This document shows, piece after piece, positions 1 through 50,842 of a stretch of DNA of 50,842 nucleotides (position 1 is its first letter; the number at the start of each line of letters is the position of its first letter). The notes beneath the pieces are model-generated. The model saw only the letters and a program-made list of their open reading frames with translations, searched no databases and had not been told where the DNA came from. Source of the DNA: Sandaracinus sp. (GTDB lineage Bacteria > Myxococcota_A > Polyangia > Polyangiales > Houyiibacteriaceae). Both the position numbers and the translations under genes were made by a program. The stretch lies in assembly GCA_002699025.1 (NCBI GenBank), contig PABA01000107.1:1-50842 (forward strand). Direction: 5' to 3'.

Positions 1-146
1 GAGCCGGAGCGGGGTCCCGCGGGGCCCGTCCCCTCCCCCCGTGCCCGACGTGGGCAGCTCGACACGCAGACCACTCGGCGAGACCCGACGACCATGGAGA
101 CCGGCGGGCACGGGCAGGGGCACGGGCACGGGCAGGGGTTCTTTTC

Positions 147-155
147 TGGTACCAA
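147..155 (+). promoter_or_regulatory. extended -10 element, probable leaderless promoter of the permease/FG-GAP gene
   Basis: TGG followed by TACCAA (150-155) lies in a locally AT-rich patch inside otherwise GC-rich sequence, and ends 7 nt before ATG 163. The same arrangement recurs at many starts in this window. It favours ATG 163 over the upstream in-frame ATG 94. No clear -35 is seen. Confidence 0.45.
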
Positions 156-162
156 TCCCCCC

Positions 163-3100
163 ATGAAGCGTGACGCCAGGCTCGCCTGGGCCGTGCTCCT
201 CGTCCTCGGCCTCGCCGCCCTCTTCTGGGGCTGGAGCCGCGGCCCCGCGCTCAACGAGAAAGCGACCATGGCCGGCGAGGTCTCCCTCGACGCCATCGGC
301 TTCGACCAGGTCGTCGCCGTCCACGAGGACGACCCCTTCCTCCGCAAGGTCGGCGCCGTCGCCGTCAACTGGGCCGCCACCAACCGCGTCGGCATGACCT
401 TCGGCGTCCTCTTCGGCGCCGCCCTCATGACCCTCCTCGCCCTCATCGACCTCCGCCGCCTCCGCGGTCGCAGCCTCGGCGCGGGCGTCGGCGCCGGCCT
501 CGTCGGCATGGCCTCCGGCGCCCCCCTCGGCGTCTGCGTCAACTGCGCCGCCCCCATCGCCCAGGGCCTCGCCGCCGGCGGCAGCCGCCTCGAGACCACC
601 CTCGCCGCGATGATGGCCTCCCCCACCCTCAACGTCGTCGCCCTCCTCCTCCTCTTCACCCTCTTCCCCTTCCACGTCGCGGCCGTGAAGCTCGGCCTCA
701 CCCTCGTCCTCCTCCTCGCCGTCCTCCCCGCCCTCGCCCGCACCGTCCTCGCCGGCGAGCGCGACCGCTCCCTCACCCACGCCCTCCCCTCCCGCGAGGC
801 CGGCCCCCAGCCCCCCGCCTGGAGCGGTGGCGGCGCCCTCGACGGCGCCCGCTGGGTCGCCCACGCCTTCCTGAAGAACGGCTGGTTCGTCGCCAAGACC
901 ACCGTCCCCCTCATGCTCGCCGCCGGCCTCTTCGGCGCCCTCGTCGTCGTCCTCCTCCCCCTCGATCGGCTCCCGGAGATCGTCGCCGCCACCAGCCTCT
1001 CCGAGGCCCTCCTCTGGAGCCTCGCCCTCGCCCTCCTCGGCGCCGCCCTCCCCGTCCCCATCACCTTCGACGTCATCGTCTGCGCCGTCCTCTACGCCGC
1101 CGGCCTCCCCTTGCGCTTCGTCGCCGTCCTCCTCTTCACGCTCGGCGTCTACAGCGTCTACTCGGGCCTCGTGATCGGCCGGGGCATCTCGAAGCGCACG
1201 GCCCTCGTGCTCTTCGCCGCCGTCGCGGCCCTCGGCGTCGTCGCCGGCGACGTGACCCAGGCCTGGGCCAACGCCGCGCGCTCCTCCACGCTCGCCGCGC
1301 TCGACACCCTCGAAGGCGAGGAGCCCGGCTGGGCCGTCGCCCCGCCCGAGACGCGCCCCGTCGAGCTCCCGCGCCCGGCCTGGGAGCCGGTCGCCCCCGG
1401 CGTCGAGCGCCGCGCCGTCGCCTCGCTCCCCCGCGCCGAGGTCGACGAGGGCTTCACCGCCCTGGACGCCGCCGCGCTCGGCCTCGAGACCCCCGCGACC
1501 CTCACGCCCCTCCACATCGAATACCCCTTCGTCCAGGGCCGCGGACGCACCCTCGCCGCCGGCGACGTGCACGGCGACGGCCTCGACGACCTCGTCGTCG
1601 TCTCCGAGGCCGGCGTCGTCCTCCACGAGAACGCCGGCGGCACCTTCGGCGCGCGCCCCCTCGACCTCCCCGGCGTGCCCCTCTTCGCCGCGCTCGTCGA
1701 CCTCGACGCCGACGGCGCCCTCGACCTCTACGTGGGCGGGCTCCGAGGCGACCGCTGGCTCCCCGGCGACGGTGAGGGCGGCTTCGGCGAGGCGCGCGAG
1801 CTCCTCGTCGACGGGCGCTGGGTGGCGGCCGCCGGGTTCGCCGACCTCGACGCCGACGGCGACCTCGACGCCATCACCAGCCGCTGGTCGCCAGCCTGGC
1901 GCGGCCCCTGGAAGACCGCCGAGGCATCCAGCGACGTGCTCCTCCGCAACGACGGCGCCGGCCGGTTCACGCCCGAGCCCCTCCCGAGCCTCCCGGGGGC
2001 GGGCACGGCCGTGCTCCTCCACGACCTCGACGCCGACGGCCGCCTCGACGCCCTCGTCGGCCACGACTTCGCGCCCCCCGAGGGCGTCTACCGCGCGACC
2101 GACGCGGGCTTCGAGCGCGCCCCGGCGCTCCTCCCGGCGTCCACCCGCGACACCATGGGCATCGCCGCGGCGGACGTGGACGGCGACCTCGAGGAGGAGC
2201 TCTTCTTCGTCGACATCGCCCACGGCCACGGCGACGACCCCTACACCGGCGGGCGCGTCGAGGTGGAGGACGCCTGCGCCTGGATCGACGACCCGAGCTG
2301 CGCCGAGGACGCGCGCCTCACCCGCGCCTACCTCGCCGCGCGCCGCCAGCTCGACGTCGACGCCTGCGCCCTCTGGCCCGACTCGAACGCCTGCCGCGCC
2401 GCCTTCTTCCTCGGCACGGCGCATCGCTTCGAGGGCGACGAGGCCTGCCGCTTCCCGGCCGGCTGGGGCCTCTACCGCGGCCTCTGCGCGCAGAACGTGC
2501 AGGAGCCCTTCCAGCCGAGCGCCGCCGCCCGCCAGGCGCGCCCACCGCAGCGCCGGGGCGGCAACCTGCTGCTCGACCGCGGCGAGGAGGGCTGGCGCGA
2601 GGCCACCCCGCCGGCGCTCGCGCACACCGGCTGGACCTGGCAGCCGCGCTTCGTCGACGTGGACGGGGATGGCGACCAGGACCTCTTCGTCGCGACGGGC
2701 ACCCCCTCCGCCGTCGCGCGCCGCGAGAGCAACGCGCTCTTCCTGCGGGAGGGCGAGGGCTGGGAGGACGCCACCGAGCGCCTCGGGCTCCTCGACCGAC
2801 GCCCGACCGCGAACGCCGTCTGGATCGACCTCGAAGGCGACGGCGACCCGGACCTCGTCTCCCTGCCCATCCACGGCCCGCTCCAGGTGCGCCGCAACGA
2901 CCTCGGCGGGCAGCGCCTCGCCATCGGCCTCCGGGACGAGCGTGGCGGGCCCGGCGTGATGGCGCGGGTGCGCGTCGAGACCGAGGCGGGCATGCAGCTC
3001 CACGTCGTGCGCGCGAGCGGCGGCTACCTCTCCTTCGACGGCCTCACGCTCCACGTCGGCCTCGGCGACGTCAGCGGGGCGACCCGCATCGACGTCTCCT

Positions 3101-3411
3101 GGCCCGACGGAGCGGAGAGCGCCTACCCGGGCCCCTTCCCCGCCGGCCACCGCTACCGCCTGACCCACCCCGGCTACGCGCCGCCGACGTCCCCGGGCCC
3201 CGAAGTCGACGAGGGAGGCGGTGCCGACGCGGCGGGAGACGCCGACGCGGCGGGAGACGCCGACGCGGTGGGGGACGCCGACGCGGGGGGAGACGCCGCG
3301 GACGCGGGCTCCGGAGGCGACGACGCCGCCGAGGCCACGAGGGCCGACGCCGACGCGGACGCCGCGGCCGACCGGGAAGCCGACTCCGCGCCCTCGAATC
3401 CGGCACACTGA
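163..3411 (+). CDS. Permease (DUF318/SO_0444-like) fused to FG-GAP/VCBS repeats and an ASPIC/UnbV domain
   Basis: A 1,082-residue fusion from ATG 163; an in-frame ATG at 94 would add 23 His/Gly-rich residues, but the AT-rich -10-like patch before 163 argues for the later start. The first ~380 residues are hydrophobic with about eight membrane segments and contain GVCVNCAAPIAQGL followed by ASPTLN, the position where metal/organoarsenical permeases of this superfamily carry CSCG and ATPQT motifs. After the last membrane segment come about seven acidic repeats of the FG-GAP/VCBS type (such as VDLDADGALDLYVG and VDVDGDGDQDLFVATG), expected to bind calcium and fold as a beta-propeller outside the membrane, then an ASPIC/UnbV-like domain and an Asp/Ala tail. 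The domain assignments are by motif; transport substrate is unknown, with metal or metalloid efflux a guess from the family. The fusion itself is unusual. Confidence 0.75.
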   Translation: MKRDARLAWAVLLVLGLAALFWGWSRGPALNEKATMAGEVSLDAIGFDQVVAVHEDDPFLRKVGAVAVNWAATNRVGMTFGVLFGAALMTLLALIDLRRLRGRSLGAGVGAGLVGMASGAPLGVCVNCAAPIAQGLAAGGSRLETTLAAMMASPTLNVVALLLLFTLFPFHVAAVKLGLTLVLLLAVLPALARTVLAGERDRSLTHALPSREAGPQPPAWSGGGALDGARWVAHAFLKNGWFVAKTTVPLMLAAGLFGALVVVLLPLDRLPEIVAATSLSEALLWSLALALLGAALPVPITFDVIVCAVLYAAGLPLRFVAVLLFTLGVYSVYSGLVIGRGISKRTALVLFAAVAALGVVAGDVTQAWANAARSSTLAALDTLEGEEPGWAVAPPETRPVELPRPAWEPVAPGVERRAVASLPRAEVDEGFTALDAAALGLETPATLTPLHIEYPFVQGRGRTLAAGDVHGDGLDDLVVVSEAGVVLHENAGGTFGARPLDLPGVPLFAALVDLDADGALDLYVGGLRGDRWLPGDGEGGFGEARELLVDGRWVAAAGFADLDADGDLDAITSRWSPAWRGPWKTAEASSDVLLRNDGAGRFTPEPLPSLPGAGTAVLLHDLDADGRLDALVGHDFAPPEGVYRATDAGFERAPALLPASTRDTMGIAAADVDGDLEEELFFVDIAHGHGDDPYTGGRVEVEDACAWIDDPSCAEDARLTRAYLAARRQLDVDACALWPDSNACRAAFFLGTAHRFEGDEACRFPAGWGLYRGLCAQNVQEPFQPSAAARQARPPQRRGGNLLLDRGEEGWREATPPALAHTGWTWQPRFVDVDGDGDQDLFVATGTPSAVARRESNALFLREGEGWEDATERLGLLDRRPTANAVWIDLEGDGDPDLVSLPIHGPLQVRRNDLGGQRLAIGLRDERGGPGVMARVRVETEAGMQLHVVRASGGYLSFDGLTLHVGLGDVSGATRIDVSWPDGAESAYPGPFPAGHRYRLTHPGYAPPTSPGPEVDEGGGADAAGDADAAGDADAVGDADAGGDAADAGSGGDDAAEATRADADADAAADREADSAPSNPAH
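3223..3294 (+). repeat. four 18-bp tandem units coding a GDADA-type tail
   Basis: Four consecutive 18-bp units starting at 3223, 3241, 3259 and 3277, the first two identical, encode the Asp/Ala/Gly-rich C-terminal tail of the permease/FG-GAP protein. The acidic low-complexity tail continues to the stop. Slippage expansion is the simple explanation. Confidence 0.85.
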
Positions 3412-3418
3412 GCCGCCC

Positions 3419-3925
3419 ATGCTCTCCGCGCTCCAGCACCTGAGCGACGCCGTCACGGACACCGCCACCGGCTGGGTCGCCGACTCGGCCCGCGGCGGCC
3501 CCGGCGCCCCCGCCCTGGCCATCGTCGCGGCCGCCCTCGTCGGCGTGCTCGTCTACGCCCACCACCGGCGAGCCCGCCGCCGCGCCCATGCGCGCCGCCG
3601 CCTCGCGCGCCAGCTCGACCGCCGCTACGGGCCCCTCCACGCGCTCCGGATCGAGCTCGACGCCGGAGCCGATCCCGCTTCCATCGCCCGCCGCGCCGCC
3701 GAGATCCTCGCGACGACCCGCTCCCTCGCCGAGGGCGACGCCGACGCGAGCCCGATCCACGCCTTCGCCGCCGACCCCGAAGGGGCCTTCCCGCGCGACG
3801 CCCTCGACGCCCTCCTCGCGCCGCTCTCCGAGCTCGACGCGCGCCATCGGCGCCTGGTCGCGGGCGAGCCCGAGCCGCCGGCGGAGGGGCCGAACGACCC
3901 GCCGGGCGGGGAGCTCGTGCGGTAG
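3419..3925 (+). CDS. small single-pass membrane protein, unknown function
   Basis: A 168-residue protein starting 7 bp after the stop of the permease/FG-GAP gene, so probably cotranscribed with it. It has one clear membrane segment at about residues 33-50 (ALAIVAAALVGVLVYAHH), followed at once by a very Arg-rich stretch, which predicts the C-terminal part in the cytoplasm. The remaining ~110 residues are helical-looking and acidic, with no motif I recognise. The frame is open further upstream to 3221, but that stretch overlaps the preceding gene's acidic repeats and is rejected. Whether it assists the upstream permease cannot be told from sequence. Confidence 0.6.
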   Translation: MLSALQHLSDAVTDTATGWVADSARGGPGAPALAIVAAALVGVLVYAHHRRARRRAHARRRLARQLDRRYGPLHALRIELDAGADPASIARRAAEILATTRSLAEGDADASPIHAFAADPEGAFPRDALDALLAPLSELDARHRRLVAGEPEPPAEGPNDPPGGELVR

Positions 3926-3952
3926 CGACGGGGCCCGCTGGCGTCGCGACCG

Positions 3953-3961
3953 TGCTAAGCC
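3953..3961 (+). promoter_or_regulatory. extended -10 element before the kinase gene
   Basis: TGC-TAAGCC (hexamer 3956-3961) ends 6 nt before the GTG at 3968. There is no Shine-Dalgarno sequence in the space, which fits a leaderless or near-leaderless transcript and supports the GTG start over ATG 3977. Confidence 0.45.
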
Positions 3962-3967
3962 CGCCCC

Positions 3968-6900
3968 GTGGGGGAGATGCGCGACCAGCTACCCGGCGGC
4001 TACCGCCTGAGCGAGGAGCTCGGGCGCGGGGGCGTCGGCACGGTCTACGCCGGGACGGGACCCGACGGCGCCGAGGTCGCCATCAAGGTCGCCGAGCCGC
4101 GCGAAGGCGTCGTCCGCGCCGAGTGGCTCCGCCGCGAGGCCTCCCTCGCCGCCCGCCTCCGCCACCCGCACATCGTCCAGCTCCTCCACACGGGCACCAC
4201 CGCCGATGGCCGACCCTTCCTCGTCTACGAGCGCGTCCACGGCGCCTCCGTCGAGGCCCGCGCCGACACGCTCACCACCGAGGAGATCGCCGCCCTCGGC
4301 GCCACCCTCTTCGAGGCCCTCGCCTACGCCCACGACGCCGGCGTCCTCCACCTCGACGTCAGCCCGGGCAACCTCCTCCTCCGCGACGCGGACCACGCCC
4401 TCCGCCTCACGGATTTCGGCCTCGCCACGCCGCGCGACCGCTCCCGCAGCCGCCAGCGCGCCCTCGTCGCCGGCACCCCCGGCTACCTGAGCCCCGAGCA
4501 GGCCCTCGGCGGCGGCGGCGTCAGCCCGCGCTCCGACCTCTTCGGCGCCGGCGCCGTCCTCTACCGCCTCATCGCCGGCTTCCCGCCCCACTTCGGCCCG
4601 GACAGCACGGAGATCATCCGCCACACCCTCTACGGCGAGCCTCTCCCCCTCAAGCCCCGCGCCGGCCTCTACTTCGGCCCCGGCCTCTGCGCGCTCGTGG
4701 AGCGCCTCATCGCCCGCGATCCGGAGCGCCGCCCGCCCTCCGCCGACGCCGCCCTGGCGCTCTGGCAGGAGGCCTGCGCCGAGCGCATCTCCCACGCCGG
4801 CGACCCGCACGAGCCGACGCCCGCCTTCGGCCTCGACCGCGGTGAGGTCGCCGAGACCCTCGAGCGGGAGCCCGCCCCGACGCGCCCCTACGCCCCGCGG
4901 GGCGCGCCCACGCTGCCCCACAAGAGCGCCCCGCGGCCCGCGCGCACCGACGAGCTCCCCACGGCCGCCGAGCGGGCCCCGACCCCGCACGTGCCCCTCA
5001 CGCGGCCCTCCCTCCCGCTCCCGGAGGGCGTCGACGAGGCGGTGCTCGCGCGCCTCCCGCCCCGCCACTCCGGAGGCCTCGTGCGCCTCGTCGGCGCGGC
5101 CGGCAGCGGACGCTCGACCGCGATGCAGCAGGTGATCGCCGCGCTTCACCGCGCCGACGTCCCGGTCGCGTGGATCACCGGCCGCCGCGGCGAGCCCACG
5201 CCCCCGCTCGAGGCCCTCGCCGGGCTCGTGCTGCAGCTCGCTGGAGCGGACGGCGGCCCGCCCTGGGCCTCCGCCGAGCGCCTCAGCGCCCGCCTCGAGC
5301 GGGCCGGCGCAGGCGAGCTCCGGGCCGGCCGGGAAGCCCTGGTCGCCGGCCTCCTCGGCACGGCCCGCCGCGCGGACCTCGGCGGCGCGCGCCTCGAGCT
5401 CTTCCGCATCGTCCAGCTCCTCCGCCCGCCGGGCCGCCCCCTCGTCTTCTGCATCGACGACGCCGACACGCTCGACGCGGCCAGCCGCAGCGTGCTCGAG
5501 GACCTCGCCGCCGTGGACGTGGGGGTGCTCCTCGTCGAAGAGCGCGACGCCCCGGCAGCCGAGGCGGCCGAGCCCCGCGACCCGAACGTCGTCACGGTGC
5601 CCTCCCTCGATCCGCCCCTCGCCGATCGGCTCCTCACCGGGGGCGCCCCCCCGGACGAGGTCGGCGCGCGCCTCGACGCGCTCCTCGCCCGGCGCACCCC
5701 CGCCGAGCGCCGCGTGCTGGCCGCCGCCGCGCTCTTCCGGGGGGACGCCCCGCGCCGCGCCCTCGCCGCCCTCGCCGCCGAGGAGGGCGGCGCCGCCGAG
5801 GTCGTGACCCAGCTCGAGGTCCGCGGCCTGCTCCGCTCCGTCGTCGCCCCGGCCTCCCCGATCGAGCCCCGCGTCCGCCTCGCCTGCCCCGGCCTCGTCC
5901 GTCGCGCCCTCCCGACGGGCGAGGAGGCCCGCGCGCTCGCCCGACGCGCCGCCCGCTGGCTCTCCCGCGAGAGCCTCGATCCGGGCCACGCCGTCCTCCT
6001 GCGCATCGCCGACTTCGCCACCGCCAGCGACGACCTCCTCCTCGCCGCCTTCGCCGCCGCCGAGGCGGGCCGGCGCGCCGCCGTCGCCGACGACCCGAGC
6101 GCCGCCACCAGCCTCGCCCGCGCCCTCGAGCTCGCCGAGCGCGCCCCCGGCGCCATCGACGAGGCCGGTGTCTGGGTCGAGCTCGCCGACGAGCACCTCC
6201 GCCGCGGCGATCACGAGGCCGCCGAAGAGGCCGCCCTCCGCGCCCTCGAGACCAGCTCTGCTCGCCGCGAGGTCCTCCGCGCCCGCGCCCTCCGCCTCGC
6301 CGCCCGCGCCGCCTCCGATCGCGGCGCCAGCGCCCTCGCCCTCACCCGGCTCGAAGAGGCCATCGCCCTCCTCGAGCCCGACGGCGATCCCATGGAGCTC
6401 GCCCTCGCCCACTCGAGCCTCGGCTGGCAGCTCGGCTACGTGCTCGACCGGAACGCCGAGGGCATCGCCCACGGCCGGCGCGCCCTCGAGGTCGCCGCGC
6501 GCATCGACGCCCCCGCCTTCCAGGCCCAGCTCTGCGGCCGCCTCGGCGCCAACCAGCTCCGGGCCGGCGACTGGGACGGCCAGCTCGGCACCAACCTCCG
6601 CGACCTCGGCCTCAGCCTCCTCGCCGGCGACGTCCAGGGCGTCATGCGCGCCCACATCAACGTCGGCGTCTGCCACACGAACCGCGGCCTGCTCGCCCTC
6701 GCCCGCGCCCACACCGAGGAGGGGGCGCGCCTCGCCGCCGCCCACGGCGCGCGCATCGCCGAGATGATCGCCGAGAACAACCTCGCGATGCTCGCCGCCG
6801 ACGAAGGCCGCCTCGCCGACGCCCGCGCCCACGTCGCGCGCTCCCTCGACCGCGCCCGCGAGCGGGGCCTGCCGGGGCTCGCCGAGACCTGGGCCGTGCT

Positions 6901-7240
6901 CGTCCGCGTCGCGCTCGAGGAGGGCCAGGCGGACGAGGCCCGGGAGGCCGCCCGGAAGGTCCGCGAGGTCGCCCGCGCCTCCGAGCGGACCCTCGCCGCC
7001 CGCGTGGAGGCGCGCCTCGACGCGGGCGGCGCCCGGGACGCGCTCCGCGCCACGCTCGCGGAGGTCGTCGACGATCCTTACGAGCGCGCGACGACCCGGC
7101 TCGCCCTCGCCGCCGCCGAGCGCGCCGCCGGCGACGCGGCGACGGCCACGCGGCTCGAGGCGGAGGCCGACGCCGCCCTCGAGGCCCTCGGCGCCGACCC
7201 GGCTCTCGAGCGCCGGCGCTGGGCCCCGAGCCTCCGCTGA
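3968..7240 (+). CDS. Ser/Thr protein kinase-ATPase-TPR fusion protein
   Basis: 1,090 residues from GTG 3968 (1,087 from ATG 3977). Residues ~10-270 are a Hanks-type kinase: glycine loop GRGGVG (19-24), ATP lysine K40 in VAIKV, catalytic loop HLDVSPGN (128-135), DFG (149-151) and SPE in place of APE (175-177). The loop is atypical: HRD has become HLD and the usual Lys two residues after the catalytic Asp is Ser. A Pro-rich linker leads to an ATPase module whose P-loop reads GAAGSGRST (376-384), with Arg where Walker A normally has Lys, and a good Walker B (LVFCIDDAD, ~492-500). The last ~500 residues are Ala/Leu-rich TPR-like helices. No membrane segment is seen, so it is probably a soluble STAND-like signalling protein. 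Kinase activity is plausible; ATPase activity is uncertain. Confidence 0.85.
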   Translation: MGEMRDQLPGGYRLSEELGRGGVGTVYAGTGPDGAEVAIKVAEPREGVVRAEWLRREASLAARLRHPHIVQLLHTGTTADGRPFLVYERVHGASVEARADTLTTEEIAALGATLFEALAYAHDAGVLHLDVSPGNLLLRDADHALRLTDFGLATPRDRSRSRQRALVAGTPGYLSPEQALGGGGVSPRSDLFGAGAVLYRLIAGFPPHFGPDSTEIIRHTLYGEPLPLKPRAGLYFGPGLCALVERLIARDPERRPPSADAALALWQEACAERISHAGDPHEPTPAFGLDRGEVAETLEREPAPTRPYAPRGAPTLPHKSAPRPARTDELPTAAERAPTPHVPLTRPSLPLPEGVDEAVLARLPPRHSGGLVRLVGAAGSGRSTAMQQVIAALHRADVPVAWITGRRGEPTPPLEALAGLVLQLAGADGGPPWASAERLSARLERAGAGELRAGREALVAGLLGTARRADLGGARLELFRIVQLLRPPGRPLVFCIDDADTLDAASRSVLEDLAAVDVGVLLVEERDAPAAEAAEPRDPNVVTVPSLDPPLADRLLTGGAPPDEVGARLDALLARRTPAERRVLAAAALFRGDAPRRALAALAAEEGGAAEVVTQLEVRGLLRSVVAPASPIEPRVRLACPGLVRRALPTGEEARALARRAARWLSRESLDPGHAVLLRIADFATASDDLLLAAFAAAEAGRRAAVADDPSAATSLARALELAERAPGAIDEAGVWVELADEHLRRGDHEAAEEAALRALETSSARREVLRARALRLAARAASDRGASALALTRLEEAIALLEPDGDPMELALAHSSLGWQLGYVLDRNAEGIAHGRRALEVAARIDAPAFQAQLCGRLGANQLRAGDWDGQLGTNLRDLGLSLLAGDVQGVMRAHINVGVCHTNRGLLALARAHTEEGARLAAAHGARIAEMIAENNLAMLAADEGRLADARAHVARSLDRARERGLPGLAETWAVLVRVALEEGQADEAREAARKVREVARASERTLAARVEARLDAGGARDALRATLAEVVDDPYERATTRLALAAAERAAGDAATATRLEAEADAALEALGADPALERRRWAPSLR

Positions 7241-7260
7241 CCCCGAAGCCGGCTTCGGGG
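7241..7260. terminator. perfect 20-bp palindrome between convergent genes
   Basis: CCCCGAAGCCGGCTTCGGGG begins directly after the kinase stop codon (7238-7240) and 45 bp past the stop of the convergent glyoxalase II gene. It could form a very stable hairpin in either transcript. No T-tract follows on either strand, so it may protect 3' ends or act with Rho rather than as a classical intrinsic terminator. Confidence 0.55.
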
Positions 7261-7304
7261 AGGAGCTGCTCCGCGAGCCCCCCGGCCCGCCCGGGGACGC
7301 GCGC

Positions 7305-8177
7305 TCAGCCGATCGGCAGCGCCGAGTCCGGGATCGCCTCGTAGTCCTTCCGGTCCTTCAGCGCCCGGGTCGCCGCGAAGACCGCCACCGGCGTGCTCAG
7401 GTCCCGCTCCGGGAAGGCCTCCGCGACCTTCGCCTTCAAGGTCGCCGAGTGGTGCCGCAGGAACGGGTTCGTCGCCCGCTCCTCCGCGATGGTGCTCGGC
7501 ACCGTGCAGCCCCCCTTCGCCCGGAGCGCCCACGCCGCCCGGATCCGCTCCGCCAGCGCCTCGTTGTCCGGCTCCACGCTCCACGCGAAGCGCAGGTTCG
7601 CCTGCGTGTACTCGTGCGCGCAGCAGACCCGCGTCCCGCCCTCGAGCTCCGCCAGCCGCTCGAGGCTCCGGTGCATCTTCTCCGGCGGCCCATCGAAGAG
7701 GTAGCCGCAGCCCCCCGCGAACATCGTGTCCCCGCAGAACACCGCGTCGCTCGCCACGAAGCTCACGTGCCCATCGATGTGCCCCTCCGTGAGCATCACC
7801 TTCGCCTCCACCTTCCCGATCCGGGCCACGTCCCCCTCGTCGACCCCGCGGGTCAGGCCGGGCACGTCCTTCGCCTTCTTCGCCGGCCCGAACACCTCGA
7901 GCCCCTCGAGCTTCCCGCGCTTCTGCAGGTCCGCGTTCACGCCGATGTGATCCCAATGCGTGTGCGTGTTCCACACCGCCTTCAGCTCGATGCCCTTCGC
8001 CGCGCAATAGTCGAGCACCTCGCCGGCCCCCGGGCCGTCCACCGCGGCCCCCGCCCCGGTGGCCGTACACACGGCCAGCCAGATCAGGTTGTCCCGCGCG
8101 GCCGGGATCTGGTGGATCTCGAGCGCCCCATCCGCCGTGCGGAAGGGCGCGCGAGGCTCGGTCACGACGTGCTGCAT
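7305..8177 (-). CDS. gloB: hydroxyacylglutathione hydrolase (glyoxalase II)
   Basis: 290 residues of the metallo-beta-lactamase fold. The metal motif reads THTHWDH (after AVWN), followed by GHIDGH, CGDTMFAGGCGYLFDG and CCAHEYT, which is the glyoxalase II pattern including the residues that hold the glutathione thioester. It hydrolyses S-lactoylglutathione to D-lactate and glutathione in methylglyoxal detoxification. The N-terminus (IHQIPAARDNLIWL) matches the family start. I choose ATG 8177 rather than 8186 because a -10-like TACGAT overlaps the upstream ATG and sits 7 nt before 8177. The frame stays open far upstream through the antisense of the next genes, but that extension is not a gene. 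It stands alone, convergent with the kinase gene. Confidence 0.9.
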   Translation of the reverse strand: MQHVVTEPRAPFRTADGALEIHQIPAARDNLIWLAVCTATGAGAAVDGPGAGEVLDYCAAKGIELKAVWNTHTHWDHIGVNADLQKRGKLEGLEVFGPAKKAKDVPGLTRGVDEGDVARIGKVEAKVMLTEGHIDGHVSFVASDAVFCGDTMFAGGCGYLFDGPPEKMHRSLERLAELEGGTRVCCAHEYTQANLRFAWSVEPDNEALAERIRAAWALRAKGGCTVPSTIAEERATNPFLRHHSATLKAKVAEAFPERDLSTPVAVFAATRALKDRKDYEAIPDSALPIG

Positions 8178-8184
8178 GGGCGGC

Positions 8185-8190
8185 ATCGTA
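8185..8190 (-). promoter_or_regulatory. -10-like hexamer before gloB
   Basis: TACGAT on the minus strand ends 7 nt before ATG 8177, with no Shine-Dalgarno sequence between. Consistent with the leaderless pattern of the window. Confidence 0.35.
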
Positions 8191-8306
8191 GTACACGCCA
8201 CCGGGGTTGGAGAGGGGCCGCTCCCTTCGCGCATCGCTCCCGGCACCGGCCCCGCGAAGCGCCCTCGGTGGCCCACCCGACACGGCCTTCCGCTCGCCGA
8301 CCACCC

Positions 8307-8315
8307 TGCTACCTT
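8307..8315 (+). promoter_or_regulatory. extended -10 element before the TerB-like gene
   Basis: TGC-TACCTT (hexamer 8310-8315) ends 6 nt before ATG 8322. It matches the TANNNT consensus of leaderless promoters and has the TGn extension. Confidence 0.45.
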
Positions 8316-8321
8316 CGCTCC

Positions 8322-8741
8322 ATGAGCACCGACCTCGACGCCGCCCGCACGAGCTGGGCCGAGCTCGACGCCGTCGACGACACGCTCGTCCAGGCCGTCG
8401 CCGCCGCCTTCGCGCTCGTCGCCACCGCCGACCGCGAGCTCGCCGACGCCGAGGTCGACCGCTTCCTCCAGGTGCTCGCGGACGACCCGGCCTTCGAGGC
8501 CGTCGACGCGAGCGCCATCGGGCCCCAGTTCCGCGCGCTCGCCCAGGCCGTCCTGGACCGGCCCGAGGAGGGCTGGCTGGTCGCCCTCTCGCGCCTCCAG
8601 AAGGTCGAGCCCGAGCGCATCGACCACGTCATCCGCGCCGCCCAGATCGCCATCGTCGCCGACGGCGCGCTCCACCCGCAGGAGGAGGCCGCCCTCCGCC
8701 GCATCTGCGAGGCCCTCGGCATCGACCCCGACGCCGCGTAG
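8322..8741 (+). CDS. TerB-like (tellurite-resistance TerB/DjlA-N type) protein
   Basis: A 139-residue all-helical acidic protein. The end (IRAAQIAIVADGALHPQEEA, then a short helix ending GIDPDAA) has the D-G-x-hydrophobic-x-x-E-E pattern seen in TerB-like domains, where paired acidic residues are thought to bind metal. An earlier, weaker copy (VATADRELADAEVDRF) has the same shape, so the fold may be a pseudo-duplication. It is monocistronic by spacing: 144 bp separate it from uvrA. Function is unknown; TerB domains occur in stress and envelope-associated proteins. The family call is by motif only. Confidence 0.6.
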   Translation: MSTDLDAARTSWAELDAVDDTLVQAVAAAFALVATADRELADAEVDRFLQVLADDPAFEAVDASAIGPQFRALAQAVLDRPEEGWLVALSRLQKVEPERIDHVIRAAQIAIVADGALHPQEEAALRRICEALGIDPDAA

Positions 8742-8885
8742 GAGGGCCTCCGGGCGCTGCCCGAAAACGCTGCGATTTCGAGCGCCCCACCGATCGACTG
8801 GGGCCCGCGGCTCGACGCGTCGCACCCAAGCCCTACGCTCCGTCGGCCCGGCCCCCACGGCCCCCTCCCCCCGAGGTCCCGACCC

Positions 8886-11800
8886 ATGCCCGACGGCAGC
8901 CAGCCCACCGACGCCGCCTCCTACCAGAAGGTCGGCGAGAAGCGCTTCGAGCCCATCCGCGAGATCCGCGTCCGCGGCGCCCGCGAGCACAACCTCAAGG
9001 CCGTCGACGTCGACATCCCGCGCGACCGCCTCGTCGTCGTCACCGGCCTCAGCGGCTCCGGCAAGTCCTCCCTCGCCTTCGACACCATCTTCGCCGAGGG
9101 CCAGCGCAAGTACATGGAGAGCCTCTCCGCCTACGCGCGCCAGTTCCTCGACCAGCAGAAGAAACCCGACGTCGAGAGCATCGAGGGCCTCCCGCCGACC
9201 ATCGCCATCGAGCAGCGCAACGCCGGCCACAACCCGCGCTCCACCGTCGCGACCTCCACGGAGATCTACGACTACCTGCGCCTCCTCTTCGCGCGCGCCG
9301 GCAAGCCCGTCTGCTGGCACCCGACCAAGACCAAGCGCGATGGCACGGTGAAGGAGCGCTGCGGCCTGCCCATCTCGGCGAGCCACCCCTCGCAGATCAC
9401 CGAGGCCGTCGCCGGCCTCGAGGAGGGCACGCGCCTGATGGTCCTCGCGCCCGTCGTCCGCGCGCGGAAGGGCTTCCACCGGGAGGTGCTCGAGGAGCTC
9501 GCGAGCGACGGCTACGTGCGCGCCCGGGTCAACGGCGAGCTCGTCGAGCTCGGCGAGGTGCTCGCGAAGGAGGACGAGAACCCGCTCGGCCTCGGTCGCT
9601 ACGAGAAGCACGACATCGAGGCGGTCGTCGATCGCCTCGTGGTCCGCGAGCGGAGCCGCGGCCGCCTCGCCGACTCGGTCGAGACCGCGCTGAAGACCGG
9701 CGGCGGCGTCTCGATCATCAGCGTGATGGGCGGCACGCGCGAAGACCCGACCTGGTCCGACACAGTCTACTCCGAGCACTACGCCTGCGCCGAGCACCCG
9801 AGCTCGAGCCTCGACGAGCTCGAGCCGCGCCTCTTCTCCTTCAACTCGCCCCAGGGCGCCTGCCCGACCTGCCACGGCCTCGGCATCCTCCTCGAATTCG
9901 ACGAGGAGCTGGTCATCCCCGACCCGAGCCAGCGCATCGGCAAGAGCGCCATCCAGCCCTGGAAGAAGAACGGCCCCGCCGGCATGTTCAGCGGCCGGCT
10001 CAAGCGCCGCTTCCTCCGCCGCTTCGACCTCTCGAGCACGACCACCGTCGACGACCTCGACGAGGAGATGCGCCACGTCCTGCTCTGGGGCACGAGCGAC
10101 GAGCAGGAGGACGAGTGGGGCGTGAGCTGGGACGGCGTCATCCCCCAGCTCTCCGACTGGTTCGACAAGACCGAGTCGAAGTGGGTGAAGGAGTTCCTGC
10201 AGGACTACATGGCCGAGCAGGAGTGCCCCGAGTGCCTCGGCAACCGGCTGAACCTGAAGGCGCTCAGCGTCTACCTCGAGGGGGACGTGCCGCTCCCGAA
10301 GGAGGTCGTGAAGGAGCGCGAGCGGCTCGGCCTCGCGAGCGAGCCGCACCGCATCAACCTCAGCGACTTCACGCGCCTCGACATCGAGACCGCCGTCGAG
10401 GTCGTCGAAGGGCTCCGCCTCTCCGAGGAGGGGCAGGCCATCGCCAAGCCGATCCTCCGCGAGGTCCGCGCGCGCCTCGGCTTCCTCCAGAGCGTCGGCC
10501 TCGGCTACCTCTCGCTCAGCCGGCGCACCTCCACGCTCTCCGGCGGCGAGGCCCAGCGCATCCGCCTCGCCACCCAGGTCGGAAGCGGCATCGTCGGCAC
10601 CGCCTACGTGCTCGACGAACCGACCATCGGGCTGCACCCGCGGGACAACGCGCGCCTCATCCGCACGCTCCGGCACCTCGCGGACATCGGCAACACGGTC
10701 ATCGTCGTCGAGCACGACGAAGAGATGATCCGCGCCGCCGACCACGTGCTCGACATCGGCCCCGGGCCCGGCGTGCACGGCGGCCAGGTCATCGCGCAGG
10801 GGACGCTCGAGGAGATCGCCGAAGTGGAGGCGTCGCTCACGGGCAAGTACCTCACGGGGCAGCGCGAGGTGCCGACGCCGAAGCCCTCCGAGCGGCGGAA
10901 GCTGAAGAAGAAGCACGCGCTCGTCGTGAAGGGCGCCAGGCACCACAACCTGAAGAACGTCGACGTGACCTTCCCGCTCGGCGGGCTGCTGGTCGTCACG
11001 GGCGTGAGCGGCAGCGGCAAGAGCACGCTGGTCAACGACATCCTGCTCCGCGCCGTGAAGCGGAACCTCCACGGCTCGAAGGCCAAGCCCGGCAAGCACC
11101 TGCGGGTGAACGGGCTCGGCAAGATCGACCGCATCATCGAGGTCGACCAGTCGCCCATCGGGCGCACGCCGCGGAGCAACCCGGCGACCTACACGAAGAT
11201 GTTCGACGAGATCCGGAACATCTTCTCGCAGACCCAGGACGCCCGCGCCCGCGGCTACGATCGGGGCCGCTTCAGCTTCAACGTGAAGGGCGGTCGCTGC
11301 GAGGCCTGCGCCGGCCAGGGCGTGAAGAAGATCGAGATGCACTTTCTTCCCGACGTCTTCGTCGAGTGCGAGGTCTGCCACGGCACCCGCTACAACCCGG
11401 AGACGCTGCAGATCCGCTACCGGGGGAAGAACATCGCCGACGTGCTCGCCATGACCTGCGAGGAGGCGGCCGAGTTCTTCGAGAACCACCCGAAGATCCA
11501 CCGCTACGCGAAGTGCCTGGTGGACGTCGGCCTCGCCTACCTCACGCTCGGCCAGCCCTCGACGACCCTCAGCGGCGGCGAGGCGCAGCGCGTGAAGCTC
11601 GCGAGCGAGCTCGGCAAGGGCCAGTCGCTACGGGGCCAGCAGGACCACACCCTCTACATCCTCGACGAGCCGACGACCGGCCTGCACTTCGAGGACGTGC
11701 GCAAGCTGATCGGCGTGCTCCAGCGGCTCGTCGACCAGGGCAACACCATCGTCGTGATCGAGCACAACCTCGACGTCATCAAGAGCGCGGACTGGCTCGT

Positions 11801-11918
11801 CGACCTCGGCCCCGAGGGCGGCGAGGGCGGCGGCCGGGTGGTCGCCGAGGGGACGCCCGAGCAGGTGGCGAAGGCGAAGGGGAGCCACACGGCCGCCTTC
11901 CTTCGCGAGATTCTCTGA
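8886..11918 (+). CDS. uvrA: excinuclease ABC subunit A
   Basis: 1,010 residues, about 60-70 longer than the Escherichia coli protein. It recognises DNA damage and loads UvrB in nucleotide excision repair. Two ABC ATPase halves are complete: Walker A GLSGSGKSSL (~54-63) and GVSGSGKST, ABC signatures LSGGEAQRIRLAT and LSGGEAQRVKLAS, and Walker B YVLDEPTIGLH and YILDEPTTGLH. The zinc modules CPTCHGLG and CEACAGQG...CEVCHGTRYN are present. The first Cys motif of the signature region, usually CPxCGxPI, is replaced by an expanded segment with C143 and C159 only. It is likely transcribed from a TANNNT motif near 8834 with a ~45-nt leader containing GAGG. Confidence 0.97.
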   Translation: MPDGSQPTDAASYQKVGEKRFEPIREIRVRGAREHNLKAVDVDIPRDRLVVVTGLSGSGKSSLAFDTIFAEGQRKYMESLSAYARQFLDQQKKPDVESIEGLPPTIAIEQRNAGHNPRSTVATSTEIYDYLRLLFARAGKPVCWHPTKTKRDGTVKERCGLPISASHPSQITEAVAGLEEGTRLMVLAPVVRARKGFHREVLEELASDGYVRARVNGELVELGEVLAKEDENPLGLGRYEKHDIEAVVDRLVVRERSRGRLADSVETALKTGGGVSIISVMGGTREDPTWSDTVYSEHYACAEHPSSSLDELEPRLFSFNSPQGACPTCHGLGILLEFDEELVIPDPSQRIGKSAIQPWKKNGPAGMFSGRLKRRFLRRFDLSSTTTVDDLDEEMRHVLLWGTSDEQEDEWGVSWDGVIPQLSDWFDKTESKWVKEFLQDYMAEQECPECLGNRLNLKALSVYLEGDVPLPKEVVKERERLGLASEPHRINLSDFTRLDIETAVEVVEGLRLSEEGQAIAKPILREVRARLGFLQSVGLGYLSLSRRTSTLSGGEAQRIRLATQVGSGIVGTAYVLDEPTIGLHPRDNARLIRTLRHLADIGNTVIVVEHDEEMIRAADHVLDIGPGPGVHGGQVIAQGTLEEIAEVEASLTGKYLTGQREVPTPKPSERRKLKKKHALVVKGARHHNLKNVDVTFPLGGLLVVTGVSGSGKSTLVNDILLRAVKRNLHGSKAKPGKHLRVNGLGKIDRIIEVDQSPIGRTPRSNPATYTKMFDEIRNIFSQTQDARARGYDRGRFSFNVKGGRCEACAGQGVKKIEMHFLPDVFVECEVCHGTRYNPETLQIRYRGKNIADVLAMTCEEAAEFFENHPKIHRYAKCLVDVGLAYLTLGQPSTTLSGGEAQRVKLASELGKGQSLRGQQDHTLYILDEPTTGLHFEDVRKLIGVLQRLVDQGNTIVVIEHNLDVIKSADWLVDLGPEGGEGGGRVVAEGTPEQVAKAKGSHTAAFLREIL

Positions 11919-12054
11919 CGAAGGCGGCGCCCTCCCGCGCCTGGGGGATGGCGCCCCCAGCCCCCGCCCACGGGCGCTTGCAGGGCCCGAGGGCCGTGGC
12001 TACGCTCGGGTTTGGCCGGTTCGCGACGGGGGTGCGGACCGTGACCGAGGCCTC

Positions 12055-13338
12055 TTGGAAGAACCAAGTACCCAGCTCGCGCTCGGCATCGCCGGCAGCC
12101 TTCTTCTGGCGGCACTCTACTCGGCTGCGAACGCGGGTCTCGGCGCCCTGGGCGAGAGCGCTCTATTGGCGATCCGCGACCGGGGCGGCCCCTACGCGCG
12201 CGACGCCGATCGGGCGATCGAGTACCGCGCGGCGATCCGCACCCGGCTGCTGATCGGGCGCGTCGTCAGCGTCTCGCTCGCGGCCGTCTGCGCCGCCTTC
12301 CTCTTCGCCCCCTCCGGCCTCGGCGCGACCCTCGGCGCCGGCGTGGCCGTGGCCTTCACCTACGGCATCGCCTCGCAGGTCGGGGGCACGATCGCCCGCC
12401 GCCGCGCGCCGCGGGGTGCCCTGCGCACGCTCCGCTGGATGCGCCCCCTCGAGCTCCTGATGGACCCCCTCGCCGCGCCGCTGACGCTGCTGGCCAAGGC
12501 CATCGAGCGCGTGGTGCCGATCCCCGAGGAGGGCCACGACCTCCCGGCCCGCGCCCTCGAGCACCTCATCGAGCAGGGCGAGGAGGCCGGCGCCTTCGGC
12601 GAGGACCACGCCGACCTGCTGCGGAGCGTCCTCGAGTTCGAGGGCACGGTCGCACGCGAGGTCATGGTGCCGCGCACGAAGGTCGTGGCCTTCGACATCG
12701 AGACCAGCCTCGACGAGGTCATCGCCCGCATCGACGAGACCGGCCACAGCCGCTACCCGGTCTACCGGGGCAGCATCGACCAGGTCGAGGGCATCCTCTA
12801 CGCCAAGGACCTCTTCCGGGTGCTCCGCGAAGGCGGGCTCGAGTCGACCACGCTCGACGCGATCATCCGGCGCCCGGCCTTCTTCGTGCAGGAGACGCAG
12901 AAGATCGGCCAGGTGCTGCGCGAGATGCAGGCGCGGCGCTTCCACATGGCGGTGGTCGCGGACGAGTTCGGCGGGGCGGCCGGGGTCGTCACGCTCGAGG
13001 ACATCCTCGAGGAGATCGTCGGCGAGATCGAGGACGAGCACGACGACGAGACCCGGCCGGTGCAGCAGCACGGTCCGGGCCGCTACGTCGCCGAGGCGAC
13101 GGTGAGCGTGTACGACCTCGAGGACATCCTCGGCGAGACGCTCGCGGCCGGGGACGGGGATTACGATTCGCTGGGCGGCATGGTCGTGCAGCTCGTCGGC
13201 CGGGTCCCCGAGGTGGGCGCCGAGCTCCAGGTGGGCGCCTTCGACCTGCGCATCCTCGAAGCGGACGACCGCCACGTCACGCGCGTGGAGATCATCCGCC
13301 GGCCGCCGTCGACGACGGCGGTCGACGCGGCGCAGTGA
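12055..13338 (+). CDS. CNNM/CorC-HlyC family membrane protein with CBS pair
   Basis: 427 residues. The N-terminal ~150 residues contain three to four membrane segments of the DUF21/CNNM kind, followed by a CBS-domain pair (from [13 protein letters not shown] to about the [23 protein letters not shown] motif, which is very typical) and a C-terminal CorC_HlyC domain ([17 protein letters not shown]). Members are called hemolysin-like TlyC/YtfL and are linked to Mg or other cation efflux; the hemolysin name is historical. No ATG or GTG is available: the first start codon in frame is TTG 12055, preceded by GAGG at 12047-12050 and by a TANNNT motif at 12001-12006. The start is therefore uncertain by a few codons. 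Confidence 0.85.
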
Positions 13339-13507
13339 GCGGGGCCCCCGCCTCGACACCGCGCAACGGCCCGCAGGACCCCTCGACGCCACCGGTCGAC
13401 CGCGGCCCGATGAGCGCGTCGCCTGCTCGAGCAGCGCGACGCCTCGGCGCGCGACGGATCGCACGAGCCCGAGGAGACCGCCCCGCCCTGCCCCGGCCGC
13501 GCCGACC

Positions 13508-13516
13508 TGCTAAGGG
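13508..13516 (+). promoter_or_regulatory. extended -10 element before the phosphoesterase gene
   Basis: TGC-TAAGGG (hexamer 13511-13516) ends 6 nt before ATG 13523, nearly identical to the elements before the kinase and argF genes. The final base departs from TANNNT. Confidence 0.4.
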
Positions 13517-13522
13517 CTCGCC

Positions 13523-14191
13523 ATGTCCTCGCCCCTCGGGAAGCACCCGCTGGCCGTCCGGCCCATCGCCTTCCTCTCCGACATCCACGGACACCTCGCC
13601 CCCCTCGAGGCGGTCCTGAAGGCCCTCGACCGCTTCGACGTGGAGCGCGTGGTCGTGGCCGGAGACCTGGTGCTCGGCGGCGACGAGCCCCTCGAGGTCT
13701 GGCGGCTCCTCCAGCGAGCGGGCGCCCTCTGCTGCCGGGGCGTGAGCGACACGGCGCTCGTGAGCGTGGACACGAGCGACCTCGAGCCGAGCGACGACGA
13801 GGAGGCCGCGCGCCTCGAGCGCTTCCTGAAGACCCGCGAGACCCTCGGCGAGCTCGTGCTCGAGCAGATCCGCCGGCTCCCGCTCAGCCGCCGCCTGCCC
13901 ATGGTCGACGGGAGCGAGCTGCTCGTGACCCATGGCTCCCCGGCCGACCCGATGAGCGAGATCACCCACACGACGACCGACGAGGAGCTCCTCGGCCTGC
14001 TCGACGACGACCCGGCCGACGTCGTGATCGTCGGCGCCGCGCACGTGCCCTTCCTCCGCGCCGTCGACGACACGCGCGTGGTCGGGCTCGGGTCGGTCGG
14101 CGAGGCGCCCGAGGGCGGCGTCGCGCACTTCGCGATCATCCGCCCGCGCATGGACGGCGCGGAGATCCTGCTCGAGCACGTCACGCTCTGA
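13523..14191 (+). CDS. calcineurin-like metallophosphoesterase family protein, active site partly eroded
   Basis: 222 residues with the start of a metallophosphoesterase: LSDIHGHLAPLEAVL gives the D-x-H metal pair and VVAGDLVLGG the GDxxxxG box, as in the YfcE/serine-threonine phosphatase-like group. The rest departs from the family: GN(H/D)D is replaced by RGVSDTAL, the next box keeps His (VTHGSP), and the final GHTHVPF is GAAHVPF, losing the first His. Two expected metal or substrate ligands are therefore missing. It may be a weak or altered enzyme, or a binding protein. It is monocistronic; 371 bp of repeat-bearing non-coding DNA follow. Confidence 0.7.
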   Translation: MSSPLGKHPLAVRPIAFLSDIHGHLAPLEAVLKALDRFDVERVVVAGDLVLGGDEPLEVWRLLQRAGALCCRGVSDTALVSVDTSDLEPSDDEEAARLERFLKTRETLGELVLEQIRRLPLSRRLPMVDGSELLVTHGSPADPMSEITHTTTDEELLGLLDDDPADVVIVGAAHVPFLRAVDDTRVVGLGSVGEAPEGGVAHFAIIRPRMDGAEILLEHVTL

Positions 14192-14280
14192 TTCAACCCG
14201 GCGGCGCGCCCGCGCGATCCAGTCCGCGCCGCGCGTACGTCGGCGCTGAGCCGCCGCATCCTCGTCCGCTGCGGGGTGAC

Positions 14281-14362
14281 TCGCTGCGTGGGGCTCCGCG
14301 GCGTGGGGGTTCGGTGGTCCGCTGCGTGGAGGTTCGCTGCGTGGGGGTTCGCTGCGTTCTGT
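14281..14362. repeat. 15-bp imperfect tandem repeats
   Basis: Units based on TCGCTGCGTGGGGGT occur at 14281, 14296, 14319, 14334 and 14349, with an 8-bp interruption at 14311-14318 and a truncated last unit. No gene is supported over them. Confidence 0.8.
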
Positions 14363-14549
14363 CCGACGCGAGCGATGGGCCGTCTGCCGGCGAGACGCCC
14401 CGTCAGGCCGCCGCGAAGGCACGCCCTCCTCGGGGCGTCCGCGTGAATCGTGCACGCGCATGCGCGTGATCCACGAGGACGAAGAGGTGCGGTCCCGCGT
14501 ACCCCCACCGAGACGTGTCGGGAAGTGGGTGCGCACATGTAGGTGTAGG

Positions 14550-14555
14550 TAGGAT
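14550..14555 (+). promoter_or_regulatory. -10-like hexamer TAGGAT
   Basis: TAGGAT ends 7 nt before ATG 14563 and follows a short GTAGGT-like repeat. It fits the leaderless pattern; AGGA inside it could alternatively serve as a weak ribosome-binding site. Confidence 0.4.
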
Positions 14556-14562
14556 TCGCTCC

Positions 14563-15006
14563 ATGAAGCGGCCCGGGCTGGCGAAGGCGACGCGAGGCGC
14601 GACCTGGCGACGACGCGGGGGCGAAGCGCTCACCCGCGAGGCGGAGGAGCTCCTCTTCGCGCTCGCCGAGCGCATGTCCGAAGGCTCGGTCCGCGAGGCC
14701 GGCGCCCAGCCGACCTACTTCGGCAGCACCATGTTCACCATCGACCTCGAGACCTTCTCCGCGCGCTGGCGCGGCGGGCTCGACGCCGAGGGTCGCGAGC
14801 GGCTCCGCGCCAGCGTCGAGGGCTCGGTTCGCGTCCGCCTCCGCGCCATGCGCATCGCCTGCGCCGACGCCGCCCATCGGGTCCCCGACCGCGGCTTCGG
14901 CACCGCCCTCGTCGAGACCCAGGTCTCCCTCCGCGGCGACCAGCTCCACCTCGACGTCGACGTCGAGGTGCCCCTCGACGTATCCTCCACCGGCACGGCG
15001 CGCTGA
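14563..15006 (+). CDS. conserved-looking hypothetical protein, 147 aa
   Basis: Not recognised. The protein starts with a basic segment (MKRPGLAKATRGATWRRR), then a helical region and an alternating strand-rich C-terminus (RGDQLHLDVDVEVPLDV). A central stretch (TYFGSTMFTIDLETFSARW) is distinctive and could be used for searches. There is no signal peptide, membrane segment or Cys pair. The codon pattern matches neighbouring genes, which supports it being real. It ends 76 bp before the MerR-TPR gene and may share a transcript with it. Confidence 0.55.
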   Translation: MKRPGLAKATRGATWRRRGGEALTREAEELLFALAERMSEGSVREAGAQPTYFGSTMFTIDLETFSARWRGGLDAEGRERLRASVEGSVRVRLRAMRIACADAAHRVPDRGFGTALVETQVSLRGDQLHLDVDVEVPLDVSSTGTAR

Positions 15007-15082
15007 CGGGGTACGGCGCGCGCCCCCACGCGCGACAGCCCGGCGGTCGACCGTCGCGCGTCGCGCTCGGAGCACCATTTTC

Positions 15083-16096
15083 GTGAACGAGCAGGACGAC
15101 AACGTCATCCACGTCGTCTTCGGTCCCGACGGCGGCTACCGCATCTCGCCCGCCCTCGAGACCGAGGCCCCCGCGCCGATCCGCGAGCCCGCGCCGGCCC
15201 CGAAGGAGCACGACGATCCGCTCGCGGATCTCTACTCCCGCGCCGAGGTCGCGCGCCTCTTCGGGCTGACCGAGGGCCGGCTCCGCTACTGGGACCGCAC
15301 CGACTTCCTCGGCCCCTCGGCGCGCCGCGGGCGCCGCCGCTACTACACCTTCCAGGACCTCATCGGGGTCCGCGTGGCCAAGGGCCTCCTCGACGCCGGC
15401 ATCCCGCTCCAGGAGGTCCGCCGCTCGCTCTCGGCCATCCGCGACGCCCTCCCCAAGGTCGTGCGCCCGCTCTCCGAGCTCCGCGTCATCGCCGAAGGCC
15501 ACGCCATGCTCGTGCGCGACGAGGCGGGGACCTTCGAGCCGCAGACCGGTCAGCTCGTGCTCGACTTCAGCGTCGAGACGCTCAAGGACGACGTCGTCCA
15601 GAAGCTCCGCCAGGAGCCGACCCCGGGCGAGCGTCGCCAGGCCTACGCGCGCTACCTCGAGGGGTGCCGCCTCGACGAGGAAGAGGCCACCTGGGCCCAG
15701 GCCGAGCAGGCCTACCGCGACGCCCTCGCCCTCGACCCGGCCCTGGCGAGCGCCTACACGAACCTCGGCAACCTCCGCTACCGGCAAGGGGACGAGCCGG
15801 GCGCCATCGCCCTCTACCGGCGTGCGCTCGAGGTCGACGCCGAGCAGCCCGAGGCCCTCTACAACCTGGGCTTCCTCGAGGCGGAGCACGGCCGGCCCCA
15901 GGGCGCCCTCCCCTACTTCGAAAAGGCCGTCGCGTCGGACCCCGGCTTCGCCGACGCGCACTTCCACCTGGCCGCCGCCTACGAGGCCGTGGGCCGCCCC
16001 GGCGCCGCGGGGCCGCATTGGCAGGCGTACCTCGAGCTCGAGCCGAGCGGCGAGTGGGCCGACGAAGCGCGCCGCCGCCTCGCCAGCCGCGCCTGA
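15083..16096 (+). CDS. MerR-family regulator fused to TPRs
   Basis: 337 residues from GTG 15083. After a ~45-residue acidic/Pro-rich leader comes a MerR winged helix (YSRAEVARLFGLTEGRLRYW, ~51-70, then RRYYTFQDL and ...LLDAGIPLQEVRRSL, to ~117). A middle region (~125-200) without metal-binding cysteines follows, then about four TPRs (~205-330), for example a unit beginning PALASAYTNLGNLRYRQGD. The lack of an effector-binding Cys loop means it is not a metal-sensing MerR; the TPRs probably bind a protein partner. The last 14 bp including the stop lie in a 70-bp repeat that occurs again 107 bp downstream. Confidence 0.85.
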   Translation: MNEQDDNVIHVVFGPDGGYRISPALETEAPAPIREPAPAPKEHDDPLADLYSRAEVARLFGLTEGRLRYWDRTDFLGPSARRGRRRYYTFQDLIGVRVAKGLLDAGIPLQEVRRSLSAIRDALPKVVRPLSELRVIAEGHAMLVRDEAGTFEPQTGQLVLDFSVETLKDDVVQKLRQEPTPGERRQAYARYLEGCRLDEEEATWAQAEQAYRDALALDPALASAYTNLGNLRYRQGDEPGAIALYRRALEVDAEQPEALYNLGFLEAEHGRPQGALPYFEKAVASDPGFADAHFHLAAAYEAVGRPGAAGPHWQAYLELEPSGEWADEARRRLASRA

Positions 16097-16259
16097 GCGA
16101 CTCCCGCACGAGCCCCGCGAGGCCGGCGCGGCGGCACCGCACGACAGCGTCGGCGCGCCTTGCCCTGAAACGCCCGTCCCGCGCACCCACCAGCCGCGCC
16201 TGAGCGACTCCCGGACGAGCCCCGCGAGGCCGGCGCGGCGGCACCGCTCGACAGCGTCG
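16083..16259. repeat. 70-bp direct repeat, two copies, one covering a stop codon
   Basis: Copy 1 is 16083-16152 and copy 2 is 16190-16259, with two mismatches (C/G at the CGCACG/CGGACG site and A/T near the end) and no indels. Copy 1 contains the last codons and TGA of the MerR-TPR gene; copy 2 is wholly intergenic. A 37-bp unrelated spacer separates them. Confidence 0.9.
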
Positions 16260-16316
16260 CGCACGGCGAGGCGCCCGGGCCCCGGTCCGCACGCCGCGCT
16301 CGCCCGAGCGGCGCGC

Positions 16317-17159
16317 TCAGCGCGCGCGGATCGCGCCCAGATCGAGGAGCTCGGCCAGCGTCTTCAGCGCCTCGAGCCGCGGCATGCCGCTGACGTCGAC
16401 GAGCTCTTCCACCGAATGCGCCCCGTCGACCCGCGAGAGCAAGAAGCCCGCCCGATGGTCGAGGCCCAGCCAGCGCAGCTCCGACTCGGGCATGGCCACG
16501 TCGTGGACCGCCTCGAGCCCCCCGAGCTGCGAGGTGTAGAACTGCTCGAGCCGCCGCCGGCTCTCCGTCGCCACCCGCTGCGCCTCCGCGTCCTCCGGAT
16601 CGCCCCCGAGGATCAGCTCCGCCACCCGCAGCGCACCGGTGAAGTCGTCCAGCGCGAAGCGCTCCCGCATCTCGTGGTCGAGCGCGACCTCCGCCTCCGG
16701 TTGGGAGGGTCGGCTCCGCGCCACCAGCCCGAGCGCGTCGTCCTCCTCTTCGTCGAAGTCGCTCAGGTCGAGCGCGAGCGGCCCCTCCGGGTCGTCGCTC
16801 GCCCCCTCCTCGACCGCCTCGAGATCCGTCTGGGACCCGTCGTCCGGCAGCTCGAGGGGCGGACCCGAGAAGTCCATCGTGATGCGGCTGTCGTCCGCGT
16901 AGGGGAGGTCCAGCGTGAGCGCCGGCTCCGAGGGCGGCCGCTTCTCCGGTGTCCCCTGTCCGGCGTCCGGCGCCGGCTCTGCCTCTGCCAAGGGCGGGGC
17001 CGCGATGGGCATGCCGATCTCGGTCTTCTTCCGCGCGGGCCTCGGCTTCGCCGACGGAGCCGCGGGCATGCCTTGCATGGTGCGACCGCGGGCCCCTTTT
17101 CGGGCCTCGCGCGCGCGCTCCGCCACGCCGCCGCGCTCGTCGTCGTCGCCGCCGCCCAT
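16317..17159 (-). CDS. acidic protein with C-terminal winged-helix-like module, unknown function
   Basis: 280 residues. The first ~150 are low-complexity: a basic start, then Pro/Ala- and Asp/Glu-rich linker with short LDLPYADD- and LALDLSDFDEEEDD-type patches. A short helical segment follows (~165-205, REREFALDDF-like, resembling one TPR). The last ~50 residues (LDHRAGFLLSRVDGAHSVEE onward to LGAI) match the N-terminal ~60 residues of the J-domain protein encoded two genes upstream (LDPFEGFVLSRVDGLASVED...LGAI). It lies 219 bp downstream of dnaK on the same strand and has its own -10-like element, so it can be expressed separately. Met 28 is an alternative start. The shared module suggests a common partner with the J protein. 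Confidence 0.65.
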   Translation of the reverse strand: MGGGDDDERGGVAERAREARKGARGRTMQGMPAAPSAKPRPARKKTEIGMPIAAPPLAEAEPAPDAGQGTPEKRPPSEPALTLDLPYADDSRITMDFSGPPLELPDDGSQTDLEAVEEGASDDPEGPLALDLSDFDEEEDDALGLVARSRPSQPEAEVALDHEMRERFALDDFTGALRVAELILGGDPEDAEAQRVATESRRRLEQFYTSQLGGLEAVHDVAMPESELRWLGLDHRAGFLLSRVDGAHSVEELVDVSGMPRLEALKTLAELLDLGAIRAR

Positions 17160-17167
17160 CGCCCTTC

Positions 17168-17176
17168 AGGCTACCA
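17168..17176 (-). promoter_or_regulatory. extended -10 element before the winged-helix-module gene
   Basis: TGG-TAGCCT on the minus strand ends 8 nt before ATG 17159. It matches TANNNT with the TGn extension. The space contains GAAGGG, which could also act as a weak ribosome-binding site. Confidence 0.4.
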
Positions 17177-17310
17177 GAAGGGCGACGCCGCTCCCCAACA
17201 AAGGGGGCAGCGGCGTCCCCTCATCGCCGAGGTCGGGCGGTGCCCCGACGGTCCCCTCTGCCGGTGGTCGTGACCGACCGACGGGGGCGCCCCACCCTCG
17301 GAGCGCCGGC

Positions 17311-17340
17311 GTTCGTGGACGGGGCGTTCGTGGACGGGGC
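17311..17340. repeat. two perfect 15-bp tandem units
   Basis: GTTCGTGGACGGGGC occurs twice back to back in the gap between dnaK and the downstream gene. No function is apparent. Confidence 0.85.
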
Positions 17341-17378
17341 CGCGGGGGACCAAGGCCCTCACGGAGCCTCCGCCCGGC

Positions 17379-19211
<1,833 letters not shown>

Positions 19212-19252
19212 TCAATCTCCCGGAGCTGCACGCGATCCGTCGTCACAGACGA

Positions 19253-21166
19253 TCACTTCAGCTCGCGCAGGAGATTCTTCACGATCTCGTCCTTGGGGTC
19301 CAGCTTTGCTGCCTCTTCCAGCTCCCGCTTGGCGTTGGCCTTCATGCCCGCGGCGATGAAGATCCGACCGAGCAGGATCCGCGCCGGGAGGCTCTTCGGC
19401 GCCAGCTCCACGGCCCGCTGCGCCAGGTCCTTGGCGACCCGCAGATCCCCGTCCGCCTCGACGAGCGCGGCCGCGGCCCGGCGCGCCGGCTCCGCCTTGT
19501 CCGGGCGTCCCTCGACGACCTTCTGCCAGCTCCGGGCGGCGGCGGCCCACTCGCCGTTCTCTTCCTCGTAGCGCGCCTGCCGCTCGTAGGTCGCCGCCAG
19601 ATCCTTGGAGACCAGGTGCTGGAGGCGATCGATGTCGAGCTGGATCTCGTCGCGGGCCTCGAGCGCGTGTGCCAGGCGGAGCGCGTTCAGGGCGCCGACG
19701 AGATCCCCCGCGTCCTCGGCCTCGCGCGCGTCCGCGAGGTGGCGCTCGACCCGATCGACGCCCCCGGTGTGGCGGGCGGCGCGCTTGAGGGAGGTCGCGA
19801 GGCCCTTGAGGAGCGTGTCCCGCGACGGAGGCGCCGCGTCCCCGGCTCCAGAGTCCTTCGGCACATCGGGGCGCTTCGAGCGCACGCTCGGGCGCCCGGT
19901 CGCGCCGCGGAGCCGACGCTCGAGGAGCTCCCGCGCGCGGCGCTTGCGGGCCGCCGGGTCGACCGGGGCCCGAGCGGAAGAGGGGCCAGAGGTAGGAGCG
20001 GAGTCCGAGGCCGATGCCTCGGCTTGGACCGGAGGAGACTCCGGCTCCGAGAGCCGGTCGGCCCGCCCGGACGTCGCTGGATCGGGCTCGGGCGCCCCGG
20101 ACGCAGGCGCCTCGTCCGCAATCGGCAGCTCGGGCTCGCGCGCTTCGTCCGCAGGCGGCAGCTCGGGCTCGGCCTCGTCCGCAGGCGGCGGCTCGCTCTT
20201 CGGCGTGTCCGGTCGCTTGGTGAAGGCGGAGGGCCGCGGCGGCACGTAGGCGCTCCGGCTCGGCGGCGCCTCCCCGCCGGCCACGGACGGCTTCTCGGCC
20301 GGCGCCTTCTCGGCCCGCGCCTTCTCGGCCGGCGCCTTCTCGGTCGCCTCCGGCATCACCACCGCCGCCTCGCTCGCCGAGGTGACTTGATGCTCGACCT
20401 CGTGGGCGCGCTGCTCCCCGGCGGCCATGCGCCGCGCCACCGCGTCGACCTGATCCTTCGCCTCGAGGTACTCGTCGTACTTCGCGCGCCGCTTCTTCTT
20501 CCCGAGGACGTCGTAGGCGTCGGTCAGCCGCTTGAAGACGGCCTCCATCTTCTGCTTGTAGCTCCCCAGCCGCTTGCCGAAGAGCGTGTCCGGGTGGAAC
20601 TGCTTCGAGAGCCGGAAGTAGGCGGCCCGGATGACCTTCTTGTCCGCGTCCCGCTCGATGCCGAGCAGCGCGTAGTGGTCGAGCTCGTCGAGCCGGTAGA
20701 AGGTGTCGAGGATCATCCGGCGTCGCTCGTCGTCGAGATCCACGTCCTCCTCGAGCTCGGCCGGGTCGTAGAGCACCCGCGACGCGCCCTCGGGGATCGG
20801 TTTGGTTCGGACGATGCCGCGCCCGGGCGTCGGCGAGATGCGCTGTCCGCGCGCGCCGGCCCGCCCATCGATCTCCCGCGCGGGCTTCGTCGGCTCGGCC
20901 GGCTCCTTCGCTCCGCCGTCCTCCGGAGGCGCGGAGCTGATCTTCTTCATGCCCCGCTCCGAGACGCTCTCCTCGTTCCACTGGATGGCGCCGAGCTCCT
21001 CGAGCTTCGCGAGGATCGCCCTCACCTGGTCCGGGTCGCCGCCGGTCGTGTCCGCGATGTCCTCGACGCTCGCCAACCCATCGACGCGCGAGAGCACGAA
21101 CCCCTCGAAGGGGTCCAGTGGAAGCGAGGTGATCTTCACCCCCTCTACGAGGCGCGGGATTCGCAT
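19253..21166 (-). CDS. J-domain protein with N-terminal winged-helix-like module and C-terminal TPRs
   Basis: 637 residues from ATG 21166. Residues ~1-65 form a compact module (DPFEGFVLSRVDGLASVEDI...LEELGAIQW) that recurs at the C-terminus of the 280-residue protein downstream. A J domain spans ~162-233 (LDHYALLGI...FHPDTLFGK, HPD at 191-193, ending DVLGKKKRRAKYDEYL). A long Pro/Glu/Ala linker follows, then a helical Arg-rich part and ~250 residues of TPR-like repeats. It should recruit and stimulate the adjacent DnaK, with TPRs choosing clients. It lacks the Gly/Phe and zinc-finger regions of DnaJ, so it is not a general DnaJ. The frame is open upstream to 21325, but that part is low-complexity antisense of tandem repeats and I reject it as start. 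Confidence 0.85.
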   Translation of the reverse strand: MRIPRLVEGVKITSLPLDPFEGFVLSRVDGLASVEDIADTTGGDPDQVRAILAKLEELGAIQWNEESVSERGMKKISSAPPEDGGAKEPAEPTKPAREIDGRAGARGQRISPTPGRGIVRTKPIPEGASRVLYDPAELEEDVDLDDERRRMILDTFYRLDELDHYALLGIERDADKKVIRAAYFRLSKQFHPDTLFGKRLGSYKQKMEAVFKRLTDAYDVLGKKKRRAKYDEYLEAKDQVDAVARRMAAGEQRAHEVEHQVTSASEAAVVMPEATEKAPAEKARAEKAPAEKPSVAGGEAPPSRSAYVPPRPSAFTKRPDTPKSEPPPADEAEPELPPADEAREPELPIADEAPASGAPEPDPATSGRADRLSEPESPPVQAEASASDSAPTSGPSSARAPVDPAARKRRARELLERRLRGATGRPSVRSKRPDVPKDSGAGDAAPPSRDTLLKGLATSLKRAARHTGGVDRVERHLADAREAEDAGDLVGALNALRLAHALEARDEIQLDIDRLQHLVSKDLAATYERQARYEEENGEWAAAARSWQKVVEGRPDKAEPARRAAAALVEADGDLRVAKDLAQRAVELAPKSLPARILLGRIFIAAGMKANAKRELEEAAKLDPKDEIVKNLLRELK

Positions 21167-21206
21167 CGAGTACGCGTGGTGGATGCGGGTACGGGTGACG
21201 GGTGCG

Positions 21207-21258
21207 GGCGGCGAGGGCAGGCGGCGAGGGCAGGCGGCTGGGGCAGGCGGCGAGGACA
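21207..21258. repeat. four 13-bp tandem units
   Basis: Units at 21207, 21220, 21233 and 21246 are based on GGCGGCGAGGGCA; the first two are identical and the others differ by one base each. They lie in the upstream region of the J-domain gene. Confidence 0.85.
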
Positions 21259-21475
21259 GACGATGGACGCGGGGCGAACGCCGACGACGGAGCCGCGCGC
21301 AGTCCGGTCCCTCTCCCGGCCCCACGCGCGAGAGCGGATGCTAGCACCGTCTCCGCCGAAAGGTCGAAGGGCCGGCCCCGGCATCGCTCCGCTCCGCCCC
21401 GCCCTCGACACGCCACCTCGGGCACGGGCCGCCGCGCCGCCGACGCGCCCTCTCGAAGCCCCCCGCCGTTCGAGC

Positions 21476-21481
21476 TAAGGT
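21476..21481 (+). promoter_or_regulatory. -10-like hexamer TAAGGT before argF
   Basis: TAAGGT matches TANNNT and ends 9 nt before ATG 21491. No Shine-Dalgarno sequence follows it. No ARG-box-like AT-rich palindrome is seen. Confidence 0.4.
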
Positions 21482-21490
21482 CGCGCCTCC

Positions 21491-22399
21491 ATGACCGCCC
21501 CGCGCCACTTCCGCACCCTCGAGGACCTCTCCGCCGACGAGCTGAACGCCCTCCTCGACCGCGCCGACGAGCTCCGAGCCACCCGCGGGAGCCACGCCCG
21601 CCCGCTCGAGGGCAAAACCGTCGCCATCGTCCTCGAGAAGGCCTCCACGCGGACGCGCCTCTCCTTCGAGGTCGGCGTGCGCGAGCTCGGCGGCGCGCCC
21701 ACGACGCTGATCGCGCGCGACACCCAGATGGGGCGCGGCGAGCCCCTCGGCGACACGGCCCACATGCTCAGCGGCTACGTCCACGGGGTCGTCTTCCGCA
21801 CCTTCGGCCACGAGCGCGTCCTCGAGCTCTGCGCCACGGCGCGCATCCCCGTCATCAACGGGCTCTCGGACACCTACCACCCCTGCCAGCTCCTCGCCGA
21901 CCTGCAGACCGTCCGGGCCGAGCTCGGCGCCCTCCACGGCGTGCCCGTCGCGTGGATCGGCGACGGGAACAACATGGCGCACTCCTGGATCCTCGCCGCC
22001 GCGCGCACGGGGCTGGACCTCCGCCTGGCCTGCCCCGAGGCCTACGCCCCCGACGAGGCCATCCTCGCCCGGGGCCGCGAGCTCGGCGCGTCCATCACCC
22101 TCACCACCGACCCGGTGGAGGCCGCCCGCGGCGCCCGGGTCGTCACGACCGACGTCTGGGCGAGCATGGGCCAGGAGGAAGAGCAGCACGCCCGCGAGCG
22201 CGCCTTCGCCGGCTTCCAGGTCGACGCCGCGCTCATGGCCGAGGCCGCCGACGACGCCATCTTCCTCCACTGCCTCCCGGCCCACCGCGGAGAGGAGGTC
22301 GCGGCGGCGGTCATCGACGGCCCCGCCTCGCGCGTGTGGGTCGAGGCCGAGAACCGCCTCCACGCCCAGAAGGCACTCCTCGAGCTCCTCCTGAGCTGA
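21491..22399 (+). CDS. argF: ornithine carbamoyltransferase
   Basis: 302 residues, the usual length. It makes citrulline from ornithine and carbamoyl phosphate in arginine synthesis. The carbamoyl-phosphate motif is KASTRTRLSFEVG, with MGRGEP and FRTFGH after it, HPCQLLADLQT in the middle, and HCLPAHRGEEV near the C-terminus carrying the ornithine-side Cys. The FRTFGHERV segment differs slightly from the common RTFSH but keeps Arg and His. No other arginine gene lies beside it; it stands alone between the divergent chaperone operon and the pst operon. Confidence 0.96.
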   Translation: MTAPRHFRTLEDLSADELNALLDRADELRATRGSHARPLEGKTVAIVLEKASTRTRLSFEVGVRELGGAPTTLIARDTQMGRGEPLGDTAHMLSGYVHGVVFRTFGHERVLELCATARIPVINGLSDTYHPCQLLADLQTVRAELGALHGVPVAWIGDGNNMAHSWILAAARTGLDLRLACPEAYAPDEAILARGRELGASITLTTDPVEAARGARVVTTDVWASMGQEEEQHARERAFAGFQVDAALMAEAADDAIFLHCLPAHRGEEVAAAVIDGPASRVWVEAENRLHAQKALLELLLS

Positions 22400-22459
22400 G
22401 CGAGCGTCGAGCGCACCCCGCCCCGCAGCAGCACCTTCCACGGGAGCCCGCGAGCCCCG

Positions 22460-22477
22460 GCGTCATGCCCCCGTCAC
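22460..22477 (+). promoter_or_regulatory. Pho-box-like direct repeat upstream of pstS
   Basis: Two 7-bp half-sites GCGTCAT and CCGTCAC are separated by GCCC, giving the 7-4-7 layout and 11-bp period of PhoB boxes (consensus half-site CTGTCAT). It lies about 105 bp before the pstS start. Further CGTCAC cores occur at 22492-22498 (inverted) and near 22533. PhoB control is expected for pst operons, but half-sites match only at five to six of seven positions. Confidence 0.4.
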
Positions 22478-22571
22478 GCCGCCGTGGCGGCCATGTGACG
22501 CCGTCGGGCCCGGCGCCTCCCTCGGCACGGCACCGTCACGGCGGCGACGCGTCGCGCCTGCGCGCTCCGCC

Positions 22572-22577
22572 TAGACC
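22572..22577 (+). promoter_or_regulatory. -10-like hexamer TAGACC before pstS
   Basis: TAGACC ends 6 nt before the GTG at 22584, at the same distance as in other genes here. It lacks the final T of TANNNT. Confidence 0.35.
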
Positions 22578-22583
22578 GCAGGC

Positions 22584-23477
22584 GTGGACGCGCGCCCCAC
22601 CCTGCTCCTCGCGAGCGTGCTCGCCCTCGCCGCCTGCGGCTCCGCCGAGGCCCGCCAGGCCCGCCGCGCCCGCACGATCACCGTCCGCGGCTCCGACACG
22701 ATGGTGATCCTCGCCCAGCGCTGGGCCCAGGCCTACATGGACGCGCACCCGGGCATCGCCATCCAGGTCTCCGGGGGCGGCTCGGGCACCGGCGTCGCCG
22801 CCCTCCTCAACGGCACGACGGACCTCGCCAACGCCAGCCGGGAGCTCCGGGAGAGCGAGCGCGAGCAGCTCCGCGAGCGCCGCGGCACCGAACCCCTCGT
22901 GCTGCGCGTCGCCATCGACGCCGTCGCCGTCTACGTCCACGAGGACAGCCCCATTCGCGCGCTGGACGTGCCCACGGTCCGCCGCCTCTTCCGCGGCCGC
23001 GTCGACGGCTGGAGCGCGCTCGGCGGCCCGGACGCGCCGATCGTCCTCTACAGCCGCGAGAACAACTCGGGCACCTACGCCTACTTCAAGGAGGCCGTCC
23101 TCGACCGCCACGACTTCGCGGCCGAGGCCCAATCCCTCCCCGGGACCGCCGCCGTGATCCACGCCGTCAGCCGCGACCTCGGTGGCATCGGCTACGGCGG
23201 CATCGGCTACGGCGAGGGGGTCCGCGCCATCGCCATCGCGCCCGCGCCCGGCGCCGAGGCCGTCCTGCCGAGCCCCGAGGCGACCGTCTCCGGGGCCTAC
23301 CCGCTCGCGCGCCACCTCCAGGTCGTCCTCGCCGGCCCCCCCGAAGGCCCGCTCGCCGACTACCTCCGCTGGCTCCTCTCGGACGCCGGCCAGGCCGTCG
23401 TCGAGGACGTCGGCTTCTTCCCTCTCCCGGGCCCCGTCCGCGCGGAAGAGCTCGCCAAGCTCCCGGAGGCCCGATGA
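22584..23477 (+). CDS. pstS: phosphate ABC transporter substrate-binding lipoprotein
   Basis: 297 residues from GTG 22584. The first 18 residues end in LALAAC, a lipobox, so the mature protein is anchored by its Cys. Phosphate-binding segments are present: RGSDTMV, VSGGGSGTGVAAL, and SRENNSGTYAYFKE. It delivers phosphate to the PstCA permease. Near residue 203 the usual single GGIGYG is doubled to GGIGYGGIGYG by a perfect 15-bp duplication. It is first in pstSCAB and overlaps pstC by 4 bp (ATGA), so translation is coupled. Confidence 0.93.
   Translation: MDARPTLLLASVLALAACGSAEARQARRARTITVRGSDTMVILAQRWAQAYMDAHPGIAIQVSGGGSGTGVAALLNGTTDLANASRELRESEREQLRERRGTEPLVLRVAIDAVAVYVHEDSPIRALDVPTVRRLFRGRVDGWSALGGPDAPIVLYSRENNSGTYAYFKEAVLDRHDFAAEAQSLPGTAAVIHAVSRDLGGIGYGGIGYGEGVRAIAIAPAPGAEAVLPSPEATVSGAYPLARHLQVVLAGPPEGPLADYLRWLLSDAGQAVVEDVGFFPLPGPVRAEELAKLPEAR
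23184..23213 (+). repeat. perfect 15-bp tandem duplication inside pstS
   Basis: GGCATCGGCTACGGC occurs at 23184-23198 and 23199-23213, in frame, duplicating GIGYG in the PstS protein. Confidence 0.9.
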
Positions 23478-24487
23478 GCCGCGAAGCCACCCACCCGGCG
23501 CTCCCCGCCGAACGCCGCCAGCGCAAGCTCGGCCGCTTCCACACGCCGTGGTCGCACCGGCTGGCCGAGCGCCTCCTCGCCGTCCTCGCCACGACCGCCA
23601 TCGGCGCCGTCGCGCTGATCTTCCTCTTCATCGGGCGCGAGGCCCTGCCCCTCCTCTGGGAGAGCGAGGCCCTCGAGGAGCTCGGCGGCTGGGCGGGCCT
23701 CTTCCTGCCCCAGCAGTGGCGCGGCTACGAGGAGGCGAGCTTCGTCTGGCAGCCCGTCGGCCACCCGGGGAAGTTCAGCCTGGTCCCGCTCTTCGTCGGC
23801 ACGCTGAAGGTCACGCTCCTGACCATGCTCCTCAGCGTCCCGCTCGGCGTCGGCGGCGCCATCTACGTCTCCCAGTACGCCCCGCGGCGGGTCCGCGACG
23901 TCGTCAAGCCGCTCATCGAGCTCCTCGCCGGCGTCCCCTCCGTCGTGCTCGGTTTCTTCGCCCTCGTCGTGCTCGCCTCCTGGGTCCAGGACGGCCTCGG
24001 CCTGACCTACCGGCTCAACGGCCTCGTCGCCGCCCTCGGCCTCAGCCTCACGGTCGTCCCCGTGGTCTTCACCATCAGCGAGGACGCGCTCCAGACCGTC
24101 CCCCGCTCGCTCGTCGAGGCCTCCCACGCCCTCGGCGCGCGCCGCTACCAGACCATCCTGCAGGTCGTGCTCCCGGCCGCCATCCCCGGCATCGCCGCCG
24201 CCATCGTCCTCGGCTTCGGCCGCGCCATCGGCGAGACGATGATCGTGCTCATGGCCTCCGGCAACGCCGCCGTCGTCGACCTCTTCGACGCGACCAGCAG
24301 CGTGCGCACCGTGACCGCCACCATCGCCGCCGAGCTCGGCGAGGTGAGCCGCGGCGACGCCCACTGGCGCGTGCTCTTCCTCCTCGGTGTGCTGCTCTTC
24401 ACGATCACCTACCTGCTCAACCAGGCGGGCCGCGCGATCACCGAGCACCTCCAGGCGCGCTTCACGGGCGCGGAGGCGAAGCGATGA
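23474..24487 (+). CDS. pstC: phosphate ABC transporter permease subunit PstC
   Basis: 337 residues with about six membrane segments. It has a longer polar N-terminal part than PstA and a periplasmic stretch (~60-95) before the permease core. The EAA-type cytoplasmic loop reads [26 protein letters not shown], the docking site for PstB. The start ATG overlaps the pstS stop and its own stop overlaps the pstA start (both ATGA), so the operon is translationally coupled. Confidence 0.95.
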
Positions 24488-25377
24488 AGCGCGCCCTCGG
24501 CGACTGGCTCCTGCTCGGTCTCACGGGCGCCGCGGTCCTCGTGGTGCTCGCCCTGATGGCCGTCCTCTTCGGGCTCATCCTCGTCGAGGGCGTGCCCCAG
24601 CTGAGCGGCGAGTTCCTCACGGCCGCCCCCTCCGCCGACATGACCGGCGGGGGCGTCGGCCCGGCCCTCTTCGGTACGGCCATGATGACGCTCCTGATGA
24701 CCGTCGCCGTCGTCCCCGTCGGCGTCGCCACGGGCATCTGGCTCGCCGAGTACGCGCCGAAGGGCTCGCGCCTCGCGCGCTGGGTCCGCGCCGCCGTGGC
24801 CAACCTCGCCGGCGTGCCCTCGATCGTCTTCGGCCTCTTCGGCCTCGGCTTCTTCATCCTCTTCGTCGGCCGCGGCGTCGATCGGCTCTTCCACGGCGGC
24901 GAACCGGTCTGGGGCCAGCCCTCGCTGCTCTGGGCGAGCCTCACGCTCGCCGTGCTCACGCTCCCGGTGGTCATCGTCACCACCGAGGAGTCGCTCCGCG
25001 CCGTCCCCGACGAGCTCCGCGAGGCCGCCCTCGGCCTCGGCGCCACGCGCTTCCAGACGACCTTCCGCGTCGTCGTCCCGAACGCCGCCCGCGGCGTGCT
25101 CACCGGCGTCATCCTCGCCATCGGCCGGGGCGCCGGCGAGGTCGCGCCGATCATCTTCACCGGCGCCGCGAACTTCCTCCCCGAGCTCCCCACGGACCCC
25201 CGCGAGATGTTCATGCACCTCGGCTACCACGTGTACGCGCTCTCGACCCAATCGCCGAACGTCGACGCCGCGCGCCCGGCCCTCTTCGGCACCGTGCTCG
25301 TGCTCATGACGCTGAGCTTCGGCCTCAGCGCCGTCGCCATGGTGCTCCGCCACCGCATGGGAGGCGCGAGGTCATGA
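24484..25377 (+). CDS. pstA: phosphate ABC transporter permease subunit PstA
   Basis: 297 residues, six membrane segments predicted from hydrophobic stretches, and an EAA loop [20 protein letters not shown] followed by [14 protein letters not shown], typical of PstA. Starts at the ATGA overlap with pstC and ends in an ATGA overlap with pstB. It pairs with PstC to form the phosphate channel. Confidence 0.95.
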
Positions 25378-26129
25378 GGGCCAAGCTCCAGGCGAAGGAC
25401 GTGCGGGTCTTCTACGAGGACTTCGAGGCGATCAAGGGCGTCAGCATGGGCTTCCCCGAGCGCCAGGCCACGGCGCTGATCGGGCCGAGCGGCTGCGGCA
25501 AGAGCACGCTGCTGCGCGCGCTCAACCGCATGCACGACGAGGTCGCCGGCGCGCGCGTGGAGGGCGAGCTGCTCCTCGACGGCGAGGACGTCTACGCACC
25601 CGACGTCGACGCGGTCGAGGTGCGCCGGAAGGTCGGGATGGTCTTCCAGAAGCCGAACCCTTTCCCGAAGAGCATCTACGACAACGTCGCCTTCGGCCTG
25701 CGCATCGCCGGCGAGAAGGACGGAGCGGTAATCGAAGAGCGGGTGCGGAGCTCGCTCGAGGGGGCCGCGCTCTGGGACGAGGTGAAGGATCGGCTGAAGA
25801 AGTCCGCCCTCGGGCTGAGCGGTGGGCAGCAGCAGCGGCTCTGCATCGCGCGGGCGCTGGCCGTGCGCCCGGAGGTGCTGCTCATGGACGAGCCCGCCTC
25901 GGCCCTCGATCCGATCGCCACCGGGAAGATCGAAGAGCTCATCGAGGAGCTGAAGCTCCGGCAGACCATCGTGATCGTCACCCACTCCATGCAGCAGGCC
26001 CGGCGGGTCAGCGACCACACGGCGTTCTTCTACCTGGGCGAGCTCGTCGAGCATCGGGAGACGGCCGCCCTCTTCGAGGACCCGCGCGAGGAGCGCACCC
26101 GCGACTACGTCCGCGGCCGCTTCGGCTGA
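25374..26129 (+). CDS. pstB: phosphate ABC transporter ATP-binding protein PstB
   Basis: 251 residues, family length. Walker [10 protein letters not shown], the PstB-typical loop [19 protein letters not shown], signature [14 protein letters not shown], Walker [13 protein letters not shown] and switch His (IVTHSM). It powers the PstCA channel. The usual pst operon ends in phoU; here no phoU follows, and the next gene is convergent. Confidence 0.97.
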
Positions 26130-26326
26130 GCGCGCGGCGGCCTCCGCTCGAACGGAAGAGCGCCGTCCGGGGGGGCGATCCCGCGCACCGCGAGCCGGCG
26201 CACCGCGACCCGGCCCTCCTCGCGCCTCGCCGCGTCGACCGCTCACGCCCCGCGCCATCGCGCCCTGGCCGGCTCGCGGCGCGGGCGGTTGCCGGACCGA
26301 CGCGGCCCCAGAGCAGGTCGGCGGAG

Positions 26327-27202
26327 TCAGCCCGGCCAGGGGCCGCGCCGCGGCGCGAAGACGACGAGGCGCTCACGCAGCGAAGGCGGGCAGCGCTCCG
26401 CGAGGATCGCGTGCACCTCCCGCGGCGTGTAGATCTGGCTGAAGTGCATGAGCACGACGTGCTCGTTCTCGAGCGTGTCGGCGACCTCGAGGAGCTCGTC
26501 GAGGTGCACGTGGCAGCCGGCGCGGCTTGCCTCGAGGCTCTTCTTCTCGTCGAGGAAGGTGCACTCCATCACCAGCACCCGCGCCCGACGGATCTCCGGC
26601 GCCGTCTCGAGCACCCGCACGAGCGTGTCCGTCGCGTAGGCGAGCTCGAGACGCTCCTGCCGCTCGAAGAGGTCCTCGCCAGCCTTCCGCCGCCGCCCGA
26701 TCTCCGGGCCGGGCAGGTCGCGGAACTCGGCGCGGAGCTTCTCCACGCGGTCGAAGAAGAGGTAGCCGAGGCTCGGCACCGGGTGGTGCGTGCGGAAGGC
26801 GCGCACCCAGAGGTCGGCGCGGAGCTTTCGCTCGTCGCCGGGCTTCATGCCCACGGCGTCGATGGCGAGGTCGTAGCGCTGGAGCTGGCTCATGGGCCCG
26901 AGCGCGGCCTTCACCGTATCGACGATGGACGCGGGCATGTAGACGCGGGGCGCCTTCTTGCCGTGGAGCAGGCCGCGGATGCCGAGCAGGGCCGGGAGCG
27001 CGCCGATGTGGTCGCCGTGGCCGTGGCTGATGAAGAGGTGGTCGGCCGCCGCGAACTGGCGCACGGGCATCCCGGCGTCGAGCACAACGCCGAGCTCCGG
27101 GACCTGGAGCGAGGTGTAGACTCCGCCGAGGGAGATCCCGCGGAGCCGGTAGGGTCCGGCCTGGACCTCGAGCAGCAGGCGATGGCGGGGAGGCGACTTC
27201 AC
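26327..27202 (-). CDS. RNase Z-like metallo-beta-lactamase hydrolase
   Basis: 291 residues from GTG 27202. The metal motif is [14 protein letters not shown]. Later motifs are RNase Z-like: [14 protein letters not shown] (His plus S-x-GY), [13 protein letters not shown] and [13 protein letters not shown]. RNase Z cuts the 3' trailer of tRNA precursors; close relatives act on other phosphodiesters, so the exact substrate is open. It lies 46 bp downstream of the HtpX-like gene on the same strand, but also has a TACACA hexamer 6 nt before its GTG. The frame is open to 27556 upstream, which overlaps the HtpX gene in another frame and is rejected. Confidence 0.8.
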
Positions 27203-27208
27203 CCGCCC

Positions 27209-27214
27209 TGTGTA
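27209..27214 (-). promoter_or_regulatory. -10-like hexamer TACACA
   Basis: TACACA on the minus strand ends 6 nt before GTG 27202, in the short gap after the HtpX-like gene. It is a weaker match to TANNNT than the others. Confidence 0.25.
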
Positions 27215-27248
27215 ACGCCTCCTTCGCGTCGCGCCACCGGCATCCCGC

Positions 27249-28235
27249 TCAGCCGGCGACCTCGAACCAGCCCGGCGGCCGGTCGACGACGCGCACGGGC
27301 CGACCATGACGACGCGGGTTGCCGGGACGCACCAGCGGCTCCACCGGCGGGCGCCGGCCCCGGCGCGGCGTGGGCGCGTCGTCGTCGTCCTCACCCTCCT
27401 CGGCGAGCGCCTCGAGCCGGGCGACGCGCTCGGCCGTCGCCGGGTGACTGCGGAGCCAGCCGGGCACGGTCGGCAGGGCGATGGGCAGCCAGGCGAGCTG
27501 CCTGCGCTCGAGGGCCTCGAGCCGCCGGAGCGCCGAGGCGAGCGCGCGCGGATCACCGGTCAGCTCGACCGCGCCGAGGTCCGCGTCGAGCTCCCGGGAG
27601 CGGCTCACGGCGAGGCGGAGCGCCGCCGAGGCGAGCGGCGCCAGGGCGAGGAGGAGCACCGCCGCCCAGGGCAACACGACGAAGCCGAACATGGCGAGGG
27701 GCAGCTGGAGGAGCGCCACGAGCACGCCGAAGCGGCTCATGCTCCCCGTCAGCGCCTCGAGCGTCGCCACCACCCGCAGCACCCGCGCGTCGCCATGCCG
27801 GAGGTGCGTGATCTCGTGGGCGATCACCGCGCGCCGCTCCCGTGGCGGGAGGTGACGGAGCAGGCCCTCGGACACCGCCAACGTCGCCTCGTCGCCCTCC
27901 CCGGTCGCGAGCGCGTTCGGCATCTCGCTCGGGATCCAGAGCAGGCGCGGCGGCGCGATGCCCGCGGCGAGGGCGAGCTCGCGGACCTCCCGGATGAGCC
28001 CCGGCGCCTCCCAGGCGCCCACGGTCCGCGCGCCGCTCCGCTTCAGGAGCCACTCGGCCGACGCGCGCGGCGCGAAGGCGACGAAGACGGCGGCGAAGCC
28101 GAGCGCCCAGAGCGCGCCGATGCGCCCGCCGAGGAGGAAGCCCACGAAGGCGAGCAGCGCGGCGCTGGCGACGAGCAGGGCGGCGCTCGTCAGCCGATTG
28201 CGCAGGCGCTGGGACCAGAAAGCGTGAACGGACAC
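27249..28235 (-). CDS. M48-family (HtpX-like) membrane zinc metalloprotease
   Basis: 328 residues from GTG 28235, preceded by GAGGGGC and by a -10-like TAGCTT. Two membrane segments near the N-terminus (~20-60) are followed by the protease domain: HEITH zinc motif in [16 protein letters not shown], then two more hydrophobic segments and [19 protein letters not shown], which gives the third zinc ligand and the family GDP motif. HtpX proteins degrade damaged membrane proteins under stress. The acidic/Arg-rich C-terminal 60 residues ([16 protein letters not shown] onward) are extra compared with E. coli HtpX. ATG 28304 is an alternative start, less likely. Confidence 0.85.
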
Positions 28236-28242
28236 GCCCCTC

Positions 28243-28248
28243 AAGCTA
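28243..28248 (-). promoter_or_regulatory. -10-like hexamer TAGCTT before the HtpX-like gene
   Basis: TAGCTT ends 7 nt before GTG 28235 on the minus strand. The GAGGGG within the space could alternatively be a ribosome-binding site, so this one is ambiguous. Confidence 0.3.
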
Positions 28249-28331
28249 AGCACGCGGCGCCGCGCGCCAACCCCGGGAGTCCCTCCCTCCCGTCGGGGCA
28301 CCATCCGCCAACCGCCGCCCGGGCCTCGACC

Positions 28332-28673
28332 TCAGCCCCGAGCCGGCAGGTGCTCGCGCACGACCGCGAGCCAGTAGGCGTCCCCCTCGAACTGGCTCAT
28401 CCGCCCGAGGTGCGCGCCGTCCCGGAAGAGGTGGAACTGCGGGATGCCGAAGATCGCGTAGCGATGGCCGAGCTCCGCGTGCGCGTAGGCGTTCACCTTC
28501 ACGAGCTTCGCCGGGACGTCACCCAGCGCCTCGAGGAGGGCGTCGAAGCGCGAGGCGAAGAACTCGCAGTTCGGGCAGTCGGGCCCCCAGAAGTACACGA
28601 CGACGAGCTCCCCGCGGGGCGCGAGGACCTCGTCGTCGAAGCTCGCGGGGGTCGCGTGGACGACGGGGATCAT
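28332..28673 (-). CDS. thioredoxin-fold protein with CPNC motif
   Basis: 113 residues, thioredoxin length. The strand VVVYFWGPDCPNCEFFASRF carries a CPNC redox pair instead of CGPC, and the cis-Pro region is FGIPQFHLFRDG. There is no signal peptide, so it should act in the cytoplasm. CPxC variants outside canonical thioredoxin may have shifted redox potential. It begins 31 bp after the dipeptidase stop with GGAGAGGGG in front, so the two genes form an operon. Confidence 0.85.
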   Translation of the reverse strand: MIPVVHATPASFDDEVLAPRGELVVVYFWGPDCPNCEFFASRFDALLEALGDVPAKLVKVNAYAHAELGHRYAIFGIPQFHLFRDGAHLGRMSQFEGDAYWLAVVREHLPARG

Positions 28674-28704
28674 CCCCCTCTCCGTCGCCCGCGCGCCCCC
28701 AGCG

Positions 28705-30162
28705 CTACTCGGCGGCCTGCGCCGCGCGCGCCCGCGTCGCGTGGTCCCGGAGCACGCTCGCCATGCACATCGTCAGCTTCTTCCCGCAGGGCACGTGGAG
28801 GAACTCGTTCGGCCCGTGCGCGTTCGACCCCGGCCCGAGGAGCCCGGTGATGACGAACTGCGCCTCGGGGTACTTCTCGCCGAGCATGCCCATGAAGGGG
28901 ATCGTCCCGCCCTCGCCCATGTACGCGGCGTCCGCGCCGAAGAAGGTGTCGCTCGCGCGCTGCAGGCTCTCCGCCAGCCAGGGCGCGAGGGGCGGCGCCG
29001 CCCAGCCCGCGGCCGCCTGCTCGGGCTCGAAGCGCACCCGCGCGCCATGGGGCGGCGAGCTCTCGAGCGTGTCCTTCAACGCCGCCGTCGCCTGCTCCGC
29101 GTCCACGCCCGGCGGGATGCGGATCGAGAGCTTCGCCGAGGTGCGGCTCCGAAGCACGTTGCCGCCGCCGAGGCCCGGCACGTCGCCCATGCCCACGACC
29201 TCCAGATAGGGCCGCCAGGTGCGGTTCAGGATCGCCTCCGCCCCGCGCGCCACCGGCTCGGTCCCCTCGAGGAGCGGGTACTTCGCGACCACCGCGTCGC
29301 CGAGGATCGCCGCCGCAGCCTCCGCCTGCTCGCGGATCGCGTCCGGGATCTCCACCTGCATCGCCCCCAGCAGGATCTCGCCGGTCTGGACGTCCTCGAT
29401 GCGGTCGAGGAGCCGCCGCAGCACACGGAAGGCGCTCGGCACGATGCCGCTCGCGTCGCCGCTGTGGACCCCGCTCACGCTCCCGTCCGCCGTCGGCTCC
29501 ATCACCTCGACCGTGAGCACGCCGCCGACCAGCCCCCGGAGCGAGGTGGTGGTCCAGAGCTGCTCGTAGTTCCCGCAGCCCGAGTCCAGGCAGATGACCA
29601 GCTCCGGCGTGCCGACGCGCGCCTCGAGGTGGTCGAGGTAGGGCGGCAGGTCGAAGCTCCCGGACTCCTCGCAGGCCTCGATGAGCACGACGCAGCGATC
29701 GTGCGGCTGACCCTCGCGCTGGAGCGCCTCGATGGCCGTGAGCGAGCCGTAGGCCGCGTAGCCGTCGTCCGCGCCGCCGCGCCCGTAGAGCTTGTCGCCC
29801 ACGCGCACCGGCTTCCACGGCCCCTTGTCCGCGTCCCAGCCCTTCATCTCCGGCTGCTTGTCGAGGTGCCCGTAGAGCAGCACCGTGCGCTCGTCGCTCC
29901 CGCCGTTCGCCGCCTGGATCTCCATGAAGATCACCGGCGTCCGCCCCTCGAGGCGCACCACCTCGACGCTCAGGCCGGCGATGGGCCGCTCGGCGCACCA
30001 GCGCCGGATGTGCTCGACGGCCGCCTCCAGGTGCCCGTGCGCGGCCCACTCCGCGTCGAAGTGCGGGCTGAGCGCGGGGATGCGGATGTAGGCCTCGAGC
30101 TCCGGGACGATCGACTCGTCCCAGCGCTGCTCGCAGTAGGCGCGGATGGCGTCGCTGTTCAT
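28705..30162 (-). CDS. M20-family metallopeptidase (dipeptidase-like)
   Basis: 485 residues, typical of M20 di-/aminoacyl peptidases of the carnosinase-like group. Metal ligands are visible in order: His in LLYGHLDKQP, Asp in GRGGADDGYA, the catalytic and binding Glu pair in IEACEESGS, Asp in CLDSGCGN, and His near the end in NAHGPNEF. A dimerisation (lid) insertion occupies about residues 215-330. It should cleave short peptides in the cytoplasm. It is first of a two-gene unit with the thioredoxin-like gene and divergent from csoR. Confidence 0.9.
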   Translation of the reverse strand: MNSDAIRAYCEQRWDESIVPELEAYIRIPALSPHFDAEWAAHGHLEAAVEHIRRWCAERPIAGLSVEVVRLEGRTPVIFMEIQAANGGSDERTVLLYGHLDKQPEMKGWDADKGPWKPVRVGDKLYGRGGADDGYAAYGSLTAIEALQREGQPHDRCVVLIEACEESGSFDLPPYLDHLEARVGTPELVICLDSGCGNYEQLWTTTSLRGLVGGVLTVEVMEPTADGSVSGVHSGDASGIVPSAFRVLRRLLDRIEDVQTGEILLGAMQVEIPDAIREQAEAAAAILGDAVVAKYPLLEGTEPVARGAEAILNRTWRPYLEVVGMGDVPGLGGGNVLRSRTSAKLSIRIPPGVDAEQATAALKDTLESSPPHGARVRFEPEQAAAGWAAPPLAPWLAESLQRASDTFFGADAAYMGEGGTIPFMGMLGEKYPEAQFVITGLLGPGSNAHGPNEFLHVPCGKKLTMCMASVLRDHATRARAAQAAE

Positions 30163-30168
30163 GGGGGA

Positions 30169-30174
30169 GGCATA
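30169..30174 (-). promoter_or_regulatory. -10-like hexamer TATGCC before the M20 gene
   Basis: TATGCC on the minus strand ends 6 nt before ATG 30162, followed only by pyrimidines, so no Shine-Dalgarno sequence exists in the space. Confidence 0.35.
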
Positions 30175-30262
30175 GCGCGGGAGGCGCCCCGGGCCCCGTG
30201 AAAGGGCTCACGCCCACGGCCGCCGCCCCTTGCGACCTCCCCGCGCCAGCGCCAGGCTCTCC

Positions 30263-30279
30263 ATACCCCCAGGGGGTAT
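30263..30279. promoter_or_regulatory. CsoR-type copper operator
   Basis: ATACCCCCAGGGGGTAT is a perfect inverted repeat of two 8-bp arms around one central base, the known shape of CsoR/RcnR-family operators (TACCCC...GGGGTA). It ends 4 bp before the csoR start codon, so bound repressor would block its own operon. The GGGGG arm also lies at Shine-Dalgarno distance from the ATG. Confidence 0.85.
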
Positions 30280-30283
30280 TCCC

Positions 30284-30568
30284 ATGACCGACGCCCAGAC
30301 GAAGAAGAAGCTCCTCATGCGGCTCAAGCGCGCCGAAGGGCAGCTCGCCGCCGTGCGCCGCATGGTCGAGGACGACAGCTACTGCGTGGACGTGCTGGTC
30401 CAGCTCGCCGCCGTGCGCGGCGCCCTGGGCCGGAGCGCCGACGTGCTGCTCCAGTCGCACCTCGAGCACTGCGTCGTCCACGCCTTCGAGGAGGGCGACG
30501 CCGACGAGCGTCAGGCCAAGGTCGACGAGCTCCTCGACGTCTTCGCCCGCTTCGGAGGCCGCTCGTGA
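30284..30568 (+). CDS. csoR: CsoR-family copper-sensing repressor
   Basis: 94 residues of the DUF156 family. The Cu(I) signature is present with exact spacing: C34, H59 and C63 (25 and 4 residues apart), in DSYCVDVL and QSHLEHCVV. This C-H-C set marks copper sensors, distinct from RcnR, FrmR or CstR. It binds the palindrome just upstream and releases it when Cu(I) is bound. Its stop overlaps the start of the next gene by 4 bp (GTGA), so sensor and transporter are translationally coupled. Confidence 0.9.
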   Translation: MTDAQTKKKLLMRLKRAEGQLAAVRRMVEDDSYCVDVLVQLAAVRGALGRSADVLLQSHLEHCVVHAFEEGDADERQAKVDELLDVFARFGGRS

Positions 30569-31974
30569 TCGCCTACCTCGAGGCCGTCTGGGCCGTGCTC
30601 CTCGAGCTCGCGCCCTGGCTCCTCCTCGGCGCCGGCGTCGCCGGCCTCCTCCACGTCGCCCTCCCCGAGGGCTTCATCCACCGGGCATTCCGCGGCCGCC
30701 TCGGCGTCCTCAAGGCCGTGACCCTCGGCGTCCCCCTCCCCCTCTGCTCCTGCGGCGTCATCCCCGCCGGCCTCGGGCTGAAGAAGGACGGCGCCTCCGA
30801 CGGCGCGTCCATCGGCTTCCTCGTCGCGACGCCCCAGACCGGCGTCGACTCGGTGCTCGTCAGCGCGTCCTTCCTCGGCTGGCCCTTCGCCCTCTTCAAG
30901 CTCGCGAGCGCCTTCCTGCTCGGCCTGGTCGGCGGCCTCGCCACCGAGGCCGTCACGCCCGGCGACCGGGAGGCCGCCGCGCCGGCGCCGCGGGAGGCGA
31001 AGCGGACCTGGCGCGACGCCCTGGACCATGCGCTCGACATCGTCCGGAGCATCTGGCGTTGGCTCGCCTTCGGCGTGCTCGTGAGCGCGGCCCTCACGGT
31101 CTTCGTGCCGGAGGACGCCTTCGCCGGGCTCTCGGCGTACGGCGGCGTGCTCGCCATGCTCGCCGTGCTGGCGATCTCGGTCCCGCTCTACGTCTGCGCG
31201 ACGGCCTCCGTGCCCATCGCCGCGGCGCTTGTCGCCGGTGGCTTCCCGCCCGGCGCGGCGCTCGTCTTCCTGATGGCCGGCCCAGCGACGAACGTGGCGA
31301 CCATCGGCGCCATCCGGAAGGCCTTCGGCGGGCGCGCGCTGGCCATCTACCTCGGCACCATCGTCCTCGGGAGCGTCGCCCTCGGCTGGGCCTTCGACTT
31401 CGTCCTGGTCGGCGAGCTCGGTGTCCACGCAGGCGAGCACGCGCACCACGCCGGCCCCATCGCCATGGCCACGGCCGGCCTGCTCGTGGCGCTCATGGCC
31501 TGGTTCGCCGTGGACGACCTGCGGGTCGCGCTCCGCCGCGCCCCCACCGCCGGCCCGCTCGAGCTTCCCGTCGACGGGCTCACCTGCAACGGCTGCGTCC
31601 GCAAGCTCGAGGGCCAGCTCGGCGAGGCCGGCCTCACGGGCTTTTCGGTGCAGCGGACGGAGGGCGGCCCTCATAGCGGCGTCGTCCAGCTGGCCGCCGG
31701 CGCGGACCTCGCGCGTCTCGCCGAGCTCGTCCGCGCGGCCGGCTTCGAGCCCATCACCGACGCCGCCCCTCGCGTCGAGCTCGACGTCGAGGGCCTCACC
31801 TGCAACGGCTGCGTCCGCAAGCTCGAGGGGAAGCTCTCCGGCGCCGAGGGCGTCACCGGCGTGGAGGTCGTGCGCGAGGAGGACGCGCCCCGCGGCCACG
31901 CCATCGTCCACGGCGCCATCGACCTCGAGCGGGTCCGCGACCTCGTCCGCGAGGCCGGCTTCGAGCCCGCGTAA
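30565..31974 (+). CDS. SO_0444-type metal efflux permease with two C-terminal HMA domains
   Basis: 469 residues from GTG 30565. The first ~320 residues form about eight membrane segments in two halves, with VPLPLCSCGVIPAGL (C61, C63), ATPQTGVDS and, in the second half, ATASVPIAAAL and MAGPATNVA; these are the paired motifs of this permease family. A His-rich loop (EHAHHAG) follows. The tail has two heavy-metal-associated domains, both with GLTCNGCVRKLEG, metal-binding Cys 341/344 and 413/416. Control by a CsoR with the Cu(I) signature points to copper export. The tail may deliver Cu(I) to the channel. The first gene of the window encodes a distant relative without HMA domains. Confidence 0.88.
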   Translation: MIAYLEAVWAVLLELAPWLLLGAGVAGLLHVALPEGFIHRAFRGRLGVLKAVTLGVPLPLCSCGVIPAGLGLKKDGASDGASIGFLVATPQTGVDSVLVSASFLGWPFALFKLASAFLLGLVGGLATEAVTPGDREAAAPAPREAKRTWRDALDHALDIVRSIWRWLAFGVLVSAALTVFVPEDAFAGLSAYGGVLAMLAVLAISVPLYVCATASVPIAAALVAGGFPPGAALVFLMAGPATNVATIGAIRKAFGGRALAIYLGTIVLGSVALGWAFDFVLVGELGVHAGEHAHHAGPIAMATAGLLVALMAWFAVDDLRVALRRAPTAGPLELPVDGLTCNGCVRKLEGQLGEAGLTGFSVQRTEGGPHSGVVQLAAGADLARLAELVRAAGFEPITDAAPRVELDVEGLTCNGCVRKLEGKLSGAEGVTGVEVVREEDAPRGHAIVHGAIDLERVRDLVREAGFEPA

Positions 31975-32042
31975 CAGCCACGGCCACGGCGAGGCTGCTG
32001 GACAGGGGAGCGCCGTCGGCCGCGTTCGCGCGGAGCTCCGCG

Positions 32043-32914
32043 TCAGCCGCCGACGCCGAGCTTCGCGAGGAGCGCGTCGAGCTGGTCGAAGTCGGCGTAC
32101 TCGATCGCCACGACGCCCTTCTCGCCCTTGCCCTGCTCGATGCGCACCGGCGCGCCGAGGGTGTGGGAGAGCCGTCGCTCGAGGTCGCGCACGTTGGCGC
32201 TCTTCTCCGGCGGCCCGGCCTTCTTCGCGCCCTTCGAGCCCCCGCCGCTCGTGCCGCGCGCCCGCCGCTCCACCTCGCGGACGCTGAGCTTCTTCGCCGA
32301 CGCCTCGCGCCCGAGCTTCACCATCGTCGGCACGTCCGGCGCCGTCAGCAGCGCCCGCCCGTGCCCCTCGGCGAGCTTGCCGTCCTCGATCAGGTCGAGG
32401 ACCTCGTCGGGCAGCTTCAGGAGGCGCAGCGAGTTCGCCACCGTCGACCGGTCCTTGCCGACCTTGGTCGCGACCTCTTCCTGCGTATGCCCGAACTCGT
32501 CGATGAGCCGCTGGAACGCCCGCGCCGTCTCGAGCGGGTTCAGATCCTCGCGCTGCAGGTTCTCGACGAGGGCCGCCTCGAAGGCCGCCGCGTCGCCGAG
32601 CTCGCGCACGAAGATCGGCACCTCCTTCACGCCGGCCCGCTGCGCCGCGCGCCAGCGCCGCTCGCCCGCGATGATCTCGAAGCCGCCCCCACTGACGCGC
32701 TTGCGCACGAGGATCGGCTCGAGGACGCCGTGCTCCGCGATGGAGGCCGCCAGCTCGTCCAGGGCCGCGTCGTCGAAGCGCCGCCGGGGCTGGTCCCGGT
32801 TCGGGTGGAGCTCCTCGATGCGCGCCGAGCCCGTGCCCTTCGGCTCGCTCTTCGGGGGCGCCGCCGGGAGCAGGCCGTCGAGGCCGCGCCCGAGTCGCTT
32901 CTTCTTCGCCGCCA

Positions 32915-32915
<1 letters not shown>
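32043..32915 (-). CDS. parB: chromosome-partitioning protein ParB
   Basis: 290 residues. The N-terminal GRGLDGLL motif (typical for contact with ParA), the CTP-binding boxes GERRWRA (84-90) and ENLQREDLNPLE (~118-129), and a helix-turn-helix (HTQEEVATKVGKDRSTVANS, ~143-162) are all intact. The C-terminal ~45 residues form a dimerisation domain. It slides as a CTP clamp from parS sites and works with ParA. Its start overlaps the parA stop (TGATG), so translation is coupled. No parS-like TGTTCCACGTGGAACA was seen in the window. Confidence 0.95.
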
Positions 32916-33682
<767 letters not shown>

Positions 33683-33691
33683 GGCGAAGTG

Positions 33692-33700
33692 TGCTTACCA
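33692..33700 (-). promoter_or_regulatory. extended -10 element before parA
   Basis: TGG-TAAGCA on the minus strand (hexamer 33692-33697) ends 9 nt before ATG 33682. There is no Shine-Dalgarno sequence in the space. Confidence 0.35.
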
Positions 33701-33840
33701 CCTGCCCGTGACGAACGCGAGGCGGGACGCGCCGGTCGGCTCGGAACCCCGACGAACGCCGTCCGAACGCCGCGCTCTTCCACTTTTTTCCGGCCCCGCG
33801 GGGCGGGTGGTAGGGTGTCGCCAAATGTAGGACAAGGTGG

Positions 33841-33855
33841 GTGTCACAACGACAC
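33841..33855. promoter_or_regulatory. 15-bp inverted repeat upstream of a small acidic-protein gene
   Basis: GTGTC-ACAAC-GACAC, two perfect 5-bp arms around a 5-bp centre, lies 47 bp before ATG 33903 in the divergent region shared with parA. The symmetry and location suggest an operator, but no regulator is identified. Confidence 0.3.
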
Positions 33856-33902
33856 GCGCCAAACGGGGCCCGGTGGTGGGGCCCGTGGTTGGAGGCCCAG
33901 CG

Positions 33903-34088
33903 ATGAAGCGATTCGGTCCGAAGCACTATCGGTCCCTCGAGGAGTTCACCCGCGAGGAGATCGCGCCGCACATGAAGGCCGGGTGGTCCCTCGACGACCT
34001 CTACGCCGACGCGAAGTACAACCCCGGCAAGGACGACTCGCTGGAGGACGACGAGCCCAAGGAGCTCGACTTCGACTTCGGCTTCTGA
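33903..34088 (+). CDS. 61-residue acidic protein, unknown function
   Basis: Starts at ATG 33903 with a strong Shine-Dalgarno GGAGG at 33891-33895. The N-terminal half is a mixed basic/aromatic helix (KRFGPKHYRSLEEFTREEI), the middle reads GWSLDDLYADAKYN, and the C-terminus is very acidic and ends in alternating Asp/Phe (ELDFDFGF). There is no membrane segment or Cys. The tail resembles acidic-aromatic peptide tips used as docking motifs, as in the C-terminus of SSB, but the similarity is only in kind. It is divergent from parAB and followed by an intrinsic terminator about 210 bp downstream. Confidence 0.7.
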   Translation: MKRFGPKHYRSLEEFTREEIAPHMKAGWSLDDLYADAKYNPGKDDSLEDDEPKELDFDFGF

Positions 34089-34300
34089 GCCGCGGCGCCC
34101 GTGAGATGGGCGCCTCGACCCCGCCCCGCTGCGGCCCCTCGAGGCTCCCACCCCACCGTCGCCGTCTTCTCTCCCATCCCTCTTTCTCTTCACTTACCGA
34201 TTCAGCGTACGGCGCTCGCCCGCGTCGTACGCCGTCCCACCTCCCGGGACGTCACACGTCGCTTCGCAGTTCGCGTCGCCCCGCGAGAAGCGACACCCCG

Positions 34301-34334
34301 AGCCCGACGGTCGCCCCCGTCGGGCTCATTTTTT
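34301..34334 (+). terminator. intrinsic terminator
   Basis: AGCCCGACGG pairs with CCGTCGGGCT (10-bp perfect stem, 6-nt loop TCGCCC), followed by CA and six T. It is the only textbook Rho-independent terminator on the plus strand seen here and probably ends the transcript of the 61-residue protein. Confidence 0.85.
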
Positions 34335-34396
34335 GGGGGGCGGGGAGTGGGGGAGGGGGCGGGGATCTCCGGGCGCTCGAAGCCGCTCGCGGCGTT

Positions 34397-34511
34397 GGCC
34401 TCCCTTGAAATGGCGCTGCCATTCCTGCGGTCGGCCGCCTTGCGAGCGACTCCGAGCGCCTCGGAGCTCCTCCGCCCCCTCCCCCACTCCCCGCCCCCGA
34501 ATCCACTTCGG
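34397..34511. repeat. 115-bp repeat, copy 1
   Basis: Aligned without gaps to copy 2 (34556-34670) with five differences over 115 bp. It begins GGCCTCCCTT and ends ATCCACTTCGG. It includes a C-rich stretch that could pair with the G-rich segment at 34335-34363. Confidence 0.9.
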
Positions 34512-34555
34512 GCTCTCTCGTTCGTGACCTCGAAGGAAGCACTTGCCGCGACGCT

Positions 34556-34670
34556 GGCCTCCCTCGAGATGGCGCTGCCATTCCTGCGGTCGGCCGCCTT
34601 GCGAGCGACTCCGATCGCCTCGGAGCTCCTCCGCCCACTCCCCCACTCCCCGCCCCCGGATCCACTTCGG
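34556..34670. repeat. 115-bp repeat, copy 2
   Basis: Second copy of the unit at 34397-34511, 159 bp further on and about 96% identical. A 7-bp-stem hairpin (34671-34688) follows directly. Confidence 0.9.
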
Positions 34671-34695
34671 CCTCGTTGGGAAACGAGGGGATGGT

Positions 34696-34790
34696 GGCCT
34701 CCCCTTCACAACCCGCAGGCTGATTCCTGCGGTCGGCGGCCTCGAGAGCGACCCAAGCGCCTGGAGCTCCTGCGGCTCTCCCCCACGGCG
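34696..34790. repeat. diverged third copy of the 115-bp repeat
   Basis: Shares GGCCTCCC at the start, ATTCCTGCGGTCGGC in the middle, then AGCGAC, GGAGCTCCT and CTCCCCCAC in the same order as copies 1 and 2, with small indels. It ends at the hairpin next to the giant TPR gene. Confidence 0.7.
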
Positions 34791-34825
34791 GACGCCCTCC
34801 CCCGCTCGGCGGGTGGAGGGCGTCC
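34790..34825 (-). terminator. strong hairpin 3' of the giant TPR gene
   Basis: GGACGCCCTCC (34790-34800) pairs perfectly with GGAGGGCGTCC (34815-34825), and the loop itself can pair CCCGC with GCGGG, giving about 16 stacked pairs with one bulge. It lies 27 bp past the stop of the minus-strand TPR gene. No T-tract follows, so it is a candidate 3'-end structure rather than a proven terminator. Confidence 0.5.
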
Positions 34826-34852
34826 TCTCGTTCCAGCGATGCGGTCGCCGGC

Positions 34853-37800
34853 TCAGACCTGGATCTGGATCCCCAGCGCCTCGCGCAGCTTGAAGTAGTT
34901 CTCGCTCACGCTGAAGAGCACCAGCTCCTTGAGCTTGTCCTTCGGCGGCAGGTCCACGCTGCCCTCGGGCGGCAACACCTCGATCATCTTCTTCGCCGTC
35001 ACCAGGTCGTTGCACACCAGGAAGCCCGCCCGGCACGCCGAGAGCTCCACGGTCTGCATCCACCGCTTGATGTCCGCACGCCCACCCTGGTCGTCCACGA
35101 ACTTCCGGCACACGGCCCGGAGCCCATCCATCTGCGCCGCGTTCATGTGCTGCGAGAGCGGCTGCGCCCACTGATCCACCTGCGGATCCGCCGGCCCCGT
35201 CCCCGAGAGCCGCAGCGCCGCGAGCAGCAGGAAGCGCAGCTCCGTGTGCGAGCTGAAGAGCGTCCGCACGAAGTGCTCGCTCAGGTAGTACGTCAGGAAG
35301 CGACCGAGCAGGAACATCAGGTCCTGCGGGCTGTAGCCGCTCAGCAGCGTCGAGCCGCTGATCACCGCCGGCGGGTTCGACCCCGGCAGGTGCGCGAGCC
35401 CCCCGGGCGTCTGCTGCTGCAGGAAGAGCCGCGGCTGCGTCGGGATGTTCAGCACCTGCTGCACGAAGCCGAAGGTCCGCGCGAAGGTCACCGTCGACGA
35501 CGCCGGGTCCACCGGCTTCAGCTTGTCGATCTTCAGCGCCTTGTCCGACGCCTGCTTCACCGCCAGCACCGCCGGCGCCATCAGCTCCATGATCTTGCTG
35601 ACGTAGCGGTCCTCGTCCGGGTGCAGCAGCTCGCTGAACCACAGGTTCCGCTCCACCCGGCCGCGCGGGCGAATCGGCCCCTGCGGCCGGTACTGCGTGT
35701 AGAACTGCTGCTGCTCGGCGTCCGCCTTCTGCAGGAAGCTCAGCGTCGCCGCCAGGCACCACGCCTTGTCGTAGGCGCGCGCGTCGAAATAGAGCTTGTA
35801 GAGCGCCCGGTACGAATCCACCCGGTAGGGGTCGTTCCGGAGCAGCCACTGGTGCTCCTCGATGGCCATGTCGACCCGGTCGCCCATGAGCGTGTACAGC
35901 TCGGCGAGGATCTGGTGCTGCTGCGGGTCCCCGGGCTTGAACGTCGCGGCCGTCTTGAAGGCCTCCGCCGCCGCCTCGTAGTTCCGCTGCCGATCTCGGT
36001 AGATGATCCCGAGCGTGTAGAAGAGGTTGTGCTTCAGGTCCTCGCGGGCCGGCTCCTTGATGATCCGGTGGATCATCTTCCGGTACGCCCGCTCGAGCGC
36101 CTTCCAGTCCTTCTTCGCGTTCAGGATCTTGTTGATCGCCTCGAAGGCCTTCAGCTGGTCCGGATCGAGATCGAGCGACTCGTTGAACTTGTCGAGCGCC
36201 GCGTCCGCGTCCTTCAGCTCGTCACGGGTGATGACGGCGATCGTGTACTTGTACTTCGCCTTGACCTTGTCCCGCGTCTCCAGCGCCTCGATCTGGTCGA
36301 TGATCTGGATCGCGTCCTCCCACTGCTTGGTCTCCTGGTAGGCGACCAGCAGCTTGTGGAGCATCCGGTGGTCCTCCGGCTTGATGTCGGAGGCCTCGGC
36401 CCAGGACTCGATGGCCTTCTGCGCGTTCCCGACCTTCTCCTTCCAGAGCGTGCCGATGGCGTCGAGCAGGTCGAAGCGCTCCTCGAGGTCCGTGACCGTC
36501 TCGAGGATCTGCTTCTTGAAGTGGATGACCTGCTGCCACTCGTTCTGCTTCTCGTAGAGCCCGACCACGGCCTCGAGCGTCGGCCGGTGGAACGGGTCCT
36601 CCTCGAGCGCCTTGTCGAACATGTTGAGCGCCTTGCGCCGCTCGCCCTGCTCGCGCTTGATGACGCCGAGGCGGAAGAAGATGTCGGTGATCTCGTCCGG
36701 CGCGAGCGAGTCGCGGTGGTGGACGAGGAGCATCTGGTAGAACTTGAAGGCCTTCGCCCAGTCCTCCGCCGCGTAGTGGCTCGCCGCCACCCCGAGCAGC
36801 GTCGGCAGGTGCGTCGAGTCGATCTGGTAGGCCTTCTCGTAGGCCTTGATCGCCTCCGCGGTCTTCCCGAGCTTCATGCTCGTCTCGCCGAGCGTGAAGG
36901 AGAGCCGATGCTGCTCGTCCGGCTCCCGCTTGCCGCTCCGCTTCACGAGCATCTCGAGCAGCGGGAACGCCTCCTCGTAGCGCTCCTGCTTCTGATACTC
37001 GTCCACGAGCGGCATCGCCGCGTCCTCGTTGTCCGGGTCCTGCTTGAGCGCGGCCTCCCAGACCTCGATGGCCTTCGCGTGCTCGTCGAGCCGGTCCTCG
37101 TAGAGGCCGCCGAGCGCGACCAGCAGCTCGGCCACGCGCCGCGGGCTCTGCGTGTAGCTCGCCTCCTGCTCGTAGAGCTTCGCGGCCGCGAGCCAGTCCC
37201 CGCTGTCGAGCTGGATGTCCCGCATCGCCGCGATCGACTCCAGGTGCCCCGGCTCGATGTCGAGGGCCATCTGGTACTTGTCGAGCGCCGAGACCCGGTC
37301 GCCGAGCTCCTTGTCGAGGATGCGGCCGCTCCGGAAGAGCAGGTCCACCTGCTGCTGCGGCTCCTGCACCAGCCGCGCGAGCTGCTCCATCATCTCGAGC
37401 GCCGAGGCGTGGTCCCCGCGCTTGTCGTAGATGCGCGTCAGCGCGTCCAGCGCCTCCACGTCCTGGTCGTCGATGTCGAGGACCGCCAGGTAGGCGTCCA
37501 CCGCGCGATCCGGCTCGTCCAGGTCGCCGGCGAAGGTCTCGCCCATCGCCTTGTACACGCGGATCCGCTCGCTCCGATCGGGCGTCGCGGTGACGTGCCG
37601 CTCATACGTGTCGATGAGCTTGTCCCAGTCCTTCATGTGCCGGTAGAGCCGCGCGAGCGCCTGGAGCGCGCCCTCGTGCATCGGGTCGATCTCCAGCACC
37701 TGCTCGTGGCACTGGGCCGCCTCGCCGGGCTTGATGAACTCCTCCTCGTACATCCCGGCCATCTGGGTCAGGACGCCGATGCGCTCCTTCTCCGTCGAGA

Positions 37801-40800
37801 CGACCTCGAACTGCACGCGGAGCACCTCGAGCAGGTCCTGCCAGCGCTCCGTGCGCGCGTAGAGCCGCTCGAGCCCCTTGAGCGCCTGGAGGTTGAACTC
37901 CTCCTGCTGGCGCACCGCCGAGTAGGTCGCGATGGACCGCTCGACGTCCTGCGTCCGGTCCTCGTAGACCTCCGCGAGCTTGAGCTGCGTCGCGATCAGC
38001 TCCTCGCCCTCGACGGCCTTCGTCTTCTGCTCGAGGAGCTCCACCAGGCGCTGCCAGTTGCCGCGCTCCCCGTAGATGCGCTCGAGCTTCTCGATGGCGT
38101 CGACGTTCGAGGGCATCACCTCGAGCGCCCGCTCGTAGTAGCCCGTCGCCTGGTCCGGGATGTTCAGGTGGGTCGCCGAGAGGTCGCCCATCTTCACGTA
38201 GGTCTCGGCGAGGATCTCCGGATCGTCGGCCGTCTGAACGATCTGCCCGTAGGTCTGCGCGAGCGCGTCCCACTGCTGCGTCTTCTCGTACAGCTCCGCC
38301 GTCGAGATCATCAGGTGGACGTTGCCCGGGTCCACCGCCTGCACCTGCTGGTAGTAGGGCAGCGCGTAGTCCGGGTGATCGAGCTCCTGCCCGTACCACT
38401 TCGCGCACTGCAGGCAGAGGGTGATCTTCGTGTCCTGGTCCTGCGCCTCCTGGAGCGCCTCGTTCGCCGCCGTGAGCAGCTCGTTCCACTTGTTCGTGGC
38501 GCGCGTCACGCGCGTGAGCTCCTCGACCGTCGGCTTGTCCGCGTAGTCGAGGCTCCAGGCGACCTGGAGGGCGTCGAAGGCCTGGTCCTTGTCGTCGAGC
38601 TTCTCCTCGTAGACCTTCGCGACCTTGCCCAGGTAGCGCACGCTCTCCGAGAGGTCCTCGGTCGACTCGACGCGCACCAGGTACATGTCGATCAGGTCCT
38701 CCCAGCGCTGCGCGTCCCGGTGCAGGACCTCGAGCTGCTGGAAGGCGAACTCGTGCATCGGGTCGAGGTCGAGGATGCGCTGGTAGGCGCTCGTCCCGCC
38801 GTCCGGGTTGTCGAGCTGCTCGGCCCAGGTGCCCGCGATCGTGAGGAGCTGCTCGACCTGCTTCTCGGGCGTCTCCTCGAAGGCGAGGACCCGCTTCTCC
38901 ATGACGCCGACGGCGTCCTCCCACATCCCCTCCGTGCGGTGGATGTGCTCGAGGGCGTCCATGGCCGCGAAGTTCGACGGGTTCAGCTCGATGGCCCGGT
39001 TGTAGGCGTCCACCGCGTCCATCGGCTGCTGCAGCTCGACGTTGTAGAGGTGGCCGAGCTGCATGTAGACGTTCTCGATCTCGGCGTCTTCGAGCGTCGC
39101 GGCGCCCACCTCGATCACCCGGTGCAGCGTGTCCACCAGCTCGTGCTGCTGGTTCCCGGCCCGGTAGATCTCGGCGATGTGGAAGAGCGCGAAGGTGTTG
39201 CCCGGATCGATGTCCAGGACGCGCTCCCAGCTGTCGAGAGCGTTGCGCTCGCGCTCGAGCTTCTCGTACCAGATGCGCCCGAGGTCGGCGTAGACCTGCA
39301 CGCGCATCGCGTCGTCGTCGACGACGTTCGCCTCGCGCTCGAGGATCTCCACCAGGTCCGCCCAGGCCTCCTGCTCGGCGTAGATGGTCCCGAGGGCGTT
39401 CAGCGCCATCGGGTCCTCACCGCGGAGGTCGAGGACCTCCTTCCAGAGGTCGATGGCCTTCGCCGGGTCGTTCAGCTGCGTGCTGGCGAGGTACGCCATC
39501 TTGCTGAGCACCTCGGCGCGCTGCGTGTCGCCGAAGACGACCTCGATCTCCTTCTGGAACGCCGCGTAGAGCGCGTCCCAGGCCTGCTGGCGCGTGTAGA
39601 TCTCCTGGAGCGCCGTGATCGACTCGGCGTGCTCCGGCTCGAGGTTCCCGAGCACCTGGTCGTAGACCTGGATCGCCTGCTCGGTCTGCCCGAGGTCGTT
39701 CTCGAGCACCTGCCCGAGCCGGTAGTGGAACTCGACCAGGTCCTGCGGGATGTCCGACGCCTCGATGCGCTTGCGGAGCACGTCCGCGAGCGCCGCGTGG
39801 GCGCCGTTGGCCTCGTAGATGCGGTCGAGGGCCGCGAGCGCCTCCTCGTCCTTCACGTCCACGCCGAGCACGTAGCGGTAGGCCTCCTCGGCCTTCGCCA
39901 CGTCGGCGAGCTCCTCCTCGTAGACGCGCGCGAGGCGCTTGCCGAGGAAGACCTTGTGCTCCGCCTGCTCGGTCATCTGGATGCCGTCGGCGTAGGTGCT
40001 CGCGAGCTGGCCCCAGCCGTCGAGCATGCCGCCGAGGCGTTCGACCTCCATCAGCGTGTGATCGTGCGCCGGGTCCTCGAGGAGGGCCCGCTGCATCCAG
40101 AGGAAGGCGCGCTCGTGGTCCGCCGCGCGCTCCTCGGCGATCTCGGAGATGCGGTGCATCATCGAGACGCGCTCGATCGGGTCGCCCTGGTAGTTGAGCT
40201 GCACCTCGTGGACGTTGAGCAGCCGGTCCCAGGCCTCGCTCATGCGGTAGAGCGGCTCGAGGATCTCGCCGATGCGGAGCGGCTCCACGCCGTCCGAGAA
40301 GAGCAACTCGAGCGCGGTCATCGCCGGCTGGTGCTCGGGCGCCGCCGCCAGGATCTCCTGGTACTGCTCGATGGCCTTCTCGGTCTGGCCGAGGTGGTTC
40401 TGGAAGACCTGCCCGAGCCGGAACTGGAGCGTGAGGATGTCGTCCGGGCTCGCGGCGACCTGCGTCTCCTTCTCCAGGATGTCCGCCAGCTCGGCCCAGC
40501 GCTCGGTCGCTTCGTAGAGCCGGTCGAGCGCCTCGATGGCCTGCACGTGCCCCGGGTCCGCCTCGATCACGAGCTTGTAGCGCTCGATGGCCGCGTCGAC
40601 GTCGCCGACCTGGACCTCGTAGATCTGGGCCGTGCGGAGCGCCATCTCGATGACGTCGGTCGGGTGCTCCTCGCGGATCTTCTGGATCTCGACGTCGTAG
40701 AGGCGCGTGACCTCCTTCCACTGATCGGTCATCTCGCCGAGCCGCTCGAGGCTGCCCAGCGTGAGATCGTGGCGGTTGTCGAGGGGGAGCGCCCGCGCGT

Positions 40801-43800
40801 AGGCCTGGAAGGCCGCCTGCGGGTCGTCGAGCTGCATCTCCGAGAGCTCGGCCACCTGGTGCAGGAGGTCGACCTTCCGGATCGGATCCTCCTCGTGGGC
40901 GATCTGCACCTCGTGGACGCTGACGAGCTTCTGCCACTCGCCCATCTGCCGGTAGACCGGCTCGAGCACGCCCGCCGCGGCGACCGGCTCGACGCCCTCC
41001 GAGACCATGGACTCGAGGGCGTTCAGCGTGGGCTCGTGGTCCGGCGCGACCTCGAGGATCTCGCGGTAGATGTCCACGGCGCGGATCGCGTCGTCGAGCC
41101 GGTGATGCCAGAGGTCCGCGATGCGGTAGCGGTAGGAGATGACCTCGCTCGGATCGGCCGCGAGATCGGCCTCCCGCTCGAGGACGCTGAGCAGCTCCTG
41201 CCACTGCTCGGTGGCCTGGTAGAGCGCGTCGAGGCGCCCCAGCGCCGTCAGATCGTCCGGGTCGATCTCGAGGATGCGCTGGTAGCTGTCGATGGCCTTC
41301 GCGTTGTCCCCGAGCTCCCGCTCGTAGACCGCGCCGACCTCGACGTAGAGCCCCTTCTTCTCGTCCGGATCGACGACGATGTCGGCCTTCGTCGTGTAGA
41401 CCTCGAGGAGCTTCTCCCAGTTCTCGAGCCGCAGGTTCAGCTCGATGAGCTTGTCGAGGCTCTGGACGTCCTCGGGGTCGATCTCGAGCGCCTTGTGGTA
41501 GACGCCGATGGCGTCGTTCGGCCGCTCGAGGAGCTCCTCGTAGATGGCCGCCGCGCGGTAGAGGTAGTCCTTCTGCTCGTCCGGCGAGGTGAGCATCGTG
41601 GACTTCTTCAGGTAGATCTGCGCGAGGTCCTCGTAGCGCTCGGAGAGCTGGTAGAGGCGCTCGAGGGCCGTCGCCGCCTCGAGGTGCATCTCGTCGAGCT
41701 CGAGCACCTTCACGTAGTGCGCGATGGCGCCCGGGTGATCGCCGAGCTGGTTCTCGCGGATCTGCGCGGCCTTCACGTGGAGGTCGGCCGCGAGCATCGG
41801 ATCGTCGAGATCCTGGAGCTGCTCCTCGTAGGTCTTGGCGAGGGCCTCGGCGTCGCCGATCACCGGCGTCAGGCGCTCGAGCTGCTCCTGCGTGGAGGCG
41901 TTGCTCGGGTCCTCCGCGAGGGCGCGCGAGTAGCTTTCGAAGGCCGCGTTGTAGTCGTCGAGGGCGACCTCGTAGAGCTCGGCGATGCGATGGAGGAGCT
42001 CGACCCGGCGCTCCGGCGAGGAGGCGTGCTTCGCCTGGATCTCGTGGACGCCGATGAGCTTCCGGACCTCGCCCGCGTCGCGGTAGATGGGCTCCAGGAT
42101 CTCGGCGATGAGGAGCTGGTGCTCCGGCGCCTGGAGGAGCCGCTCGAGGTTCGCGAGCGCCGCCTCGTTGGACGGCTGCCGCATCAGCACCTCGCGGTAG
42201 ATCTCGATGGCCGCCTCGGTGGCGTCCATGCGCTGCTCGCGCGGCTCGGCGAGACGCAGCATGAGCTGGATCTGCTGCTCCTCCTCGACCGCGAGCTCGA
42301 GGCGCCGGTTCACGTTGTCGGCGAGCTCGGCCCACATCTCCTGGCGCTGGAAGAGGTCGTCCAGGGCCGCGAGGGCGCGCTGCGAGGTCGGATCGATCTC
42401 GAGGATCTCGTTGTAGACGCGGATGGCCGTCTCGGGGCTCTCCAGGAACTCGTCGTGGATCGCGGCCATCTGCGCGAGGAGCTCCTCCTTCTCGGTGGGC
42501 TCCATGGTCTGCTCGGCGCGCGCGCGGAGCACCTGCACCAGGTCGCTCCAGCGCTCCGTGCGCCGGAAGAGCGCGTCGAGCTGGAGCAGCACCTCGACGT
42601 CGCCCTCGTCGTCCTCGAGCACCTTGCGGTACGAGGCGACGGCGCCGTCCACGTCCTCGAGCTGCGTGTCCTGGATCTGCGCGGCCTTGATCCACAAGGC
42701 GCGGCGCAGCATCGGATCGTCGTTCGAGCCGGCGAGCTCCCCGAGGAGCGTGACGAGCTGCGGGAAGCGGTCCTGCGAGATCGCGATGGTCTCGAGCCGG
42801 GCCAGCGTGTCCTCGCTGCCCGGCTGCTCCGCGAGCGCCTCCGAGTACGCACCGAAGGACTTCTCCGCGTCCTGGAGCTGCTCGCCGTAGACCTCACCGA
42901 TCTTCGTCAGCAGCTCGAGGCGCTCGTCGCTCGTCTCGGCGCCCGCGTGGAGCACCCGGAGCGCACGGATCAGCGGCTCGTAGTGGCCGCCGACCTCGTA
43001 CACGGGCTCGAGGATGCGCGCCGCCGTGACCCCGACCTCTTCGTCGTCGAGGAGCGCTTCGAGCGCCTCGCGGCCGCCCTCGTGCTCCGGGAGGATCGTG
43101 AGGACCTCCCGGTAGAGCTCCACGGCGCGCGGCTTGTCGGCGAGGTGCTGCTCGAGGGCGCGGCCGAGGCGGAACTTCAGCGCCGCCATCTCCTCGTGGC
43201 TCTCGGCGAGCTCGATGCGCCGCTCGAGCGTCGAGGCGAAGTCCTCCCAGCGCTCCTGCTGCTCGTAGAGCCGGTCGAGGGCGCGGAAGGCGTCGACCTC
43301 GCCGTGCCCGTACTCGCCGAGGATGTCGTTGTACGCCGCGATGGCGTCGTCGGCGCTCTCGAGCTTCTCCTCGATGAGCGCGGCCCGCTGGTAGGCGAGC
43401 TGCCGGCGCGCGTCGTCGTCCGTCTCGAGCTGCATGCGGCGCTCGAGCACCTCGAGGAGCTCGGCCCACTTCTCCGTCTGCTCGTAGAGCTCCGTGAGGG
43501 CCGTGATGGCCTCGACCTGATCGCCCCGCAGCTCGTAGACGCCGCGGTACTGGGCGATGGCGTCCTCGACCTTCTCCACCTTCCGGAGCAGGCCGCCGAA
43601 GGTGAGCCGCAGCTCGATCTCGTCGTCCTCGGCTTCGGCGCCCTCGATGGCCTTCGCGTAGGCCTCGAGCGCCTTGTCCCAGTCCTTCGTCGCCTCGGCG
43701 AGGCGCTCGACGTCCTCGCGGACGACCTCCTGCTGGGGCATCACGGCGAAGGCCTCGAGGTACTTCTCGTAGGCCGTGTCCGCCTTCCGCAGCCGCTCCT

Positions 43801-45007
43801 CGTAGAGCAGGCCGAGCTCCCGCAGGAGCGCGACGCGGCGCTCCGGCTCCATGTCGTGCCGGAGGCGCACCTCGTAGACGGGCGCGAGCTTCCGCGCGTC
43901 GTTCGCCTCCTCGTAGATCGGCGAGAGCGCCTCGGCCGCCTCGAGGTTGTCCGGATCGGCGTCCAGGACCTTCTCGTAGGCCCGGGCGGCGCGATCCGCC
44001 TTGTCCATCTTCTCGATCCAGAGCTTCGCCGCGCGGAAGAGGAGCGCGACCTTGTCCTCGAGCTCCGTCTCCTTGCCGTCGGCCTCGCGCTCGAGGATGC
44101 GGATCAGCTCGGACCACTTCTCGGTCTCGGCGTAGAAGTCCTCGAGCTCGTCCCAGGCCTTGAGCGCGACGTAGCGGCGCTTGAGCTGCTCCTGCGCGCG
44201 TCGGTCCCCGGGGTTGATGTCGAGGAGCTTCTTGAAGGCGCCCACGGCGCCGGCGTCGTCGCCGATCTTGTCGGCGTAGATCATGCCGAGCTTCTGGAGC
44301 TGCTTCGGATCCGGGTCGGCGTCCGTGAGGATCTCGAGCACCTCGGCGAGCGGCTTCCACTCGCGGGCGCGCTCGTAGAGCGTGGCGAGGGCGTCGAGCG
44401 CCTCCGGGTGCGTGGGCTCGTACTCGCGGACCTTCTCCCAGAGGCCGATGCAGACGTCCGGCTTGCGGATGCGCTTGGTGGCGAGCTCGGCCATCTCGAC
44501 ATAGCGCAGGCCGCGGTCGGCCGGGTCGAGGAGCTCGGCCTCCTTTTGCATGATGCCGATCAGGCTCTCCCAGTCGCGCCGCTTCTCGTACATCTCCTTG
44601 AGGCGCGTCATCGCCTCGATGTCCTGGGGCGCGTACTCGAGCACCTGCTCGAAGCACTTGATGGCCTCGGCCTGGTTGCTCGAGCGCTCGACGTACATCG
44701 TGCCGGCCTCGCGGAGCAGGCGAACCTTCTCCTCCGGGTCCTGGACGATCTCCGCCTTCGCGAGGATGGTCCGGATCACGTCCGACCAGCGCTTCTGGCC
44801 CTCGTACTTCTCGAGCTGCTCGTCGAGCTCGGCCAGCTGGGCCTTCTCCTCGTCGGTCAGCTCACGCGGCGGGGCGGCCTCGGCGGGCGCCTCTTCCGGC
44901 GTCTCCGCCTCCGCCTCGGTCCCCGCCTCGGCCTCCGCCTCTTCCGGGGCTTCGGCCTCCGTCTCCTCGGCCGATTCCAGGTTCTCGTCGTGCTCGTTCT
45001 CCGACAT
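34853..45007 (-). CDS. giant TPR-repeat protein (3,384 aa), GltI/AgmK-like
   Basis: One open frame of 10,155 bp. Residues 1-~50 are an acidic Glu/Ala-rich leader with no signal peptide. Almost all of the rest, to about residue 3,110, is a TPR-like superhelix: units of roughly 34-39 residues with recurring Y/W-x-x-L, A-Y-x-x-I/L-L-x-x-D-P and ALxxLYExxxxWxxL patterns; at that length the number would be around 80, an estimate from arithmetic. The last ~270 residues (from about RNLWFSELLHPDEDRY) form a different, globular domain. The size, repeat content and its place behind a TPR lipoprotein and an FHA/PglI-domain protein recall GltI (AgmK), the giant TPR protein of the Myxococcus gliding machine. 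It probably acts as a scaffold; location is not shown by sequence. The GltI assignment is inferred. Confidence 0.85.
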   Translation of the reverse strand: MSENEHDENLESAEETEAEAPEEAEAEAGTEAEAETPEEAPAEAAPPRELTDEEKAQLAELDEQLEKYEGQKRWSDVIRTILAKAEIVQDPEEKVRLLREAGTMYVERSSNQAEAIKCFEQVLEYAPQDIEAMTRLKEMYEKRRDWESLIGIMQKEAELLDPADRGLRYVEMAELATKRIRKPDVCIGLWEKVREYEPTHPEALDALATLYERAREWKPLAEVLEILTDADPDPKQLQKLGMIYADKIGDDAGAVGAFKKLLDINPGDRRAQEQLKRRYVALKAWDELEDFYAETEKWSELIRILEREADGKETELEDKVALLFRAAKLWIEKMDKADRAARAYEKVLDADPDNLEAAEALSPIYEEANDARKLAPVYEVRLRHDMEPERRVALLRELGLLYEERLRKADTAYEKYLEAFAVMPQQEVVREDVERLAEATKDWDKALEAYAKAIEGAEAEDDEIELRLTFGGLLRKVEKVEDAIAQYRGVYELRGDQVEAITALTELYEQTEKWAELLEVLERRMQLETDDDARRQLAYQRAALIEEKLESADDAIAAYNDILGEYGHGEVDAFRALDRLYEQQERWEDFASTLERRIELAESHEEMAALKFRLGRALEQHLADKPRAVELYREVLTILPEHEGGREALEALLDDEEVGVTAARILEPVYEVGGHYEPLIRALRVLHAGAETSDERLELLTKIGEVYGEQLQDAEKSFGAYSEALAEQPGSEDTLARLETIAISQDRFPQLVTLLGELAGSNDDPMLRRALWIKAAQIQDTQLEDVDGAVASYRKVLEDDEGDVEVLLQLDALFRRTERWSDLVQVLRARAEQTMEPTEKEELLAQMAAIHDEFLESPETAIRVYNEILEIDPTSQRALAALDDLFQRQEMWAELADNVNRRLELAVEEEQQIQLMLRLAEPREQRMDATEAAIEIYREVLMRQPSNEAALANLERLLQAPEHQLLIAEILEPIYRDAGEVRKLIGVHEIQAKHASSPERRVELLHRIAELYEVALDDYNAAFESYSRALAEDPSNASTQEQLERLTPVIGDAEALAKTYEEQLQDLDDPMLAADLHVKAAQIRENQLGDHPGAIAHYVKVLELDEMHLEAATALERLYQLSERYEDLAQIYLKKSTMLTSPDEQKDYLYRAAAIYEELLERPNDAIGVYHKALEIDPEDVQSLDKLIELNLRLENWEKLLEVYTTKADIVVDPDEKKGLYVEVGAVYERELGDNAKAIDSYQRILEIDPDDLTALGRLDALYQATEQWQELLSVLEREADLAADPSEVISYRYRIADLWHHRLDDAIRAVDIYREILEVAPDHEPTLNALESMVSEGVEPVAAAGVLEPVYRQMGEWQKLVSVHEVQIAHEEDPIRKVDLLHQVAELSEMQLDDPQAAFQAYARALPLDNRHDLTLGSLERLGEMTDQWKEVTRLYDVEIQKIREEHPTDVIEMALRTAQIYEVQVGDVDAAIERYKLVIEADPGHVQAIEALDRLYEATERWAELADILEKETQVAASPDDILTLQFRLGQVFQNHLGQTEKAIEQYQEILAAAPEHQPAMTALELLFSDGVEPLRIGEILEPLYRMSEAWDRLLNVHEVQLNYQGDPIERVSMMHRISEIAEERAADHERAFLWMQRALLEDPAHDHTLMEVERLGGMLDGWGQLASTYADGIQMTEQAEHKVFLGKRLARVYEEELADVAKAEEAYRYVLGVDVKDEEALAALDRIYEANGAHAALADVLRKRIEASDIPQDLVEFHYRLGQVLENDLGQTEQAIQVYDQVLGNLEPEHAESITALQEIYTRQQAWDALYAAFQKEIEVVFGDTQRAEVLSKMAYLASTQLNDPAKAIDLWKEVLDLRGEDPMALNALGTIYAEQEAWADLVEILEREANVVDDDAMRVQVYADLGRIWYEKLERERNALDSWERVLDIDPGNTFALFHIAEIYRAGNQQHELVDTLHRVIEVGAATLEDAEIENVYMQLGHLYNVELQQPMDAVDAYNRAIELNPSNFAAMDALEHIHRTEGMWEDAVGVMEKRVLAFEETPEKQVEQLLTIAGTWAEQLDNPDGGTSAYQRILDLDPMHEFAFQQLEVLHRDAQRWEDLIDMYLVRVESTEDLSESVRYLGKVAKVYEEKLDDKDQAFDALQVAWSLDYADKPTVEELTRVTRATNKWNELLTAANEALQEAQDQDTKITLCLQCAKWYGQELDHPDYALPYYQQVQAVDPGNVHLMISTAELYEKTQQWDALAQTYGQIVQTADDPEILAETYVKMGDLSATHLNIPDQATGYYERALEVMPSNVDAIEKLERIYGERGNWQRLVELLEQKTKAVEGEELIATQLKLAEVYEDRTQDVERSIATYSAVRQQEEFNLQALKGLERLYARTERWQDLLEVLRVQFEVVSTEKERIGVLTQMAGMYEEEFIKPGEAAQCHEQVLEIDPMHEGALQALARLYRHMKDWDKLIDTYERHVTATPDRSERIRVYKAMGETFAGDLDEPDRAVDAYLAVLDIDDQDVEALDALTRIYDKRGDHASALEMMEQLARLVQEPQQQVDLLFRSGRILDKELGDRVSALDKYQMALDIEPGHLESIAAMRDIQLDSGDWLAAAKLYEQEASYTQSPRRVAELLVALGGLYEDRLDEHAKAIEVWEAALKQDPDNEDAAMPLVDEYQKQERYEEAFPLLEMLVKRSGKREPDEQHRLSFTLGETSMKLGKTAEAIKAYEKAYQIDSTHLPTLLGVAASHYAAEDWAKAFKFYQMLLVHHRDSLAPDEITDIFFRLGVIKREQGERRKALNMFDKALEEDPFHRPTLEAVVGLYEKQNEWQQVIHFKKQILETVTDLEERFDLLDAIGTLWKEKVGNAQKAIESWAEASDIKPEDHRMLHKLLVAYQETKQWEDAIQIIDQIEALETRDKVKAKYKYTIAVITRDELKDADAALDKFNESLDLDPDQLKAFEAINKILNAKKDWKALERAYRKMIHRIIKEPAREDLKHNLFYTLGIIYRDRQRNYEAAAEAFKTAATFKPGDPQQHQILAELYTLMGDRVDMAIEEHQWLLRNDPYRVDSYRALYKLYFDARAYDKAWCLAATLSFLQKADAEQQQFYTQYRPQGPIRPRGRVERNLWFSELLHPDEDRYVSKIMELMAPAVLAVKQASDKALKIDKLKPVDPASSTVTFARTFGFVQQVLNIPTQPRLFLQQQTPGGLAHLPGSNPPAVISGSTLLSGYSPQDLMFLLGRFLTYYLSEHFVRTLFSSHTELRFLLLAALRLSGTGPADPQVDQWAQPLSQHMNAAQMDGLRAVCRKFVDDQGGRADIKRWMQTVELSACRAGFLVCNDLVTAKKMIEVLPPEGSVDLPPKDKLKELVLFSVSENYFKLREALGIQIQV

Positions 45008-45024
45008 GGCCTCGTGCTCCGACT

Positions 45025-45040
45025 GCGGACCGCGGTCCGC
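45025..45040. promoter_or_regulatory. perfect 16-bp palindrome before the giant TPR gene
   Basis: GCGGACCGCGGTCCGC begins 17 bp before the ATG of the giant gene, and a second hairpin (GCGCCC/GGGCGC arms, 45044-45063) lies just upstream. They could be operators, or structure in the 5' leader affecting translation. The 271-bp gap to the previous gene has no other recognised element. Confidence 0.35.
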
Positions 45041-45278
45041 CGTGCGCCCTCACGTGGGGGCGCGAACTCCATCCAGCCCGCTCGACGCGGACCCACCACG
45101 CCCGGCTCCCGCCGAGCACTCCACAAGACAAGCCACCGAGGGGTCTCCCCCTCGAGGGCGAAGGCCACGCCCTCGCCCGACCCGGGCCCGCTCCCCGGGT
45201 GTCGCGGCGACCGCACGGGCGCGAAGGGCGGCGCTGACCACCCTCGCGCGCTTCGTGCTCGACCGCCGCGCCCTCACC

Positions 45279-46154
45279 TCAGTTGACCGAGAGCTCCCCC
45301 AGCCGGTCGCGCGCGGCCTTGAGGTAGTGCGGCGGCGCGTCGGCGCCGGCGATCTCGACGAACTTCTTCAGGTAGCGCCGGGCCTCCTCGCGGTTCTCCG
45401 TGAGCGAGTAGGTCCAGCCGAGCGAGAAGAGCGCGTCGCGCATGCCCGGGACGATCTCCAGGGCGGCGCGGAAGTGCTCGATCGCCTGATCGTAGTTGCG
45501 CTGCTGCTGGTAGACGGTGCCGATGAGGTGATGGAGGCTGGCCTCCTCCTCCGAGTTCGGCATCGCGACCTCGAGCCCGCCGTTGAGCACCTGAGCCGCC
45601 TCGTCGAGGTAGTCCTGACCGAGGTTGGCGTAGAGGCGACCGAGCTGCATGTAGGCCTCGAGGAAGCGCGGGCCGTGCTCGATGGCCTCCGTGTAGCGCT
45701 CGAGGGCGCCCTGGCGATCCTCGAGCTCCTCGAGGACCTGGCCGAGCTTGAAGTAGGCCTTGAAGAGGTCCGGGTCGATCTCGATGGACCGCTCGAAGGC
45801 CTCCTTGGCGTCCTCCCAGTCCTCGAGCTGCATGAGCACCGTGCCGAGCTTCTCGTGGTAGCCGGCGACCTCGCCGTTCACGGCGATGGCCTGGTTGAGG
45901 TCGTCCTTGGCGCGCTCGAAGGAGCGCAGCTCGATGTGGACCAGGGCCAGGTTGTAGAACGCCTGGTCGTTGGTCGGGTCGATGGCCGTCGCCCGCTCGA
46001 GGCTCTTGACCGCGTCGACGTAGCGCTTCTGCTGCGCGTAGACGACGCCCTCGTTCATCTGGTTGACCGACTCCACGCGGGCCCGGGAGCAGTTGCCTCC
46101 CGTCAGGATGGTCATGGCCAAAAGGCCGAAGAGCAGGGTCGAAGCTCGCTGCAT
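45279..46154 (-). CDS. TPR lipoprotein, GltE/AglT-like
   Basis: 291 residues from ATG 46154, which has GGGAG about 10 nt upstream. The N-terminus is a signal peptide ending ILTGGNC, a somewhat non-standard lipobox (Asn before the Cys), so lipidation at C22 is likely but not certain. The mature protein is six to seven consecutive TPRs, for example a unit ending ERATAIDPTNDQAFYNLALV and the following ones, with good Trp/Leu/Gly/Tyr/Ala/Phe/Ala/Pro positions. It directly precedes the giant TPR gene on the same strand. A TPR lipoprotein in such a place matches GltE (AglT) of Myxococcus, an outer-membrane-associated part of the gliding complex; that link is inferred. Confidence 0.75.
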   Translation of the reverse strand: MQRASTLLFGLLAMTILTGGNCSRARVESVNQMNEGVVYAQQKRYVDAVKSLERATAIDPTNDQAFYNLALVHIELRSFERAKDDLNQAIAVNGEVAGYHEKLGTVLMQLEDWEDAKEAFERSIEIDPDLFKAYFKLGQVLEELEDRQGALERYTEAIEHGPRFLEAYMQLGRLYANLGQDYLDEAAQVLNGGLEVAMPNSEEEASLHHLIGTVYQQQRNYDQAIEHFRAALEIVPGMRDALFSLGWTYSLTENREEARRYLKKFVEIAGADAPPHYLKAARDRLGELSVN

Positions 46155-46290
46155 CGCTCTCAGATCTCCCAGGTGGAAAGGGCGTCCCATCGATGTAAGC
46201 AAAACGGGTCCGCGAGGGGCTCGCGGGGGGGTCGCCCGACTGGCCGACGCTCGGTCAGCCGAGGTCGCCGCCCGGTACGCGGGCCGGGCG

Positions 46291-46320
46291 ATACTAAAAG
46301 AGTTCCGCGTCGCGACTCAA
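46291..46320 (-). promoter_or_regulatory. sigma-70-type promoter of the TPR lipoprotein gene
   Basis: On the minus strand TTGAGT (46315-46320) and TAGTAT (46291-46296) are separated by 18 bp, in a locally AT-richer patch. The implied start near 46284 gives a ~130-nt leader to ATG 46154. Both hexamers match four of six consensus bases. Confidence 0.45.
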
Positions 46321-46695
46321 CCGTGAATTCGCGCATCTACGGCCACGCCGAGCCGCTCTCCGCCCCATTGCAGACAGGGCGGATCGATGAAGCCCCCTCG
46401 CCCGCCTCCCGAGCGCCCGACGCGCCGGCTCACCCGGCCCCATCCCGACGCCCCGCTCCATCCAGCTCCGCCTGCAGCACGCGCACAGCGTTCGATCATG
46501 CCGAACGAACACCGCGCCTCGCCCGAAGCACGCAGGGAGCCCATCGCCTCGCCCGCCATCCGCCCAGTCCGCACAGACGAGACCCAGGCGCGCCGCTGCC
46601 CCAGGGCGGTCGGAGGAGCGGCCCCCACATCCGTCCGCCCCCACGGAACCGCCTTCGTGCTCCGCCATGGAACCGCCCCGTGACGCCGCGCCCCC

Positions 46696-46925
46696 CATCC
46701 GCCCGGTCACCCCGAAGCGCCACCGGACGAGCCAAAGCGAGCGACCGACCCGCACCTGCGAAGCACTTCGTGGCGCGCGCCGCTGCCTGGCCCCGGCCGG
46801 GGGCCGCGCTCTCCATCCGCCCGGTCACCGCGAAGCGCTCCCGGACGAGCCAAAGCGAGCGACCGACCCACGCTCTGCGGAGCGCCCATGCTGCGCGCCG
46901 CCGCCCGGCCCCGGCCGGGGGAGCG
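46696..46925. repeat. 118-bp imperfect tandem duplication
   Basis: Unit A starts at 46696 and unit B at 46814, both beginning CATCCGCCCGGTCACC. They share GGACGAGCCAAAGCGAGCGA and CCCCGGCCGGGGG at matching places and differ at scattered bases and small indels, so the duplication is old. A weaker relative starts near 46557. Confidence 0.8.
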
Positions 46926-46993
46926 CCCCCATCTCCGCCCCGTAGCCCGGCCCCACGGAGCCGCTCCCCCGTACCGACGAAGAACCGACCCGT

Positions 46994-47126
46994 GTGACGC
47001 CGCGGCCACGCGGCGCCGAGCGGCCTACGGCCGCGCTGGTAAGCCAAAGATAGCGAGCGAAGCGAGCGGACACCGTGACGCCGCGGCCACGCGGCGCCGA
47101 GCGGCCTACGGCCGCGCTGGTAAGCC
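46994..47126. repeat. two perfect 52-bp direct repeats with internal palindromes
   Basis: Copies at 46994-47045 and 47075-47126 are identical and begin GTGACGCCGCGG. Each contains GCGGCC-TAC-GGCCGC, a stable hairpin. The 29-bp spacer contains AGCGAGCGAAGCGAGCGG. The perfect identity, unlike the diverged repeats to the left, suggests a recent duplication or ongoing conversion. Confidence 0.9.
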
Positions 47127-47132
47127 CAATTG

Positions 47133-47159
47133 AAAACGGGCCGCCCGAGGGCGACCCGT
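47133..47159 (-). terminator. terminator of the FHA/PglI-domain gene
   Basis: On the minus strand ACGGGTCGCCC and GGGCGGCCCGT fold into an interrupted hairpin (5-bp and 4-bp stems with a 2x2 internal loop), followed by TTTTC. It lies 23 bp past the stop codon of the FHA-domain gene. Confidence 0.7.
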
Positions 47160-47181
47160 CTTCGTGGGCTCGGTGTCGGCG

Positions 47182-49197
47182 TCAGCCGCCCGTCGACTGG
47201 AGCGCGAACGGGTAGTTGACGATGACGATGCCGCCCCCGTCCGGCGCCGGGAAGGTCCAGCGGCGCACGGCCTGGGTGATGCAGCTCTCGACGCGCTGGT
47301 TCCGGAGCGTGGTCTGCTGGACCATCGCCGTCTGCACCGCGCCGGTCGGCGAGATGATGAAGCGGACGGTCACACGACCCTCGAGGTCCGGTCGGGCGTT
47401 GAGCTCCTGCTCGTAGCAGAACTTGACCTCGTTGATGTGGCGCCGGATGACGCGCCGGATGACCTCCTTCGAGAGGCTGCCGCGGACGTCGGCGCGACCG
47501 GAGCGGATGCGAGGCACGCGGGCCGCGCGACCGCGGAAGCCACCGGCGCCGCGACCGTAGCCCTGGCCGCTCCCGCCGCCACCACCGTGACCGATCGTGC
47601 CGAGGTTGCCGAGGCCGATGGTGCCCTCGCCCGTGCCGCCGCCACCACGACCGGTGCCGCGCAGACCGAGGCCGCCGAAGCCGGCGTTCTCACCGATCTG
47701 GTCACCCATCAGGGCGCCGAGCGCGCTCATCGGGTCGTTGCCGAGGGCCGTGTCGCGGCCGAAGGGCGAGGTGGGCGAGTTCCACGCGCCCGTCATCGAG
47801 CGAAGGGTACCGAGAACACCGGCGTTCCGGGCCATCTCACGCGCCTGCTCGCGCGCCATGTGCGGGTCCTGGTTGTCCTCCGGACCCTCGATGCCGTAGC
47901 GGTTGTTGGTCTTCTTCGCTTCCTTCTTGCCCATCGCGCCTTCTTCACCCTTGTGGCGCTTGCCCTTGCCGCCGGCGTCGTCGTTCGCCTGCGACTCCTC
48001 GAGCCACTCGGGCGTCTCCTCTTCCTCCGTGGCCGGCGGCTCCATGAGGTACTTCACGAGCCGCGAGTCGGTGTTCAGGAGGTCGAGGTTCAGGCCGCCA
48101 CCGGCCGGCGGGATGAAGTACATCATCGCCAGCAGGCCGCCGAAGATGATCATCGAGCCGAGCACGTACGAGAACGGCTGCCAGTCGATGCTCATGCCGC
48201 CGGCGATCTTCTTGCCGGCCTGAGTCTGCTTGGTGACGAAGGTGAAGCCGTTGTGCTCGACCTTCACGGTCGCGCCCATCGGGATCTGGTACTGCTCGGC
48301 GCCCGGCACCTCGGCGCAGGGCTGGAGCTTCCCGCCCGCGCGGAGGTCCGCGATGGTCATCGTCTGGTCGCCGACCGTCACGCTGCCGCTCGCGCCCTGC
48401 GGGATCACCGCGGCGGCGCCGCCACCGGCCGCGACGACCAGGGGCATGCGGGAGGTGCCGAGGACGTCGGCGCCCATGAGGAAATCGACGTCCGCGTTCG
48501 GGGCCGGCTCACCGACGTAGAACGGGCGGAACGGCGTGAGGTGCTCGACGTGGAGGACCTGCCGGTCGCCCCACATCACCACGACCTCGACGGTCTGCTC
48601 GGGGGCCTCGACCTCGTCCGGGCTGACGGGCGGACCGCTCGCCACGATGCCGTAGGCGACCTGCTCGGGATCGCTCGGCTCCGAGCTCGTCGCCGGGGCC
48701 GCGACCGCGGGAGCCGCGGGGGCCGCGAAGGGGTTGGGCACCGCCGCCGGCGCGGGCGCCGACCCGGGGGCCGGAGCCGCGAAGGGGTTCGGGACCGAAG
48801 GCGCCGGAACGTCCGGCTTCTCCGAGGCGGCCGCGCCCGCGGGCGCCTCGTCGGCCACCACGGTCTCGTCCTCGTCCGCCGCGCCGGCCGCGCCGATCTC
48901 CACGACCACGCGCGTGTCGCCCAGAACGATCTCGTCACCGTTCTGGAGCTTGCACTTGTTGACCTTCTTGCCGTTGACGATCGTGCCCGAGGCCGAGCCG
49001 AGGTCGATGATGAAGATGTCATCGGGCCCGGTCACCTCGATGACCGCGTGCATGCGCGAGACGTTGTCGTCTTCGATGCGCAGGTGGCTCGAAGGGAGCT
49101 TGCCGACCTTGATGATGTCCTGGGTCAGCTGCTCCGTACGAACCAGCTCCTCTCCAGAATAGATCTGGAAAGTCATCGGGATACTGTTGCTCACCAT
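47182..49197 (-). CDS. FHA-domain, single-TM, AgmX/PglI C-terminal-domain protein (GltG/PglI-like)
   Basis: 671 residues. An FHA domain at ~12-100 has VGKLPSSHLRIEDDNVSRMH and GSASGTIVNGKK, keeping the phosphothreonine-binding Gly, Arg, Ser and Asn-Gly positions. A Pro/Ala linker (~110-175) and a domain beginning VEVVVMWGDRQVLHVEHL (~203-330) follow. One membrane helix lies at ~341-363. The rest is a charged and Gly-rich periplasmic linker, and the last ~95 residues (HINEVKFCYEQELNARPDLE..., ending YPFALQ) are an AgmX/PglI domain, TonB-like in shape. This layout matches GltG (PglI) of Myxococcus, which links the cytoplasm to the outer membrane. GTG 49194 is the better-spaced start after GGAGG; ATG 49197 is given as the default. 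Confidence 0.85.
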   Translation of the reverse strand: MVSNSIPMTFQIYSGEELVRTEQLTQDIIKVGKLPSSHLRIEDDNVSRMHAVIEVTGPDDIFIIDLGSASGTIVNGKKVNKCKLQNGDEIVLGDTRVVVEIGAAGAADEDETVVADEAPAGAAASEKPDVPAPSVPNPFAAPAPGSAPAPAAVPNPFAAPAAPAVAAPATSSEPSDPEQVAYGIVASGPPVSPDEVEAPEQTVEVVVMWGDRQVLHVEHLTPFRPFYVGEPAPNADVDFLMGADVLGTSRMPLVVAAGGGAAAVIPQGASGSVTVGDQTMTIADLRAGGKLQPCAEVPGAEQYQIPMGATVKVEHNGFTFVTKQTQAGKKIAGGMSIDWQPFSYVLGSMIIFGGLLAMMYFIPPAGGGLNLDLLNTDSRLVKYLMEPPATEEEETPEWLEESQANDDAGGKGKRHKGEEGAMGKKEAKKTNNRYGIEGPEDNQDPHMAREQAREMARNAGVLGTLRSMTGAWNSPTSPFGRDTALGNDPMSALGALMGDQIGENAGFGGLGLRGTGRGGGGTGEGTIGLGNLGTIGHGGGGGSGQGYGRGAGGFRGRAARVPRIRSGRADVRGSLSKEVIRRVIRRHINEVKFCYEQELNARPDLEGRVTVRFIISPTGAVQTAMVQQTTLRNQRVESCITQAVRRWTFPAPDGGGIVIVNYPFALQSTGG

Positions 49198-49275
49198 CGC
49201 CTCCGGTGGGGCCGCGGTCGCGTGGGCGACCCGGCAAATGCTTCCGTCCTACTGCCTATCCGTGCGTGGCTCGGC

Positions 49276-49530
49276 TCAGAGGTCCTCGACGGACTTGAGC
49301 ATCTCGGGGATGAAGTGCTCGCGGATGCGAATCAGCGACGCGCGCTGACCGCGGCGGCGAACGCTGAGGAGCTCACCGTCCGGTCGCACCAGATCACCCG
49401 AGACGAGGTCGTCCTCGAAGTCGTAGGTGGTCGCGTCTCCTCCGCCCGCCGCAGCGGGATCCTGGGCAGCAGCCGGAGCCGCCACACCGAGACCGAGAAG
49501 TACCGCGAACATCATCCCTCGAAGCTTCAT
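49276..49530 (-). CDS. small secreted protein at the head of the FHA/PglI cluster (GltF-like position)
   Basis: 84 residues from ATG 49530, with GGAGG about 8 nt upstream and a good promoter further up. A signal peptide (MKLRGMMFAVLLGLGVAAPAAAQ, cut after AAA-like sequence) leads to a 60-residue mature protein with a Gly/Asp-rich stretch and a conserved-looking end: FEDDLVSGDLVRPDGE, then basic residues, then LIRIREHFIPEMLKSVEDL. It lies 78 bp ahead of the FHA/PglI gene and is probably cotranscribed with it. In Myxococcus a small periplasmic protein (GltF) also precedes gltG; the match is by position and size, not sequence identity I can verify. Confidence 0.7.
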   Translation of the reverse strand: MKLRGMMFAVLLGLGVAAPAAAQDPAAAGGGDATTYDFEDDLVSGDLVRPDGELLSVRRRGQRASLIRIREHFIPEMLKSVEDL

Positions 49531-49585
49531 CAGGACATCCTCCACCGTGCTGCTTCGCACGTGATTCCAGGGCCGAAGCCGGCGC

Positions 49586-49615
49586 ACCATATCCCGCCGG
49601 GGCGAGCGTGGTCAA
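49586..49615 (-). promoter_or_regulatory. sigma-70-type promoter of the small-protein/FHA operon
   Basis: On the minus strand TTGACC (49610-49615) and TATGGT (49586-49591) are separated by 18 bp; they match five and four of six consensus bases. Transcription would start near 49579, about 50 nt before ATG 49530. It is the best classical promoter in the window. Confidence 0.7.
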
Positions 49616-50187
49616 CGGTGACCTCGCCCAGGGGGACAGGATGCCAACGCCGCGAAATCAGATGCAAGGCAACCCAGCCACGGGCGGTACGACAGCGGCG
49701 AGGCCTTCAGGTTCCGAAGAGCGCCGATTTTCTGCTCTCGTGGTCCTTCGCCTCGGAATTCAGGGCGAATTTCCGTCGTTCGAGAGGTCCGGGGAGGGAT
49801 CGAAGCCCTCGCCCGCTCCTCCGGAGGCACCACTCGGCCCCTCGTCGTTCCCCCGCCAGGAGCCGCCAAAGCCGCCCTCCGGCCTGTGAGATCTCCCTCA
49901 TGGTGAGGGAAGCTCGCCCGATCCCACCTCCGCAGCCGCACGGCCGCGCGTCGTGGCCGCGGATCCCGGCGAACGAAGCCCGGCGGCGCGCCGCGCAGCC
50001 CCGGCGCCTCGGCGGCGCGTCCGTCCGCGGCCTGCCCGCTCGCGCGGAGGACCCGCACCTCGACGAGCTCGGGGGAGATGCCGGCCATCCTGGGACAGCC
50101 CATGCGATCCGCGACCCCGGAGCCGAGCGTTCGTGGGAAGAGGCCGGGACGCGCGCGACGCAGGCTCCGAGCGCCGCGGAACCCCAG
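49616..50187. other. 572-bp region with no supported gene
   Basis: Between the promoter of the FHA operon and the group II intron I see no convincing gene. Frames on both strands are open by base composition only. The part at 49715-49800 is clearly less GC-rich than its surroundings, which could mark decayed or foreign DNA. GATCTCCCTCATGGTGAGGG (49888-49907) contains a short CCCTCA/TGAGGG inverted repeat. Confidence 0.5.
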
Positions 50188-50201
50188 ATCGGCATAGGGG
50201 G

Positions 50202-50266
50202 CCCGAGTAGTCGACTCGGGCTCCCCTGCCACACCACCTGGCATGCGGGTCCGCACCAGGCGGTTC
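50202..50266 (-). ncRNA. group II intron domains V and VI
   Basis: Domain V is 50230-50266 (minus strand begins GAACCGCCTGGTGCGG and ends CCAGGTGGTGTG), a long hairpin with the CGC catalytic triad. Domain VI is the hairpin CCCGAGT-CGACT-ACTCGGG (50202-50220), which should carry the branch point. Both are needed for splicing and look intact. Confidence 0.75.
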
Positions 50267-50277
50267 GATGGTTGAGG

Positions 50278-50842
50278 TCAGGGGGCCAGGCGTGGGAGGC
50301 CGAGCCCGTCGAAGAGCTTGTTGGGCAGCGCGATGTGGATGGCCATTGCGGAGTTCCGCCACCAGCGGCGCGCGTTCGCCGCGACTTGCGCCGCGGCGTT
50401 TGCGCTCATGCCTCGGGCGTGTAGCTCGCGGAACACGGTCGTGCCGCGCTTCCACTGTTTGAGCTGGTACGCCCGGAGCCGGTGTCGGATCCACTCGTCG
50501 AGCTCCCGGAACCGCTTATTCGTCGCGGCGACGCGGAAGTATCCGCGCCAACCGTTCAGGTAGGCGGCCAGGGATTGTACGACGTCGGCGAGGCTACGCC
50601 CACGCGTTCGGCGCGTGAGCTGTCGCACCCGGACCTTCATCTTGTGAAGAGCCTTGGGCGCAACGCGTAGCTTCACCTCGCCGCCCCGTCCGTACCACAG
50701 GCCGAAGCCGAGGAAGGGCCGGGACGCGGCCAGGGCCACCGCGCGAGGTATGACCGGAAGTTGTGGACCGGAGGCTTGAAGCAGGCGGCGTATCCTTCCG
50801 CGTGAAGACAACACGTTACCCAGTTCGCGCTGGGAGAAAGGA
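50278..50842 (-). CDS. ltrA: group II intron reverse transcriptase/maturase, C-terminal part (open at the window edge)
   Basis: The frame runs off the right edge. The visible part has FLGFGLWYGRGGEVKLRVAP, the end of the thumb/start of the maturase X domain, then SLAAYLNGWRGYFRVAATN, DEWIRHRLRAYQLKQWKRG and a conserved end ARRWWRNSAMAIHIALPNKLFDGLGLPRL, all typical of class C maturases. Directly before FLGF the usual N-x-x-K-(S/T) motif is missing: the segment reads LPVIPRAVALAASRP, which could result from a small deletion. The YADD polymerase site would lie outside the window, so I cannot say whether the gene is intact. Confidence 0.85.
   Translation of the reverse strand, partial: PFSQRELGNVLSSRGRIRRLLQASGPQLPVIPRAVALAASRPFLGFGLWYGRGGEVKLRVAPKALHKMKVRVRQLTRRTRGRSLADVVQSLAAYLNGWRGYFRVAATNKRFRELDEWIRHRLRAYQLKQWKRGTTVFRELHARGMSANAAAQVAANARRWWRNSAMAIHIALPNKLFDGLGLPRLAP

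Follow-up and report, generated by a model that had tools for sequence, protein, structure and literature searches.

A gene near the start of the window (the whole stretch of Sandaracinus sp. DNA that was analyzed, 50,842 nucleotides) joins an ArsP_1-like permease, an FG-GAP propeller and an UnbV domain in one chain. This is a new architecture made of known parts, conserved and unnamed, and the fused protein is a real family, not a sequencing error. Taken as one combined reading, we favor a working elevator-type inner-membrane transporter with a tethered CRTAC1-like periplasmic domain, at a probability of roughly 0.55. Full-text literature searches, for which most subscription papers were out of reach, found no paper on the fusion.

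The gene lies in a single frame that contains no stop from base 1 of its contig (C118) until 3409–3411. The window begins at the contig end, with at most 162 nt visible 5′ of the gene, and the start codon may be either of two ATGs, at 163 (1082 residues) or at 94 (1105 residues, 23 more). Along the 1082-residue product (P0001), Pfam recognizes ArsP_1, six FG-GAP_3 stretches (E = 8.9e-29) and UnbV_ASPIC (E = 1e-10), which bears out the domain order given in a preliminary description of this DNA (single frame, 163–3411). The junction residues 382–430 stay in frame. A scan of window positions 3000–4000 for promoters and terminators found none. The features are as follows.

163–3411, + strand: whole fused gene (P0001, 1082 aa; other possible start at 94)
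163–1305, + strand: ArsP_1-like permease, residues 1–381, helical in the model
535–546, + strand: CVNC motif, residues 125–128, at helix break 123–125
1051–1071, + strand: PVPITFD motif, residues 297–303, at the second helix break 296–301, pseudo-symmetric to the first
1306–1452, + strand: linker from permease to propeller, residues 382–430, varying between relatives
1453–2232, + strand: FG-GAP propeller, first part, residues 431–690, with DxDxDG at 513, 561 and 621
2239–2535, + strand: helical insert, residues 693–791, with six cysteines at 705, 713, 735, 744, 762 and 775
2566–2898, + strand: FG-GAP propeller, closing part, residues 802–912, with DxDGDG at 832
2914–3165, + strand: UnbV/ASPIC beta domain, strands up to residue 1001, Pfam match 934–986
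3193–3408, + strand: Asp/Ala/Gly-rich tail, residues 1011–1082, low model confidence
30565–31974, + strand: canonical ArsP_1 permease with CSCG in its first half and a C-terminal HMA domain, a comparison gene outside the fusion

An alignment of the permease alone found 145 relatives across named genomes, and the best 80 were examined, with fusion status scored by profiles built from ten fusions. In 74 of these best 80, permease and propeller lie in a single frame, and fused copies occur in Myxococcota, Alpha- and Gammaproteobacteria, Planctomycetota, Bacteroidota and Peregrinibacteria. Four of the other six are split (L055, L075, L069 and L118), one is truncated where its contig ends (L068), and one has its partner outside the sequence examined (L062). 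The closest relative, 58% identical, belongs to a Myxococcota MAG from another genome assembly (L006/L041/L044) and has an unbroken junction; a 38% identical relative (L007/L042/L054) has the identical unbroken layout. Additionally, 13 records of a plasmid collection match, and in three records a single place matches 80% or more of the query; eight Roseobacter plasmids align over most of the chain at 31–35% identity. One of these eight plasmid copies (L037) carries an annotation as three genes and was excluded from the alignments. The gene is carried by cultured Roseobacters, as well as by Maricaulis. Few genomes of the window's phylum encode the permease family (10 of 377 at E ≤ 1e-20); UnbV_ASPIC by itself is common, and 65 of the order's 96 genomes have it. 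Collectively, a search for proteins with the same fusion, as the preliminary description had proposed, reveals a widespread family and not a one-off.

A full fusion was also observed on a contig assigned to Candidatus Peregrinibacteria (L074). Peregrinibacteria are thought to have no outer membrane; if the contig is correctly binned, the protein also works in such a group.

Split copies were placed in a tree of 70 rows, 68 of them permease domains of the family, rooted on two canonical ArsP_1 paralogues from the window's own genome. Left out were L131, L133 and L129 (same contigs as L046, L069 and L118, judging by length), L105 (a stop within the permease) and L138 (partial); thinning then reduced the other 89 rows to 70 and removed L075. 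The split copies nest within fused lineages, with two changes needed, which the well-supported branches also force; the outgroup branches are long, making the root less certain than this nesting. Because they are nested in this way, the split pairs look like secondary fissions. The preliminary description had named homologues that are always split as the finding to count against it; 74 of 80 are fused. Where split, permease and propeller are adjacent genes, and the permease survives as a gene of its own. One genome with one split and one fused copy also holds a permease copy with no propeller within 11 kb (L128, 6925–8613).

Both split and fused copies inform the topology. In L055, L075 and L069, the separate propeller opens with basic residues, followed by a hydrophobic core and then small residues, which is signal-peptide-like by eye, and the propeller of those relatives would therefore lie outside the inner membrane. 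For the fused permease, the N-terminus and loop 93–106 are rich in Lys/Arg and loop 341–346 is basic, while loops 26–58 and 265–278 are acidic. This charge pattern therefore suggests that the C-terminus is outside; the long loop 191–228 is of mixed charge and uninformative.

The window permease is borderline for ArsP_1 (PF03773), scoring 29.2 bits in the whole chain, 32.4 when isolated and 31.5 in the genome search, near the curated Pfam cut-off of 32.3. All 46 aligned fusions match the profile at E ≤ 0.001. The cysteine motif noted in the preliminary description indeed lies in the permease core, at residues 125–128, and none of the 91 permease domains lacks CxNC or PVP...D. An alignment of 45 sequences contains 39 invariant permease columns, including residues at both helix breaks. 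Only C125 and C128 are conserved among the permease cysteines, and the second-repeat C307 occurs in 7 of 46. Moreover, an additional N-terminal helix and a conserved loop precede the ArsP_1 match. NCBIfam SaoE was considered as the identity of the permease and rejected (24.9 bits against a cut-off of 325).

The alignments for structure prediction had 46 rows (A3) and 45 rows (A4). The AlphaFold2 model of the whole chain (46 rows; pLDDT 84.6, pTM 0.82) shows helices at 5–381, mostly propeller strands at 408–690, the helical insert at 693–791, propeller again at 802–912 and UnbV strands at 918–1001, with low confidence at 1011–1082. The permease-only model (pLDDT 89.0, pTM 0.88) has two broken, hairpin-like helices, 105–122/126–138 around CVNC and 279–295/302–312 around PVPITFD. 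A sequence search for a solved chain matching the permease found none. Similarly, Foldseek returned no match to the permease model at E ≤ 0.001 (best E 0.028), an absence that is no proof of a new fold. A second structural aligner retrieved mostly DASS, CNT, TRAP and ArsB transporters, with a top Z of 12.0 (286 residues, rmsd 6.1 Å), just short of the value of about 13 below which the aligner advises caution with helical proteins.

For the outer half, the best solved relative is animal CRTAC1 (9etn), with a sequence E of 5.6e-22, a fold E of 6.7e-17 and a TM of 0.67 by target length. FG-GAP_3 is matched by 46 of 46 aligned fusions and UnbV by 45 of 46. The Dx[DN]xDG motif occurs four times in exact form within residues 431–1000, whereas 2000 shuffled versions had 0.09 copies on average and never more than 2. 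Calcium blades with DxDxDG motifs of this type are described in the accessible part of PMC3123361. Each of the six insert cysteines is kept in 44–45 of 46 aligned members. The preliminary description missed this conserved insert, as well as the breadth of the family and CRTAC1 as the closest solved relative of the outer part. The tail at 1011–1082 holds an 18-nt tandem repeat (3223–3298) and is missing from the other nine rows of alignment A1, save for a short stretch in L006. In several deep-branching members (L111, L134–L137), permease and propeller are separated by a longer region of cysteine-pair repeats, which may be an enlarged version of the six-cysteine insert.

Based on these observations, we propose that the permease half works as an ArsP_1-like secondary transporter of the ion-transporter superfamily in the inner membrane, with putative transport activity and direction, and that the CRTAC1-like domain is tethered to its C-terminus on the periplasmic side. 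The cargo would be bound at the tips of the two broken, hairpin-like helices of the model. Helical hairpins commonly serve as gates in elevator transporters, according to the accessible part of PMC7329351; from this and the modeled helix break, we infer that CxNC is located at the cargo site. Because this motif has two cysteines, the cargo is probably thiol-reactive, and a soft metal(loid), an organo-metalloid or a thiol compound would fit. The outer propeller, braced by calcium and presumably by disulfides, may receive, bind or pass on the cargo, or might dock the transporter to a secreted partner. Since the halves are kept fused, or neighboring where split, they very likely act together. Against the transporter reading, no cargo gene consistently adjoins the fusion, and the contexts vary by lineage. 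The borderline ArsP_1 score, the Foldseek result, the Z below the caution level, the uninformative loop 191–228 and the L128 permease copy without a nearby propeller likewise count against it. For mutation, exact targets exist in the invariant CxNC motif and in the six cysteines of the outer part.

The contexts were surveyed at 90 loci, of which at least two are duplicates (L044 of L041, both 17878 bases long, and L054 of L042, apparently the same contigs); neighbor genes were called by a greedy longest-frame script, and their order is approximate. Queries of the T2SS type match within about 10 kb at 41 of the 90 loci, all 41 alphaproteobacterial by title, although the A24 and GspG queries may also match pilus genes. 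Small secreted (about 140 aa) or tail-fibre-like neighbors occur at 55 of 90. Repeatedly, the fusion comes last in a series that opens with a prepilin peptidase and continues with two Sel1 proteins, a secreted protein (about 140 residues) and a fibre-like protein that is also secreted. In marine Alphaproteobacteria (e.g., L060, L078, L084, L101 and L110), the secreted protein of about 140 residues is conserved and accompanied by a fibre-like one; a Pfam scan of one neighbor of each type gave no match. On some Roseobacter plasmids, the surroundings of the fusion gene include genes annotated as Gsp or encoding giant Ig-like proteins, and a giant Ig-like or DUF11 protein follows some plasmid copies. 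The window's own lineage showed no surroundings of the type II secretion kind. Secretin genes exist in the window's genome, on other contigs. AMP-binding, asparagine synthase and PqqD neighbors occur at 6, 5 and 3 of the 90 loci, respectively.

At L083, L099 and L115, the fusion lies near PqqD, asparagine synthase, sulfotransferase and glycosyltransferase genes, surroundings resembling a peptide natural-product cluster, and L083 also has a transglutaminase-like gene near the fusion. A DUF3179 neighbor of L042 recurs only in L054, apparently the same contig. In the window, a gene downstream of the fusion (3968–7240, + strand) combines a serine/threonine kinase, an AAA ATPase and TPR repeats in one protein, and a 3384-residue frame with many TPR repeats occupies 34853–45007 (− strand).

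Several other explanations were weighed against the tethered transporter. The contig end at which the window starts would suit an assembly or frameshift artefact joining two genes, as the preliminary description had considered, but independent relatives in several phyla are unbroken (74 of the 80 examined loci are fused, including isolates and complete circular plasmid records), as is the 58% identical copy in another assembly, and the fused chain is therefore not an assembly accident; independent assemblies rule this candidate out, leaving it a negligible probability. It is also very unlikely that the protein is a membrane-anchored surface protein whose permease has decayed into an anchor for the propeller. 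The outer part is large, and outer domains frequently stand alone (65 of the order's 96 genomes have UnbV_ASPIC), yet the 39 invariant permease columns in 45 sequences include both helix breaks, CxNC and PVP...D persist in 91 of 91 domains, and the permease is retained as a separate gene after fission. Of the two readings offered in the preliminary description, a mere anchor or a transporter with a large external binding platform, the latter is the better supported.

The conserved cysteines allow a thiol-disulfide relay, in which CxNC would carry reducing equivalents across the membrane and reshuffle disulfides of the insert or of a secreted partner. CxNC in 91 of 91 domains and the six outer cysteines in 44–45 of 46 members agree with this, and CcdA offers a precedent, being an elevator that moves reducing equivalents via a cysteine pair, in the part of PMC7329351 that could be consulted. 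However, Pfam scans of the chain and of 20 neighboring proteins found no thioredoxin-like domain, a conserved second-repeat cysteine is missing (C307 in 7 of 46), and the fold matches are solute transporters, which makes a relay unlikely. Equally doubtful is a secretion or surface-display module, in which the permease would help to build, and the outer half would dock, type II secreted fibre-like proteins. The T2SS-type genes (41 of 90 loci), the secreted fibre-like or 140-aa neighbors (55 of 90), the recurrent peptidase-Sel1-Sel1-small-tail-fusion order and the Gsp or giant Ig-like genes on some Roseobacter plasmids are consistent with such a module. In contrast, all 41 T2SS loci are alphaproteobacterial, largely from one clade, with queries that may catch pilus genes; T2SS queries found no match around the window's closest relative (L041/L044); and the Peregrinibacteria copy L074 and the NRPS- or asparagine-synthase-type neighbors elsewhere fit badly. 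A broader scheme, which we consider speculative and distinctly improbable, is a new transporter class that would deliver thiol-reactive cargo or reducing power into the attached propeller, which would in turn load or mature secreted surface proteins; in marine Alphaproteobacteria it would act alongside type II secretion, and elsewhere alongside natural-product-type clusters.

The tethered transporter can be compared with several known systems. ArsP is a methylarsenite efflux permease, as described in the accessible part of PMC6205960. The fusions resemble its Pfam family, with a profile match in 46 of 46 and a Cys/Pro motif like that of canonical paralogues. However, they have CxNC (91 of 91), whereas the paralogues L125 and L126 of the window's genome have CSCG, a motif read from these two proteins and not from a family definition; because CxNC replaces CSCG, we call the permease ArsP_1-like and not ArsP. 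The window protein further differs in its large outer domain, its extra N-terminal helix and loop and its borderline score. The ArsP_1-HMA protein of the window (30565–31974) likewise joins an ArsP_1 permease to a C-terminal add-on, but there the add-on is a heavy-metal domain and the motif is CSCG. In a local profile comparison (E = 7.1e-5), the CVNC stretch aligns to the second-half motif of this protein and not to its CSCG, which makes any pairing of the repeats tentative. The HMA domain of the same protein contains two GLTCNGC-like motifs, and a frame that is CsoR-like by eye lies just upstream. CcdA and DsbD have a conserved cysteine in each repeat, whereas the second repeat of the fusion permease has none (C307 in 7 of 46).

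The predicted permease fold is similar to those of DASS, CNT, TRAP-M and ArsB, with modest fold support and no sequence match to a solved chain. TRAP transporters rely on a separate soluble substrate-binding protein, according to the accessible part of PMC9352664; in contrast, the Pfam matches of the fused chain are ArsP_1, FG-GAP and UnbV only, with no Q subunit or DctP-type binding protein among them. Finally, the outer half shares with CRTAC1 and other ASPIC/UnbV proteins an FG-GAP propeller closed by an UnbV domain, in the same fold as solved CRTAC1, but it is joined to a transporter and carries a six-cysteine helical insert. By pairing an ArsP_1-like transporter with a CRTAC1-like domain across phyla, this family offers a testable partner for the widespread FG-GAP/UnbV domain.

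Follow-up and report, generated by a model that had tools for sequence, protein, structure and literature searches.

A Glt-type gene cluster of a Sandaracinus genome, probably divided between two contigs by an insertion sequence inside a group II intron

The window analysed here is the whole of contig C118, 50,842 nucleotides long, from a Sandaracinus assembly of 9.24 Mb in 238 contigs. Four minus-strand genes between positions 34853 and 49615 had been compared in a first-pass annotation with components of the Myxococcus gliding machinery. All four are real genes and lie where it placed them. Codon-position GC supports the three large open reading frames (gltI, tprX, and gltG), while the gene status of the small 84-residue frame rests on its match to the CglF model. 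The right end of the contig lies inside a mobile element, 1.3 kb past gltF. The features are as follows.

34853..45007, minus strand: gltI (agmK), encoding a 3,384-residue protein predicted to be cytoplasmic and built of TPRs (TPR matches, gene order, and orthologues in relatives)
34967..35470, minus strand: C-terminal domain of GltI, M48-metallopeptidase-like but degenerate (hhalign; HExxH replaced by GRFLT)
45279..46154, minus strand: tprX, encoding a predicted exported TPR protein, 291 residues from the ATG (own HMM and synteny)
46203..47181, no strand: GC-rich, repeat-bearing spacer of about 1 kb between gltG and tprX (repeats of 118 nt x 2.1 and 55 nt x 2)
47182..49197, minus strand: gltG (pglI), 671 residues, FHA-TM-AgmX/PglI (NCBIfam profiles, AlphaFold model, and synteny)
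49276..49530, minus strand: gltF (cglF), encoding an 84-residue secreted protein predicted to be periplasmic (CglF model, signal peptide, and synteny)
50194..50744, minus strand: 3' part of a group II intron, with the C-terminal part of the RT/maturase at 50278-50744 followed by the intron 3' end (in-frame join with the RT on contig C10; the 3' end at 50194 is an estimate by eye)
50745..50842, no strand: right end of an IS inside the intron, within which the contig stops (terminal inverted repeat matching the end of C10, and a 9-bp target duplication)

The product of gltF has a signal peptide visible in the sequence and matches the NCBIfam model NF033764 (gliding_CglF) over its full length with 69.7 bits, below the curated cut-off of 90. 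In relatives, gltF is placed between gltE and gltG. The product of gltG aligns at residues 5-670 with positions 2-649 of the 650 in NF033760 (GltG), with 459 bits and an E-value of 3e-137, and its tail also matches NF033768 with 114 bits. The score of 459 bits is below the NCBIfam equivalog cut-off of 650 bits, a value reached by none of the 235 sampled Myxococcota genomes, although 228 of them match the model. Based on architecture and synteny, we assign the 671-residue protein as a GltG-family orthologue and not as an NCBI-named equivalog. The GltF- and GltG-like identities suggested earlier are thus confirmed by full-length profile matches, and the profile comparison that had been named as a way of placing the proteins outside the Glt families puts GltF and GltG inside them.

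The proposed layout of GltG, an FHA domain followed by one transmembrane segment and an AgmX/PglI end, agrees with both the profiles and an AlphaFold model built with 37 homologues. The model contains an FHA domain (residues 8-101), a second beta domain (201-326), and a C-terminal domain (563-667), all with pLDDT of about 90, together with a transmembrane helix (339-361) and a disordered Gly-rich linker or arm. The FHA fold superimposes on 3poa, a phosphothreonine-binding FHA domain, with a Z-score of 17. Residues R48, H50, and N75 are invariant in the 37 homologues, and the residue at S47 is Ser in 34 of them. By sequence, the tail matches TonB (1ihr) with an E-value of 0.0014; the similarity of GltG and GltJ to TonB has been discussed (PMC9389320).

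The 3,384-residue protein consists of TPRs nearly throughout and has no signal peptide. No dedicated family model matched it. The gene is 60-75% identical over its full length to orthologues located directly downstream of tprX in five relatives (G187, G168, G177, G149, and G125). We assign this protein as GltI by position and architecture, and the earlier description of a giant GltI-like TPR protein holds on the same two grounds, its TPR architecture and its distal place in the cluster.

The last 338 residues of GltI make up an additional domain. Profile-profile comparison of this domain with the M48 profile by hhalign gives 95-96%, against at most 5% for reversed, shuffled, and unrelated controls. 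The relationship is visible by profile-profile comparison alone: single-sequence hhalign against M48 gives 2%, and profile searches of Pfam and the PDB found no M48 homology in this region. A single-sequence fold of the C-terminus is poor (pLDDT 54). The HExxH motif is absent in 24 of 24 homologues of the domain, which have GRFLT or a similar sequence instead. The domain is therefore M48-like but not an active peptidase. It is found in 96 of 188 Myxococcota genomes, where it also ends other large proteins, and in the present genome it ends a 1,769-residue kinase-like TPR protein (C91:33386-38695), the kinase and TPR parts of which were read from the sequence. A search of the open literature, with most subscription papers outside its scope, found no mention of the M48-like domain of GltI, and the domain appears to be unreported.

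The gene between gltG and gltI, for which we will use the name tprX, can be read from the ATG as 291 residues or from an alternative TTG start at 46202 as 307 residues. The first-pass annotation took its product for the TPR lipoprotein GltE (AglT), an identification that did not hold. The product scores 45 bits against the NCBIfam GltE model NF033758, less than against general TPR models, and its gene lies downstream of gltG. A better GltE orthologue is encoded on contig C10, where it precedes gltF, scores 100 bits, is 60% identical to the GltE of G187, and has a lipobox. With an HMM of its own, tprX finds orthologues at 440-560 bits in close relatives, compared with about 40 for a GltE HMM. 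In loci long enough to show its position, the gene is flanked by gltG and gltI, except in a few lineages that do not have it. These comparisons argue that tprX is a conserved gene of the Myxococcota cluster and belongs to a family separate from GltE; as a conserved Glt-cluster gene it appears to be unreported. An N-terminal comparison shows a normal lipobox in other lineages (e.g., LLAGC). In the order to which this genome belongs, the conserved Cys follows GGN, GGD, or GGT (GGNC here), and lipidation of TprX in this order is uncertain. The spacer between gltG and tprX is 0-400 bp in most relatives. No coding frame of the size of gltH was found between gltG and tprX here or in the majority of loci covering this interval; two loci (L118 and L119) have candidate frames there.

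The genes that the window lacks upstream of gltF are found on contig C10. A genome search with the proteins of relatives places gltD and gltE at 28.1-33.1 kb of C10, a contig which ends 1.5 kb further on. The C10 and C118 ends carry matching imperfect terminal inverted repeats of the same IS, and the 9-bp target duplication GCGCGGTGG is common to the two IS flanks. The N-terminal part of the intron RT lies on C10 downstream of gltE together with the other end of the IS, and joining the flanks of C10 and C118 gives one uninterrupted 451-residue RT frame with the YADD motif. The group II intron RNA itself is recognised on C10 (Rfam RF02001, D1-D4) with 104 bits. Based on the inverted repeats, the target duplication, and the in-frame RT, we take gltC-gltD-gltE-[group II intron::IS]-gltF-gltG-tprX-gltI to be the physical order. 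The 98-bp IS end of the window has an exact second copy at C12:36071-36168, whereas the intron 3' half in the window is a single copy in the genome, and this difference accounts for the break in the assembly. On C10 the intron occupies 33.3-34.6 kb and carries the IS; a hairpin located downstream of gltE immediately precedes the intron.

Our main reading, to which we give a probability of about 0.9, is that gltF, gltG, tprX, and gltI in the window are one half of an ordinary and complete Myxococcota Glt cluster, which an intron-borne IS has split in this assembly. The gene order of relatives, a comparison that had been suggested earlier across Polyangia, supports the Glt identity of the genes. 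Five relatives of the same family or order have the same order contiguously, with gltE, gltD, and gltC directly upstream of gltF; one of them, the single-contig genome G177, has the same cluster. For a wider view, 80 named MAG loci were scanned with HMMs, each of which was made from the sequences of a few relatives. The intact seven-gene order gltC-D-E-F-G-tprX-gltI was found in 46 of the 80, and contig ends interrupt most of the remainder. L110, L111, and L134 extend past gltG and have no tprX-gltI there, and three loci show only a gltG-like gene. The order gltC-D-E-F-G-tprX-gltI is thus the commonest arrangement in the sampled loci, and the dispersed G1/G2 layout of M. xanthus therefore looks like a rearrangement.

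Most of the remaining machine can be located elsewhere in the genome. On C10, gltC scores 277 bits and the gltD product is 77% identical to that of G168. Two tandem OMP_myx_plus beta-barrel genes, with 69 and 50 bits at a cut-off of 60 bits, are located 7 kb upstream of gltC; judged by this broad barrel model and by linkage, they are probably gltA and gltB. A search for MotA/ExbB found six places in the genome. On contig C69 (L043) two divergent trios stand back to back, at 7270-9037 on the minus strand and 9925-11783 on the plus strand, each with one MotA/ExbB and two ExbD genes. The AglR-, AglQ-, and AglS-like proteins of C69 have 217, 159, and 192 residues; their M. xanthus counterparts have 245, 162, and 194. 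The second trio encodes proteins of 221, 185, and 200 residues. An AglR-type protein is present in 57 of 57 genomes of the order, with an adjacent divergent paralogue in nearly all, where the paired arrangement recurs. A trio that is clearly related lies one gene from gltG in L109. We assign the C69 trios as AglRQS-type motor genes. The architecture of GltJ (Zn-ribbon, GYF, TM, and TonB-like tail) is found in proteins encoded on C217 and C142, which are below the strict NCBIfam cut-off. A search for GltH/CglE gave a full-length match of 33 bits on C198, at a cut-off of 70, and a search for the CglB adhesin gave a partial match of 28.6 bits. A second core cluster occupies about 400-11100 of C123 (L056), with an OMP barrel and C-, D-, E-, F-, and FHA-less G-like genes, and is cut by the start of the contig. 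On C99 (L037; 10152-17237), a further MotA/ExbB gene and two ExbD genes are followed by the gene for a TPR protein of 976 residues whose tail is of the AgmX/PglI type, and by genes for a small protein and a lipoprotein; the set is possibly another motor-transducer system.

In M. xanthus, the corresponding genes are arranged as cluster G1 (gltD-J), cluster G2 (gltK-B-A-C), and M1 (aglRQS), and their roles have been described (PMC3169522). The present genome resembles M. xanthus in having homologues of GltC, GltD, GltE, GltF, GltG, and GltI, including the FHA-TM-TonB-like tail of GltG and a giant GltI with no signal peptide, and in having an AglRQS-type trio (1+2) and a ZnR-GYF GltJ elsewhere in the genome. 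In both species, gltE precedes gltF and a paralogous core cluster is present, the C123 cluster resembling G3-G5 (PMC3169522). In contrast to M. xanthus, where gltC belongs to the separate G2 cluster, gltC is joined here to gltD-E. The slot between gltG and gltI, which holds gltH in M. xanthus, is taken by tprX, and gltJ does not adjoin gltI. Between its gltH and gltI, M. xanthus also has MXAN_4864/4865 (agmV), which have been set aside as pseudogenes. GltI is shorter (3,384 residues compared with 4,132), the motor genes form two divergent trios at one locus, and CglB has no confident match in the genome. The ancestral gamma-/deltaproteobacterial core combines gltC, gltD, gltE, and gltG with aglRQS at one locus. 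These core genes are also found here, but the motor is unlinked and the Myxococcales additions gltF and gltI are present together with tprX. The FHA-less C123 paralogue is closer to this simple core.

By analogy with M. xanthus, in which the AglR-GltG interaction and its role in gliding have been shown (PMC3169522), the following mechanism may be proposed; all interactions and force transfer among the Glt parts are carried over from that system. A proton-driven AglRQS-type motor of 5:2 stoichiometry, encoded on C69, would act in the inner membrane on the transmembrane helices of GltG and GltJ. The flexible periplasmic arm and TonB-like end of GltG would pass force or position to GltF, GltE, GltD, and GltC (and TprX), and from the periplasmic TPR proteins it would pass onward to outer-membrane barrels of the GltA/B type. 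In the cytoplasm, GltI would form a huge scaffold of TPRs, and a phosphothreonine signal would be read by the FHA domain of GltG, so that the complex could be assembled and switched. The outcome would be directional movement of surface adhesion complexes and thus gliding. Sandaracinus amylolyticus has been described as gliding (PMC5010890). In the present species, gliding may be expected by analogy with M. xanthus. We also offer, as a tentative proposal somewhat short of even odds, that the Myxococcota gliding machine has in TprX, an exported TPR protein with a lipid anchor in many lineages, an extra core component for which the Myxococcus nomenclature has no name, and that GltI has a pseudo-metallopeptidase end in common with a Ser/Thr kinase-TPR protein. 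If so, control of the machine would involve a signalling layer of kinase and scaffold to which the GltG FHA domain and GltI are tied.

A complete Glt-type machine could also serve another envelope task, such as Nfs-like transport of spore-coat polymer, secretion, or predation. Nfs (G3 of M. xanthus) is the closest Glt paralogue and works in sporulation (PMC3169522), and it has homologues of GltC/D/E/G and the barrel in common with the present cluster. The very wide distribution of the cluster, small-genome lineages included, the weak CglB and CglE matches, and the second, FHA-less core cluster on C123 would all suit such a task. However, gltI is inside the present cluster and genes of GltJ architecture are present in the genome, whereas Nfs is without GltI, GltJ, and GltK (PMC3169522), and we consider a task other than gliding rather unlikely. 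The insertion between gltE and gltF raises a different question, since the intron and IS might uncouple the transcription of these two genes. On this basis the operon of this strain could be broken, with the cluster in decay or its expression altered, and the hairpin seen in the sequence ahead of the IS-bearing intron would fit. Against this, the insertion is intergenic, the seven open reading frames are all intact, and the gltE-gltF gap of about 200-470 bp in relatives makes separate promoters possible, so that a broken operon is improbable in our judgement.

The alternative raised in the first-pass annotation is a truly reduced set, possibly ancestral or repurposed, with no motor, GltJ, or outer-membrane parts. 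Only the four cluster genes are indeed within the window, and the statement that AglRQS, GltH, and GltJ are absent from it is literally correct, but it is uninformative given that the window is one contig which stops in an IS. The reduced set is contradicted by gltC, gltD, gltE, and the barrel pair on the abutting C10, and by the unbroken cluster in relatives. The motor and GltJ, regarded as missing, were recovered by genome search as the C69 trios and the C217 and C142 proteins. A classical cluster elsewhere in the genome, with the four genes as unrelated paralogues, had been raised as well; such a cluster does exist on C10, but as the other half of the same cluster. Together, the join with C10 and the searches of the genome refute the reduced reading and remove the false claim of a motorless, reduced Glt machine. 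The case shows how a system can falsely appear minimal when a contig breaks at a mobile element.

Some further features lie on the distal side of gltI. A repeat of 159 nt x 1.8 is found downstream of gltI at 34388-34674, and a parA-parB pair, also downstream of gltI, at 32043-33682. Genes of this kind are also near gltI in two relatives (both genes in G187, and a parA-like gene in G168). At 27249-28304 there is an M48 peptidase gene with an intact HEITH motif, which adjoins a thioredoxin gene.
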